DNA from: Enchytraeus crypticus
Taxonomy: Eukaryota > Annelida > Clitellata > Enchytraeida > Enchytraeidae
Length of the DNA stretch: 64,000 nt
Assembly (NCBI GenBank): GCA_905160935.1
Contig: CAJHZI010000431.1
Location: forward strand, 2,318,001-2,382,000
Direction: 5' to 3'
Of this stretch, positions 1 to 64,000 are shown one piece after another (positions within the stretch are counted from its first letter, which is position 1; every line of letters begins with the position of its first letter). A model generated the notes under the pieces. It searched no databases, had not been told where the DNA came from, and saw nothing but the letters and a program-made list of their open reading frames with translations. A program made the position numbers and the translations under genes.

Positions 1-145
1 GTGCCAAAGCACTAAGATCCAAACCAACATCGCCAAGGGAATTCGGTTGGTGAGCTCTTATGCTTCTGAAATTTCTACAAAATTTTCTAATCCCGACCCT
101 GATTTAACTGGGATTCAATGGAAGACGTTGATGATGATGATAGCT
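1..145 (+). mobile_element. SINE-like copy with (GAT)n tail, 5' end cut by window edge
   Basis: This matches, in opposite orientation, repeats at 17642-17925 and 32525-32935: the stretches around 'gcactaagatccaaac', 'ttggtgagct' and 'ctacaaaattttct' occur in the same order in all three. It ends with 'cccgaccctgatttaactgg' and a short GAT run, the 3' end of the RTE-like LINE group at 35645-36030. It is read as a SINE whose tail came from that LINE. Confidence 0.6.
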
Positions 146-619
146 TCCTATTTAAAATGTTCTCTAAAGTCGGTTGTGATATTTGTTGCTATTTGACGTA
201 CGTTCTATGTTTTGTACACATTCAGGCTTAAGCCTAAATCATTTCTTTCCATTGATATTTTATGGCCAAGCTTTTTTGTCACACATTTGTGTTTGATGAG
301 ATATTACTTTAAAATTATCGATTTCCAATTTGTGATATTGCATTGTGTATTATTTCGTTCTCTCTCATCTCTGGACGATGCAATTTACGTTAAATTCTGA
401 TTTACTGGCATAGACTATTTGAACGTTGCTAATATAATGTGTTCATTAAATACATGATTTAATAATATAGTGTGATTTCTTCATGCATTTTATACTATGC
501 TGGACCTTCCAATGGCTTTGCTTTCTGTATGTTAATTAGTGACTATACAATTTGACAGGGTTGTGCTAGTTAAATCATTATTTGCTCACAATGATAATTA
601 TAATGGAGATATAATATGT
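146..619. other. AT-rich intergenic DNA, nothing recognised
   Basis: A 62-codon open frame lies at 212-400, but its composition is that of random AT-rich DNA and no motif is visible. I see no exon, RNA gene or repeat here. Confidence 0.5.
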
Positions 620-1440
620 TAAGATGTAACAGAAAGATGGAAAGAATATCTGGATAGGACGGAATTGTAGGATGGGGAATAAGACTGGGCTGTTCCATGC
701 TACCATTTCTATTTATCTATTGCGCAGAAGAAATGATGATGGCAGCGTTGGAAAACACTGACTAAAAAGAAAAATTGTAGATAAACTAATGAAATATGCC
801 AGATTTGCCGAAGTGTGATTGAAGTGTGATACTATAACTGAAGTGTGATTGAAGTGTGATACTAAACATTTCTGTATTAAAGTTTAGAATGAGAATAAAT
901 ATAAAGAAACCAAAGTCATGAGAGTGCCTAAAAAACAGGATTAGTCAATATAATAGCATGGTAGCATGGTGGAATAGGTAAAGAGCTTCAAATATTTACA
1001 CAATAAATATAATAGCAGATCATCACATAATAGCGGATGATGAGAGTTGGGAAACTAAAATCAAATATAGAATTGCTCTAGAAAAAGAGGCTTTCAGTAG
1101 GAGGAAAGCTATACTAACAAAAATTTGAGAAATACACGAAGATAGGGATTGTAAAACCTTTAGTGTGGCCGCGCTCCTGTATGGCTGTGAAACGTGGCCT
1201 ATGAGAAAAGAGGATATTCGAAAACTGAAGGCGTTTGAAGCATGACTATGGAGAAGAATGGAGAAGATTGGGTACAGTGAGAAAATTGCAAACGAAGAAG
1301 TGTTTAGTAGATTTGGTGCGAGTAGCCTATTTATAATTATAAGGGATAGATTGAAGAGTGGACAGGTTATCTTCTGAGACGCAATGGTATACTGTAAGAG
1401 GTATTGGTAGAAGAAATGGAAGGATTTTTTATATAACTTT
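620..1440 (+). mobile_element. Decayed LINE fragment, (GA)n-tail group
   Basis: The stretch follows the order of the better-kept copy at 37953-38990: 'atgaagattaatataaa'-like text, then a CETWTLRKEDIRKLEA-like stretch near 1190-1240, then a 'NEEVLARVG'-like stretch near 1300. It contains many stops and frame changes. It is the 3' half of the reverse transcriptase plus the C-terminal region of a non-LTR retrotransposon. Confidence 0.7.
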
Positions 1441-1640
1441 GTGTATTGTAATTATTTGACTAGATTTTGTAGATATAGTCAGTTACGAGCCTTTTCTGAT
1501 ATTGATGAACAATCTGAAATTTTTGCTGTGAATTAATAACACCGCTGTCTGTTTGTACTTTGTTTTAAGCTTATTGATTAGTTGATAGAAATTTACAATA
1601 TTATATGAATTGTATATTTTCGATTGTGGTTATATGTATT

Positions 1641-1700
1641 CAGTGTTGTCATGGGCAACAGTAGCACTCTAATCGTATTGTTGTTGTTGTTGTTATTCGT
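1641..1700 (+). mobile_element. 3' end of L2/CR1-like LINE, heavily truncated
   Basis: 'agtagcactctaat' followed by a TTG/TTA repeat is the terminal segment of the LINE at 11330-13800 and of the copies at 57720-57870 and 62065-62450. Only the last few tens of bases are present, as is usual for 5'-truncated LINE insertions. Confidence 0.6.
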
Positions 1701-1861
1701 TTAATATTTTTCAACATCTGCTGGTTGCTGAAAGATGGCGTTAACAAAGCTCATCTTAGTAGTACGAAGTTACACTCTAGCAGGTAGAATAGTTTAATTA
1801 AAAACCAATCATGCGGACGCTTTAATATAGAGTTATTCGAGACACCTTGTTGCTTGTGAGC

Positions 1862-2170
1862 TGATGGGTAGCTGCATGTTGCAGCTTGTTGTCCGTCAGC
1901 CGATTGGTTGTAGCTTGTTGCCGTCAGTTGATTGGTTGTAGCTTGTTGCCGTCAGTTGATTGGTTGCAGCTTGTTGCCCGTCAGCTGATTGGTTGCAGCT
2001 TGTTGCCCGTCAGCTGATTGGTTGCAGCTTGTTGTCCGTCAGCTGATTGGTTGTAGCTTGTTGCCTGTCAGCTGATTGGTTGCAGCTTGTTGCCTGTCAG
2101 CTGATTGGTTGTAGCTTATTGCCTGTCAGCTGATTGGTTGCAGCTTGCTGCCCGTCAGCTGATGCTTGCT
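1862..2170 (+). repeat. Minisatellite, 28-29 bp unit, about 10 copies
   Basis: The unit reads 'cagcttgttgcccgtcag' plus 'ctgattggttg', with C/T variants and one-base deletions. Each unit carries CAGCTG (a generic E-box sequence) in most copies and ATTGG (an inverted CCAAT pentamer). No gene adjoins it that I can recognise. Confidence 0.9.
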
Positions 2171-2516
2171 GCTTGTTTTTTATGGGTTTAACGTCAAGAT
2201 CAGAAGACTGAAAGGCTTCTCTTTAAGACGTTTTCAGGTGTACCGGTGAACCACTGTAACCCTGAACCCCGACCATCGCGCGGTTGACCAACTGACTGAC
2301 CAACCAAAGCATGAGCCTAATGGGTTGAACCTTGCTTCAAAGAGTCAGAAGTCCCTAAGACAAGAACGAACCGTGTTCTAAACAGTCCGGGGATTACCTG
2401 TGACCAGTGTCCGCCTTCAAGTGATTGTCCGCAGCTTACGGGCAAGCTCCAAACTGACATAGATATCAGTTGTGTGAACATCGGTTGCGCTGTCCTTTGG
2501 TTGATGGACTGCCATA

Positions 2517-2645
2517 CAAGCCAGCTTACCTCCCATGGCTAATGAGTAGCTACTTAAGCCAGCTTACCTCCCATGGCTAATGAGTAGCTACTTAAGCCAG
2601 CTTACCTCCCATGGCTAATTACTAGCCACTTTAGCCAGCTACTTG
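2517..2645 (+). repeat. Tandem repeat, about 39 bp unit, 3 copies
   Basis: 'agccagcttacctcccatgg' followed by 'ctaatgagtagctactta' is repeated, nearly identical in the first two copies and diverged at the end of the third. It follows 350 bp after the 29-bp minisatellite and is a different sequence. Confidence 0.85.
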
Positions 2646-2649
2646 CTCG

Positions 2650-3645
2650 TCAGTTGACGAACAAATAGGCTAGTCACTGCATTAATATTTAGAAATGTAT
2701 TATTTAGTACACCATTATTATTTTTATTATAATAAGTTATATGTGTGTCGTTATTTAATATTGTATACTACTCTGCTCAAGATTTCTAATAGTTTGTATT
2801 TATTAATTAAATAATTATTTAATAATAGATAATATTTAAGTTTGTAACTCTGCTAAAGTCTGTGGCAGATATGTGCAATACCTGGCCTGTGTGAGTAATC
2901 AAGAGATATACCTCTAATCAGTCTTAGATAGAAAGTATTACAATCTTAGTATGTTATGCGGAATTCTGTACTATTCAACTGTTCTATTTTTTTTGATGCA
3001 GTCTTTTTACTTTTTTGCTTTGAAAGTCGTTAACGGAAAACAGAGGTCTAAAATAAGTGTAGAGATATTAAAGCAGTAGTGAATAACTTATTAAATTCAA
3101 CTGTTTAACTCGACGGTTTTGTGAATGATTTTCTGTTCTATATGCTATGTCCTACGCTGGATACTACAGTTGCTCTTTTAATTCTACTTAATTATTTACA
3201 CCCCTAAACCCGAGTTCATTATGCTGATTAATCGATTTAGGTGCTGAGTCCAGCGCTGATGATCTCTTTAGACCGTAGCTGCGTCTCTATATCAGATTAC
3301 TGATTTTAATCAATGCACAATTTTGCTAACGTCCTAAATCAATAATTAATTAAATCGACTGATTATTTAAGATATGCTTTAAGAAAAGCTTGTTGCACTT
3401 TATCTGACAGAAACTATCTTTTATTCGTCATGCTGATACAATTGTGTTGCTTATGTTGTTTTTCTATCAGCAGAAAATTCTGATTTATTTATTGACTGCA
3501 TTACTTCAAAATAATGCAGTGGTTTGCATAGTTATAAAACAATATTTTGTTTTATAAATGGGCAATATTGCGGCATTTTGTTAGCATATTTTTAAATACA
3601 TTAGTGATAGATTTATCGAATCTATTTACACATCTCTACGTAATA
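2650..3645. other. AT-rich intergenic DNA, nothing recognised
   Basis: No open frame of note, no tRNA-like boxes and no match to the repeat families seen elsewhere in the window. The text is simple AT-rich sequence. Confidence 0.5.
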
Positions 3646-3647
3646 CC

Positions 3648-3805
3648 TAACAACAATTTGAGTGCTACTGTCGTCCATGACAACGTCTAGCACTATTGAG
3701 ACAAATCCAAGCCGGTGAGCAAAAAGAAAGTCCAAAACGGTGCAAATTCCAAAATCCAAAAGATCAATCCAAAGATAAAATAAAGCCGGAGAAAAGAGTA
3801 AGCAT
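3648..3805 (-). mobile_element. 3' UTR of L2/CR1-like LINE
   Basis: On the plus strand it reads 'gagtgctactgtcgtccatg', then 'agccggtgagcaaaaag', then 'cggtgcaaattccaaaatcc', the same order as 11370-11500 and 58390-58520. It is therefore a minus-strand, 5'-truncated copy of the LINE whose largest copy is 11330-13800. Confidence 0.8.
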
Positions 3806-5550
3806 ATTCTATTTTATGTTATTGTATTTTAATTGTTCTATAGCTCCAGAACGAATTATATTTATATAGTTTTACTGAATACATCTTGTTATATTTTATT
3901 CGTGGATAATTCTTGATGTTCACAATACCTGAAACAATTAGAAATCTTATTTTCTCCTGATTAAAAGCAATAATTGTAATCTTGATATTTCACATTATAA
4001 CTACTTTTAATTAGATTTACTTCTATAGAAATCAATTCTGCTATTCTTGAATGAGATAAAGATTTTACATATGATGTATGTGCTAACGTTAGTTTGCTAT
4101 AAATTAATTACTGAAATTAATGAAAATGAATTGTTTGATTTATTTCGAATAAAAGTGATACTGTGCGTTTACTCTGTGTATAGTTTAATTGATATAAATT
4201 ATTCACTTTCTTTCACTCTCTGTCGCCTTCAGTGCCTCTCACTTCTCCCAACGTTTTCTGTTTAAAAACTGTGGCTTTTTTTAATATACGCTTTCTTTCT
4301 ATAAATTTATTCCACTCTTCTTCTTACTCTTTCTCTCTTGTCTGGCTATCTCTGTTGTTCTATCTGCCTCTTTCAGAGCATACCTTAGAGGTCATAACCA
4401 TAGCACATTAATATTCTCCACTAATATTCTTTTTTACACTGAGTGGGTTATCAATCGTCCAACAGCCATTGTCTAGCTATACCTCTAACTTTTCATAATG
4501 CTTTTAGGAAATCATTGCTTTGAAAATTCTAATGCTGTGCCTCTTCCTGATTTGTGTAGCAAGTTACATGTATGTTATCCATATCTGAATAAACTGTCGA
4601 AAATTTCCGAATTTGTAATTTCCGAATCCGACTAATTTATTCCATAGTTCTCCATTACGACTTTTCGCTGGCTTTATTAGTTTCATGAGGTGCTCTTGTG
4701 TATGGAGATTTCAATATTTAGCGAAAAAACAAAATTGAATTAAAAACTGATTCCTCCACCGAAAGTTGGATGAGTTTAGCGGTTCTCGTAAGTTCATTTG
4801 TTAAATGTATCTCTCTAGTTGCGCAAGTTGGAGTATAGGTCTACTTGTTCTTGTATTGATGCTGATAATTATTTCGATCTTAGTTTCATTTGTGAGTGGA
4901 TGAGACGACAGGTAGAAATAATACTACCGTTAAACAAATTCCATTTCTCTTTCAAACAGTGGTGAAAATATAGAATTTATTCAGAATGAATTTAAAATTC
5001 AAAACGGGAACTCCTCAAAAGAATGATTTAAATCAGTGTCTCTTCGGCGTTCTGACGTCACTGGGAGTCATAGAAACTCTATAGAATTAACATAACATTG
5101 CGTAATGAACACTAATTAAAGTTAAGTTACTTTTAAACCACACTGCATTCGAGCATTATGTAACATTACGAGCAATATATTACATAATGAACATTACATT
5201 AACTTACTAAATGTTTCTTCATATTACGTTACGTTACATCGCGTTTACATGTACATTTCTAACTGTACATTACGAACGGTTCAATAAAGGTAATTCAACG
5301 GAAATAATTTAATCTTAAACGGAGACTCCAAAGCTTTTATCTCAACCCTACTCTCACCATTGCTGCACTTATGCTTTTCTTTCATCTTTTCTTTGAGCAA
5401 TAAGTTCTTCCTTCTCGCTAGCATATCATAGACTAGAGTATAAAATCTATGTGACTGAAACGAAACGTCTCGAGTCTATATCATCTGATTTCTACGCTGT
5501 TGGATATCTGAACTCACTCTGTTTGTGTGGGTCCACACTATCACGACTGT
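3806..5550. other. Intergenic stretch downstream of the death-domain gene
   Basis: No exon is recognised. The 72-codon frame at 4047-4265 is low-complexity and unconvincing. Around 5090-5260 the words 'acattac', 'cattacg' and 'taatg' recur many times without a fixed period. Confidence 0.5.
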
Positions 5551-5553
5551 CAC

Positions 5554-8500
5554 TTATTCCTGGGCAGCCTCTTCATCGTTCTGTTCTGCTCCTCCTTCGT
5601 GGTTTTCTTGTCTCTCATGTTCTTCCTGGTTCCCCTGTTCCTCATGTTGTTCTTGGTTCTCCTGACCCTCATGTTCTTCATGATGCTCCGTGGAGTCCTC
5701 TTGATGAGCTGCCTCGCCGTGTTCACCGTCCTCCTCGTGGTTCTCTTCGTGTTCTTGGTGTTCTTCAGTCTCACCGTCTTCTTTATTTTCTTCGTTGTCT
5801 TCATGTTCTGCGTGTTCTTCTTTGTGTCCTTCCTCGTCATTGGTTTCAGATTCCAGGTCATGCTTTGAATGCTGTTCTTCTGCATGCTGGTAAGCGTGCT
5901 CAGCGTGATCTGATTTCTTCACTTCAGCATCAAGCTCTTCATCTGATTTACTCATCTTGACGCGTTTTGTCTTGGCTTCGCCCTTCTCTTGGTCCTCATC
6001 CGACCCGGTCGCCTTTGCTTTTCCCAGCAAATGGTCGACCATGTTTTTGAGCCAATTGGCTGTATCTACCAGAGTCGCATTGGTCAGAGCTGTACAGAGA
6101 AGATCTAATTTGTTTTCAGACTTCTGTAGACCTTTAACCCACTGGAGGAGAATCTGGTAGCGAATTTCTTCCGGTTTCTGTTTCTTCATTTCCTGATAGA
6201 TGGTTACGCAGGATATTGTATGCATATTCAGGTCAAGGTTGTTGAGGAGAAGCTTCCACTTGTCGTCCGTGTGGAGCCTGCGGCACAATCTACGAATGAT
6301 CTTGTCGCTGAGTGGATCGCCGTCCGGTCGATAGGTTATCGGCGCCTTCATGGGCGGCTTGGCTTTGAGCAGCAGAAGATTCTTAGGAAAGGTTATCAAC
6401 AGCTCTGACATAGTGTCCATCTTAATATCAAACAACGGTTTAATTGATTTTCGTCTCTTCTTTCTAATCTGATTGCCTTCAGCATCAGTGGCCAGCTCCA
6501 TGCTCTCGTTGCTGTCTCCTCCCTCTATGTTAGCTAGAGATGCGTTTCGAACGAATTCTTCTGGAACAATTCGCTCGATGCTGTGCTTTGACTTCTGCTC
6601 CAGTTTCTCTGCCTCTTCCACTGCCACCAACTCCTCTGCGGTTACTACAGTGCTGCGTCGCCTGGTGGTTGAGGCTCGGGGTGCCTCGGGTGGTGCGTCC
6701 AGTCCCCCGTGCTTGCTCGATTCCTTCTCCTGGGCAAGCGGTTCAGTTAATACGAGCTCGTCGCTGCCCTCAGGTGTTTCTAGGAGGGTTCGATAGACCC
6801 TCCTCAACTGAACAAATCCTCTGTACTCGTCGTAGCTCTTCTGTAGATAGATGTCGCTCTCTCCCACCTGCACTCAATTGATTCGACAGTCGTATTACAA
6901 TAGAAAGTTAATGGTCCAAGACTGATGTGGCTACGGTATTCTTTATCTAGATTTAGAGCCGATGAGATTGTAAGTAGTATAGTATAATATTGCACTGTAC
7001 TGTTTGAAATTGGATACTTTGCTAAGAATTTGAGTAGTCAATAGTAACAACTTTTACAACAGCAATCAATAATGTTACCTCTTCAACGCTACAGCCTTTC
7101 GGCTATGAGGTCCCTCGATGGTTCCTCTGTGATCGCTGCTTGACGCCATAAATCTACATAAATCTTTGAAGTATTGCTTTTAATTGTTTTTATTTCCATT
7201 TGCTTGTATACTGCTTTTGTATATTTATATTGCTTGTATTCTGATTTTATCGTATTTATTTTAGCTCTATGTTGTGATTACCTTCACAATTGTACGTAGT
7301 ACATTTAAATCCTATTAATTAATCCTTTAATTTTAATTTTCTACTTTTAATGAACTAAATCCGGAATATGTAAGCGCTTCTATAGCCTGTATCCTCCGTT
7401 CACACAAACGTTTCAATATTTAGCTTTTATATCTGCTTTACCTGTTTTAAATGTCTGATGTGATAAATAAATAAATAAATAAATAAAAATATTGCCACAA
7501 GTCTATGGTTAATCAATATGAACTTCCTTGCGCAACACGCTTTTAAATGCAAGTGATTCTCATTCAATTAATTATCGACACAATTTACATTGACAATAAT
7601 TGATCTGTATAACACTTAATAGCACAAGGTTTATATTAGTTACAAATAACATTTTCTATGATTTGGGATAGTTTTGAAGATCTATCCATTCAATGGATTT
7701 TACCACGTCATAACTTTCTTTACAACAATATCAGTAATAACAGCCGTCCTAATGTTGTCAATGAAAGTATCTAAATGTAGTCACTGTGGCAGAGAAGGTC
7801 AAATTTACATGTGGAAAAGTGACATTAAACATTTTACGAAACATTACACTAATTGCATGTTAAATTGCAATATACATGTATCTTGCATATGCACAACTAT
7901 ATAATATAAAAAATATTAAATAAATAATATAAGCTTCAAACCGTTAAACTGAAGGTGGTGTCGATATTGGAATTGTACATGGCCGTCAGCTGCTTCGAAT
8001 CAGACATACACTTGACGTTGCCACGGAAGGCCAGGCACAACTGATCGCCCTCACTGACAGTGAAGGGGTGGCTCGGCCTGGGGCCCCGGTAGTTGGCATT
8101 TATCAACTGCTTCTCGGCTTTGTTCCTCTTCAGCAGAGGCACAACACAAGCTCTCACGTCACACGGGTCATCCTGATTCTGCTTCAGGATGAAAGTCACC
8201 AGCCTCTGCGAAAGAACAGCCTCGAGCTCGTCAGCGATTTGTTCAGCTTCTTTCTCCTTAGCCGTCAGCGTGAGTCGAAACACCATCATCGCCTTGATCG
8301 GTTCTGGAACTTCAACTCTGACAACGTCACCTTGGTTGGGTATAACTGCGTGGTAGTTCTCGACGAGCCATTTCGATTTCTTTTCGTCGTAGCAGAGTAC
8401 CATTAGCTGGTCGCGATCATCCTCGTCCGTTTCCTTTCCGTACTGCCCCATATACCAGTTCACCGGTCTGTTCCAAAGTTCTTTCATCTCTTTCGTCATC

Positions 8501-10842
8501 TCGCCCTTATTCTTCTTGCCTGCGTCGCGCTTTTTAGCGGCTCCTTCATCTTCTGCCTTTTCATCGTGATCATCCCCTTCTCCGCCGCCTTCGCCTTGTT
8601 CTGCTTCTTGCCCTTCTGCGGTTTCCTTGCCTTGCTTTTCCGGTTCTTCGCCTTTGGAAGGTGGTAACTTAGATACATTGCTTACTTGAGATTCTCCTTC
8701 ATCTTCATGTCTGCCGTCATCACCGACTGTTGAAGCATCATCAGCCGATTGTCTGGCATCTCCTCTATCATCAGCGTCGTCATCACCGGAAGGCTTCCCG
8801 TCAGCGGGTGATTTGCCGTGAGCCATATCGGCCTTGCCGGTGTCTTCCTCTTCTTCATCTCCATCGTCTCCTAGACCGGGCGGGAGACCACCGTCGCCAC
8901 CTCTGGGCTTTCCTCCTCCGATCAGCTTACGCTGGGTTATCGGGTTAGGAGGAATGGGCATAGTGACAAATAGGGACGATTGAAATGACCGATTTATCCA
9001 TTCGAATCGATAGAGAGCTGTAGAGCAAAGGAGTCCCTTTGCGCAATCAAGTCTCCTCCTGAGCTCCCAGAGAGATAGGGCATCTACGCTCTGGATTTGA
9101 AGAGTGAGACGCTCTCTTGTGGGGAAAGAGTCTTCATCGGAAGTGAATTTGACTTTCTCGTCAAGTTGGGTGAAAACTGTTCCGCCTCTTTTTCGCATCT
9201 TGATTCTATCATTGCGTAGGCGAGACATCACCACGTACTTGCCGAATCGGCGAATACCCATTGCACGTACTACGTTAATGTCTTTCCTTCCTTCTACGGT
9301 TGCCTCCACAGTCTCAACCTCCTTCCAAAGTTTTGTGTGCTTCGGACCTGGGAATTCCATGCGAATGATTGGCTGTCTAAGGATAGCTTGTTTTTTAGTT
9401 AAACAGTGAGGTATGTCGATGTTAATGATGCCGTTGAGCATCTTTCCCATGCTGGGATTTGCTGGTGATAGCTCTATAACATTGCTGATCAATTCCTCTC
9501 TGGTGTGATACTCCAAATCCGCATCAATTATACTCACAACCGAACATTTAAACATATCAGCGTTCAGCGTTTGCGGATTATAGTGAACGATGCATCCAAT
9601 CCCTCCATCGAAATCTTGTTCAGATTCAATTTCAAGCACGCAATCCTCATATCCTTGCATATTTCCAGCCCTCTTGGCTTCCTCTTTCAAAAATTCCTCT
9701 AGAAGTTTCGCTTCAGCGGCTCTGCGCTCTTCTTCCTTCTTTCTAAATTCCTCCTGCCTTGCCAACTCGGCAATTAATTTCTTCTCTTCCTCTTCTTTCT
9801 TGCGTCTCTCTTCCAGCTCCGCTTTAACTCTCCTAGCTGTCTCCACAGCTTCCACAATTGCCTGATTTGCCTTCATCGCCGCGTGCTCGGTCATGGCCAC
9901 CAGCTTGCTGCCTTCCAGTAAGGCACTATTAATCTCTGCTAGCTGGTTCTCCATCTGTCGCCTACGCAAGTCCAGCTCTCTCTCCTCATCAGTCTTTTCT
10001 TCTTCGGAAGTAGTGAGCAGGGGCTGAGCTGAAATTGAACCGGCAATTTTGGCAGCCATTTCCTTCATCGGCTCTCTTACCTTTTCCATCTGAGACTGAG
10101 TGTTCTCGCAGAATTGCCTGAGACATTTCATATCAGATTTCATGGAACGAACCATATTCTGTATCATTCGGAGGTCATCCCGGCTAATGTTGTCTTCCTT
10201 TGATTTTACGAAATCCTGAAGACCTTGAAGGCTGGCAAATAATTCATCGGCTTTAGGCACGGACATATCTCTAGGCATGGAACACCCTTCGATTACTTCT
10301 TGTATAGTATCTTCTTCTTCTTCTGGTTCTTGACTAGTGGCTTCACTTACCGAATCGTCGTCAAATCTTTCTGATTCAACTAGTTTTCCTTCTACTTCGC
10401 CGTTTTCATTTACATCCGCTTCTTTCAATTCATCTTCACCATTCGTTGCGTCATCCGTATGATCATCTGGATGGCCCCCTTTTAATTCAGACTCATCTTC
10501 AGATGTTTCTCCTTCAACTTCGACTTCAGCTGACACTTCTGGAGGTTCTACGTGCTCTGAGGCGTCCTGCATGTCGAGGTCTGAAGTGTCTTTTGGCAGT
10601 TCTTCCACTGCATTGGATGGATCAGCTATCTCATTGATTGACTGGCTTGCAAGTTCCCCCATTACGCTTGATTCAACATGTTCCACGGCATCTTTACCAG
10701 TCGAAGGTTCCTCAGGTTCTACTGTCACCTCGTGACCAACGTCATCCGCGCGTTCAGCCACAAGTCCTCCGTCATCCACTGGTACGCCTTCACTTGGCGG
10801 TAAATCAGGCACATGATCCAGTTGATCCGGAAAGTCGGACAT
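5554..10842 (-). CDS. ZU5-UPA-death-domain protein, DTHD1-like
   Basis: Two exons: 10842-7942 and 6867-5554, joined in phase 0 (weak donor ACG|GTTTGA, acceptor TGAGTGCAG|GTG), giving about 1404 residues. The ATG at 10842 is preferred; the frame is open a little further upstream but without an ATG. Seen in order: an acidic N-terminus; a charged coiled coil at about 285-390 rich in EERRKKEEE-type runs; a ZU5-like module at about 395-510 with NVIELSP and IDIPHC; a second ZU5-like module at about 530-640 with GGTVFTQLD and PIPPNP; an acidic linker; a UPA-like region at about 795-990 that runs across the splice; and a death domain at about 1150-1248 (DDKWKLLLNNLDL, IRYQILLQWVKGL). The last 150 residues are Glu/His/Asn-rich. 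The order ZU5-ZU5-UPA-death is that of DTHD1-type proteins, related to PIDD and UNC5. An adaptor role in death-fold signalling is inference. Confidence 0.75.
5557..6000 (-). other. Glu/His-rich C-terminal tail of the death-domain protein
   Basis: About 150 residues made almost only of E, H, D, K, Q, N and G, with short irregular repeats such as EEHERQENHEGG. It is in frame with the death domain and ends at a stop. The bias also makes long open frames on the opposite strand and in shifted frames, which are shadows. Metal binding through the His residues is possible but untested. Confidence 0.7.
6868..7941 (-). other. Intron of the death-domain gene
   Basis: It separates the UPA-like region from the death-domain exon. 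It contains an (AAAT)n microsatellite at about 7462-7486 and otherwise AT-rich text. The 76-codon plus-strand frame at 7674-7904 shows no domain. Confidence 0.6.
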
Positions 10843-11119
10843 ATTTATCGGTCTCAGATCTCTCGCAGAATTTAATACCAATGTTTATCCAGACTTCAGG
10901 TACTTCTACAGTATGATACTAATGTAAACGTTTACCTTGTGTCACTTTAATCTGCAAATTTAACAAAAGGGTGTAATTGAAACTTTCACAGTTGTATGTT
11001 GGGAGTATTAGGCTACTATTAATTATAGAAATTACGGAATTAATGAGTGATAAAAAGTGTTAAAATACTACAATGCGATTTCATCCAGTCCGATGTAGTA
11101 GGCTAACTAGCACTATATG

Positions 11120-11275
11120 AAAGCTAAAACTGGAGCCAGTGACGAAGTCGGTATTATACTCGACCGCGGATCAGTATGTGCGGGGTTCAAATTCTGGGCT
11201 CGCCGTCACTGATATCGCTTTTGAGTGAGGAAACTGACGTTAACCATAGCTTTACCAGCTAAAGTTACTCTTAAG
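11120..11275 (+). mobile_element. tRNA-like SINE copy
   Basis: It contains a B-box-like 'ggggttcaaattctggg' followed by 'cgtcactgatatcgctttt', 'gaggaaactgacgttaacc' and 'agctttaccagc'. The same order occurs at 19930-20035 and 32615-32722. The segment after the tRNA-like head also resembles the 3' end of the LINE at 40100-41430 read on the minus strand ('gaggaaacggaagttaaacc'). Confidence 0.65.
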
Positions 11276-11329
11276 TATTCATTGCTGCCCATCCTTATAT
11301 GCTGAAATGAACCTTAAAGGTACTAAAAA

Positions 11330-13800
11330 GTTCAAACTAATAACAACAATAATAATAATAATAATAATAACAATTAGAGTGCTACAGTCATCAATGACAA
11401 CATCGAGCTCTATGGAGACAAAATCAAGCCGGCGAGCAAAAAAGAAGGTCCAAAAACGGTGCAAATTCCAAAATCCAGAAATTCAGTCCAAAGTAAAGGG
11501 AGTTAAAGAAAAGGTGGTTTAGGCGCAGGTCGCTGCTCATGGACACTGGATGGAAAAGAGAGATGGAAAAGATAGGTCTTCAACTGCTCATGGAACTGCT
11601 CATAGGAAAGCAAAAGCTGATGTGATTCAAATGAAGATTTCCGAAGATTAGATGGAAGAGAATTCCAGATCTGAGGTGCAGCATGCTGAAAAGAACGATC
11701 TGATAGCTTAGAGCGTGAAGGTAAGCTAGTTCTCACAAGAGTAATTAATTTAGAAAACCGAGTAACAGCAACAGCAGGCTGCATCACTTTAATCAAGTGA
11801 GACATACAAGTTTGTCCAGTGATGGTGATGGACTTATACGTTAACGAAGCTGTTTTGTAAATGATGCGCTCTTTAATCTTTAGCCAGTGCAAAGACTTCA
11901 AAATAGGCGTAACATGCGAGTACTTGGAACTACAAAAAATTGCTCGCGCAAGAGAATTCTGAACAAACTGCAACCGATCTATCTCACAGCCAGGGAGATT
12001 TAAAAACAGGGAATTGCAGTAGTCCAACTTCGATTGCACAAGAGCAGAACCAATTGTAGCAGCTGTCTCACGTGACAAATATGGACGTATTCGACGAAGA
12101 TCACGGATATGGAAGAAACATGCTTGTGAAGTTTTAGTTATGTGTTCGTGGAAGGTTAGGTGTTTATCAAGGATAACACTGAGAATTCTCACAGAAGAAA
12201 CAGGTGATATTTTAATACCCGAAGATAACGAAAGAGATTTCCCATTCAGCTTCAGAAGCTGTTGAGGTGTCCCGATCAACAAGAATTCAGTCTTAGATGG
12301 ATTAAGTGCCAAGAAATTAGCAGACATCCAAGAGGATATAGACTGAAAACTTTGTTGCAGGAGGGTTTCAGCATTAGAATAGGAGTTAGGGGTGAAATAA
12401 GTGTACATTTGAGTGTCATCAGCATATAGTTCATGATCAAGAGAATGAGAAGAGATTAGAGTGCTTAGGGGTATTGTATAGAGGTTAAAGAGGATAGGAC
12501 CAAGAACGGAGCCTTGAGGCACACCATACTTTAAGTGAGAAGGCGAAGAGATGTACTCCATCAATTTCACACCAAAAGAACGATCCGTCAGATAGGAGGA
12601 AAACCAATCAAGAACAATTCCACGAACACCAAACCAGGAAGAAAGACGTTCCAGAAGAATATTATGATCAATGGTATCAAAAGCGGCCGAAAGATCAAGC
12701 ATCCAGTTAAGCGTTGTGTGCGCATGGCATTAACAATAGAATTGCACACAGATAGAAGCACCGTTTCAGTTGAACGATGCTTAGTATAAGCAGCTTCATG
12801 CTTATTAAATAGATCATTGTAAGAGAGATGAGTAGAAAACCTCTGAAGAACAATTCTGTCAGTGAGCTTAGATATGTATGACAGATTAGATATAGGCCTG
12901 TAATTCGACAAGAATTCCTTATCCAGTGTGAACTTTTTAAGCAATGGAGTAATAACTGCACGCTTAAAAGCGCGAGGAAATTTGCCAGTAGAGAGAGAGA
13001 GGTTAACAATCAATGTTAATACTGGAGCAAGTATGTGAATACACTTCTTTAAAAGAGAGGTTGGGATAGGGTCCAAGTCACAATGTTTAGCTGGAGAGTC
13101 TAAAATTAATTTAGTAATCTCATCAATTGTAACTGTAGTGAAATTAGAAAGTTCATCTTTGGAATGATTCTCTACTGGAGTATGAGGAGTAGAGTTAGGA
13201 GCTGGAGTGATAGATTCTTTAAGATTGCTTATCTTACCTGTAAAGTATTTGGAAAATTGTTCAGGCAGTGACTCCACAGGAGTAGAAGGAAGAGAAGGAG
13301 AAATAGATCTATGTGAAAGATCATTAACGGTTTTCCATAAACTCTTGACATTCACAGCCTTACTGACCAAAGAGGAGTAGTACTCTTTCTTAGCAGTAGC
13401 AATAGCAGTACGATAGATCTTGTGTTGCAAATTAGAAACAGTTTTCCAAAAATCTGAATGGGTATGACGCCACTTTCTTCAGCTCTACAGCATGCAGCCT
13501 TTAGCTTTCTCAGACCAGAAGTATACCAAGAGTTAGATTTCTTAAGCGTCTTGGTAGTTAGAGGTGCTTGCTTATCAAGTAGAGATGAAAGAGTGGTGTT
13601 ATACTCTTTTACTAATTCGTCAAGATCATTAGCAGGAGACTTGATCAAAGTCGAATTTTCAAGATCAGAACAAAAGAGATCAAGATCAACGTTATTTACA
13701 CACCTAAATGAAACAGTAGGTGAATTTTTAATAGTATTAAACGTTCCATATCCACGCAGGAAACTATATTTTACGTTTGTTTCCATATCATAGAGCTCGA
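11330..13800 (-). mobile_element. L2/CR1-like LINE, 5'-truncated, about 2.5 kb
   Basis: Minus-strand pieces give, in order, the linker between endonuclease and reverse transcriptase (13786-13400), the fingers region with 'NYRPISNLSYISKLTDR' (to 12705), then DLSAAFDTIDHNILL, GVPQGSVLGPILF, YADDTQMY, LNPSKTEFLLIGTPQQ and a C-terminal region with APQIWNSLPSNLRKS, ending near 11503. Two frame changes (around 13400 and 12705) show that this copy is broken. The 3' UTR runs to an (ATT)n tail at 11337-11370. The motif set is that of the L2/CR1 side of the Jockey superfamily; the exact clade is inference. Confidence 0.9.
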
Positions 13801-15045
13801 CTTCGAAGGACTTTCACAGGAACAATAATGCAAGTCATCTTGCCGATCACGAAATAGTAATTACGATTATGTTTTAAAGCATAAATCACGTCGCTAAAAA
13901 TCATAATAAGTTAGACGATGTGTCTAATACCACATATTTAAATTGAGGTTATGAACTTTATCTTGACCCTTTTTTCAGGCCTACATGTCCGAAATTGTAG
14001 TCCAGATTAAATATGCCTACGAACGAAAAATTCCTATTTTTTGCTTTGAAGTGTTGTTGCAGGTACATGTTTCTGAGATAGCCTAAAGAGATTTTAATCG
14101 ACCATAAGAAAATACGTCATAAATAGGAGTATAAAATGTAACAGTGTTAATTATCCGTTTCATTTCGATAAATAACGAACTACTAAATATACGGCACGAA
14201 TGAGAGATATAGGGTTTAGATGATAGCCTACTGAAAATAGTGTTTCATACTGCATTGCAACTTTACTCTAATTTAGCTATTATGTGCAGCATATATTACA
14301 CATTAAAATAGTATTATGAATGCTTTATCGTAACATCAGTAAACTTAGTTACATGTATATTTGTTTAGCATAATAACTTGCTAACGTCATGGAAGAACTT
14401 GGCAATGTCAATGCAAATATATTAGAAGTGACTTCAATTGATTTCCACGATAGCTCATCAAATATTTAATTAGTAAACGGCGTCAATTGAAGTAATCATC
14501 ATTGTAGAGAGAATTTCATTTCACTACACAGGTATTTGTTAATACTTAAAATACTCTGCATATAATTATTTTTTTCCATTAGCTGAACGTTGTTAAGCGA
14601 CGAACTGTACTTATTTATCAGTTACTTTAGTATCTTTGGACCAGTTTACCGAATATTGGATTTACACCATTTGATACCTTTTTGCTATTTGATCGTTGGC
14701 TTGAACATATTTCAATTGTGTTTCAAAATTTCATATAGATTTCGACAGTAGTATTTTGACTATTTTACATTTTCTGGTATGCTTATCTATAACTTAAAAA
14801 CCTCTTCCTATAGTCATATCTTTAAATTCATGCAGCTTATTGGTTCTGTTGAGATGCAAACTATATGAATAGGCGACAGCCGCATCGATTAGTGTAACTA
14901 CTGCGGATTAGTTTGTTAGAGTTATCAAAACAAGACAGTTCGTTATTTATATATTTTAATCGACGCAAAAATTTTCAAATTATAATAGTAGTGAAGATGC
15001 TTCAGCAGATATCCTAAACAGAGTCAAAGATCAAGATATTCAGCC
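13801..15045. other. AT-rich intergenic DNA
   Basis: The first 100 bases may be decayed 5' LINE sequence continuing from the element before it. After that I see no exon, RNA or repeat. Confidence 0.45.
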
Positions 15046-15049
15046 CCTT

Positions 15050-15415
15050 CATGGAGACGTTGAAAGCCACCCTCCTTTTCGTCTTGTATTTAAGACACTG
15101 GTTTGGCCCCGATCACCCAGGAATGCCCAGTCGAAATAAGATTGAGAAAATGTTGGAAATGTCAGACGAGGCCAATCATTGGATGCCAGACCCTGGACCA
15201 AAACCAGCTGGCTTCAAAGTTCGAACTTCCTCCTCGTAACTAGTCTCGCACCGGGAAGAGTTTATAGGTGTGGTTTGAAAAGAAATGGCGAGTGTCTGTA
15301 TGGTGCTCTGCTGCAAAACTAAGCACCACACTATGGAAGAGTGCCCTATGTCAAAGCTCGATGGTGGTTTGGCTCGTCAAAACACTGTGATGAAGTTGTT
15401 AAACGATGTTTGAAC
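15050..15415 (+). mobile_element. C-terminal fragment of a LINE polyprotein
   Basis: A short open frame at 15051-15239, followed in other frames by a stretch reading HHTMEECPMSKLDGGL, then 'VMKLLNDV' and a stop near 15410. This Cys-containing end (a CP-x(2-3)-K/R-x-GGL pattern before a final WLND-like segment) is typical of the end of some LINE reverse transcriptases. The 62-codon frame is probably part of this fossil and not a host gene. Confidence 0.4.
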
Positions 15416-15429
15416 GAGTGGGACATACG

Positions 15430-16440
15430 CTATGAAGAAGTGTAGTAGTGGTAGTAGGTATATACATGTACGGCATAATAAGTATATATAAAAATCGGAG
15501 CAATTTATCCGTTGATGGAATGCTAGTGAAAGTGAACGCTTAAAAGCTATTACATTCCGTCAAATCAGCTTTACTGTAAAATATAGCGCATTGCACCTTA
15601 AGTACGCATATAAGTTTAAAAAAAACAAAATATGATCGATTATTTGGCAGAAAATGAAACAAATACACAAAGGTATGTAAATTAGCAATCATATTTATTC
15701 ATGATACTCTGTGAAGAGGTCGAGAATGTATGATTATATTTGGAGTTTGGAGGGTCGTTGATGACACCTAGAACAACTGAAACCAATACTAAAATCGACG
15801 CAGCCATTAATATCATAAATAGTACGTTTGACACAATATTCTAACAGTCCTTTAAGACATTTAATTGTACAAGAAATATGCGCATAATTTGATGTCAACA
15901 TTTTTATCATTATTTTTTTAAAATTTCCTAAGAAATGATTAAGACTATTACTATAAAGCAATACAAATAAAGAAACATAGTAGACTAAAGACACAGAAAA
16001 TTAGAAATACGTCAGAAAAGCTGCAGCACAGATGAAAATACATCATTCTTATTGTCTAGACCAGCAGACAGCGGAAAGAAGTTTTACCCAAATTCACATA
16101 AAAACATAAATTATAAATACAGAAAATACTATAAAAAACTAAGTTAAATATTAAAGCCCAGAGATTTTCCACTATTACGCCTATGATTAGTGCATTGCCA
16201 TATTTGGTAAGAACTTTAAACAATTCAAAAAAATGTCTGTGAATCGACACCTACACAGTCCAGGACCCCTACACTGTATTTCACTCTCTCTATTTCTCGC
16301 TAGTGTTATACACGATGTCAGATCCAAGGTACAAATTCATACTCATATGCTGCTTGTAGCGCTCCGTAGAGAGCACTCCATCGATGAATGAGTTCATTCA
16401 TGAATGCTATGCCTTATGCACACCTTAATGCAGCCTATAG
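15430..16440. other. AT-rich intergenic DNA, nothing recognised
   Basis: Minus-strand frames at 15734-15994 and 16056-16250 are hydrophobic, low-complexity translations of AT-rich DNA without recognisable domains. Confidence 0.45.
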
Positions 16441-16445
16441 CTTGA

Positions 16446-16500
16446 GGATAATATGACTTCTGAGGTGGTCTCCCGTTGTTATCCTGAGATATGTCACTTA
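16446..16500 (+). repeat. Dispersed repeat, about 50 bp, also at 63495
   Basis: 'gacttctgaggtggtctcccgttgt' (in two parts) resembles 'ggcttctgagatggtttccc' and the following bases at 63495-63545 on the same strand. Two copies are not enough to define the element. Confidence 0.5.
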
Positions 16501-16599
16501 CATACGTATATATTAACTTAAATGGCACAGTAGCTAGAGATAGCTGTAATTAATGAACATCTAAAACTGTCCTTAAGCCTTAATTATGTGATGTACAAT

Positions 16600-16752
16600 A
16601 AAATAAGAAAAACAAGAAACAGAAAAAAGACAGTCCAAAAACAGTCCAAAGATAAAGGGAACTAAAGAAAAGGAGGTTTGCGCGCTGGTCGCAACTCGTG
16701 AACACTGGATTGATAAGAGTGATGAAAAAGGTTGGTCTTTAACTGTATAATT
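16600..16752 (-). mobile_element. 3' region of L2/CR1-like LINE
   Basis: 'cagtccaaagataaaggga', 'aaagaaaaggaggttt' and 'gaacactggat' follow the order of the LINE 3' region at 11470-11580. It is a truncated minus-strand copy lying just past the PIF1 stop codon, so it may fall in that gene's 3' UTR. Confidence 0.7.
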
Positions 16753-16805
16753 CTTTACTCATTAGGCCCATAGTTTATCATACACAAGCACCAGACAGAT
16801 GACTA

Positions 16806-19800
16806 TCAGGATTCTACAGTCCCACTGATCTCGCTGTAGAAGCTCAGCACCTCGGGATCGGCTCTTATACACCGCCTGTCGAAGTCGAAGACCCTCAGAC
16901 CCTGCAGGCTCTTCGCTCTCGACAGAGCCACGTAAGCCTGCCCTGCCTCGAACACCCGTGATAACGATATCTCCACACAATCCAGTGTCATGCCCTGTAT
17001 ACAAAAAACACCTGAGCAATCAGTGTCAAGTCTTGTATACAAAAAACACCTGAGCAATCAGTGTCAAGTCCTGTATACAAAAAATATCTAAGCAATCAGT
17101 GTCAAGTCTTGTATACAAGAAACACCTGAGCAATCAGTGTCAAGTCTTGTATACAAAAAACACCTGAGCAATCAGTGTCAAGTCTTGTATGCAAAAAACA
17201 TCTAAGCAATCAGTGTCAAGTCTTGTATACAAAAAATATCTAAACAATCAGTGTCAAGTCTTGTATACAAAAAACATCTAAGCTCAGTGTCATACCCTGT
17301 ATACAAAACACATCTCTCTAATCAATTAGTGTACAGTACTGATATAAAATATCTCTCTCTCTCTCTAATCAATCAGCTTCATATCCTGCATACAAAAAAC
17401 ATCTCTTTAAATAAACAGTGTCGTTCCTGGTATAAAATATATCGAAATGTTATCGCTGCTTAATAATCAGTGTTGAATCCTGTATAAATAAAACACACAT
17501 CAAAGAACTATGCAGCACCTGCATGCAATAGACTAAGACATATATCATCACAGTCCAGTGGCATAACCTGCATACAATAAAATAAGCCTTTACATAGTAC
17601 AATGCCATATGAAAAATCCTGCGTCAAACAACAAAATAGACTCATCATCATCATCATCATCATCATCCTCCTCCTCCCTTTATTCTCGGTTTAGCTAGGG
17701 TCGGGATACGAATGGACCTTCTACGCTCCTCTCTGTCCCATACCATATCAAAATCTCGTTTATTCGATTTAGAAAATTTTGTAGCAATTTCTGGAGCCTA
17801 GGCGCTCACCAACCGAATGCCCTTTCTGACGTTGGTTGGATTTTAGTGCTTTTTCGCCTTCTTCGACACGTGCAGTCATCAGTTGGTCTATTATTCAAAT
17901 AACCCGGACGCAACACGAGGAATACAACAAAATAGACTATATTAAATATACTCTCCTAGGATCTATTCCTAGATCTTTCCCTTGGATCTATATATATATA
18001 TATATATATATAGATAAATATATTAGCCTAGGATTAAGGGACTGGAGCATAGCGTGGATCATCGCCTCTGGACGAGAAAACAGTCGGTAAAAGTATACTG
18101 CATTTATTTACTATAATTGCAGCATATTTTTATCGAATAAACTGAAACTACTATAATTTAAAATGCATAGAAGCTTCAGTTCATTATTACTCCTTATATA
18201 ATTCGCATTATCGCAAGAAGTGCTGAATATCATCACAAATATCAAGAACACACGTACATGTAAGTTAACACAGCTACACACCCACCTGACTCTTATGTAT
18301 GGAAATGGCCCAGGCTAGTTTCAGTGGAAGCTGTTTTCTGTGTAAAGTGGCGCCGCCTGGACCCCGAGCACTAAACCTCTCAGCCTGTATCAACAGCTGC
18401 TGACCACAGAGAAACTTTACTCTAGGCAAACCTACAGTATATCCAGGGTAAATCATTATGCCGTGCCAATAATTAGCTGATTAGTCGTATACTACTGCTG
18501 ATCACACAAGAACTTGATTCTAGGCAGACCTACAATATATCTAGGGTAAATCATTCATCTGCCACGACCATAATAGTTCGATTAATCGTGTATTTGTGCT
18601 GATAACCTGTACACAGAGGAACGTGAATCTAGGCAGACCTACAATATATTCACCGTAAATCATTATGCCGTGCCCATAATTGGCAGATTAGTCCTATGTT
18701 TGTGCGGAATAATAAAGAATTTGACTCTAGGCAAACATATATATTCACAATATGTCAATAATCTGCCGTGTCCATATTAAGAGGTTGGTTATTCTTATAT
18801 TTGTGCTGACCACTGAACACATAGGACCTTGACTCTCGGCAACCTGTTATATTTGTCATCAACTCTTAATCTCCTACTGACCGTGTATCTGTCTCTTCAT
18901 CCAGTGTATAGGCTTACATATATTCTAAGGAATTGTTTCGTCAGGACATATATAATTTAGAGAAAAAAATATTTGAAAGTGTTTAGAACATCATTACGTA
19001 GACAACGGAATGAGAGTACGATCTCAGACTCAACGTAATAACGTTGAAAGCAAAACTTCCACCAGTAGACTAGACAGTATTACCTGTGATAGATAGCTAT
19101 TTATTTTACCACTTTGGTAGCCATAATCGATAGGTCTGCCACAGAAAGTTCGACATTACATATATCGTTGCCATCAAAAGGCAACGATTACTAATAACCA
19201 TGGAGAGGAAGGAGGAAATGGGTCTTAAAACAAGCATCTGTGCTTCCTGACCCAGTGTGCCGTTATGTGTTTATATGACGAATCCTTCATACATTGGATT
19301 GTACAGCAAGTTGTATCGTATCGAATAAAAATTAAAGCATTCGGGTATTATAACCTAGAACACGGTAACTAACACCTCGCTAAATGTTTACTAAATTTAA
19401 TTGCACAGAGCACTGTATTGTATTGTAGACTATGAATAATTAAGCATACGAATAAGAAGACAAGCATACGAGTAAGTAGACTATGTTTATAATTAAAATG
19501 TATGGTTATCATAAGTCGTAAAGCATAGTGTAGCATAGTAAATAATCCGTGAATGAATTTTTTATTCTTAGTTGCCGTTACTGGCTGCATTACCTCGCTT
19601 ATGCTTTTTGGTCTTAGGCTTTTTGAGGTAACCATCTTCTTCTTGGTTATATATTTATTAGATAGCTACGTATGATTGCGTTTGCTATTACTGTGACAAG
19701 ATCAACAGATCAAAATAGTTTGAAGGTAAAAAAGACGACGACTAAGTCACCTGATCCATTTGATTCAAAGTCGACAACCACACCACGAGCTCCATTAACT

Positions 19801-22800
19801 AAACCCTTCTGCACCTCGAGGTTCTTTGTTAACATCACCTGAAATTAATCATTCTTATCTTAAATATCCCACATTTAGGAGCTAAAATCTACTTGATAAT
19901 TAAATTACATGAAATTAGTCTTTATACCGAGAGCGCATCAGCATATGAGGTATGATCCTGGGCTCGCCCGTTACTGATATAGCTTTCAAGAGACGAAACT
20001 GACGCTAACATCGGCTTTACAGCTTTATAACTATAAATAGATTTCCTTATCAAATATCATTTATTCGACTCCATAACCTATTGGCCAATTAACAGTGCAT
20101 CAAAAATTAATTAAACACGTAACAGTTGAGTGTAGAGGCATATTCGCCATATCACAAGTCCATATTTTACTTTCCTCTGCTATCTTAAGAGAGCTCGTAT
20201 ATAATTTTACCTGGGCTCCAACCCTGAGATGTATGGAAGACCCGACAGGACACAGAGAATCGAGTAGTGTAGACTGCGAGGACATCGAGTCGATAGCTTT
20301 ATATGTTCTACCTACACCTGTAACAATCAACCATTGCAGTTCACAAGTAAACAAAATTTACCTACACTTAGTTCAATTAACCAATAGAATTACCCTATAT
20401 TTCAAGTTAGAGAATTATTTACTAACTATATTAAGCAAGCAAATGAATATTTCTAAATTTTAGTTGGCATAATTCAACTCATCTATGTCTTACACGATAT
20501 GTGCAATTTCACACCAAAAGCTTAGATTAGATATATGTAATCAGAAAACTTCTTGAAGAAATGCTTTACTGAAAGTTTGAGCAAAAGTTAAAAACAAATC
20601 TTTCACCTGATATCAATAAAAAATCAATACTGTTAATCAAATAGAAAAGAAAAAAATTAATTCAGCGAAATGTAGACCTCCTGCATCCAATAAAGAGACA
20701 GAAACATAGAGAGAGATGAAAGAGAAAGAGAGAGTGAGGGAGAGAGAGAGAGATTGTGTATGATAGAAACATGTTTACTAACAGTTTTTAATGAGTTGCA
20801 GTTGAGTGCTGTTTATCATCTCCACATCATCTTTATGTGTACACAACCTTGTGGCGACAATACCCTCCGTGTCTACTGTGCGTCTAGAAGTCTCTCTTAA
20901 TCTATCCTCCATTGTCTCCGTGCATCTACACATTAAAACACGACATCGAACTTACATCAATATCAGAAAATATGCCATAAATTTGTTTTATTAAGATTTT
21001 CAACTTTAAACATATTAAAATAATTATTAATTATTTCTTTAACTAAAATATTCTATGTGAAGAGCAAATAAGAAAATTGGATAAATCATGATCTCCATGC
21101 ACAGCTAAGGTATGATACCTAGAGAGATAGGCGGATATCACAATTCTAACGATGTTTGAAGTATTTTTAAAACAAGGTCAGTGGCTACTTATACAAAGTA
21201 GCCACTGATCTTGTTTTAAAAATACTTCAAACATCGTTAGAAGTAAAAATGGAGACCACAATTAACTGATATTTTTATCAATCACCCAAACAGACCTCTT
21301 GTATACAAACACTGCAGTTAGTTGTTAGTCAGTCTTGAAGAACAGAAAGTTAATTCCTTAGAAGCTACAACAGTTATATTTATAAACATGACAAATGTAA
21401 TAATATGATGCCTATGAATCAAATTTGTCGGGAAAATAATTTTTACTAAATGCATCCGTTAAAATGAAAATTTAGTGATTCATAAAATAAGTCATGAAAA
21501 GCAGAGATAGAAATTTCAGTACCTTCCTACTCGAATATTCTGCAGGATGTCTATGAACTCTTTATCAGACTGCCTGTGCACAGTCTTCAGCTCCAGGTAA
21601 CAACCAATTGTTCTCTTCCATCCAGCTGACTGTTAACACAATAAACAAATAAGAAAAAAATTATGATTAGGAAAACTAATCCTAAATTAAAAACTTTAAG
21701 TTACTTAATAATAGACTTCAAATACACCGCTCTGACAGATTGCAGGTATAAAACAAAACTTCAATACAACAACTACATTGCTCTTTGGTGATAAGCTTTC
21801 GATCAAACAGTAAGTCAGTCTTCATTAAAGGTTTGTTGTTTTAACATATGAAATGATAACGTTATTCAAGAAAAACTGTTGTCATTTATCACTGATATTC
21901 TGTAAATGTCTAAATTAAAATTGCATAGGTACGAAAATGTGATATTAATAGACAGCGATTATCGTAACTTACAACCCTGTATCAATCAGCAATAAATAAA
22001 TAAATCAATCAATCTGTCAATTAATCAATCGATAAATCAATCAGTCAGGCACTGATACATCTGAAGGTCAGAGGTGTAAATCGTTGGCTTAATCGGTATC
22101 GCTTCCTGAAAAAAATAAGAAATCGATTATAAAGTAGTTTCACCGTTTTAGATGATTAGAAATTTATGACAAGAGATGCGTAAAACGATACAGTAAGAAA
22201 TGTTGATAAAGACATCAGTAAAAGCAATCAGTGTCATTTACTAGACATACCTGGAAGGCATAGACTCGTTTCCCTCCAGGCTTTGTAACAGGAGGCAACT
22301 GCAAGAAGTCCCCACACACGATTACCTGGATACCTCCAAACGGTTTATCAGTCTTCCTTACCACCCTGCATCAATCAATCATAATTAGTCTATCTATCAA
22401 TCTCACTATATATGGAATCTATATAGCAAATATATTGATTTAAATATCTATCTACTTATCTATCCATCATGTATTCAATAACAAAATAAAAAAACATATA
22501 TCAACTATCAATCAACTAATATAAAAACCAATCATATAAAATAGCATTTCTCTACAGAAGGTACATAAATTGTTTCAGTAACAGGAGACATAAAGATGAG
22601 TACAAGGTATCATAATGCTGCACGTCAAGGTAAGATTTCTGACTTTTGTTATCAATTAATCATCATCATCATCATCTTCCCTTAAATCCCAGTTTAACCA
22701 GGATCGGGCTACGAATAGATTGTTATCAATTAACAACTCAAGACTAATTACAGGAAGCATCAATAGATGGATATGCATGTACACTACACTATAAGCTACA

Positions 22801-25773
22801 CAGAGAAGGATTGAGAGAGTGGGCAGAGAGACATAGAGAGAGATAGACAGACAAACATGCAGAGAGAGCAGACCTGGCCACTGCCTCAAGTTTATCAAAC
22901 ATCCTGCCGTCAACCATAGATATTTCATCTATGATAAGATGTCTGCACTGTTTCCACTGCTGCAACACCACAGGTCTAGAAGCCAACTCAATGCAGCGTG
23001 GTAATTCTGCCGTGCCTGACCCTATACCTGTAAGACATCAGCCGTGAAGTGTTAAAAAGGCCAGTAGTCATTAATTTATGAGGATGAAAGCATTGCATCA
23101 AAATATAGTGAATATAGGGTATAATTAATGGATATTATAATAAAATGCTTGGTTTCAATTGTTGATGTAGCACTGGTCATGCGATAATCTTGCTATTACA
23201 AATTAATTATGTGATGTCACAATACTTCCACATATAACCACTATAATCCACTAACTTGGCACAACACTTGGAGAAACCTATGATTTGTTGATCCTACACT
23301 AAGTCTGCATTCGAATTTTAATAACAAGTGTAGCTAAATTCAAGAACATATTGTAGGTTTTAGCGGATAAATGCATCGGCCAATAGCAGGTGAAAAATTC
23401 AACCACGAAGCCAAAGGCTGCATACATTCTAACCAATGATCTACTGATTTTCTGGAGCTGAAGTCATCAGATAAAATGAATCCATATTCACAATATCAGT
23501 AGCAATGCTTAGTATAGAAATCTCGATACCACCACCAGCTGATAACCTACGATTGTCCTAATTCACTGATACACTGATTGAATTCTAGTCTCAGTTCAAA
23601 AATACGAACAGGAATTATTACAATAGGCAAATGTACATATAATTGCACACGCTTACAGACAGATATATAGATCGCCTACCCGAGAAGGCGTGTAGCGTAG
23701 TTCCTCCTATGTGACAAGCAGCTACTCCGGTACTTGCTGTTACGTAAGTGTGCTCAGGCGGCAGAGAGCCTAAGCAGATGTTTAAAATGTGTCATTATGC
23801 TGACATTATCAGCTGATTTGTATGCGCAACTACGTTCTAAAAATATTACCGTAAAAACAAGTTAATGGCGGATTCTACTTGGAAAGCAGAACACTGGGCG
23901 TTAGCAAGCACTGGATTTGAACTCTACATATACCAACAGCAGTTGGACAATTTATCACCATGGTTTCGGTTCAACCCAGCATAAATTTAATTATAATGTT
24001 TAGAGAAGAAAAATAGACAACATATATAAAAATATAATATACACATAATGCATATATGTTTATGCAATTAACAGACACATTTAGAGTAGCTGCATGTATA
24101 ACATTTATAATTATAAGAGGTAGATAAAATAAAGTAAAATTGCAATATGTATAATTTTTGTATAAAAATTGTATATATTAAATTATATAAATATTATATT
24201 TGTTTCTTAAACAGATATCACTAATCTCCAATGAAATGACAAATCTGGGATGGGAAATTGGGAAACTGACAATCTGCACATCCAGCTGTTCACACTCACT
24301 CATTAGACTAAGCAGGATATATCCGAACCTTTGTGCAAAAACATTTTACAAAAAGTTAGCATACTAATTAGTAAGGATAAGCAATCGGCTAAAGGTAATG
24401 GCATCCTTGATATTGTCTTATGACAAGGAACCGCAAGTTAAATACTTATTGATTGATTTTTATAATTACAAATAATTAGAATATTACCAATGATTCTCTT
24501 CAGCAGATGAGATTTGCCAGTTCCAGCACTGCCAGTAAAGAACAGGCTCTTCCCACTTAGTACTGCAGATAGAACTCTTTCTTGTTCCTTAGTCACTGAA
24601 GACTTGATAGACAGCTGGCGTAGACCAATCCCATTTGACTTGACACTGCTATTAACACCAAGCGGGCTTTTGGTTAGCTGTGGACTGTCACATAGCTTCC
24701 TCCTCAGCAGGCACGGTTTCTAAAATATTAACAGTATTGGAATTTAATTCAAGATTTACTTTGATGATAAATGTTTGAAGTTTAGCTTCTCATTAATTTT
24801 AATTTCTTTATAATTTAATAACTGTATATGTTGTTAGAAAAAAATAAATAATGTAAGCATAATATAAATGTTTAAAAGGGGATCATACATATATTATACT
24901 ATATAAATAGTCAATAACATGCACTATAACGAAATGATCATCCATGTATACAGTATAACCAGTCCTGTGAATAATGAATATCCAAGATTTTACTCTCAGT
25001 TTAGCGCAGCCGAGAATAGAACTCACGAGAGTTCACTTCACCTCAGGATCTGTCATTTAAAATTTCATGACGTTACCTGATGCCTTTAACCACTAAGCTT
25101 TGAACCAAATGACATTAGAGGTAAATATTCACAATTATCTTCAGTGAGTAAGCTAGAAACAAGCACATTAAAAATATTTGAATTTAGAATTATCTACCTT
25201 CGCACCGATATTTTCCTTATCCTTAGAGCTGCTGTACTTTCTCTTTCCAGTAGGTGTTGTTCCCAACATTATCTTTCCAGAAGGCTCACGTGTGCTATCA
25301 TTGCTTCCCACTCTCCTTCTTGCTTCAGCATTCTCTACATCACAGGCGGTCAATGGGCTGATTTCAGTGAAAGATTTCGGTAATTCAGAGAGTAAACGCT
25401 GACGAGCGGTTAATGTAGGGCACGCTGCAGTGCTGCCACTGTGTGCCGCAGCCAGTTTTATAGAAACCAAGCTAAGAAAGTCTCTTAATGCATTAGGAGG
25501 GCAGTTTGATATCATGAGCTGAATTCGAAAGTCTGAAGATTTGATAGTTGTCTTTCCTTCATTGATAAACTTTCTATGAACCGTAACTTTACGCACATCA
25601 AGCGACAAGGGTGTGACTGAATTAACGTCTGCTTGCAGTAAGATTTCACCAAATTGGTTTCTGCCAGCAACCAGAAGTGCATCACGTTTTATAGTCCTTT
25701 TCGTAACCTCACCCATTGCTGATAGATGCTCACAAGTGAGAGTACACTGAAGTTCAGCATGCTTCTCCGACAT
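16806..25773 (-). CDS. PIF1: ATP-dependent 5'-3' DNA helicase PIF1
   Basis: Eleven exons: 25773-25198, 24719-24488, 23769-23680, 23027-22874, 22365-22251, 21629-21523, 20925-20783, 20317-20211, 19838-19751, 18431-18286 and 16994-16806. Together they make 1947 nt, 648 residues plus a stop; human PIF1 has 641. All junctions are GT-AG and all phases close. The first exon encodes the N-terminal domain with the [12 protein letters not shown] signature. Helicase motifs follow: Walker [30 protein letters not shown]-type motif Ia; Walker [19 protein letters not shown]; then [19 protein letters not shown] and [13 protein letters not shown]. The family unwinds DNA, including G-quadruplex and telomeric substrates, in nucleus and mitochondria. 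Introns carry SINE and LINE pieces, a hairpin and two splice-site arrays. The start ATG is at 25773; no upstream exon is needed. Confidence 0.95.
16977..17600 (-). repeat. 38-bp tandem array copied from the 3' splice site of the last PIF1 exon
   Basis: 'gtatac' (one copy 'gtatgc') starts at 16997, 17035, 17073, 17111, 17149, 17187, 17225, 17263 and 17299, a period of exactly 38 bp apart from the last step of 36. The unit at 16997 is the real acceptor, read on the minus strand as GTATACAG|GGCATGACACTGG. Other units read GTATACAAG or GTATACAG followed by ACTTGACACTGATTG, so each carries the intron end and about 17 bases of exon-like sequence. More diverged units continue to about 17600. Confidence 0.9.
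17642..17925 (-). mobile_element. SINE with RTE-like LINE tail and (GAT)n end
   Basis: From the minus-strand 3' end: (CAT)n on the plus strand, then 'tttagctagggtcgggatac', a stretch matching the end of the LINE at 35645-35960, then SINE-specific sequence to 'aacccggacgcaacacg' at about 17915. Copies of the specific part lie at 1-110 and 32735-32935. It sits in the last intron of PIF1. Confidence 0.7.
17984..18014. repeat. (TA)n microsatellite
   Basis: About 13 TA units in the last PIF1 intron. Confidence 0.95.
18375..18865 (-). repeat. Approx. 98-109 bp array copied from the acceptor and start of PIF1 exon 10
   Basis: 'ctaggca' or a close variant begins at 18422 (real exon), 18520, 18629, 18727 and 18835, giving spacings of 98, 109, 98 and 108. 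On the minus strand each copy holds an acceptor-like TATTGTAG followed by GTCTGCCTAGAATCAAGTTC-like sequence, homologous to the first 35-40 bases of exon 10. Copies become more diverged with distance from the exon. Confidence 0.85.
18870..19745 (-). other. PIF1 intron, unique AT-rich sequence
   Basis: Rest of the intron between the exons at 19838-19751 and 18431-18286. The 88-codon frame at 19635-19369 is not supported by motifs. Confidence 0.5.
19930..20035 (+). mobile_element. tRNA-like SINE remnant in PIF1 intron
   Basis: 'gatcctgggctcgcccgttactgat', 'gacgaaactgacgctaaca' and 'ggctttacagct' follow the SINE at 11120-11275. The head is degraded. It lies antisense to PIF1 in the intron between the exons at 20317-20211 and 19838-19751. 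Confidence 0.6.
20698..20758. repeat. (AG)n-rich microsatellite
   Basis: Imperfect GAGA runs in a PIF1 intron, close to the donor site at 20783. Confidence 0.85.
21144..21242. repeat. Inverted repeat, 47-bp arms, 5-base loop
   Basis: The arms 21144-21190 and 21196-21242 are complementary with a single mismatch (within 'aaggtc' versus 'aagatc'); the loop is 'ataca'. It lies in the PIF1 intron between the exons at 21629-21523 and 20925-20783. No TE ends are visible, so local fold-back duplication is a simple explanation. Confidence 0.9.
22655..22725 (-). mobile_element. 3' end of RTE-like LINE or its SINE
   Basis: (ATC)n followed by 'cttaaatcccagtttaacc' and 'ggatcgggctacgaataga', the minus-strand end seen at 35650-35710. 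Only the last 70 bases are present, inside a PIF1 intron. Confidence 0.75.
24885..25110 (-). mobile_element. tRNA-derived SINE with (ATT)n tail group
   Basis: Minus-strand order: 'ttagtggttaaaggcatcag' (A-box region), 'gatcctgaggtgaa', a degraded B box, 'gagagtaaaatcttggat', 'ggttatactg'. It matches the better copies at 56431-56700 and 62465-62760. It lies in the first PIF1 intron. Confidence 0.7.
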
Positions 25774-25914
25774 TTCCTCCTCTGATCTGTCTGTGTGATA
25801 ATCCTATAATGTTTGCAACTAGAATGTAATTTAAACAATCATAAATAAAATTCTATAAACAATATTAAAAACCCTACTAAAAATTTAAAATCTTTAATAA
25901 ATAGGTTCTCTCAT

Positions 25915-26065
25915 GAAAGAGTTTCTCTGAATCTGTTTCTCTCTTAATGCACCGCCTACTGGTCCATGATATTTAACGCCTCCACTAATCACTATCTAAG
26001 TTTTCCTGTTCATGTCCGGTTGTCCACATATGAGTGGATCTTTAAATCATCTATAACATTCCTTT
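25915..26065 (-). mobile_element. 3' end of (GA)n-tail LINE
   Basis: 'ctctcttaatgcaccgcc', 'ggtccatgatatttaac' and 'tccacatatgagt' match the minus-strand LINE ends at 27165-27310 and 52477-52870. It lies 150 bp upstream of the PIF1 start codon. Confidence 0.65.
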
Positions 26066-26069
26066 TGAT

Positions 26070-27160
26070 AAGCTCATACCAATATTTTTGGGGGATTCTG
26101 CTTATGACGAGGTGGGCCCTCTACTGGCAGGGGCTTCATTCCCTGAGAAAACAATCCTTTTTACTTATAAAATAAAATAAGCAATTTAGAAAATAAAATT
26201 CAAAAGTTATAGAATTGATTTTAAAAATTCAATAATAATTAATTTACGTTTAAAATTGTCAACTTTTTATAACACATGCTTGTACGCATAAATTAAGATA
26301 AATTACCTAACCCAGGTTCCTAAAAGAAATTTAATAATTGGGGCTATTACGCTAACGTACCTGTCCTGACCCTTGGTACAATTTTCAGAGACAGGGGCAT
26401 TACAGGGTTACGATTAAGGTTGGGATATGAATACGGATTAGGGTTGGGTTAGATAAAGATTTTATGAAATTTGTATGTTTAAAAATTATGTTTATATATA
26501 AATTTCCACATTAAAGGAAAATGTGTATATAGCGTTTAACTACTACCCATGACATATTCCAGAACTATGAATCCATACCCTACAAAAAGAGGCAAATTGG
26601 AGCTCAGTGTTCATCTATGATGCTATCTATCACTTAATACCACACATATTTAATCATTACAGGGCGTTCAGTCGATAATTTATTAAATGAAAAATCCAAT
26701 ATTATAAAACTTTTAATTTACAAATTTTACATTTTTATATATCCTTTCTTCTTTCTAACAGCTATCACTTTCCTCCTCACATTTAATAGAGCATAGCTTC
26801 GCAAGGCAATCTTAAGAAAAAGTCCAGAAGGAACTTTACGAAAATTCTGAATATGTCAGGCATAGGCAAAAAAAATTGAAAAATAAAAAATTTAAATATA
26901 ACAGTTGATAAAAAATATAAACTGTTGCAGATTTCACCAGCCTGATCATATCATGGCAAAACTGAATAACGCCTTGATGTTGATGGTGTGGGTATTACTT
27001 CAAGATCAGAAGCCAGCATGGCTTATTTTCAAGACGGTAGCTTGAAGCTGCCTACCACGCATCAGATAGCCTATAAGGCAAATCCTAATAATTCTTGGTT
27101 TTCAAAGCCTTGAGCCTTACTTGATACCCTTATCGAATAGTTGTAACCTCTATCTCACAC
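26070..27160. other. Intergenic DNA upstream of PIF1
   Basis: No exon recognised. Near 26390-26450 there is G-rich text with words like 'ggattagggttgggttag', a loose resemblance to telomere-type repeats but too irregular to call. Confidence 0.45.
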
Positions 27161-27162
27161 AC

Positions 27163-27315
27163 TTTCTCTCTCTCTCTCTCTATTTCTTAGTGCACTGCCT
27201 ATTGGCAGGTCCATGGCATATAACTTATCCATATATTTATATCCTCTGCCTTTCTCTTCATATTAACACATGAATCAGTTTTCAAATCATTCAACATCTC
27301 GGTGTTCGGAATTGT
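27163..27315 (-). mobile_element. 3' end of (GA)n-tail LINE
   Basis: (TC)n, then 'cttagtgcactgcctattgg', 'caggtccatggcatataac' and 'aacacatgaatcag', matching the reverse complement of the LINE end at 38890-38990 and the copy at 52477-52870. Confidence 0.8.
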
Positions 27316-27689
27316 AACCTATGAAATCTTTAAGCTGTGCAACTAATCGCATGCAATCCCATTAACTTTTCCATTGTTTATCATTATGATAAACTGCAGA
27401 AAAACTATCTTGAGTAGCGCTTAGGAGTTTCGTAATATTATTACAATTATTATAAAACAAATGATAAATCTAAAAATTCTCAGTTTATTTACAAAATCCA
27501 ATGTTCCCTTTAAACTTTAAAGGCCACTCTCACTTGCTGACCAATAACAACAAAGCTATTCATAAGACTTCCGTTAACACAAGCTAAAACCAATGAGTCT
27601 TTTCTCCAAAGCCACCGATGATGATATTATTAAAAGAATATGTATTAAATATAGTCGTATTGAATATTAGTTTATAGTTTATAGAATGT

Positions 27690-28228
27690 AAGTTTATAAG
27701 GAAAAGCGCGTTAGCTAATACGGTGGCAGAATTGATATCAAAGGACTTAAGAATTCGGCGTAATAGACGAATATGCAAAAGAGAAGAGCGAGAGACTGCT
27801 GAAATATGTTTTAAAGTTTAGATTTAAATAAAAAGTTACAATAAGATTACGTGCAGAATCTGTGGGTAATAAGGGGATATTTTTAAATGTTGTGGTTGAG
27901 CTAGTTATTTTATTACGCTGCTGTGGGGTGCCGATGAGAAGGTATTAAATTTTTGAAGGATTGACAGCAAGCCGATTAGCACAAAACCAGGAGTGAACTA
28001 GATCAAGGGTAGATGTAAGCTTGGACAGAGCATCAAAAGAATCGGGACAAGAGAACGAGATGAAAGATTAGGTATCATTAGCGTAAAAGTGAAATTTCAC
28101 CTTCGAATCAGTTAGCAAGTGACTTAAGGGGGTGGAACATAAGGTGAAAAAGAGGGGACCAAGCACAGAACCCTGAGGAAGATAGAGTGCAAGATGGTGA
28201 TAAAGTGTCTTCAATAATTACAGATTGG
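27690..28228 (-). mobile_element. L2/CR1-like LINE reverse-transcriptase fragment
   Basis: Minus-strand frames give QGSVLGPLFF, FHFYANDT in place of YADD, WFCANRLAVNPSK, LLIGTPQQ and, after a frame change, LLHIRLLRRI followed by 'ATVLANALF'. It is closest to the element at 40100-41430 (same RLTVNPSKAEYLLIGTPQQ layout). Stops and frame changes show a decayed copy. Confidence 0.8.
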
Positions 28229-28229
28229 G

Positions 28230-29945
28230 TATTAGAGATGTGAGCTTATTTGAAAACAAATATTTTTTATTAAAAACCATATTTTGTTTTAAAACAACAA
28301 ATAAACAACAAACTAACATAAAAGAAACAAAAAGACAGTTTTATAAAAAAAATTTAAAGGACCAATCGAGTTTCATTCATAGTCTGTGTGGTATCTTTTG
28401 TAAACAACTAATCATTAGTAGGCCCTGTAGAAATTACATGTAGAAATGCAGTACTAATAGAGTATTTCTCAGTTACTGAGTCATGAATCTTGATTCCTGA
28501 ATCTGATTCCTAAATGTAGTCAGTCAGTTTCAATTTATGAAACATAATTTTTCTGTTTTCTTTATCAGTTTCATCATGACTCAAATTAGGAATCTGGCAT
28601 CCAAGGATGATGATGATGAATGTTTTACTACTATTTTTGGCATTTCAATATGCTTAAGTTTCTGAACCAACTGTAAATTAGCATAGGGCTTAACGGTTAT
28701 TGTTAAGGTTTGTTGGTATATTTTGGCAACAAACTATAAAAGAAATACAATATTTATTCTCCAAGAAAATGACTTTGTGATTTACAAATTATTTTTTTCA
28801 GAAACTATAGTTATTCATATACTTAATTTAGAAATCTATTTATAGTAGTAAGCCTATATGGTACAATTTATGTACAATATTAAATTTGGGCATTAAAAGG
28901 ATCGCCTACTTATATCGTAGATTTTGGAATATATGTGAAGAGCATGAATGCAGATGCGAGTAAGAATCCGTATATTGGACTAGTTTTTTAGCAATGTTTT
29001 TAGAATATTTCTGTATGATATAATTAATTATGAGAGTTATCTGAATACACACTAGAAATATAGTACACAAACTAACCTTTTAATTAGTTCTCCATAAAGC
29101 TGCTACATTTATAAATAGTCTTGAATACAGGCTTACTATCTAAGCCATAGAAATCCATTAACGCATAGCGGCTAAGCAATTACGTATACACCAACACGAC
29201 TAATACTAATTACATTAAAACGTCTAATGCATTAAAGCGCAATATTAAAATTTCTAAGTGTAATATTTACATATAGATGATATTATAAATGTTGCATCCG
29301 TTCTTTTCTATTTTGTTATAATTGCAAATAGTATTGTTAGCAATTTAGCAATTTAGCCCTATGTTTCACATTATTTTAAATTTCCATAATGATATAGCAG
29401 GCAAAAATAAATAATACTGAAGCCAATGCGCTACATACGTTACATGCTTGTTTAATATCAAAAATCTGGCATAATGTACATTACACTACGAATAATTTTA
29501 CAGATACAAACAAAACAAAGTAATTAAATACAATACAAACAAATAGAATAAAAACACTATCTATTTGGAGAATTAATGACAGCTTCTATAGAGCAGCATA
29601 ATAGTACTATTTGTATTTTTCATGTGAGACTGTTTTAGAAAGAAACTTAGAAATGAATCCTGTAAAAATAGAACTCTTCCAGGGGCGTAGCTAACTTTTT
29701 TCTCTGAGATATCTACACACACGCACATGTACGCATACACACACATATATACTGTGACATACACATACAAACACACATAAATGTGAACAGGCATGAAGGC
29801 TTACATGAGGAATATAGGCAGGAAATATTTTATAAGGAGGAGGAGAATGCTACGTGGCCGATAAAAATAAAGGCGGCGCACAGGGGTGGGGTACGGGGAG
29901 GGAGCTGCTGCACCTTTTCCATGAAGGAGAGACCACCGGTTTATT
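28230..29945. other. AT-rich intergenic DNA
   Basis: No coding signal, tRNA boxes or known repeat, apart from a CA-rich low-complexity patch at about 29705-29790. Confidence 0.45.
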
Positions 29946-29957
29946 TTTAGAGAATCT

Positions 29958-30345
29958 TATAATGCATCATCATCATCATCATCATCTTCCCTTAAATCCC
30001 AGTTTAACCACGCAGGGACGGGACACGAATAGACTTCTCCTATCATCTCTGTCCCACACCATATCATCACATCAGTCAATTCCCTATTTTTCCTGTCCTT
30101 CTAAATCAACGCATCCCACGTCAGTTGTGGTCTACCTTTCTCTCTAGCTTAACATCCAGCTTCTTACAGGTACCTCCAAGCTCTCTTTACTACTTCCTCC
30201 CAATATCTCCATTCCATCTCAATCTCGACTGAGCCAACCTATCCCTGATCACCTCAACATTCAAATTCATCCTCACATATTCATTTTCCATTCTGTCCTG
30301 TCTAGTTTTACCACACACATCAGACGTAACATTCTTATTTGTGCC
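29958..30345 (-). mobile_element. RTE-like LINE 3' end, (GAT)n tail
   Basis: After (ATC)n on the plus strand it reads 'cttccctt', 'cccagtttaaccacg', 'gacacgaatagac', then decayed coding sequence parallel to 35663-35980, including the region for 'GRPQLTWDA' and RLAQSRLR-like text. A decayed minus-strand copy of the C-terminal part of the LINE protein. Confidence 0.75.
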
Positions 30346-30349
30346 ACAT

Positions 30350-30985
30350 GCAAACTTTCATCACGAATAACGAATTATTTTGATTTTAGAATTTATCGCT
30401 AAAAAGACTTTACAATTAAATATAGGGCTATATACATGTATCAGTTCAATAAACATAAAATAGTCATGAATATTAACTCATCAGACTGCATACTGTAACC
30501 TCAACAGTTCTGAATAATAAATATAGCAATTCGAAGACCTTAGCAAATTCTAACTAATTTTTTGTGACCAAAGCATCATAGTTGGATGTTAGACTGCATC
30601 CCACATCCAATTATATGGTTTGTAAAAGTTTAAAATTTACAAATACCTAAAAATGTAACGTACAAATTTGTCGACTTAATACTTTTAAATAAGACCTATT
30701 AATTAAAATGAAACGTTTGCAATTTTCCTACATCATGACATAATACTGTCAATCATACGTGAAACTGAGTAAACTTCAAAAATTCAAAAGTAGACAATAC
30801 AAAAAGCATTTGCAGTTGTCTCTAGTCATGACATGCGAAAATATAACCTGAATCCGAAGCTCAACTATAAAATAAAATTTAATAAAAGAGCTTTCAGACA
30901 GGTCATCTCAAATTAGAATAACTGACAGTCCGGCACAGGAACCATGCTATTGTAAATTGTAATTTGCTGCTAGTGATGAAAATTC
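30350..30985. other. AT-rich intergenic DNA, nothing recognised
   Basis: No features can be supported. Confidence 0.45.
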
Positions 30986-31150
30986 CAAAGCGAATCTTTC
31001 AAAAATTCATCAACGATCAGCTTACTCACAATGGATAAATCTTTAGAAGTGGCGAGCATCGCCAGTCCTGTCAACCGTTCATCACACGTCGTTGACATGT
31101 TTTGTGCTGACGAAGCTGAGAAAAGTGCCTTCCGCTTAGGAAGTGGTCAC
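30985..31150 (-). mobile_element. Possible hAT-like transposase C-terminal fragment
   Basis: The minus strand reads KALFSASSAQNMSTTCDERL, then TGLAMLATSKDLSI, then 'VIDEF'-like IVDEFLKDS. This resembles the end of hAT/ZBED-type transposases (an ERxFSA motif, then 'DERLxxLAxLxIHRDI', then a VIDxFA-like helix). It is short, and a GTGAGT donor-like site interrupts it, so a host exon derived from a transposase cannot be excluded. Confidence 0.35.
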
Positions 31151-31154
31151 CGGT

Positions 31155-32520
31155 ACAGAGAAATCTGATGTTAAATCTTAATTTATCATTTGCTTGTTTG
31201 CCCTAACCTTAATTAAATTATCTTCCTCCATAAAAACTTCTAATTTATGCGAATTGTGTAAGTGGCCAAGGCCTAGGCCATGGCTTGGGGGGGAGGGGTA
31301 GTACGAACCCCGAGACCCACTGGGCCAGCCCCTGGACTCTCCATGTCTCTCGGGTGGTGTAGTGAACTTTCACTGATTGACGGAATAATTATCATTCTAT
31401 TAAAACTACCAAGCTTCCGTTGTAACGAGAGAGTTTCCGTTTACAACATCATTTCTTAAGTTTCAATAAGGTCCACACACCATAAGGTCCACAGTAAGGA
31501 TCAATAAGCCTAGACTCTCTGAAAGGGTTGTTTTATTTTGAGAAATAATACATATTTCGTTTTAATGAAAAGCTCAGTAACCAAATAGTAAACTTGTTGC
31601 AAGACTATAAATCTTGGCTACTATACAGGCTGCAAAAAGAAATTTACTAAGTCTTTCAGATTTAAAAAATCTCTTTGGACTAATACTGACGGATGTTGGA
31701 ACATTTGTAGGGAGCCTGCCTCTGAATCGGAAGGTATGTGTTTAAATTTCAGTATAATCAGCAAAGAGTAACTCCAGGGGCGATGAAAGATTATTTTTAG
31801 ATGACCGATAACAATAATAGTCTAAGTGTTAGCAAAAGCAAAAATAAATTGGCTATGACTAATTATGGCTCAGTTAGAACAGAACAAAAGCAGAAACACA
31901 TTACTACCAGCATGCTAAAGAGACTGTTGACATGTGCGTTTTGCTATATGTAACACTATAGGCGAATATAAACATTAGACACATGCAAATCAAAAGATTA
32001 TGCATGTTACAACACCAATGACGACTATTTGTATTCAATTGCATTCTATCTTATGTAGGCTACTATTCTATCGAAAAGGTAAATTACTTAGGTCGAATAT
32101 TAACATTAACGATGTTTGTGCAGGTATATTTAATAATAGTATCATTTAGGCGACATAATAAATTAAAACACACTGCAGCCTGTATCATACAACATAGAGA
32201 CTGCTACAGTTCCAGACGCTAATACTTGACACTGTAAACATCATCTCAACGCAAAATAAAAATTCTATGCAGGTTGATAATTCTATTGGTAAAATACGAT
32301 ACAAATTTTGAATCTATTTGGAAAGAATATTGTCCAAAACTGATTATTATTAATCTAAGGATAAAGATAAGACAAGTTCAATTTACTTCATTCTAAGGTT
32401 AATTCGTATTTTCTGTTATTCTTTTCGTTATTAATTCTAATTTCTTGTTCTGTTGTTACTGACATGTATTTTGATAAATAAAGATCATATAGAATGGAAA
32501 TCTATAAATATTATACTTTT
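31155..32520. other. Intergenic DNA, nothing recognised
   Basis: A G-rich patch at 31260-31340 stands out from the AT-rich surroundings but shows no frame or structure that I recognise. Confidence 0.45.
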
Positions 32521-32524
32521 TCAA

Positions 32525-32935
32525 AAATATACATCGTTATCATCATCATCGTCTTCGTCTTTATCTTCTTCCCTTGAATCCCAGTTTAGCTAGGGTCGGG
32601 ATATGAATAGATCTTCTTCTTGCGAATCAGTTTGTGCGGGATTCAAATCCTGGGCTCGCGACCGTCACTGACATCGCTTTCGAGAGAGGAAACTGACGTT
32701 AACCTTAGCTTTACCAGCTCTTTGATTTTTTCCACTCCTCTCTGTGGGGAGAGCAACTTTTCCATTCGTTTTAGAAAATTTTGTAGCTACTTCTGGAGCC
32801 TAGGCTCTCAACAACCGAGCACCCTTTCTGAGGTGGGTTTGGATCTTAGTGCTTTGACGCCATTTGCGACAAGTACAGTCTAAGGTCGGTCAATTCTTAA
32901 GCAACCCGGACACAACATTGGTAGAATTACTACAG
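32525..32935 (-). mobile_element. SINE with (GAT)n tail, interrupted by another SINE
   Basis: The tail part (32525-32615) and the specific part (32720-32935, ending 'aacccggacacaaca') match 17642-17925. Between them lies an unrelated SINE of the 11120 type, so the second element inserted into the first. Confidence 0.7.
32615..32722 (+). mobile_element. tRNA-like SINE nested in another SINE
   Basis: 'cgggattcaaatcctgggctc', in two parts, holds the B-box-like site, followed by 'ccgtcactgacatcgctttc', 'gaggaaactgacgttaacc' and 'tagctttaccagc'. It is nearly identical in layout to 11160-11265. Confidence 0.75.
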
Positions 32936-33174
32936 TATACATACAAAGATATAAAATAGCAAATAACTCGAGATAAAGACCTACTTGTAATATATATTAA
33001 ATAACAACAAGGTGGATCTGAAAATAATCTAACACCAAAGAGAGATCAATTTAAACAAAACAAAAGGTTAAACAAGCGACTAACAGACAATACCGGTAGT
33101 TTTTTTTATAGGCTACAGGCACAGGCTCGATCAGTGACGTATAATCAGATTTGTAAGACACGCAGGTGTGGCTT

Positions 33175-34114
33175 AAATTTTGTACATGAATCAGAATTCA
33201 AGAGCAAAAATTCAGCAAGTTTTCAGAGGAAGTGAAATGGGGCGGAGTAGAACAATGATGTAGCATTTCACCAATATATTCAACCTTTATTGGAGAGGCT
33301 ATAATGATTGAGACGATTGAAGATATTGAGGAAGGAATAGTTACTGGAGGTAAATTACTGAAAGATATGAGGTTTGTAGATGATCAAGGCATCCTGACTA
33401 GTAGTGAAGTAAAGTTGCAAAAGATTACGGATGTTTTAATGATACGGCATTGAGGTATACCATGAAGATTAATATAAAAAACAAAGGTGATGAGACTATC
33501 TAGGAGTTGCAGAGATGCAAATATATCATTGAAAAACATTCGCTTAGAACAGGTAAGAAGCTATAAATATCTGGGCCACACCATTACGGATGGTGAGATT
33601 AGGAAAGTGTGAAACAAAATGTAAATAAAGAACTGAACAGTCAAAGAATACTTTCGGAAAGTGGAAAACTTCTTACAGAAGCTTTTATGATAAACAAAAA
33701 GTTAAAGATTGTGAAAACGTTTGTGTGAACGACACTCGCGTAGTGCTACGGAAGTAAAACGGTAACGTTAAAGAAAGAGAATATCAGGAAACTGGAGGCA
33801 TTTAATGTGGTTATGGAGAAAGACTTAGAGTTGGTGTCTCAAAATTATAAACGAAGAAGTTCTTGAGAGAGTCGGTATATAGTTAATAAATATGTTATGG
33901 AATAGCAAGAAAAGCTAGATAGGACATATTATAGGTGATTTGCTAAAGCATGTTATAGAAGGAAGAATGACAGAGAAAATAGTTAGAGGTAGAGCAGGAT
34001 GCAGGATGTGAGATGATTTGATAACAAACTCGTATATGAGATAGTAGGAAAGCTGATGATAGAATTTATTGGAAGAGTTAAATGGCATGGATATCGGTTA
34101 AGCAGTGCAATATA

Positions 34115-34151
<37 letters not shown>

Positions 34152-34155
34152 TAGA
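33175..34155 (+). mobile_element. Decayed LINE, (GA)n-tail group
   Basis: From 'gtacatgaatcagaattcaa' it runs parallel to 38039-38990: 'ggatgtagcattt'-like text for the CSISPLLFN motif, 'gaggtttgtagatgatcaag' for VRFADDK, 'atgaagattaatataaaa', 'gggccacaccattac', then the C-terminal region and a (GA)n tail at 34120-34150. It contains many stops and frame changes. Confidence 0.85.
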
Positions 34156-34284
34156 GAGAAACAAAGTCAAGTCTAATTTAAAATTAGTCGCTTGGATAGG
34201 TCACAATGCAAAAGGATGGCAGATAAAACAACGATGAAAGCAGAGTCTTTCAAATATAAAAAGCATCATTACAAAAAACGTCTT

Positions 34285-34505
34285 TTTAGCGTACAGTTTA
34301 TCCCTATTCAGGGTCGACACGGAGGGATCTAGATGGGAAATGGAACATTAAGGTCGGCTATCCATCGACCTGATACCACCATGTGTACACGATAGGTTTT
34401 TATTCGCCTCTTGGAATAGAAAAACTCACATCGCTACGCAGTCTCGAACCCGCGACCTCTCATGCAAGAAGCAAGCTCTTCACCACTGCGCAACGAGGCG
34501 TTCAT
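34285..34505 (-). mobile_element. tRNA-derived SINE
   Basis: The minus strand starts 'cgcctcgttgcgcagtggtg' with an A-box-like site, then 'tcgcgggttcgagactgcg', a good B box. After the head come 'ttattccaagaggcg' and a non-tRNA body to about 34285. The head spacing fits a tRNA-derived RNA polymerase III promoter. No second copy was found in the window. Confidence 0.65.
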
Positions 34506-34509
34506 AAAA

Positions 34510-35455
34510 AAGCTTAGTTACAATGCAAGCTATATACACAACGATTTAAGCAAAATCAAAATTTAAACAACATCAACGCACGATTACAGTACTACAGGAT
34601 TACTTGAATATCGTATTGCGAAGGTAAAGGAATACGATTAAATAAAATGAAAAAGTTTTTACACGGAGAAAATTTTGATTTGTGAAAATCTGTCAAAATC
34701 TTCATACTAAAAGAAAGGGAGGTGAAACATTTTAGTACGCGTACGTTTCTAACAAAATGGTTTCACACTAGGCTATTCATTTGTCTGTTTGTCACTTTTT
34801 GCATAAAATGAAGACCTTCATAGTGGACTAAATTAAATTAAGTTAAATTTAAATAAATTAAAATTAAATTAAAAGCCGTTCTAGACTTATGGTGTACCAA
34901 AACTGTCAATCAAGGTATTAAACTCACTTTTTAATCCCACCTATGAACAAGTTCCACGAATGATAGACTCGAACAATTTAACAGATTACAATAGTTTTTA
35001 AAACTAAGATTTGACTCTGAATCGGCAATTAATCCTTGCTGTTCATGTAGATAGTATATACAGTAAACATTATGTTTTCTGATAAGATATAACACTGACT
35101 TCGGCAGAAGACATTTCACAACAATAACCCAAACTGATATTATAAAGATGGTGATATTAAATTTTCTCATGATTTCTAAGATTCACTGTAGACTGTTGCC
35201 TCTGAGCGCGAAGTGTAGTTAAGGGTCTAAACCGTTGCCATGACTGCGACTCTTGATTAGACAATATCATCTCGTAAACATACACTGCGACTCTTGATTG
35301 TGATAACATCATCATACACTACTGACAGCTGTACACGTAGGTCTACATAGCAATTCATCCATGTATGTTCATAAATGTTACTGAAGCGTCGCCTTAACTG
35401 AGACTCTTGATTACTACAATATCATCACATAATGTTGACAGCTGAGCTGTGTGTG
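34510..35455. other. AT-rich intergenic DNA
   Basis: No exon is seen downstream of the stop codon at 35461. The 79-codon minus frame at 35170-34931 is unconvincing. Confidence 0.45.
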
Positions 35456-35460
35456 GCAGC

Positions 35461-38400
35461 TCATCTTCTAGAGTTGTATAATTCAGGCTGCCTAAGTTCA
35501 CAAAGAGTACGATACACGTCGCGTTCAGAGCTGCAATAATAAATAGACAAATATGACAATTAAATATTTGATAAAGCGATAGGAATAATAATGTGGGGAC
35601 GTCACTGGCATCATCCTTTGATGAGGAAACGGACATCAAACATTTACTATTCATCATCGTCATCATCTTCCCTTAAATCCCAGTTTAACCAGGGTCGGGA
35701 TACGAATAGACTTTCTCCAGTCCTCCCCATCCCACACCATATCATCAGTCAACCCCCTATTTTTCATGTCCTTCTTTATTACCGCATCCCACGTCAATTG
35801 TGGTCTTCCTCTCATTAGCTTAACATCCAGGTTTTCCCTCCAAACTCTCTTTACTACATCCTCATCTGTCTTTCTCATAAAATGCCCATACCATTTCAAT
35901 CTCGACTGAGCCAACCTATCCCCAATCCCCTCAACATTCAAATTCATCCTCACATAATTTTATTCGTTTTCCATCTTGTCCCTCCTAGTTCTAGAGAATA
36001 TTAGACGCAATATTCTCATTTCTGCCATTTAATAGCATTTAACAATAACCATTTATTATTATTATTGTTATTATTGTAATTATTAATCTCCATCACACGA
36101 GGAACAGCAATTACATATATTAGGTATATATTTTTAAGAAATTAATGTTACAGTAGCAATTCACTGAAAATAACTGTTATCAAGAAAGTATGAATAAATT
36201 TAAACAGGAGCTAACAGTTCAGGATGGCTTGTGATGGCATAATTCTAATATTAAGAAAGGCTTAAACTAAAAAAAGTTTATCAAATGTCAAAATAGACAG
36301 TTCTTCATCGTGCCATCTCTTTCTCTTTACATTCATCTTCAGTTTTGCTGCTCATGCACATCCGCTCTCTCGCTCTCCTTTCTAGTCCGAATATACGCCA
36401 ATCAGTGTACATGAATGTTAGATGTTCAAACTTAGTTAAAATTTAAGCCTATTTGTCGTTATATGGAAGTTGGACGCCCGCAGGAAAGGATAAAATTAAA
36501 CAAACTAATATATGAATACATTTAACAAGTTGCTATATCAAAAGTAACTGCTACTGCCACTTCATCCACGATGCAAATATGTAGCTAACAGAGGCAAAAA
36601 TGACATAATAATTATTGTTTTAAAATTACATCAATTATTTTCTATTTGAAACTAAAAATTCCACAATAAAGAACTATTTAAGAACGCCAAATCTACTGGA
36701 GAAGATAGGAAGCTAATACCGGGATATAATGAAATTGCTATTTTAACTGTTTTAAACTTTTAAATAATTTTCAGTTTATATTATTAGAAAGTATCACATC
36801 CAAACTATCCATCACAGTACTAGTACAGTCTAGTATAGTACCTTGACAATGAGACGTCGGTAACAGGGCGTCCGAAACTCTTAAGTAATTCATCCAGTTT
36901 TTCAGGCAGGCGCTTTTTCAACTCTCGACATGTACATACCAGCGCCTGCAGAAAATATATCAGAAGGTAAATATTTAAGGAGTAAAATATGCCACTGTAC
37001 AAACTTTACACTCACTTTTTCTAACAGATAATTTGTATCGTTTTAAAAGCTTCAATTTCACAGTTTTTAATTAATAGACATTAGAAGAGCCATTTAGGAA
37101 GTGTGAGTGAAAACTAAGGCAAACTGCACGGTGCACACGGCCATTTACCTGAGAAATCAAACAATTTACTCTTAAATTCATCAAATTAAATTTCTAACAC
37201 GAATAAATTATAAAAGCTCAAACGAAAATTTTATTTTATTTAAATTTTATTTCAACTTGCAAAATAAAATCATAAAATCGTAAAAGTAAGACATACAATG
37301 CAAAGTCAAGGGTAGATCTAAGGCTCTTGGCACTTACAAGGACCCTTCGCATACACAAAACTAATAGTAAAATTAATAGAAAGAATGCAGATTATATCGC
37401 ATAAAGCAATCAATCATGACTCCAATTGAGATGCAATTTAGTGTTGGGAATATGTTAAACCATTGTATCCATATTTAAAATCATTACTAGTTCTCTTAAA
37501 GAGTTAAAAGTTTAAAATGACACCTGGCTTATAATAAATAACAGTAAAGCTTAAGTTATTAAAAGCTTCAAAACGTAAGAAGTGACTTAGATAAGTAATA
37601 GCGATAGACGTGTTAGGCCTATTTAAAAACTAGGAATTTAGATAAATTACAAGCACGCACACATATATGTACAATGTACATTGTATAGGTCTATATAGAA
37701 AAAGGGCAAAATTTCACTACTTTATAGTTTTACTTCTATTACGTAACTGAAAACAGGTTTACAACATGCAAACCTGTTCTAGATCCTAGATCTAAACTTC
37801 GAATCCCAGATCTTCAATGTCTTATACATTTTATTACGAATGATTAATTAATTGTATGCTTTGTAGACTTCGAGAAGGCCTTTGACATGATTGATGTCAA
37901 AGGCCTTCTCGAAGTCTACAAAGCATACAATTAATTAATCATTCGTAATAAAATGTATAAGATTGATTGGATAACGATGATGAATATCTTAAAAAGAATA
38001 GGAATTGACTGGAGATATAGAAGACTAATTTTGAACTTGTACATGAATCAAAGAGCAGTAATCAAAATCCAACAAGAATACTCAGAAGAAGGCGAAATAG
38101 GACATGGAGTAAGACAAGGATGTAGCATTTCGCCGCTGCTGTTTAACATTTACGCTGAGGCAATGATGGAGGAAGCCATGGAAGAAGGAATAAAAGTAGG
38201 AGGGAAATTGTTACAAGATGTACGATTTGCAGATGACAAAGGAATGGTAGCGAGTAGCGAGATTAGACTGCAGAAGATAATGGATTGGCTGAATGATACG
38301 GCATTGAGCTATTGTATGAAGATTAATATAAAAAAGACGAAAGTTATGAGAGTGTCCAATAATAAAGGTGAAGTTAATATCACAATAAATGATACGAAAT

Positions 38401-41400
38401 TGGAACAGGTAAGGAGTTTCAAATATTTTGGTCATACTATAACAGATGACGGGAAATGTGAGACTGAAATATGCAGTAGGATTGCACAAGCAAAAGCGGC
38501 CTTTGGTAATAGAAAAGAACTATTAATAAAAAGTCTGAAGAAAGATACAAAGATAAAGATAGTGAAAAATTTGGTTTGGACCACGCTATTGCATGGTTGT
38601 GAAACATGGACCTTAAGGAAGGAAGATATTAGGAAACTGGAGGCATTGGAAATGTGGATTTGGAGAAGAATGGAGAGGATTAGTTGGACTCAAAAGGCTA
38701 CAAATGAGGAAGTTCTGGCGAGAGTTGGCACAGATAGACAGTTGATAAATGTATTAAGAAATAGGAAGTAAAGTTGGATAGGACACATTCTAAGGGGGGA
38801 AGGTCTATTAAAAGAGGTAAGGTATAATGGAAGGAAAAAGAGGCAGGGGCAGGCCGAGATTAGGTATGTTAGATAATTTAAAGACCCACTCATATGTGGA
38901 AATGAAGAGGAAGGCGGAAGACAGAGAAGAGTGGAAGCGTTATATACCATGGGCCTGCCAGTAGGCAGTGCACTGAGAGAGTGAGAAAAATTAAGCGACA
39001 CTAATAACCTGTACTGATTTTGAGATGATATCGGTAGCAGCGTCAGTATGATGTTCCATACATTTTTTTACTAGATCAACGTAAACCTTCTCAACGATAC
39101 TTTCAAACACATTCGGTGGAGAATCCTATGAATAAAACAAAATAAAGTTAAACCACATGGGGATTGTAGAAAATTAAGTAGAAGATTTTACATCAAGACA
39201 ATCAAATCAGATTAAGCTAACTAAGACAACTAAAGAGCGGGTTATGTAACATCGTTTAAAGATAGTTGCTATATGATTAGTTAATCTTCATTGGAGTATC
39301 CAAGTCCTTCTACACACTGAACTGCAGACAGAATATCTCGAGTACATTCATTTATTCTAGGTGCATCAATCTAGATCATCTCTAGTTGAGATTTTTAGTA
39401 TCCCGTATCATGGCAACTCCAACAAAGTCTTTGCAATGAAATCTTTTTGATGTTTGATAGAGAATGTTAATTATAAACTAATCAATCATTAATTTATTTT
39501 AATTTTTTAATTTGAACGGCAAATCTAGTCTAAGCGGCCTGGTCTAATCTACGTATAAGCAGGCTTTGATAGCGAGATTATTAACTGAGGACATGCTAAG
39601 CGTCACTATATTATAAAATGTCGACATATATCACACTTAGGACATAGCGAGAAAGATTGTGAAAGAGAGGAAGACATAAGAATGAGATAGAGAATATACA
39701 ATGCAAATTGAGCAATATTTACCATCAGCTGAATGCACAGATGAGTGGCAAAGTTGAGGCAAATACTTAGTTGTTTCTCTTTCATATTAGTCTTTTCAGA
39801 ACCACCTCCAAATATTTTACGAAATCTAAATAAAATAACAACAAAACCTGACATTGTCAACCAGTAAACTCCAACAGACGACATCGTTCAAGGGTTATGA
39901 CGAGACGTTCACTAATACTTCATACAACCGTTCAGACCCTTTTTCCTTTCTTTAGTAACAGAGATCATTCTTCAGAATATTTTTACTTCTTTCTGTGTTA
40001 CTATATTTAATGTATATCGATATACAGTACATGGAAGTTCCTATGATGAATGGTAACGCAGGCAATTTGCCGACTATAAACAATAAACCTATAGTCTCAA
40101 ACTGTGTACATTTTATAATAATAACAATAATAATAATAATAATAATAATAATAAAGGTTTAACTTCCGTTTCCTCATACAAGGATGATGTCAGGGACGTC
40201 CCCCCATCACATGTCACTACAAATCGATTCACCCCAAACGATCTGAAAAAAACACGTGCTGAAGAGAAATAAAAGATCCTAAACAGTGTCGGTCCGGTGA
40301 TTAAAAAAAACAGTCAGGCAAGACGAAATAAAATCTATGGTGGGAAGAGATGTGTTTTCAACTTACAACGGAAAGTGGAAGTAGTAAAAAATGAGCGAAG
40401 ATTGGGAGGCAGAGAGTTCCAAACAGTAGCAGCAGAGACAGAAAATGAACGTCTACATAACGAAGTGAGAATATTAGGAATTTTGAGCAGTCTGGTATCG
40501 GAAGAACGAAGCTTACGAGAAGGTCGATATTGGATTAGGAGATCAGAAATTAAGGTAAGAAGGTTTACCAAAAAGAAGTGTTTTGAAAGTTAGCAGAGCA
40601 ATTTTACACTTAATTCTTTGAACTACAGGAAGCCAATGAAGGTTATTAAGCAAGGAACTAGAGGAGGCTTGAAGCCTCGAGGATCGACAGACAACACGAG
40701 CTAGAGTATTTTGAACGCGTTGCAAACGCATGAGAGAAGAAGAAGAAGGTAAACCATATATCAATGAATTGCAGTAGTCAAGTTTAGAATGAACTATTGA
40801 GTTAGCAAGAATTATGGATGAATTTTTTATCAAGAGATGACCGTATCTGTCTGATTTGACGAATCTGGAAGAAAGATGAACGATAGACAGATGAGATATG
40901 AGATTTAAAATCAATGTTTTCATCAAATATGACACCAAGGTTTTTAGTCTTGGGAGTAGGAGTGAGAGCAAGATTTTGAAAATAGATGAAGGAATTGGCA
41001 ATTTTGGTTCTTTGCTGGGGTGTGCCGATTAGAAGATATTCGGCTTTAGAGGGGTTGACAGTGAGACGATTACTGCAAAACCATGAATAAACTTTGTCAA
41101 GAACAGATGAAAGGTGTTGTAATTTCAAGTCAGAATCTGAGCTAGAGAATGAGATGTACAGCTGAGTATCATCAGCATAGAAGTGCAATTTTATTGAAGC
41201 ATTGTCCAAGACATAACTGAGTGGGGTAGTGTAGAGGAAAAAAAGTAAAGGTCCAAGTACAGATCCTTGGGGCACACAAAGAAGAAGAGGTAGTTCAGGG
41301 GAGCATTCATTGTCTATAGTAACAGATTGAGTGAAACTAGAAATATCACAGAATATTTTCAGAACTTCTTTCTCGCTATATCCTCTGCTGTTTATTCTGC

Positions 41401-44400
41401 ATAGATCAACATGTTTCACACTGACTTTAGCGAAATCTCGGTGTAGCCTAAGTTTAATATTCGATTTAATATTCGTATATTTTACCTATCTTATTACAAA
41501 TAAGATAGGTAAAATTGCAGCTCGCTTAAATAATTAATATTGGAATTTTAATAGTAGATAGTCGTAGCTAAAATAGCAGATAGTCGTAGCTAAAGGATCG
41601 ATACCGTTAAATAGTTCTAAAATCAATCAGGAATAGTTAAACCAATTCAACCCATCTAGGTAGTCCATGATTTGAAATCAATCAGGAATAGGAGAATCAG
41701 TTCAACCCATCTAGGTAGTCAATGAATTGAACTCAACCAGGAATAGGAGAATCAGTTCAACCCATCTAGGTAGTCAATGAATTGAAATCAACCAGGAATA
41801 GGAGAATCAGTACAACCCATCTAGGCAGTCAATGAATTGAAATCAACCAGGAATAGGAGAATCAGTTCAACCCATCCAGGTAATGAATATGACGATATAG
41901 TGGCGATACTAATCGTACCCGATGAACAGGGTCTAATGGCCGAATTGCCGATCTTCGTGGAAGATACTCCAGATAGTATGCCGACTACTAGTGATAGCGC
42001 TCTGTGAGGGTGACTTGAATGCACTGAGGACAAAGATGTATAGATTAGAGATGTTCGTCAAGAACGCATGTGAGGATTCATCGGAGAAACTAACTTAAAC
42101 AGAAAACTGAAATGATTTGAGAAACTTAAACTGTAATTGAACTGAAAGGATTTAAGATAAACTGATACTTTCCCTGAAATGATTTTGAGAACTGAAATAT
42201 CGCTTTCACTAAGAAACGTTCTTCAGCATAGATTATATCATCGAGAAATATATCCTGCTGGGCATGAGGAAATAGAAAAGAGGCAGGGGAAGTCACAAAA
42301 TAAGGTGACAATTGGGTGAGTTGGAAAGGCCCACAAGATTGGAACTCCCTGCCCTCAAAGGTCAACCACTTGATAGAGTAAAGTAGAGGAGTTCTGTCTA
42401 CGTGATCACCTGAGGCTATGATCGATCTGACGGTACCTGGACAATCCAGAAATTCACATAACTCACATTTGACTGAGATACTCCGCGCCGTGAGTTTCAC
42501 TATCCTCTTGTTTAAGCATAACGGCAGAGCACAACTTAGCTCCAGAAACACAAACAGTCTCGTCCGGGATTCCTTCATACTTCTGCATTTCAACTGCACT
42601 TATAACCTGCAATAGACAGAAATCAGTGTTAAACACAACAAGAACTACGACGATCAAGAGAAGAACACTAATCAATGTATGATGAAGAACACTGTCAGGA
42701 TAATAATTATATAGTCTGAATGGGTGAGTATAAAATTACCATTTGAAAGGTGCTCCAAACGTAGAAGAAATTAGAGTCGAAGATAGCGAGTGTGTCCTAG
42801 GATATGGACCATTGGATTCAAATCCCACAATATGCGTAGAGAATGATTGTACGTATGTCACATAGAAGATTAAGCTTGTTTATACATACTGTTGTATAGT
42901 AATGCAACATTAGAATATAGCAGACAAGTATCATTTGAATAAAGACATCAAAATCAATACAGAAAATGAAATCATATAACATTGTATAGAAAATATAAGA
43001 TGCTCAAGCATACGTGGAATTAAACAGTCACACATGCGAAATATAGAGGACTCAATATACGTCTAAGATGTTTTAGTACACAGACAGTTCAGAATATCAG
43101 CTTGTGAGAGAAATGAAAATTATATCATTCGATATTTCGCTTAAGTAGAGAATGACTGTAGATTGTTTGACTGTATATAAAGCAGGACCCAGAACGTTTA
43201 GTGAAATACCAATTGGCGAATGATGTAAAAATAATATAAAACCATTAACTGGACGCCAATTCTCTTTCAGCCTTCAGGCATGATGTAAGTAAAGGTGTAA
43301 CAAGTAGCCGATGCATAGCTAAATAAGTTTTACGTTGTGAATATTCATGCAATTTCTTTGTAATATTGCGATACAAGATTTTAAAAATGCGCCTCTTTTA
43401 ATAAGTTGCAGCGGTCAGTATACGTATACACGAATGTTATTTTGAGGCAACTTTCAAATTGCCGTTACCCGCCGTTCTAAATAGACAAGAAGAATATTAC
43501 AACGACTACTCATTACAGTGAGTTCAACGGTAGATCATATGCTTCATATAAGTAGCTAAGCAACGTTGAGCTCAGTTAGTACTTGGATGGGCGACTACCT
43601 TGGAAGGCTGAATGCTGCCAATATTCTATAAAACGGTTTGTTGATCATCAACAAAAATGTTGAAAGATCATTCTTAAATCCAAGCTTGTAACAATCGATG
43701 CTCTATCAAAATAATTATCAAAATAATTTAACAACTAAAAAATTACGGATTGTAACAAAGTTAACGAAAAAGTGCATTGTGCAATAATTTGAGAGGCTAC
43801 AGAAGTTTTGCTCAGTAAATAGTATGAAGCTCTCTAACACCTGGTTCCGACAGCCAAATAGATAGGCCAATTAGGGTATTATTCATAGTTATTTGCTGAT
43901 ATTATTTAATGAATAGAAATGACCAACTGCTGCAATACTTGCAGACACTGGAGACTAACCCTTTGGAAAATATAATATTAAAGCATATGTTAACATTCTT
44001 TGGTCACATATTTAGTTAATAGCTTGGAGAAAGAAACAATGCTGGGTGTGGGGAAGGAATAAGAAACAGAGGAAGGCCCAGAGTAATCTGGATGGGTGAT
44101 TAGGAACTGGAGATCCAGCTCTCAAAGATCAACCAGTCGATATAATTAGAGTCGAGATTTATCACGTGATCAAGTCTGATCTGTGAAACTAGGTACTAGA
44201 AACTATACCTAGAATTACGCGTACAAACAAAATGAATTTGAAATTATTCGAAGGAATCTTTCAAAAGCAATAGCTCCTGAGTGGGATAAAAATCTTTGCA
44301 TTACAATATTTAGTGATTTTATTTATCTCGAAGCTGATATAAACATGATATAAAAACTACCACAACATCCTAGTTATCATACCATTCTGATAAGCTCCTC

Positions 44401-44547
44401 GCATATCTTTTTCAGTCCGAATTTTAATATCTGATTCAACTCTTCCTTAGTTATTTGCTTGCTTTCAGGGTTGCCAAGGATTCTTCGAAAGGTGCCATCG
44501 AGAAGAGATTTAAGCGCTTGAGTATCATTTACACCATTACCAGCCAT
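35461..44547 (-). CDS. MIF4G-like helical protein
   Basis: Six exons: 44547-44383, 42606-42467, 39825-39723, 39125-39009, 36945-36842 and 35530-35461. They sum to 699 nt, 232 residues plus a stop. All junctions are GT-AG and every phase closes, which strongly supports one gene. It begins MAGNGVNDTQALKSLL and ends ELRQPELYNSRR. It is mostly helical, with GAKLCSAVM, FATHLCIQLM, FESIVEKVYVDLVKKCM and ALVCTCRELKKRLPEKLDEL at positions resembling an MIF4G domain of MIF4GD/PAIP1 type (human MIF4GD has 222 residues). That family contacts translation or mRNA-decay partners. The family assignment is from remembered pattern and is tentative; the exon chain is firmer. Introns 2 and 4 hold LINEs on both strands. 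Confidence 0.6.
35588..35645 (+). mobile_element. Fragment of SINE/LINE shared 3' segment
   Basis: 'ggggacgtcactggcatcat' and 'gatgaggaaacggacatcaaa' match the 3' segment shared by the LINE at 40100-41430 and the SINE at 11120. It directly precedes the (GAT)n end of the next LINE. Confidence 0.55.
35645..36030 (-). mobile_element. RTE-like LINE 3' end with (GAT)n tail
   Basis: The minus strand encodes an intact C-terminal piece of 96 codons: RLAQSRLKWYGHFMRKTDED, then GRPQLTWDAVIKKDM, then EDWRKSIRIPTLVKLGF. These are hallmarks of the C-terminal region of RTE-type LINE proteins. The stop codon TGA lies in the GAT repeat tail, so there is practically no 3' UTR. It lies in intron 5 of the MIF4G-like gene's coding span, between exons at 36945-36842 and 35530-35461. 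Confidence 0.85.
37821..37961. repeat. Perfect inverted repeat, 68-bp arms, 5-base loop
   Basis: Arm 37821-37888 is the exact reverse complement of 37894-37961, with loop 'gattg'. The left arm contains sense LINE coding for FVDFEKAFDMID, and coding resumes directly after the right arm with the residues expected next. It looks like a fold-back duplication inserted into the reverse-transcriptase region. Confidence 0.95.
37848..38992 (+). mobile_element. LINE with long open reverse-transcriptase frame, (GA)n-tail group
   Basis: After the palindrome a 272-codon frame (37953-38771) reads GHGVRQGCSISPLLFNIYAE, VRFADDKGMV, MKINIKKTKVMRVS, FKYFGHTITDDG, CETWTLRKEDIRKLEA and WIWRRMERISW. A stop at 38769 is followed by SWIGHILRGEGLL and the C-terminal tail to a weak GA tail at 38985. 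FADD is the catalytic motif. The 5' part is missing or decayed upstream of 37850. This is the youngest-looking LINE of its group here. It lies in intron 4 of the MIF4G-like gene, antisense to it. Confidence 0.9.
40095..41430 (-). mobile_element. L2/CR1-like LINE, 5'-truncated
   Basis: Minus-strand frames give VPQGSVLGPLLFFLYTTPLS, LHFYADDTQLYISFSSS, WFCSNRLTVNPSKAEYLLIG, then after a frame change HSKLDYCNSLIYGLP, RLQRVQNTLARVV, LHWLPVVQRI and, in a third frame, SVSAATVWNSLPPNLRS. The 3' UTR includes 'gaggaaacggaagttaaacc' and ends in (ATT)n at 40120-40155. At least two frame changes. It lies in intron 2 of the MIF4G-like gene, same strand. Confidence 0.9.
41479..41515. repeat. Short perfect inverted repeat, 17-bp arms, 3-base loop
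   Basis: 'attttacctatcttatt' at 41479-41495, loop 'aca', and its reverse complement at 41499-41515. It lies just past the 5' end of the LINE and before the 55-bp array. Confidence 0.9.
41615..41880 (+). repeat. 55-bp tandem array ending at a candidate 3' splice site
   Basis: 'cccatct' or 'cccatcc' begins at 41651, 41706, 41761, 41816 and 41871, an exact 55-bp period, with a diverged partial unit from about 41615. Internal units read CCCATCTAG|GTAGTCAATGAATTG; the last reads CCCATCCAG|GTAATGAATATGAC and runs into the open frame at 41880-42006. Confidence 0.9.
41880..42006 (+). CDS. Orphan candidate terminal exon, plus strand
   Basis: After CCATCCAG the plus strand is open to a TGA at 42004-42006 and reads NEYDDIVAILIVPDEQGLMA, then ELPIFVEDTPDSMPTTSDSA. 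Its composition is protein-like and acidic, unlike nearby noise. No start or upstream exon was found on this strand, and it lies in intron 2 of the minus-strand MIF4G-like gene. It could be the last exon of a nested gene, a relic, or chance. Family not recognised. Confidence 0.3.
42700..43525 (-). other. Intron 1 of the MIF4G-like gene, unique sequence
   Basis: AT-rich sequence with no recognised element before the 5S-like segment. Confidence 0.45.
43533..43623 (+). pseudogene. 5S rRNA-derived sequence
   Basis: 'ctaagcaacgttgagctcag' and 'ttagtacttggatgggcgac', followed by 'tgaatgctgcc', align with the internal control region (A box, intermediate element and C box) and 3' part of metazoan 5S rRNA. 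The 5' third is poorly conserved and no T-run terminator follows closely. It could be a 5S pseudogene or the head of a 5S-derived SINE (SINE3 type). It lies in intron 1 of the MIF4G-like gene. Confidence 0.65.
43960..44125 (+). mobile_element. LINE C-terminal fragment
   Basis: The plus strand reads MLTFFGHI, then NAGCGEGIRNRGRPRVIWMG. This matches the 'LxxFGHV...GxGxGxRxRGRPRxRW' region at the end of several LINE proteins. Stops are present. It is distinct from the 35645 element. Confidence 0.5.
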
Positions 44548-44624
44548 AGCCTTTCAACAAACAAATAAAGACAATTTTATAAGTAATCGGTTCTGAATTA
44601 ATTACACAACTCACGACTACAAAT

Positions 44625-44770
44625 AAATAAATTTAAATAATTTAAATAAATTTAAATAATTAATTAATTAATAATTATTAATAATTAATAATAATTAATA
44701 ATAATTAATAATAAATAATTAATAAATAATTAAATTTAAATAATTTAAATAAATTTAAATAATTTCAGTC
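44625..44770. repeat. AT low-complexity tract
   Basis: Runs of 'aaataattta' and 'taattaata' directly upstream of the MIF4G-like start codon region. The promoter of that gene must lie in or near it, but I cannot mark a TATA box in such sequence. Confidence 0.8.
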
Positions 44771-45479
44771 CGAGATCTCGAAAACATAAATTATCCCCAT
44801 CCAGTCTTCGTACTATCTTCTATTCAAAGGTCTAAAATAGTTTTCTTGGAGAATATTTCGACATTATAAATGGAATTTTGGAGCAATGCAAAGACAACCG
44901 ATCTTTAAAGAGAGTATCGTACTAAGCAAGAGCCGAGGAATGCATATTTGTTAAATCTATGGACGATATTTAATTATATCAATGACACTACCTTTGTGAT
45001 AGCAAAAACCTACTAATCAACAGAGAGTTCCTCAGTGAGGACGGAGAAGTCGTTGGAGGGTCTACTTGTCAAGTCTAAGCCTGAGATCACGAGATTAAAA
45101 ATATAAATTGTGGTTCATAAAATACATTCGATTCATATCAGACGAATATATTGCTTCGAATGTTATATAATATATCAAAAATAAATAATTTAATTAATAA
45201 TTATTAAATATCGAAAATTTATAATTGTATTCCACGCAAAAGTATTTGTATCGCGGCTGAATATTTAAGTTGTTTGATATGCATGATAGTAAAAGTGACG
45301 CTACTCTAATTTAATCTAAGTTTATCAACATTATTTGTATTTGCATTGCTATGCCATTAATTCCATATAGTTTTGTAAATAATTATTATGTTCATATGTT
45401 CCATTTCGTAACATTGCATGTTATGTATCTGCGATTGCTAGATTGTTTTGAAACAACAGAAAATATACATAAGAAAATT

Positions 45480-45585
<106 letters not shown>

Positions 45586-45590
45586 AGGAA

Positions 45591-48500
45591 TTAAATAATT
45601 ACCAATGTACTATTTTCTAATTTATTACACTCAACGTTTAAGTTACAAACCCACAGAGAGGATATGTTGACCACATAAGCTCCATCACTACAACCAATCA
45701 ACAGTCGATCTTCATCAATAGCACAGGACTTCCTTGCCTCGAGTAACTTAAGACTATCGCCATAGCTCTTCTGAGATAACTCTTCATCTAAAAAGATCAA
45801 CTCTCCACAAGAGACGACAAAACTTGTCGTGGGGCTATGTAGTATCGCTACATGAGCTTCCTCATTACTGCTCTTTATTTTCTGCTCTTTATAAACTTTA
45901 GGACCGTTAATATCTATGGTGTATAGAGTAAAGACTTTATCGGATTTACAGCTTAACAAATAGCGGTTATCTGATATCTGTACACTTTGTACAGCTCTCG
46001 TACAAGCAGTTGGAAGATTTTTTATCTTTTTGTTTCCGTTGCTAGGGTCATAGAGATTTATACGATTGTCTTTATCTACTATCAGTATATCACCAGCATT
46101 TGACAAAGAGAATAAGGCTTGCTTAAAGGGCAGCGTGATGAACTTCAAGCAGTCCTTGTTTTCAGTAACTTTGTAAACAATTCTTGCATTCTTGTCTAAT
46201 ATGAACAAACATTTGTTAATCTTACATGATACCATGTCAGAAGGATCGACCAACTTCTCAACTACGATATCGTTTACCTCATCTCTGTCATAAGGTTTTA
46301 TCGATGTAAAGCAGAGTAGTTTTTTACTATTTCTACGAAGCACATACATTCCTTCAAGAAAGCTTGCAACGCCAATAATATCATTCTCAGATGTTGAGGT
46401 TAGACGCACAATCGGTTCATCCGGTTCATCATCATTATTGTGCGGTTCATCAATAGCCGAGTCAACAGATTCTGAATCATTTTGTATCTCCACATCATTC
46501 AGGGATTTATTGCCAGGTAGTAAAGGTTCTTCATCATCGCATTCATCAACTTTTGCTGCAATGTTTTCACCAGGATTTGGATTCTCCTGCGCTGTTTTAC
46601 ACTCAATATCCTGCTGATAACTGGCTGGTTCGACCACGCTTTCTTTGTTATTCCCTTCAGACGGAGCACATATTGAAGTTTTCTCTTCGAGTGGATTCAC
46701 TTTAGGACTGTGGGAATTAATACCCAGTTCCTTCAATGATGCTTTAGCTGAAGGTAGTTGCGATGATTCAGGCCTCACCCTAACAAGGTCTTCTGCTCGA
46801 TCGTATTCAGTATTTTTAGTATTTGGTTGAGCAGAAGAGAAGCTCAGGCTTGATTCAGCGCGTGGTTGCTTCTCTCCCATAGATATTGAAACTTCTGGTT
46901 TCTTAGATACAGAAAAAAATAATTCCGGTAAATTTCCAGAATCTATCTTGACCAGAATTTCCTCCGCAGACTGATTTGCTATCAAAGGTGTTATAGGAGT
47001 GGAATCAAAGTCTGTACTGTTGTGACAATTGTCGGCTTGATTTTTAAATATGCGACTCTCATCATAGTCGCCGTTGATCGACCTAGACTTACCACTATTG
47101 ATACCATTTCCAAAGATCTTACTTAATTTACCTGAATAAAATCACAATCAACAAAAATTATATAAGGCGCAATACCAAATTAAACATGTTAAAAATCAAA
47201 GCGGAGGACTTTTTCGATACTGCGATCATTTATATAACTCATCAACTGGAAGTACAAGCTGACAAATAGAACGGGGAGATTTAGAAGGGTTTCTAATATA
47301 GCATTGTCTTCTACGATAATTATTAAAAAATCGCAATAGCGCATGTTTCTTCAAATATTTAAAATATTCACAAAAACAAGATCCTAAATTTCACGTTACC
47401 CTGAACCGGATTTTTGAGAATGTTAAACAGTAAAGAGAGAAGTCAAATCAATTCAATTCCTGTCATATCAAAAAAGAGTGTCATATACGACGACTGAAGA
47501 AGAAAAAGACTGCAATATCTCTGATCTCTACCATCTCTTCTTTCAATTAAATCAATGACGTCAATTTCTGGATGGGCCCGGATCAATCTGTCTATACAGA
47601 TATACGCGCATAGTGATGCGGAATTACACTAATCAACATAAACACTAGAAGTTCTCAATCAATAAGTCTACTGTAATACTAAATTATATTTATTTTAGAG
47701 CATCAAACTCACTTAATCCCTTGAAACTCTTAGATACACAACACTATCTACCTTAGTTCCCGACCCTAGATAAAATAGGATTCAATGGAAGGCGGTGATA
47801 ATTATCCAACACTATATTTAAAAAACGTTAAAAGAACAAATTTCAACTAGTGAACGCTAATTTTTCAAATCATGAGAATCCTTTATGTAGACAGTTCTTC
47901 AATAACCAGAAAACATTTCTAAAACACAAAATTATGTTTTAGAAATGATGTATTTAACCTTACTGAACAAATGTCTACAAAATGCATGGAGGCTTATGAT
48001 TTCATTTCATTTCAGTCTCATGTTGCTGACTTTAACGTTAGTAACGACATCTGAGAAGGCATAAACAGTGCGCATGCTAAAATGAAAAAACTTGTACAGA
48101 TCGTCAACAATTGGTATTTTATAATATGTTCATTTGCAATTATAAATGACAATTTGGCCCAAAGAAATTTTCATATACACTGGATTAAATAGAAGAAAAC
48201 TAACTGATAATTTCGCAGATTTATTTCAATTAACTCACACAACTTACAAACTAACTTACTCACTCACATAAGTGTAACTAGCTTACACTGCAGTCCATAA
48301 GGGCAACCTGCTTCATATCTCTGCACTCACATAAATGGTTTCGTTACATACGCTTATCTGCATCAAAGCGTGGTACTCGAAATTTATGTTGTCTATGCGC
48401 TATACAAATAACAAGTTCTTGAACGCTAAGGTAACGCCTAACTATACCTGATAAATCAGCACAGTACTATCCCAATCAATCAAAAGTTTAACTAGAGGCA

Positions 48501-51500
48501 AAAAGCAAAATGTTAATTAAATTTCATATGAACTTTGAACAGTGAAAGGCTTATCATAATGACTAGAAGAGTCAACTTACGTCTACAGACGATCGCAAAA
48601 CAAACGATAATCAAGAGAACAGCCACCAATATCGCCACTACAATCCACATCAACTGAGCTGCATCTAAATCATACAGATCAAATGAATTTAGACAAATAA
48701 ATTCTAAATACATTTGCATAGCAATACCAGTCAAACAGAATATTTCAAGTTATAGGCCCATTTCAGCAAATTTCGATCTGAGATCGATTTCATTTTTTAA
48801 ATATTTCTAATGTGTATACAAAAAATGAATTATATAAATTTATGTGTGACCACAAATTTAAAACGAAAAGCAAGTTCTATTAATTCTACTAACATTTAAC
48901 TTTGGCGATACTCATTATAGCGGTTCTGTGTCTTAATTTATACAAAAGTTTAGTTTCAAATATCAATGGACAAGTAGCAGAGCATTACGTGTCTTCTCGA
49001 TTAGGTAGCAAAGCTGGACAGAGTTTCTTGAACAAATGACTAAAATTTAGACAAGTGAATGCGTCTAGCCGTATTAGTATCACTTTATCATAACTGAAAA
49101 TTACAGTGTGACCATTAATCATACAAAAACTCTTTTCCGTCTTTTCCAGATTGGCATTAATTTAAAAAAATATATTTGGGTCAATTAAAAAACACACTAT
49201 AGCAGTTAAAGAACACACGTAAATAACCAAAGGTTAATATTGCATGCACACGCAACCACTGTATCATGGAATAATTAGTTTTTCATCAAAATCTACTATA
49301 GATAGGCTGCAAAAGTTTTACAAATCTGCGCTGCCAAATATTTTAAAATTCACACAAATATATCACGATCTAAAGTCATACGATTTAAAGTCATAGATAT
49401 AACTTGCAATAACAAGAGGACATCAAAGTACCAGCAGTAAAGAAAGGGTATTAAACGGAATGCATAAGATTATTTCTCAATCGCTCAAGCGTTATAAGAG
49501 GGTGCTGGAATGTTTTTAGGAAGCATATCTCTGTTTTCCATCACGCATTCAGCAATCATATTCCCAATTCTAAAGGACTTGTTACATATGTCCAATGTGA
49601 TCCATCCTTACCATGCACAACGAATTAGAGCTTCTATGAATTCAATTCAATCAATATTACCAAGAATTTAATCAGTATTACGATAACTACAAATCATATT
49701 TATATATCTAAGAAATACATTTGTGGCTAGTATGGAAGTAGGCCTATGGTGCTAGGAGCTAGACACTAAAAGGGAACAGGCGCAGAGTTTGCATGTGGCA
49801 GAGATGAGAATGTTGCGTCTAATGTGTGGTAAAACTATGCAGGATAAAATGGAAAATCAGTATGTAAGAATGAATTTGAGTTTAGAGTGTATTCCGGATA
49901 GATCGGCTCGGTCGATTTTGAGATGGTTTGGTAATACATGTATAGTGAGAAGGGCAGAGAAGGATGTAGTGAAGAGAATTTGAAGGAAGGTGATAGAGCA
50001 AAGGATTAGAGGATTAAAACGATTTGTTTTAAAAGTTTTTTAATGTAAAAACTACGCCCTACCCTAACCATTCCTATCCCAAACCCAAACAAAAACCCTA
50101 ACTCTGAAAACTTTAAAAACTTTGATTTGAAAAACAAAGTGAGGCGAGCGACAATCCAACCCCGGACGCCAGGATCTAAAGCATAATGATGTTTCACTAT
50201 GTCATCGGGGCTTCCGTTCGAAATCCGTTGAACAGATGATGTCAACAGAACGTACTAGAAAATCGTATTGGTTGTTTCTTTATAATAAACAAAGTCCTAC
50301 AGATCTTCCTATTCCAAGTTCATTTTGATTTAGACAATAACTACTGGGTACCTTGATACTGAATTTTCTTAGATAATTTTAAGAAGACCTATTTCTCAAA
50401 AGATAATAAAGTTCTATTTTCCATTTGAGATAATCAGATAATAATACAGTGAAGAAATGATTTCGGAATATGTCTTCGATGACGGAGCAATCAACTTAAT
50501 CTGAGCTGTATTCGCTAGTCAAGGCTTAGCAGCTTCATTTCTTAACCAGAATTGCAGGGATATTCATTTTGCATACAAATTTTCCGGCGCCATGACAAAG
50601 TATTCAGATATCACAATGTCTACAGTACTGAGAGTGGTAATTTACGGATTACTATTAAGAGCTGTATAACTACTTCAGCAGAGGCTGGCGAAGTCGTCTA
50701 GCGAAATTAGTGTCTGATTTTCTTCGTTGATTGAACCTAATTGATAGTATCATCAGCGTCACAGACCGGTTCTAGTCTCTTCTCATTGGCAATGGCAGTC
50801 AATGGTATGGAATATTTTTGTTCCAGAAGCATCACAAACTGTCTAAACTCTAGATTTTCCGCGACCCCTTTTGAAATGCTGGTGCCAAATAAAAAATTGT
50901 TTATCAATGAGGCATTTTTCCATTTCGTTACAGTCCAAGTTGACGGGTTCGAAATTTTTCCGTCAGACTGATATCCGTCAAATATTGACTGGAATAGCAC
51001 TACCTTGTGATCTATCAGCTTTATTCTCTTGTCTCCTGATGCTCAAAGTTAATGTACCCGAAGGGGTTGGGGAGGATTTCGACACCCGCTTCATTTGCAT
51101 TATACATGTTTCTAATAGTAGGAGGCTCCATTAAAACCGCGCATGAGATAAAAATTGACCATTAATTCCTGCCTCCATCCTCTTACCTCACCTAATAACT
51201 CTAATGTTGCTGCTTTCCCCTCATCATGCTCCTCCTCATCATGCTCCACCTCATCATGCTCCCACTCATCATGCTCCTCCTCATCATGCTCCCACTCATC
51301 ATGCTCCTCCTCATCATGCTATCCCTCATCATGCTCTTCTCATCATGCTCCTCCCTCATTAAGCTCCTCCTCATCATGCTCCTCCCTCATCATGCTCCTC
51401 CTCATCATGCTCTCCCTCATCATGCTCCCCCTCAGTGTACCACATAACAGCGCTACAATAGCATATGTCCATTTCAAGAATAACTAACATCATTAAACAG

Positions 51501-54231
51501 CACAAACCTTTCTCTACTGGTGGAACTGTTGTAATCATTGGTGGAACTGGTGGAACTGTTGTAATCATTGGTGGAACTGGTGGAACTGTTGTAATCATTG
51601 GTGGAACTGGTGAAAGCACAACCAAAGTCATATTACAAGTTTTACGGTCCAGAAGCGGGCACTCAGCTGTACACGAAATGTTTCCCGTTTGATTTGTCTC
51701 TGAGACATTGGACGGAGAAAGCTCATTGGTTGTTGCTATCACCTGACCATCAGCTACTCTCCATTGAAACTCACAGTTATGATTGTTCATATCGAGACAC
51801 TTGACCGATGAATTGAACAGTTGAATGATCTTTAGTTCAGGTAATTCTACAACAAGTAAGCAAATCAATATGATAATGATAAAATAAATAGCAATATTAT
51901 TGACATTTTCACAAATCTGTTGCAATATAATTATATAAAAATGTTTAAAAACGTCACGAGTTTATTTATAGTAGTATAATAAAATATATGTAAATTGTAA
52001 AAGCACCTAAATCTAGAAAACACCGAAACAAACAGAATAAAATGTATGTAACAACAAGTAGTCTATAGGCTACAAATGTAGAGATGTTTTAATATTACGC
52101 TAAAATTCTATTTCTTTTAAAATCGGAGAATCTATATTTTTGAAATTGTACCAATTAAAGGACTCTAATAGCAGAATATAACAATTTAATGTAAAGAAAA
52201 CTATCTAAAAATAACATAGAGAACCTATAATGCATATACTGAAAGCTGAAGTATAAATTATCACACACTCCAGTTAAATTTCTTGAATGAAGAAATGAAT
52301 ATTTAGACAAATTTCACTAAACAAAAGACGACTCACAGCTGCAGCACAACCTCACCCACACTATCCTTCCGGAATTTGTTGTTCAGAAAGAAAAATTGTT
52401 TTATAGAACTTTCGATGTAGAAGAAAATCAAATACTATAGTATTCATAATTTTATGATATTCGGCATACTACGGAAACTCTCTCTCTCTCTCTCTCTTAG
52501 TGCATTGTCCATTAGCAGGTCCATGGCATATAACTCACATATTTCTACCCTCTTCATATCAACAAATGAATTAGTTGCCAAATTATCCAACATCCCAAGT
52601 CTCAGTCTTTCTCTGACCCTTTTTCCTTCATACTTCTCTCAATTACTTGTTCAGTAAACCATTCCATCTCAGTATATGACCCATCCAGTTCTTCTTTCTA
52701 TTCCTTACTATATCTATCAATTGCCTGTTTATGGCAACTTTAATTAGCACTTATTCGTCCGTAATTTTGTCTGTTCATTCGATCTTCTCAATTATTCTCC
52801 AATCCACATTTGGAATGCTTCTAGTTTTCTAATATTCTTGTTTCTTAACGCTCAAGTCCTTGTAATGTATTTACAGGTCCCCTAGTATCTAATATGGCCC
52901 CCTAGCAGGAGAATGCACTATAAGAAGTGGTAAAACTTTAACTACTGACTCACCCAGATCCACTCTTTATTACCCACGACACTAATCATGTGTCTACCTA
53001 TGTCGATTCCATCTAGCCCCCGCCATTCGCAACAATATCAGTCCATATTCGATCTCCAACCCCTCTCCACAGCCACAATCCGAACGCCCCTGGTCTTCCA
53101 ACATCCCATCCAAAGTCTATGTCCACAACCCCCCCAGGAGGATGGTCCTCACCAAAGTTCCCACAACCCCTATCCCCCCAGATTTCTTCAAACTCACCCT
53201 GTCATAGAACCCAAAAACCCACAAAGTACACAAAACCCCACCTTCCGCCCTAACCAGTATCGACATGTAACTCGCACTACCCCACAGCCTCTCTGCACCT
53301 TGCCCACATGTGACTCGTACTACCCCACACATTGACCACATGTTACTCGCACTACCCCACACCGTGACCACATGTTACTCGTACTACCCCACAGCCTCCA
53401 CACACCTTGCCCACATGCTATTCGCACTACCCACAGCCTCCCCACACCTTGACCACTTGTTACTCGCACTACCCCACAGCCTCCCCACACCTTGACCACA
53501 TTTTACTCGCACTACCCCACAGCCTCCCCACACCTTGCACTAGATATAGAAATAAGCATACCGTTCAATAGAAGCTCGGAGGAATTCCACATGAACGCTT
53601 CTGGATCAACTGCATTAATATCGGAGCTGCTACTAACAGAAAAGATTATCTTTGACCCTTTTTCTATTTTCAGTAGTTTAACTTCCAACGATGTTTCTAT
53701 TTGACCCTTGTCACAGTGTTTTGTTGAATTATTAAAGAGTGAAGAGGTTCTATTAATGAATTGTTGACTCCAAGCGGAAATGACTTCACCTGTCCCAGTA
53801 CAGTTAATACTACATTCCACGTTAATACTGGTTGCATCTGCACACGCTTTGTCAAAGAACAAGCCTGATTCTACAATGTTGTGCTGACAATCTGGAAATT
53901 TTTCTACATAAAATACACAAAATGCAGATAATGTAAACAAATCGTTACCTAATACATTCTATAAAATGCACTGTTTAAAAAGAGCACAGTGAATGCAGCA
54001 GCTTATCCATCGCCAGAACATATGAGGAGTATATTGCATTGCTACTGCATGGATGATTGAATACAGTGAATATTCTGCATTGATGATTGAATACATTGAT
54101 TGATTGAAAATTCAAAGCTGATCTGAGAGTAAAATTTCGGACATTCACTGGACTGACTACATGGAAAATAGACAAAATAGCTTAACGGATTTAAGATATG
54201 GTATTAAAAGTTGATCATTTCACTAGAATGT

Positions 54232-54262
<31 letters not shown>

Positions 54263-55043
54263 ATGAGGATCTAAGGATATATACTGTACGTGAGCATTTG
54301 AGCATAAAAGACACCAAGATAATAAACAATACTTATAGCATCGCGGGCTGAAATGTGTAGGCAGTTGAGCCATCTTTGAATTAGTCACAAAAAACAATGC
54401 AAATTTTAAAGCAACAATGAAACTTTAAGATAAACTTGAACCAAGATTTTTGATATCAAAATCAACCACAATGCAAATTAGTGACAGTTCAATACATTGC
54501 ACACCCAAACTATAGATCGCAAAAACAACAGATAGATGGCTTAAAATATAAATCTCAATTGATATCGATCAACATTTACATGAAATCCATTATATAAAAG
54601 TTTATCTATAAAAGGAAGTCAGGCGACAACAGCCATTGATAGAACAAAAGAATCTTACCAACAACAGTAAGCTGTGCACTTGCATAATGGCCCGTGTCCA
54701 AACCAAATCCAGAGTTGTCATAGCAAGTGTACTCTCCAGCATCGTCAAACAATACACTTCTAATTTTCAGGTCGTAGTCATCAACTCGAAAACGATCTGC
54801 AAACGGAGACGTAACGACGCCACGTCCATGAAATACATCCACCTCTTGTTTGGATCCCGGTGGTAATTTAGACCATTTGACTGCATATGGCAAATCAGTT
54901 CTGCATTTCAAGACTACCTCAGATCCCACAACAGCAACAACATTCTTCTGCGGTTTTTCAGTTAGGGATGCAGAGGCTACAATCAAAATAAATATAGATA
55001 TATATAAATTTCCTTTTAACAAATTTTGTATCTTTGAGAGCAT
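45591..55043 (-). CDS. Type I membrane protein: three Ig-like domains, one TM, cytoplasmic beta-propeller-like domain
   Basis: Five exons: 55043-54659, 53903-53562, 51846-51508, 48664-48581 and 47131-45591, all joined in phase 1, as is usual for Ig-domain exons; 2691 nt, 896 residues. The ATG at 55043 gives a signal peptide (IFILIVASAS at about 17-26). Ig1 at 27-128 is V-like, with VVLKCR, VKWSKL and DDAGEYTC. Exons 2 and 3 each encode a Cys-rich, N-glycosylation-rich Ig-like domain. Next come a PPMITTV repeat stalk, the segment MWIVVAILVAVLLIIVCFAI in its own 28-codon exon, and a basic CRRKLSK stop-transfer. The tail has an acidic linker to about 620, then repeated beta-strand units such as DPSDMVSCKINKCLFILDKN and NAGDILIVDKDNRINLYDP to about 890, as in NHL/WD-like propellers. 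The combination suggests a surface receptor with a propeller scaffold inside; function and ligand are unknown. Confidence 0.75.
47755..47802 (+). mobile_element. 3' end remnant of RTE-like LINE/SINE tail
   Basis: 'cccgaccctagataaaatag' and 'gattcaatggaagg' match the (GAT)n-group 3' end at 100-145. Only about 45 bases, in the intron before the last exon of the Ig-receptor gene. Confidence 0.55.
48690..49715 (-). other. Ig-receptor intron 3, unique part
   Basis: AT-rich with no recognised exon. It lies between the TM exon and a LINE fragment. Confidence 0.45.
49720..50000 (+). mobile_element. RTE-like LINE C-terminal fragment
   Basis: The plus strand reads AEMRMLRLMCGKTMQDKMEN, then YVRMNLSLECIPDRSARSIL, RWFGNTC and EKDVVKRI. 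This is the AEMRMLRWMCG...NEYVR...RLRWFGH block of RTE-type LINEs and is the same group as 35645-36030 (shared VRMNL and DVVKR). Confidence 0.8.
50040..50245 (-). mobile_element. Possible tRNA-like SINE
   Basis: The minus strand reads 'gatgacatagtgaaacatca' and then 'gcgtccggggttggattgtc', spaced like A and B boxes, followed by a body rich in 'ccctaac'-type words on the other strand. Single copy in the window, so the call is weak. Confidence 0.35.
50737..51130 (-). mobile_element. Possible hAT-like transposase N-terminal fragment
   Basis: An 86-codon minus frame (with an upstream extension in the same area) includes ASLINNFLFGTSISKGVAEN and LEFRQFVMLLEQKYSIPLTA. The pattern 'vENxxFxxfvxxLxxxYxxPxxxxl' is that of the helical region after the BED finger in hAT/ZBED transposases. 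It lies in intron 3 of the Ig-receptor gene, on the same strand. It could also be an unrecognised exon of that gene, but the phases of the flanking exons already fit without it. Confidence 0.4.
51225..51435. repeat. 15-bp minisatellite, about 14 units
   Basis: 'catcatgctcctcct' and variants with 'ccactc', 'ccctc' and one- or two-base indels, in the Ig-receptor intron right after exon 3. Because units are multiples of three and stop-free, several frames are open through it; I do not read these as coding. Confidence 0.9.
51514..51612 (-). repeat. Coding repeat, PPMITTV stalk of the Ig receptor
   Basis: 'gtggaactgttgtaatcatt' plus 'ggtggaactg' is repeated three times in exon 3, encoding VPPMITTVPP units just before the membrane exon. 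The copies are nearly identical, so recent. It lengthens the extracellular stalk. Confidence 0.9.
52477..52875 (-). mobile_element. LINE 3' end, (GA)n-tail group
   Basis: (TC)n, then 'cttagtgcattgtccattag', 'caggtccatggcatataac', 'ccaaattatccaacatccc' and a decayed C-terminal coding region that parallels 38600-38980 in reverse. It lies in intron 2 of the Ig-receptor gene. Confidence 0.85.
53260..53545 (+). repeat. Irregular tandem repeat with 'tactcgcactaccccacag'
   Basis: Units of roughly 21-55 bp built on 'gtgactcgtactaccccaca', 'cctccccacaccttg' and 'accacatgttactcg' are repeated about eight to ten times. The array abuts the donor side of exon 2 (53562) of the Ig-receptor gene and makes open frames on both strands that I regard as spurious. 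Confidence 0.85.
54110..54262 (+). mobile_element. tRNA-derived SINE, 5'-truncated, (ATT)n tail
   Basis: 'gctgatctgagagtaaaatt', 'cggacattcactggactgac', 'ggtattaaaagttgatcatt' and 'atgtgtgttattattatta' match 56525-56700. The tRNA-like head is missing. It lies in intron 1 of the Ig-receptor gene. Confidence 0.8.
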
Positions 55044-55369
55044 CTCGGAGTGTTGAGGTGATGAATCGTTGGAGTTTTTGAATGTCACAAAAATATGAGG
55101 TCAATTTCAGAAATCATCTTGTAGAGGTTATATCATATACAGTCATCAAATCCCAGGCTTTTTCTCCGCATGCAGAGCAGCATGCAGCTAAACAGTACTT
55201 GCATCTACTAATCAAAATATATCGTATTGGGGAGCTCTAAAAGAACGCCAGTCACCCTAGACATTTAATATATTACCGACAGCCATTTCAGAGAAAACAT
55301 AAATCAACTATTTCTAGGAGTTGATTGTTGTATGAAGCATCCCTTACATTCAATCTGCTTAGATGCTCA

Positions 55370-55680
55370 TTCTTCGTTTTCTTAGCGTTAATTCAGCCTT
55401 TCTGCAGGGTCTGTTCGTCGACATGCCAGCGATCCATTTGGCACATTCGAGGACGTTTTCCGAATTGATCTTTACTATGCCCATGTCCTCGAGCATTCTA
55501 TCCAGCCAACGCTTCTTTGGTCTCCCTCTCTGATTCACCTACCAGGTGGATTCAGGTTCACCACTGTCTGAATCACCGAATGGTTGCCGCTTCTAAGTAC
55601 ATGGCTGTACCAGCGTAGCTTTTCCCCTCACATTTTTCCGTTATTGGCGATATTTCCATTCGCCAAGAGACATCTAAATG
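55370..55680 (-). mobile_element. LINE C-terminal fragment
   Basis: Minus-strand frames read LRWYSHVLRSGNHSVIQTVV (approximately), then a GRPKKRWLD-like stretch and 'ECAKWIAGMSTNRPCRKAEL'-like text, the C-terminal block of RTE-type LINEs. Decayed, with frame changes. It lies upstream of the Ig-receptor start. Confidence 0.55.
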
Positions 55681-55699
55681 GGGAAATGGTTAAGTCTTG

Positions 55700-56200
55700 T
55701 TAGTCCCAGACTTCACTGCAACATGCTGAGTGGAGCCCATTAAACATTTTTACTTGAATATATTGAGAAGGCCATATAAACTTTAGACATATTAGTAATT
55801 CTATTCTAATATTCACGGATATATATACGGTGGAAACTGTAGCAAAATATACATAAGAAATAATGAATCAACAAAAAATACACAAACAGAAAAAGATCTG
55901 CCTATAATATAATTCAAATAATGACCACACAGCCTGTTCTTAATACTATCATGGAAATAAAAAATAGCATATATTATTACTAACTGAGAAATTAAGTTCG
56001 ATCATAGCATCGAATTATCTTTTGATGTATTAAATTCAACTAGCTATATAATACAATTATTGTCTTAAAATATTAGAGTAAATGTTGCTTTCTTGTTGGC
56101 TCCTTCAGTATTTTATTTAAAGATATTCTGTCAACAATTTTGCAGTCCAAAGCATGTTATTAACTGAGGCTTCACAGGATAAAATACATGATAGTTATAA
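55700..56200. other. AT-rich intergenic DNA, nothing recognised
   Basis: No feature supported between the LINE remnant and the TA microsatellite. Confidence 0.45.
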
Positions 56201-56204
56201 CTAC

Positions 56205-56329
56205 AATAATATTATATATATATGTATAAAATATAAAAATGTTATATAATATAAAAATATTATATAATATATATAATATAACATATATAATATATATATA
56301 TATAAATATATGTATATTATATATATATA

Positions 56330-56413
<84 letters not shown>

Positions 56414-56425
56414 CATGTGTATATG
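56205..56425. repeat. (TA)n-rich microsatellite, about 200 bp
   Basis: Long TA runs with occasional G or C. The same repeat resumes at 56700-56765 on the other side of the SINE, so the SINE inserted into the TA tract. Confidence 0.95.
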
Positions 56426-56430
56426 TGAAT

Positions 56431-56700
56431 GTCTCAATAGCGCAATGGCTAAAGGTGTAGGTAACGTCATGAAGTTTTAAATGACAGACTCTGAGGTGAA
56501 TGGAACTCGCATGGGTTCGATTCCGGGCCGCGCTGATCGGAGAGTAAAATCTTGGACATTCACTGGACTGGTTACACGGAAAACGAAATAAATTGCATAA
56601 CGGAGTTAACATGTGATATTAAAAGTGTTAGATATCAACGTAATTGATCATATCATTTTACTATAATGTGTGCTATTATACTATTATTATTATTATGCAT
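56431..56700 (+). mobile_element. tRNA-derived SINE, best copy, (ATT)n tail
   Basis: The head has 'tagcgcaatggctaaaggtg' (A-box region) and 'catgggttcgattccgggc' (B box). The body has 'gagagtaaaatcttggacat', 'cactggactggttacacgga' and 'gttagatatcaacgtaattg'. The tail is 'atgtgtgctattata' plus (ATT)n. About 270 bp. Other copies: 24885-25110, 54110-54262, 62465-62760 and 63175-63445, with small pieces at 59780-59815 and 61390-61452. Confidence 0.9.
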
Positions 56701-56722
56701 ATATACATGTATATATATATAT

Positions 56723-56765
<43 letters not shown>

Positions 56766-57039
56766 TAATATAAATTTATCATAAACATATAAATAAAAAG
56801 TAGAGTATAACTGGGCTTACCAAGCTGGAGTATAAATAACAACAACGAACACAGTCTAATAATACTTTGTGCTATCATCTTGTGATGAGAAAGTGAAAAA
56901 TTCACAGATTATCTGAAAATTAAAATAACAATTAGTTATTTAGAAAGTGATACATAGGAAATTTTCACATATGTAAGTAGCCCGCTATGCAAAAGTCAGT
57001 TTCTAGAACAGTTTCAGTAGAGTGGTGTTTAGCCTATGC

Positions 57040-57560
57040 TTATTGGTGTTTACTGAAAAAGTCATTGGACTCAAGATTGGCTGAGAGTTTATGAAAGACT
57101 AATCTCTCAACGAGATTGAAAAGGTATACATGGTAGATTGAGCAGGCCAGTTGGAGAGTGACTCCTTATCCAGTGAGGGGCTTTCAGGAGTGGAGAGAGT
57201 AACAACGACACTGTTTGAGTTACCGAGGAAGTATGCAAGTGGACAAGGATAGGATTGCTCAATCAAGGAAGGAATTTGTAGATGCAAGGGTATGGATGGA
57301 CTTCTTAAAAAAGAGAAGTGGAGACTGGATTGAGATTACACCACCTGGGAGGTGAATCCAAGACCGGCTGAGTAATTCCTTATTATTAATCTCAACAGAG
57401 ATGACAGGTGTAAAGCTATGTGGCTTCTCTTCAATGGATTTGGCTGGTTGAGGGTACTAAGGTATGGCGTTAGAGATGAAAATAATATAAGACCTGAGTT
57501 GGTTAATTTTATTAGAGAAGTTAGAGCAAATTGTTTGGAGAGTGATCAGACTGCAGTGAA
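57040..57560 (-). mobile_element. CR1/L2-like LINE reverse-transcriptase 5' fragment
   Basis: Minus-strand frames read DKESLSNW (cf. NWRPISNL), then in another frame FNLVERLVFHKLSANLESND and 'FFSKHQ'. Upstream, an ILPRxLKQ-like stretch fits the block before the reverse transcriptase. Frame changes and stops are present. Confidence 0.65.
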
Positions 57561-57719
57561 GTGCAGTGACTGCAGTGAAGGAAGACATGGAGATGGTGAC
57601 CTGTGTAAGAGAGTGTTAATTATTCATATTCTATAAGTTCCTGACCAGAGTCTACTGCATTACAAGGAGCACAATAATTGCTTGGCATATGAAATGCCAG
57701 AGCGATACATCTTATATTA

Positions 57720-57875
57720 TTTACTTTTGGACAGATTTTCTGGATTTTGGAATTTCCGCCATTTTGGACCATTCATTTTGCTCGCCAGCTAGATTTTGAC
57801 TCTATAGTGCTCGATGTTGTCATTGATGACTGTAGCATTCTAATTGTTGTTATTATTATTATTATTATTATTATT
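57720..57875 (+). mobile_element. L2/CR1-like LINE 3' end, (ATT)n tail
   Basis: 'tttctggattttggaatt', 'ttttgctcgccagctagatt', 'gtgctcgatgttgtcattga' and 'tgactgtagcattctaattg' then (TTA)n. Plus-strand copy of the family at 11330-13800. Confidence 0.85.
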
Positions 57876-58029
57876 GTAATTTGAAGGTGGTTTCCAGACT
57901 ACATGGGTTTGGCGCCACTTCCTATGCGCTCTACAACACTCAGATTTCAACTTTGCCACTTCAAGAGTGAACGAACAGTTGACACTTGACAGTTAAAGAT
58001 GCATGCTTATCAAGCAGAGTAGAAAGGGT

Positions 58030-58190
58030 GAATGTGTATTATAACAATAACAACAATTAGAGTACTACTGTGGTCAGCGACTATGATTAGCACTATTGAG
58101 AAATATAAAGCTGGTTAGAAAAAAGAAGATACAAAATGGTTCAAATTCAAAAGTTCAAAAAACAATTCAATGATAAATGGAATTATCAAA
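58030..58190 (-). mobile_element. L2/CR1-like LINE 3' end, diverged
   Basis: 'aacaacaattagagtactac', 'gattagcactattgagaaa' and 'ggttcaaattcaaaagttc' match the family's minus-strand 3' end, with more substitutions than the neighbouring copy at 58375. Confidence 0.7.
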
Positions 58191-58374
58191 AGTGTACTGT
58201 TGTTAATGTTCACTGAGATCAGGTGGAGATGACTTGAGTAGTCGAGTTCTCTTGGCCAGAGCAAAATTGATCGAAGTCAATGTTGTTTACTTATCGATTT
58301 GTTATCGGGGGTGCTATTAGGAATGGTTTTAAATTTATAGTTGTTAAATGAACAAGTGATGATGAGGAATTGGT

Positions 58375-58605
58375 AAGATAATAATAATAACAGCAATTAG
58401 AGTGCTACAGTCATCAATGACAACATCGAGCACTATTGAGTCAAAATCAAGCCGGCGAGCAAAATGAATGGTCCAAAATGGTGCAAATTTCAAAATCAAG
58501 AAAATCAGTCTAACGTAAAGGGAATTAAAGAAAAACAGGTTTAGATGTTGGTCGCATGTCATGGACACCGCATGGAAAAGAGAGATGGAAAAGATAGGAA
58601 TGTGA
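58375..58605 (-). mobile_element. L2/CR1-like LINE 3' end
   Basis: 'gcaattagagtgctacagtc', 'atcaatgacaacatcgagca', 'caagccggcgagcaaaatga', 'taaagggaattaaagaaaa' and 'catggacaccgcatggaaaa' follow 11370-11570 closely. A 5'-truncated copy. Confidence 0.85.
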
Positions 58606-58689
58606 TAAAATATCAACACTCGCAGGATGAAGTTATGACACGGAGCAAGTCATAACTAGATCTAGGGTATGATAGTGCAGGTGTGTGGC

Positions 58690-58812
58690 AATGATACTGT
58701 AATGTTCGGTACAGCAATGAAAGATTTCAGCAGGTTATTTTATTGCTGGGTTGGTCAACACAGATGTTTAGATCACCAGTAATGATATATTCAGATTTAT
58801 GGTCATATTTAC
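58690..58812 (-). mobile_element. LINE endonuclease fragment
   Basis: The minus strand reads KYDHKSEYIITGDLNICVDQ then PSNKITC. The GDxN block is the conserved motif of the APE-type endonuclease of L2/CR1-like LINEs. It shows that this LINE group carried an APE endonuclease, which is missing from the larger truncated copies here. Confidence 0.6.
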
Positions 58813-58814
58813 TA

Positions 58815-59780
58815 GAGAGATAATCTAGTGTTTAAACCTCAACAGTTGCGTAAACAACTGATTAGTCAAAATTTGGTATTCTGCAAAGCCTGAATCACTG
58901 TGTAAAGTATTACATAGCTGCGTGCCTCCTTTTGGGCATTTACGCCGTGGATTAGTTACACCACTGATTAAGCAATAATATTCTAGCTTTGTTTACGATG
59001 TAAGCTGATTGGTCTATCAGCCTGAAGGACAGCGCTGTGATTTGCTGAGCAATATAATTTTGTCAGGTTGACCTTGTAGTTAATAACCACGCAAGATTTT
59101 TTAGTGAATACCAAAATAATTTAACCAACAACAGAGGCATAAGTGATCAACTCATTAAAGACATAGTAAATGTGGGTATTAGAGGATGTGAATGAGGAGA
59201 GCAATGCAGCTAACTCCTACAGAAACACATGGAAAGGTTTGGCATATGGAGATGATGAATGCAGATGATATGCTGAAATAACATGTAATTTACATGCAAT
59301 TTTACAGTTGTTGAAATGGCTTCAAAAGAGAAGAACATATGCAACTGCTCAGGAGAGTGGAAGGACTCCGAAATATGAGAGCCACTCCACCACCGTTTGC
59401 ACTGGAGATTCTGGTACCATAGTTTGCAAACATGCTAAATATAGGTAAAACCACAGAGGAAGAAAACGTGTTAAATTTAAATTGTCAATTTAATGTTTGG
59501 CCTTCATTTAAAGGCACATATTACAATTTCCCTTCCAAAAATGACAAGAATGAAGTAAGACAAAAAATGAACTTTTACTTTCAAGCCAATTAGCACTGGC
59601 CAGAAAGTGAAAGCAACAATTAAACTACAAACTAAGTGTATTGACTATTGAGTACAGTTGTAACTCGTTTGCATTTATTTTTCAAAGTTGCAAACATTAT
59701 ACTAGAATGCTTCTCGATAACATATATTATATTTCATTAGTTTAGAAATCCTAGCAAATCTTTAGAGCTCATTATGTTTA
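58815..59780. other. Intergenic DNA, nothing recognised
   Basis: No convincing exon. Some purine-rich text near 59200-59400 is open only in short pieces. Confidence 0.45.
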
Positions 59781-59815
59781 TTTCACTATAATGCGTGTTT
59801 TATTATAATTAATTA
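59780..59815 (+). mobile_element. 3' end remnant of the tRNA-derived SINE
   Basis: 'tttcactataatgcgtgttt' followed by a TTATAATT stretch matches the ends at 54230 and 63420. Confidence 0.55.
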
Positions 59816-60247
59816 ATTACTAATTATGTATACAACTAAGATTCATAATAACGTTAATCTAAACTCAATACATCTGAAGAAAATCTATCCAGCCAATCAG
59901 AGTATAGTATAGACACGTATTAACACATTTCAGACGTACTAGTTTTGAGTTGAAAGAAAATTATTCAAGTTTGACTAAGAAAATCAAAACGATAGTAAAA
60001 CTAAAGCGACTATATTTGGAAGTTTTGATAAAAACGGCGTCTGGAATTTGTAAAATTTTCTGGTATTTCACAAGCGACATGACATCGGGAAAATCCAGAT
60101 TTAAAAAATTTCACTAGTTATGCACATGAACAAGAAAGAAAACCAATGTCGGTTAAGCATTGTCGGTAAAGATAGGAGCAATTTCTAAGCGACGAGCTGC
60201 GTTCGCTAAGTCTTGTTGATATTAACTGTATTACAGTCATGAACGGA

Positions 60248-60328
60248 AAGCCAGTTGGCCGAGTGGTGTAAGGCGTTGGCAGGACACTATGAACAAACAC
60301 TCGCGGGTTCAATTCCTGCCCGCGTATG
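60248..60328 (+). pseudogene. tRNA-like sequence, class II (Leu/Ser-type) head
   Basis: 'ttggccgagtggtgtaagg' looks like the D arm of a Leu or Ser tRNA and 'gcgggttcaattcctgc' forms a T arm with a good stem. The 5' and 3' acceptor segments do not pair and no clean anticodon arm can be drawn, so it is a tRNA pseudogene or the head of a SINE, not a functional tRNA as read here. Confidence 0.5.
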
Positions 60329-60767
60329 CTGAAAGTTTATTTTTATTTAATTAAAATTACATATAATTATTTAGATTAACTATATAGCTTTATTTGTCAT
60401 TATTTATATAGGTATCCTGTTAAATCCTATTTATCTATTGTTTTTATATAGCTTATTTTACATATAATTAAAATGACACATAATTGAAGCACAGAGTTTA
60501 AAGCTTATTTGACACTTTAGTGTTCTACCCTTATTGGTTCATTATTAGTGTTGTGTCCGGGAAACTGAAGACTGGACAAACTATTATCTGCAAGTGTCAC
60601 AAGATTTTTATTAATATAAACCTATCAGTTGGCCTACGAAGATTATAATTCTTCTTCTTATTATTATAGCTATTGTTCCACATTTACATTAGACTAAAAT
60701 TAGTAGTTTAAAATTATTTGTTATTATTTATTTCATTAATTTTGATTTAGTCAGATTAATTAAATAG

Positions 60768-60774
60768 TAATTAT

Positions 60775-60809
<35 letters not shown>

Positions 60810-61150
60810 GCGCAGGTCCGTGGTATATATGTGGTCGTTGTTATGTTTTTATAGCTCCTCCACATATTTCTATTCTTTCTTTCTACTTTGTAGAAACATA
60901 TACAATTGAGTAAGCAATTTATGGAGCATCCCAACTTCCCAAGTCTCGGCCATCTTCCAGACTTCCAGTCATTCATTTTTCCTCAAATACCTCCTTTAGT
61001 AGATCTTTCCCCCTCAAAGCAAGACCCGTAAGTCCAGATCTTCTTTGTATTCCTAATGATATTTTTCAAAATATTTATCAACAGTCTATTTGTGCCAAGT
61101 TGTCAACTCTTATTTAAATATTCTCGTTCGTAAAGTTTAATTTATAGCCT
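60768..61150 (-). mobile_element. LINE 3' end, (GA)n-tail group
   Basis: (TC)n, 'gcgcaggtccgtggtatata', 'gtagaaacatatacaattga', 'ggagcatcccaacttcccaa' and 'gtctcggccatcttccag' follow 52490-52700. Decayed minus-strand C-terminal region. Confidence 0.8.
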
Positions 61151-61389
61151 ACCTTCCATTCGATACAAACACAATTTCCATATAATAAAAATGAAGTGTG
61201 GGCTCATACACTTTTAAAGATTTATCAAACAAAATGAAAGCAGAATATATATCATCATCATGATCATCATTATCACTCATATATTTCAGAAATAAATTCA
61301 TAATACATTAAATACACAATTCAATGAAAGCTAGAAACAAAGAAAAGACTAAACACAATGTCTACAAACAAAAACGCTTCTTACGATGT

Positions 61390-61452
61390 TTCAGTAGTTC
61401 AGTAGCGCATTGGCGAGAGGTGTTGATAACGTCATGGAGTCTTAAATGTCAT
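61390..61452 (+). mobile_element. Head of the tRNA-derived SINE, cut off
   Basis: 'cagtagcgcattggcgagag' and 'gataacgtcatggagtctta' match the first 60 bases of 56431-56700. It stops where a 48-bp block shared with 60069 begins. Confidence 0.6.
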
Positions 61453-61503
61453 ACTCTACAAGCGACATGACATCGGGAAAATCCAGATTTAAAAAATTTC
61501 ACT
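61453..61503 (+). repeat. 48-bp block duplicated from, or to, 60069
   Basis: 'acaagcgacatgacatcggg' followed by 'aaaatccagatttaaaaaat' and 'ttcact' is found at about 60069 and at 61457, identical over roughly 46 bases in the same orientation. It has no tail or tRNA-like boxes. Confidence 0.85.
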
Positions 61504-61547
61504 GGTCCTCATTAGATCAATGCGGAAAGCTTTGTTTACAAAAATCC

Positions 61548-61653
61548 AAACTACTTCCGGTAATCAATAATCACTTATTATCGCCTGTTGCATTGCCCTC
61601 GTGACCGGGACCGAATACCTTGTAATTTTCTAAAGTTTATGTAAAATCTAGCC
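61548..61653 (+). promoter_or_regulatory. Candidate TATA-less promoter and 5' UTR with ETS-type site
   Basis: 'actacttccggtaat' contains CTTCCGG, the core of ETS/GABP sites common in housekeeping promoters. The region is locally richer in G and C and CpG ('cctcgtgaccgggaccg') than its surroundings, and leads into an ATG in good context at 61654. Confidence 0.3.
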
Positions 61654-61672
61654 ATGGCTGAAGCATTGAAAG
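61654..61672 (+). CDS. Candidate first coding exon, plus strand
   Basis: GCCATGGCTG is a strong Kozak context. The frame reads MAEALK, followed by AAAG|GTATAAC, an acceptable donor. No downstream exon was recognised in the remaining 2.3 kb; LINE and SINE copies follow, so the next exon could lie beyond the window. Very short and therefore weak. Confidence 0.25.
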
Positions 61673-61944
61673 GTATAACAGCTTAAAATATACGATTGAA
61701 ATATACAAAAATTAATTCGTACATGTTGCTAATGTTGATTCTAGATTAAAATTACGATATACGTGTTTGATGTTAAAAGAAGCACGCGCATGTCAATTTA
61801 AAAAAATTAAATAAATAAAATAAGCCTATAGAATATTTCATAATGACTCCGCATCTGCAGCTGCGTGGTTGCTGTATATTATTAATGGTTTAAGAGGTCA
61901 TAGCTATAAGTTGACAGACTTCGGAAAGTTTTCTTTTTCTCAAA

Positions 61945-62035
61945 AGGATGATGGGTAGGTGGAACTAGTGAGGAGGTTGTGAATGTGGTGTCGGTGAATA
62001 GTTTTAAAAACAAGCTGAAAGTTGTAATTCGAAAC
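61945..62035 (+). mobile_element. C-terminal remnant of a CR1-type LINE
   Basis: The plus strand reads EEVVNVVSVNSFKNKLKVV, matching the 'VVxAxSVNxFKxxLDK' ending of many CR1-type LINE proteins. It directly precedes a different LINE 3' end. Confidence 0.45.
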
Positions 62036-62064
62036 CATAGCCGCATGGTGTTACTCGGCCTTCT

Positions 62065-62450
62065 AAATTAATTGCTCTTGTTAGACCTAGCTTACCTTCA
62101 CGCTCTGAGCCATCTAATCGAATTCATTCCAGCTTGCTGCACCGCATATCAGGAATTCTCTTCCATCTAATCTTCGGAATTCTTCGTTTGAATCACATCG
62201 GCCTTTGTTTTCCAATGGGCAGTTCCATGGGAAATTGAAGACTTAAACTTTCTCATCTCTCTTTTCCATCCAGTGTCCATGAGTTGCGACCAGCGCCAAA
62301 AATGCCCTTTACTTTGGGCTGATTTTCTGGATTTTGGAATTTGCACATTTTTGGCCCTTCTTTTTGCTCGCCGGCTTAATTTTGTCTCAATAGTGCTCGA
62401 TGTTGTCATTGATAACTGTAGCACTCTAATTGTAATTATTATAAATATTA
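62065..62450 (+). mobile_element. L2/CR1-like LINE 3' end
   Basis: 'gttagacctagcttaccttc', 'ttctcttccatctaatc', 'atccagtgtccatgagttgc', 'cttctttttgctcgccggct' and 'aactgtagcactctaattg' follow the reverse complement of 11370-11760. It covers the last part of the protein and the 3' UTR; frames are broken. Confidence 0.85.
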
Positions 62451-62464
62451 AGTAACAAGTAGCC

Positions 62465-62760
62465 TATCCTGCTTGATAAGAATTTTACTTAATAATATTA
62501 ATAATAATTATAATAACACACATAATAGTAAAATTATCAATGTTAATATCTGTCACTTTTAGTACCACATGTTAAATCCGTTAGGCAATTTTGACCATTT
62601 TCCGTATAACCAGTCCAGTGAAAGTACGAGATCTTACTCTCAGATCAGCGCGGCTGGGATTCGAACCCACCAGGTTTCAATTCACCGCAGGATCTGTTAT
62701 TTAATACTTCATGATGTTATCCACACCTCTAATCATTGAGCGAAATTTGAGCCATCGATA
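62465..62760 (-). mobile_element. tRNA-derived SINE, (ATT)n tail
   Basis: Minus strand: 'ggtgtggataacatcatgaa', 'gatcctgcggtgaattgaaa', 'tgggttcgaatcccagccgc' (B box), 'gagagtaagatctcgtactt', 'cactggactggttatacgga', then an (ATT)-rich end. Tail-to-tail with the preceding LINE. Confidence 0.85.
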
Positions 62761-62764
62761 CATT

Positions 62765-63170
62765 CCAAAGTACAAAGTATATTCAGAAAAAGTAGTACTT
62801 TTGAATAAAATATAAAAGTACTCATGATTTTTTAAGTGTTGTAAGAAGTATACTCAGTCAAATACTTTAAGTAAAAGTAAAAGTAGGCCTAAATGGTTAG
62901 TAACAGTGAGAGTAAAACGTAAGAAAACACAATATACCCCGATAGGAAAGTTTTACACGTTCTTAATTTAGTTAAGTTAGGTACTCGATTTAATCTAATT
63001 AAGAAAGAAAATGTAAAATTCGATGTTTCAAAGTTTCTTAACTAAAAGAATATTAGACCCACATACGAAATATTATATTACGTTTTAAATTTTCATTAGA
63101 TTTAAGTTTTCACTATCCTCACGCTCTTTAAAGAGCACTCGATCCACCGACTAGCCAGTTAATCATTGCT
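62765..63170. other. AT-rich intergenic DNA
   Basis: Repeated 'aaagta' and 'agtaaaagta' words at 62770-62890 form low-complexity text. No gene seen. Confidence 0.45.
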
Positions 63171-63174
63171 CAAT

Positions 63175-63445
63175 AGGCTATTTAGAATGTATAATAATGT
63201 ATTTAGAATAGCGTATGGGTAAGGTCATGACCTTTTAAACGTCAGATCCCCGAGGTGAATTGAACCCTCGTGGTTTCGAATCCCAGCCGCGCTTATCTGA
63301 GAGCAAAATCTCGGACATTAACGGGCCTGGAAATACGGAAAACGGTCTGAATTGTCTAACTGTTTAAACATGTGGTATTAAAACTGATAGATATCAACAT
63401 AGTTGATCATTTCACATTTCACTATAATGCGTGTTTACTATGTAT
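63175..63445 (+). mobile_element. tRNA-derived SINE
   Basis: 'ggtaaggtcatgacctttta', 'ctcgtggtttcgaatcccag' (B box), 'gagagcaaaatctcggacat', 'gatatcaacatagttgatca' and 'cactataatgcgtgttt' match 56431-56700. It has no clear tail. Confidence 0.85.
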
Positions 63446-63494
63446 TTTGTCACACTTTGATTTTGCCGACAGCTTATAAATAGGACTAGGCCTA

Positions 63495-63545
63495 TATAGT
63501 ATGGCTTCTGAGATGGTTTCCCATTGTCGTTCTCAGATCTTTTTA
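63495..63545 (+). repeat. Dispersed repeat, second copy of 16446
   Basis: 'ggcttctgagatggtttccc' and 'gttctcagat' match 16449-16500. The frame at 63501-63713 that starts in it is not supported otherwise. Confidence 0.5.
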
Positions 63546-64000
63546 AGTCACCTCTTACGTGCAGTTTATGAAAGATTTATTCTTCTGTATCCCAAACACA
63601 ACATATATATGACTAGAGAGAATATAGAAATAATCATTGACAAACAGGCAAGGTCCACAAAATATAACTATAGGTTCATGATTTATGGTTTCTATAATTT
63701 AATAATATCATAATTAAATAGTGCATTTTTATTATGAATAAAGTATATTTTTTGAATTTCTTATAATTATATTCCATCACTTTCACTTTCCAACCTACAG
63801 TCTTCTACAGTGTAGAGGATTGGATAATAAATGCATTTACCATTTGTACACGATTCAATAGAAAAGCAACGATCCTTGAAAGACCATATCCAATTAATGA
63901 TGGATTATCATATATCCATTCAGAAATGTACATGCCTATTCCTATTCTGACTTAAATATTCATGATGTGATTATGTTATAATAGTATATATCTATATTCA
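63546..64000. other. AT-rich intergenic DNA to the window end
   Basis: No gene, RNA or repeat recognised. Confidence 0.45.

Follow-up and report, generated by a model that had tools for sequence, protein, structure and literature searches.

The window analyzed here, a 64,000-nucleotide stretch of the Enchytraeus crypticus genome (C338:2318001–2382000), contains on its minus strand a gene in which Ig-like exons precede an exon for a propeller-like cytoplasmic tail. A five-exon model (55043–54659, the first exon as initially annotated, then 53903–53562, 51846–51508, 48658–48581, and 47131–45591) is open throughout, with a 2685-nt coding sequence for 894 residues. All four introns are of the GT–AG type and lie in phase 1, in agreement with the initial annotation, in which phase-1 Ig and transmembrane exons were joined to one large tail exon. 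The order of domains in the model is a V-type Ig domain, a second domain (D2), a third domain (D3) with a repeat stalk, a transmembrane segment, and a single large exon for the cytoplasmic tail (Table 1). The tail exon is free of stop codons for 512 codons, for which the chance expectation in the six frames of the window is about 8e-12.

Table 1. Features of the receptor gene, in window coordinates.
Feature	Position	Strand	Basis or remark
Tentative signal-peptide exon, MIAQSIIRLCSLLLFILQL	56821..56878	-	phase-1 donor GTAAGC
Start codon and signal peptide of the initial annotation	54977..55043	-	probably intronic acceptor-tract read-through
V-type Ig domain exon	54659..54976	-	acceptor-to-donor reading, phase 1 at both ends; V-set and Ig_3 matches; paralog acceptor
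D2, Cys-containing, possibly degenerate Ig-like	53562..53903	-	
D3, possibly Ig-like, plus PPMITTV-repeat stalk	51508..51846	-	
Transmembrane exon	48581..48658	-	hydropathy; followed by CRRK
Acidic cytoplasmic linker, first part of tail exon	46428..47131	-	charge count, motif scan, W′ identity
Beta-propeller domain of NHL type as judged by homology, probably with six blades	45651..46427	-	paralogs, profiles, fold searches
Non-conserved C-terminal end, or beginning of another intron (GTTTGT)	45591..45650	-	homology stops at 45651

The whole-genome contigs (524 Mb in 802 contigs) were searched with the tail of this gene (W) and, separately, with its ectodomain. The tail search yielded 26 rows with E up to 10, and the eight strong rows (E ≤4.8e-7) represent seven loci: W; W′ at C338:1994178, on the strand opposite to W, with tail identities of 81% over the main piece and 66% over a short piece; A, B, C, and D, also on C338 (34–42%); and E on C324 (44%). 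The view of a single gene was therefore too narrow, as W belongs to a clustered family. At all seven loci, W included, a V exon of the same family is found upstream of the propeller on the same strand, 5–18 kb away. Exons of A, B, and C follow the same order in 10-kb pieces around the window, and A can be spliced from V to the propeller end (V–D2–D3–TM–linker–propeller) with the same phases as W; transmembrane exons were read in two of the loci, W and A. Stop codons interrupt the V match of B, as well as both the V and the tail match of D. The V exon of B reads clean, its match having run beyond the exon end; the propeller part of D is open in a search with the E propeller, and its stop codons are known from match rows only. 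Based on the co-occurrence at seven of seven loci and on the splice order and phases of A, the Ig exons and the propeller exon very probably belong together, which supports the Ig–TM–propeller order first proposed and makes a separate transcript for the last exon, the outcome then named as contrary to it, unlikely at the level of sequence. Some Ig exons score equally on different contigs, which suggests that the assembly retains parts of both haplotypes, so that copy numbers may be inflated.

Comparison of the paralogs also bears on both ends of the gene model. An AG acceptor in phase 1 opens the V exon at an identical codon position in W, W′, A, B, and C, and in A, B, and C in-frame stops lie directly upstream of this acceptor, which is kept. 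For these reasons, the ATG at 55043 is probably an intronic polypyrimidine tract that was read as a signal peptide; the signal-peptide exon originally placed there is probably wrong, and the V exon is probably better given as 54976–54659 than as 55043–54659. Tentatively, the signal peptide would be encoded on an exon upstream of V, with 56878–56821, one of three candidates for W in a 9-kb scan, as a possible choice; among the paralogs, B offers a single candidate, equal in length, C offers two, and A none. At the 3′ end, homology ceases at 45651, where W, W′, A/B, C, and E share a GT at the corresponding codon boundary. This GT is either a donor to another 3′ exon or a conserved Val codon, and the stop at 45591 is uncertain. 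Since three of four distant propellers described below (L036–L038) stop at most about 8 residues from the corresponding β-strand, the propeller domain may be complete at 45651 with or without a further exon.

Three Ig domains had been assigned to the ectodomain, and the first of these is real as judged by its profile matches: it exceeds the Pfam cut-off for V-set (4.9e-6), falls just below that for Ig_3 (2.1e-6), and matches FGFR and antibody light chains in phmmer searches, so that at least one domain of Ig fold is present. The assignments of the second and third are weakly supported, and both domains are plausibly Ig-like. D2 retains 20 invariant columns across four paralogs, with Cys and Trp among the kept residues, and its profile gives weak matches to light chains (best 0.0067) and to CD79b (0.035), with unrelated rows among them. 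D3 has a conserved Cys and Trp in three paralogs and an Ig_5 match below the Pfam cut-off (0.0093), and its profile matched nothing in the PDB. The stalk and transmembrane segment that had been annotated are both evident, the former as a 30-bp repeat (3.2 copies, 100% match) encoding the PPMITTV repeat, the latter as one strong segment at residues ~358–380 (mean hydropathy of 3.67 over 19 residues) followed by CRRK. A type I single-pass receptor is the best explanation of the predicted product, the signal-peptide exon being tentative. The intron after D3 also carries a 14-copy array of a 15-bp unit (51219–51434).

On the cytoplasmic side, residues 382–640 contain 48 Asp and Glu compared to 25 Lys and Arg, confirming the acidic linker of the initial annotation. 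The linkers of W and W′ are 76.8% identical over 181 aligned codons. A simple motif scan of the tail detected acidic-dileucine-like strings, among them DEEPLL at residue 581 in the linker, which W′ shares; the same scan detected no Yxx[ILV] and no NPxY, and a Pfam scan of the tail found no enzyme domain over the cut-off. The latter results favor a scaffold role. Since both linkers contain DEEPLL, the tail may act in endocytosis or sorting, either in addition to signaling or in its place.

The remainder of the tail, about 255 residues, is 33–82% identical between W and its close relatives W′, A/B, C, and E, and is related to four distant propellers of the same genome, L036–L039 (hmmsearch E of 1.2e-10 to 9.9e-8, with matches in both directions; hhalign, 98.3% over 241 columns). 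Among the relatives scanned (L036–L038 and L045), L037 and L045 contain the NHL repeat (PF01436) over the Pfam cut-off, L036 does not reach the cut-off, and L038 has none; PF01436 was not matched in the tails of W or W′. A propeller profile built from the receptors only found no NHL structure in the PDB. A profile that includes the intermediates L036–L039 (A3) finds TRIM3 at 1.2e-14, as well as TRIM2, TRIM71, Brat, and Thin. Because the profile that found TRIM2 and TRIM3 contained L036–L039, the link between the receptor tail and NHL structures is transitive. On the strength of the relation to the four distant propellers, one of them with an NHL repeat over the cut-off, we read the tail as a divergent NHL-type propeller, probably with six blades. 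Six blades were counted by manual repeat reading, and ~255 residues fits six blades of ~42. Two structure models are of low confidence (mean pLDDT of 44 and 46, pTM of 0.42), too low to decide the number of blades, and score poorly in Foldseek (TM-scores of 0.21–0.37 by query length). The fold searches (Foldseek and VIA) agree with a propeller, in lists that mix propeller types. The propeller-like tail of the initial annotation thus gains its support from homology to the distant propellers, with which the fold searches agree.

Divergence within the family is uneven along the gene. The V domains of W, A, B, and C are 58–65% identical to one another (dN 0.23–0.31, dS 1.0 to saturated), and apart from the A/B pair, D2 is 27–35% and D3 44–46% identical. 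Copies A (C338:2396000–2410233) and B (C338:2485182–2499305) lie ~89 kb apart, outside the window (L010, L021, L022, and L029–L031). Their DNA, starting shortly ahead of D2 and continuing past the tail, is 95.0 and 99.3% identical over 8.1 and 6.1 kb, corresponding to 81% identity in D2, 100% in D3, and 99.5% in the tail, compared to 57.8% between the V exons. In sequence, the pair is a mosaic of one tail and two recognition domains, and its near-identity is due either to tandem exchange or to an assembly artefact. The difference in V over a near-identical D3 and tail fits variable recognition on a shared signaling end. For the pair W and W′, dN and dS are 0.069 and 0.071 in V, 0.070 and 0.044 in D2, 0.034 and 0.065 in D3, 0.118 and 0.189 in the linker, and 0.091 and 0.147 in the propeller; the resulting ratios (V, about 1; D2, 1.6) depend on few changes, and positive selection is not claimed.

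Other sequences accompany these copies. Open frames between A and B (L025–L027, about C338:2443900–2466700) look, by eye, like a Polinton/Maverick-like element. Long Ser/Asn-rich open frames with TNKPPVTKKP-type repeats (L010, C338:2389573–2392006, minus strand) have a 75%-identical partner beside copy B (C338:2479770–2481203), and lie downstream of the A and B tails.

The V domain extends well beyond the seven loci. With the ectodomain as query, 73 rows had E up to 1, including 29 V rows with E ≤1.2e-25, located on C366 (11), C789 (7), C338 (6), and C159, C242, C324, C421, and C457 (one each). A close propeller is found beside seven of the 29 strong V loci. Downstream of the V exon at C789:253330, an NHL-type propeller with an apparent phase-1 acceptor lies 7.9 kb away on the same strand. 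Genome searches with the W tail and the E propeller found no propeller beside the other 21, and two of these, read for 3.4 and 3.7 kb beyond D3, have transmembrane exons and no propeller. The E propeller as query likewise produced 73 rows within the limit of E up to 1: the seven close loci plus 66 more distant rows, most of them in open frames of ~280–330 residues and only six with E up to 0.001. Many contigs carry single-exon NHL-type propeller frames of ~280–330 residues; five were read (L036, L037, L038, L039, and L045), and the rest are rows, mostly weak. A tentative model would be a lineage-specific recognition family of at least 29 V loci, in which a cytoplasmic NHL-type propeller, drawn from the genome's stock of single-exon propellers, serves as a signaling or degradation-coupling module, with V diversified and the tails kept alike by exchange. 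If this model is correct, the family would signal in a manner new for Ig receptors.

For the gene itself, we consider it reasonably probable that W encodes a type I Ig receptor with a cytoplasmic NHL-type propeller that acts by scaffold assembly. The V domain would bind a surface or soluble ligand, and ligand binding or clustering would gather the cytoplasmic propellers, whose faces could dock one or more intracellular partners by analogy with the propellers of TRIM-NHL proteins and SCAP. Propellers of TRIM-NHL proteins bind protein or RNA, which makes docking the likeliest use of the receptor propeller. The receptor would thereby rely on scaffold assembly, rather than on an enzyme or tyrosine motifs, to signal or to engage the machinery of turnover or trafficking.

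Alternative interpretations differ in how much of this architecture they retain. The least of it would remain if an Ig receptor with a short or other tail lay next to a separate single-exon propeller gene, an arrangement made conceivable by the abundance of propeller-like open frames in the genome (the 66 further rows). We regard it as highly improbable, given the constant linkage, strand, and order at the seven close-copy loci, the phase-1 acceptor that opens the tail exon, the CRRK stop-transfer sequence that spans the join, and the clean splicing of A. A single gene could also end in a WD40/CNH-type or other seven-bladed propeller instead of a six-bladed NHL-type one. Pfam places CNH (0.0016) and several WD40-type models in the tail, Pfam and PDB searches return weak matches to WD40, CNH, and HPS6 models, and the Foldseek and VIA lists are mixed; all of the Pfam matches, however, are below the cut-offs, and the two-way profile matches to propellers that in some cases contain NHL repeats, together with a length suited to six blades, render this assignment unlikely.

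The architecture could, finally, be correct and its purpose different, with the proteins acting as adhesion molecules whose propeller serves only as an anchor for the cytoskeleton or for a sorting complex, without a role in immune or self-recognition. Constraint on V among W, A, B, and C and the sorting-like DEEPLL in the linkers are in line with adhesion, and the tail could serve mainly in sorting; the tandem cluster and the A/B mosaic, however, look more like a recognition family, as do, on few changes, the W/W′ ratios in V and D2. On balance, a purely adhesive function appears somewhat unlikely.

Known systems share parts of this proposed design. TRIM-NHL proteins (TRIM2, TRIM3, TRIM71, Brat, and Thin) likewise have a C-terminal NHL-type propeller, but the N-terminal part of the receptor is an Ig ectodomain and transmembrane segment, a Pfam scan of the 894-residue model revealed no RING, B-box, or coiled-coil families, and the W tail itself has no recognizable NHL motif. 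SCAP (SREBP cleavage-activating protein) is a multi-pass protein with a sterol-sensing domain, whereas the receptor has one strong transmembrane segment only, and Ig domains. Teneurins, weakly matched by profile A3 (best 0.024), are single-pass surface proteins as well, but their NHL domain is extracellular and that of the receptor would be cytoplasmic. The clustered IgSF recognition families, Hydractinia Alr and the vertebrate paired receptors, resemble the receptor family in that each V-type domain has its own exon, the introns are in phase 1, the genes lie in tandem clusters, and V domains vary over shared tails; those tails, however, contain tyrosine-based or other short motifs and are not known to include a propeller. 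The COX1 code of this genome, moreover, argues against a cnidarian such as Hydractinia. More generally, the signal of an Ig receptor usually passes through a kinase, a phosphatase, an adaptor domain, or short tyrosine motifs. With a propeller on its cytoplasmic side, an Ig receptor would come equipped with a platform for docking and would link surface recognition to a protein-docking scaffold; the NHL kinship of that propeller could tie recognition to ubiquitin- or RNA-linked machinery. The A/B tandem pair, with different V domains and near-identical tails, makes this idea directly testable.

Elsewhere in the window, an exon at 25171–25803 encodes a PH domain of LRR1 (PF25344, 1.1e-12), and two long minus-strand open frames at 5554–10884, with no Pfam family over the cut-off, presumably resemble DTHD1. 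Reverse-transcriptase frames are present at 37935–38768 (RVT_1, 4.9e-14) and, recognized by eye, at 11503–13478. In the COX1 of this genome, AGA is read as Ser, AAA as Lys, and TGA as Trp, as in protostomes and some other invertebrates.
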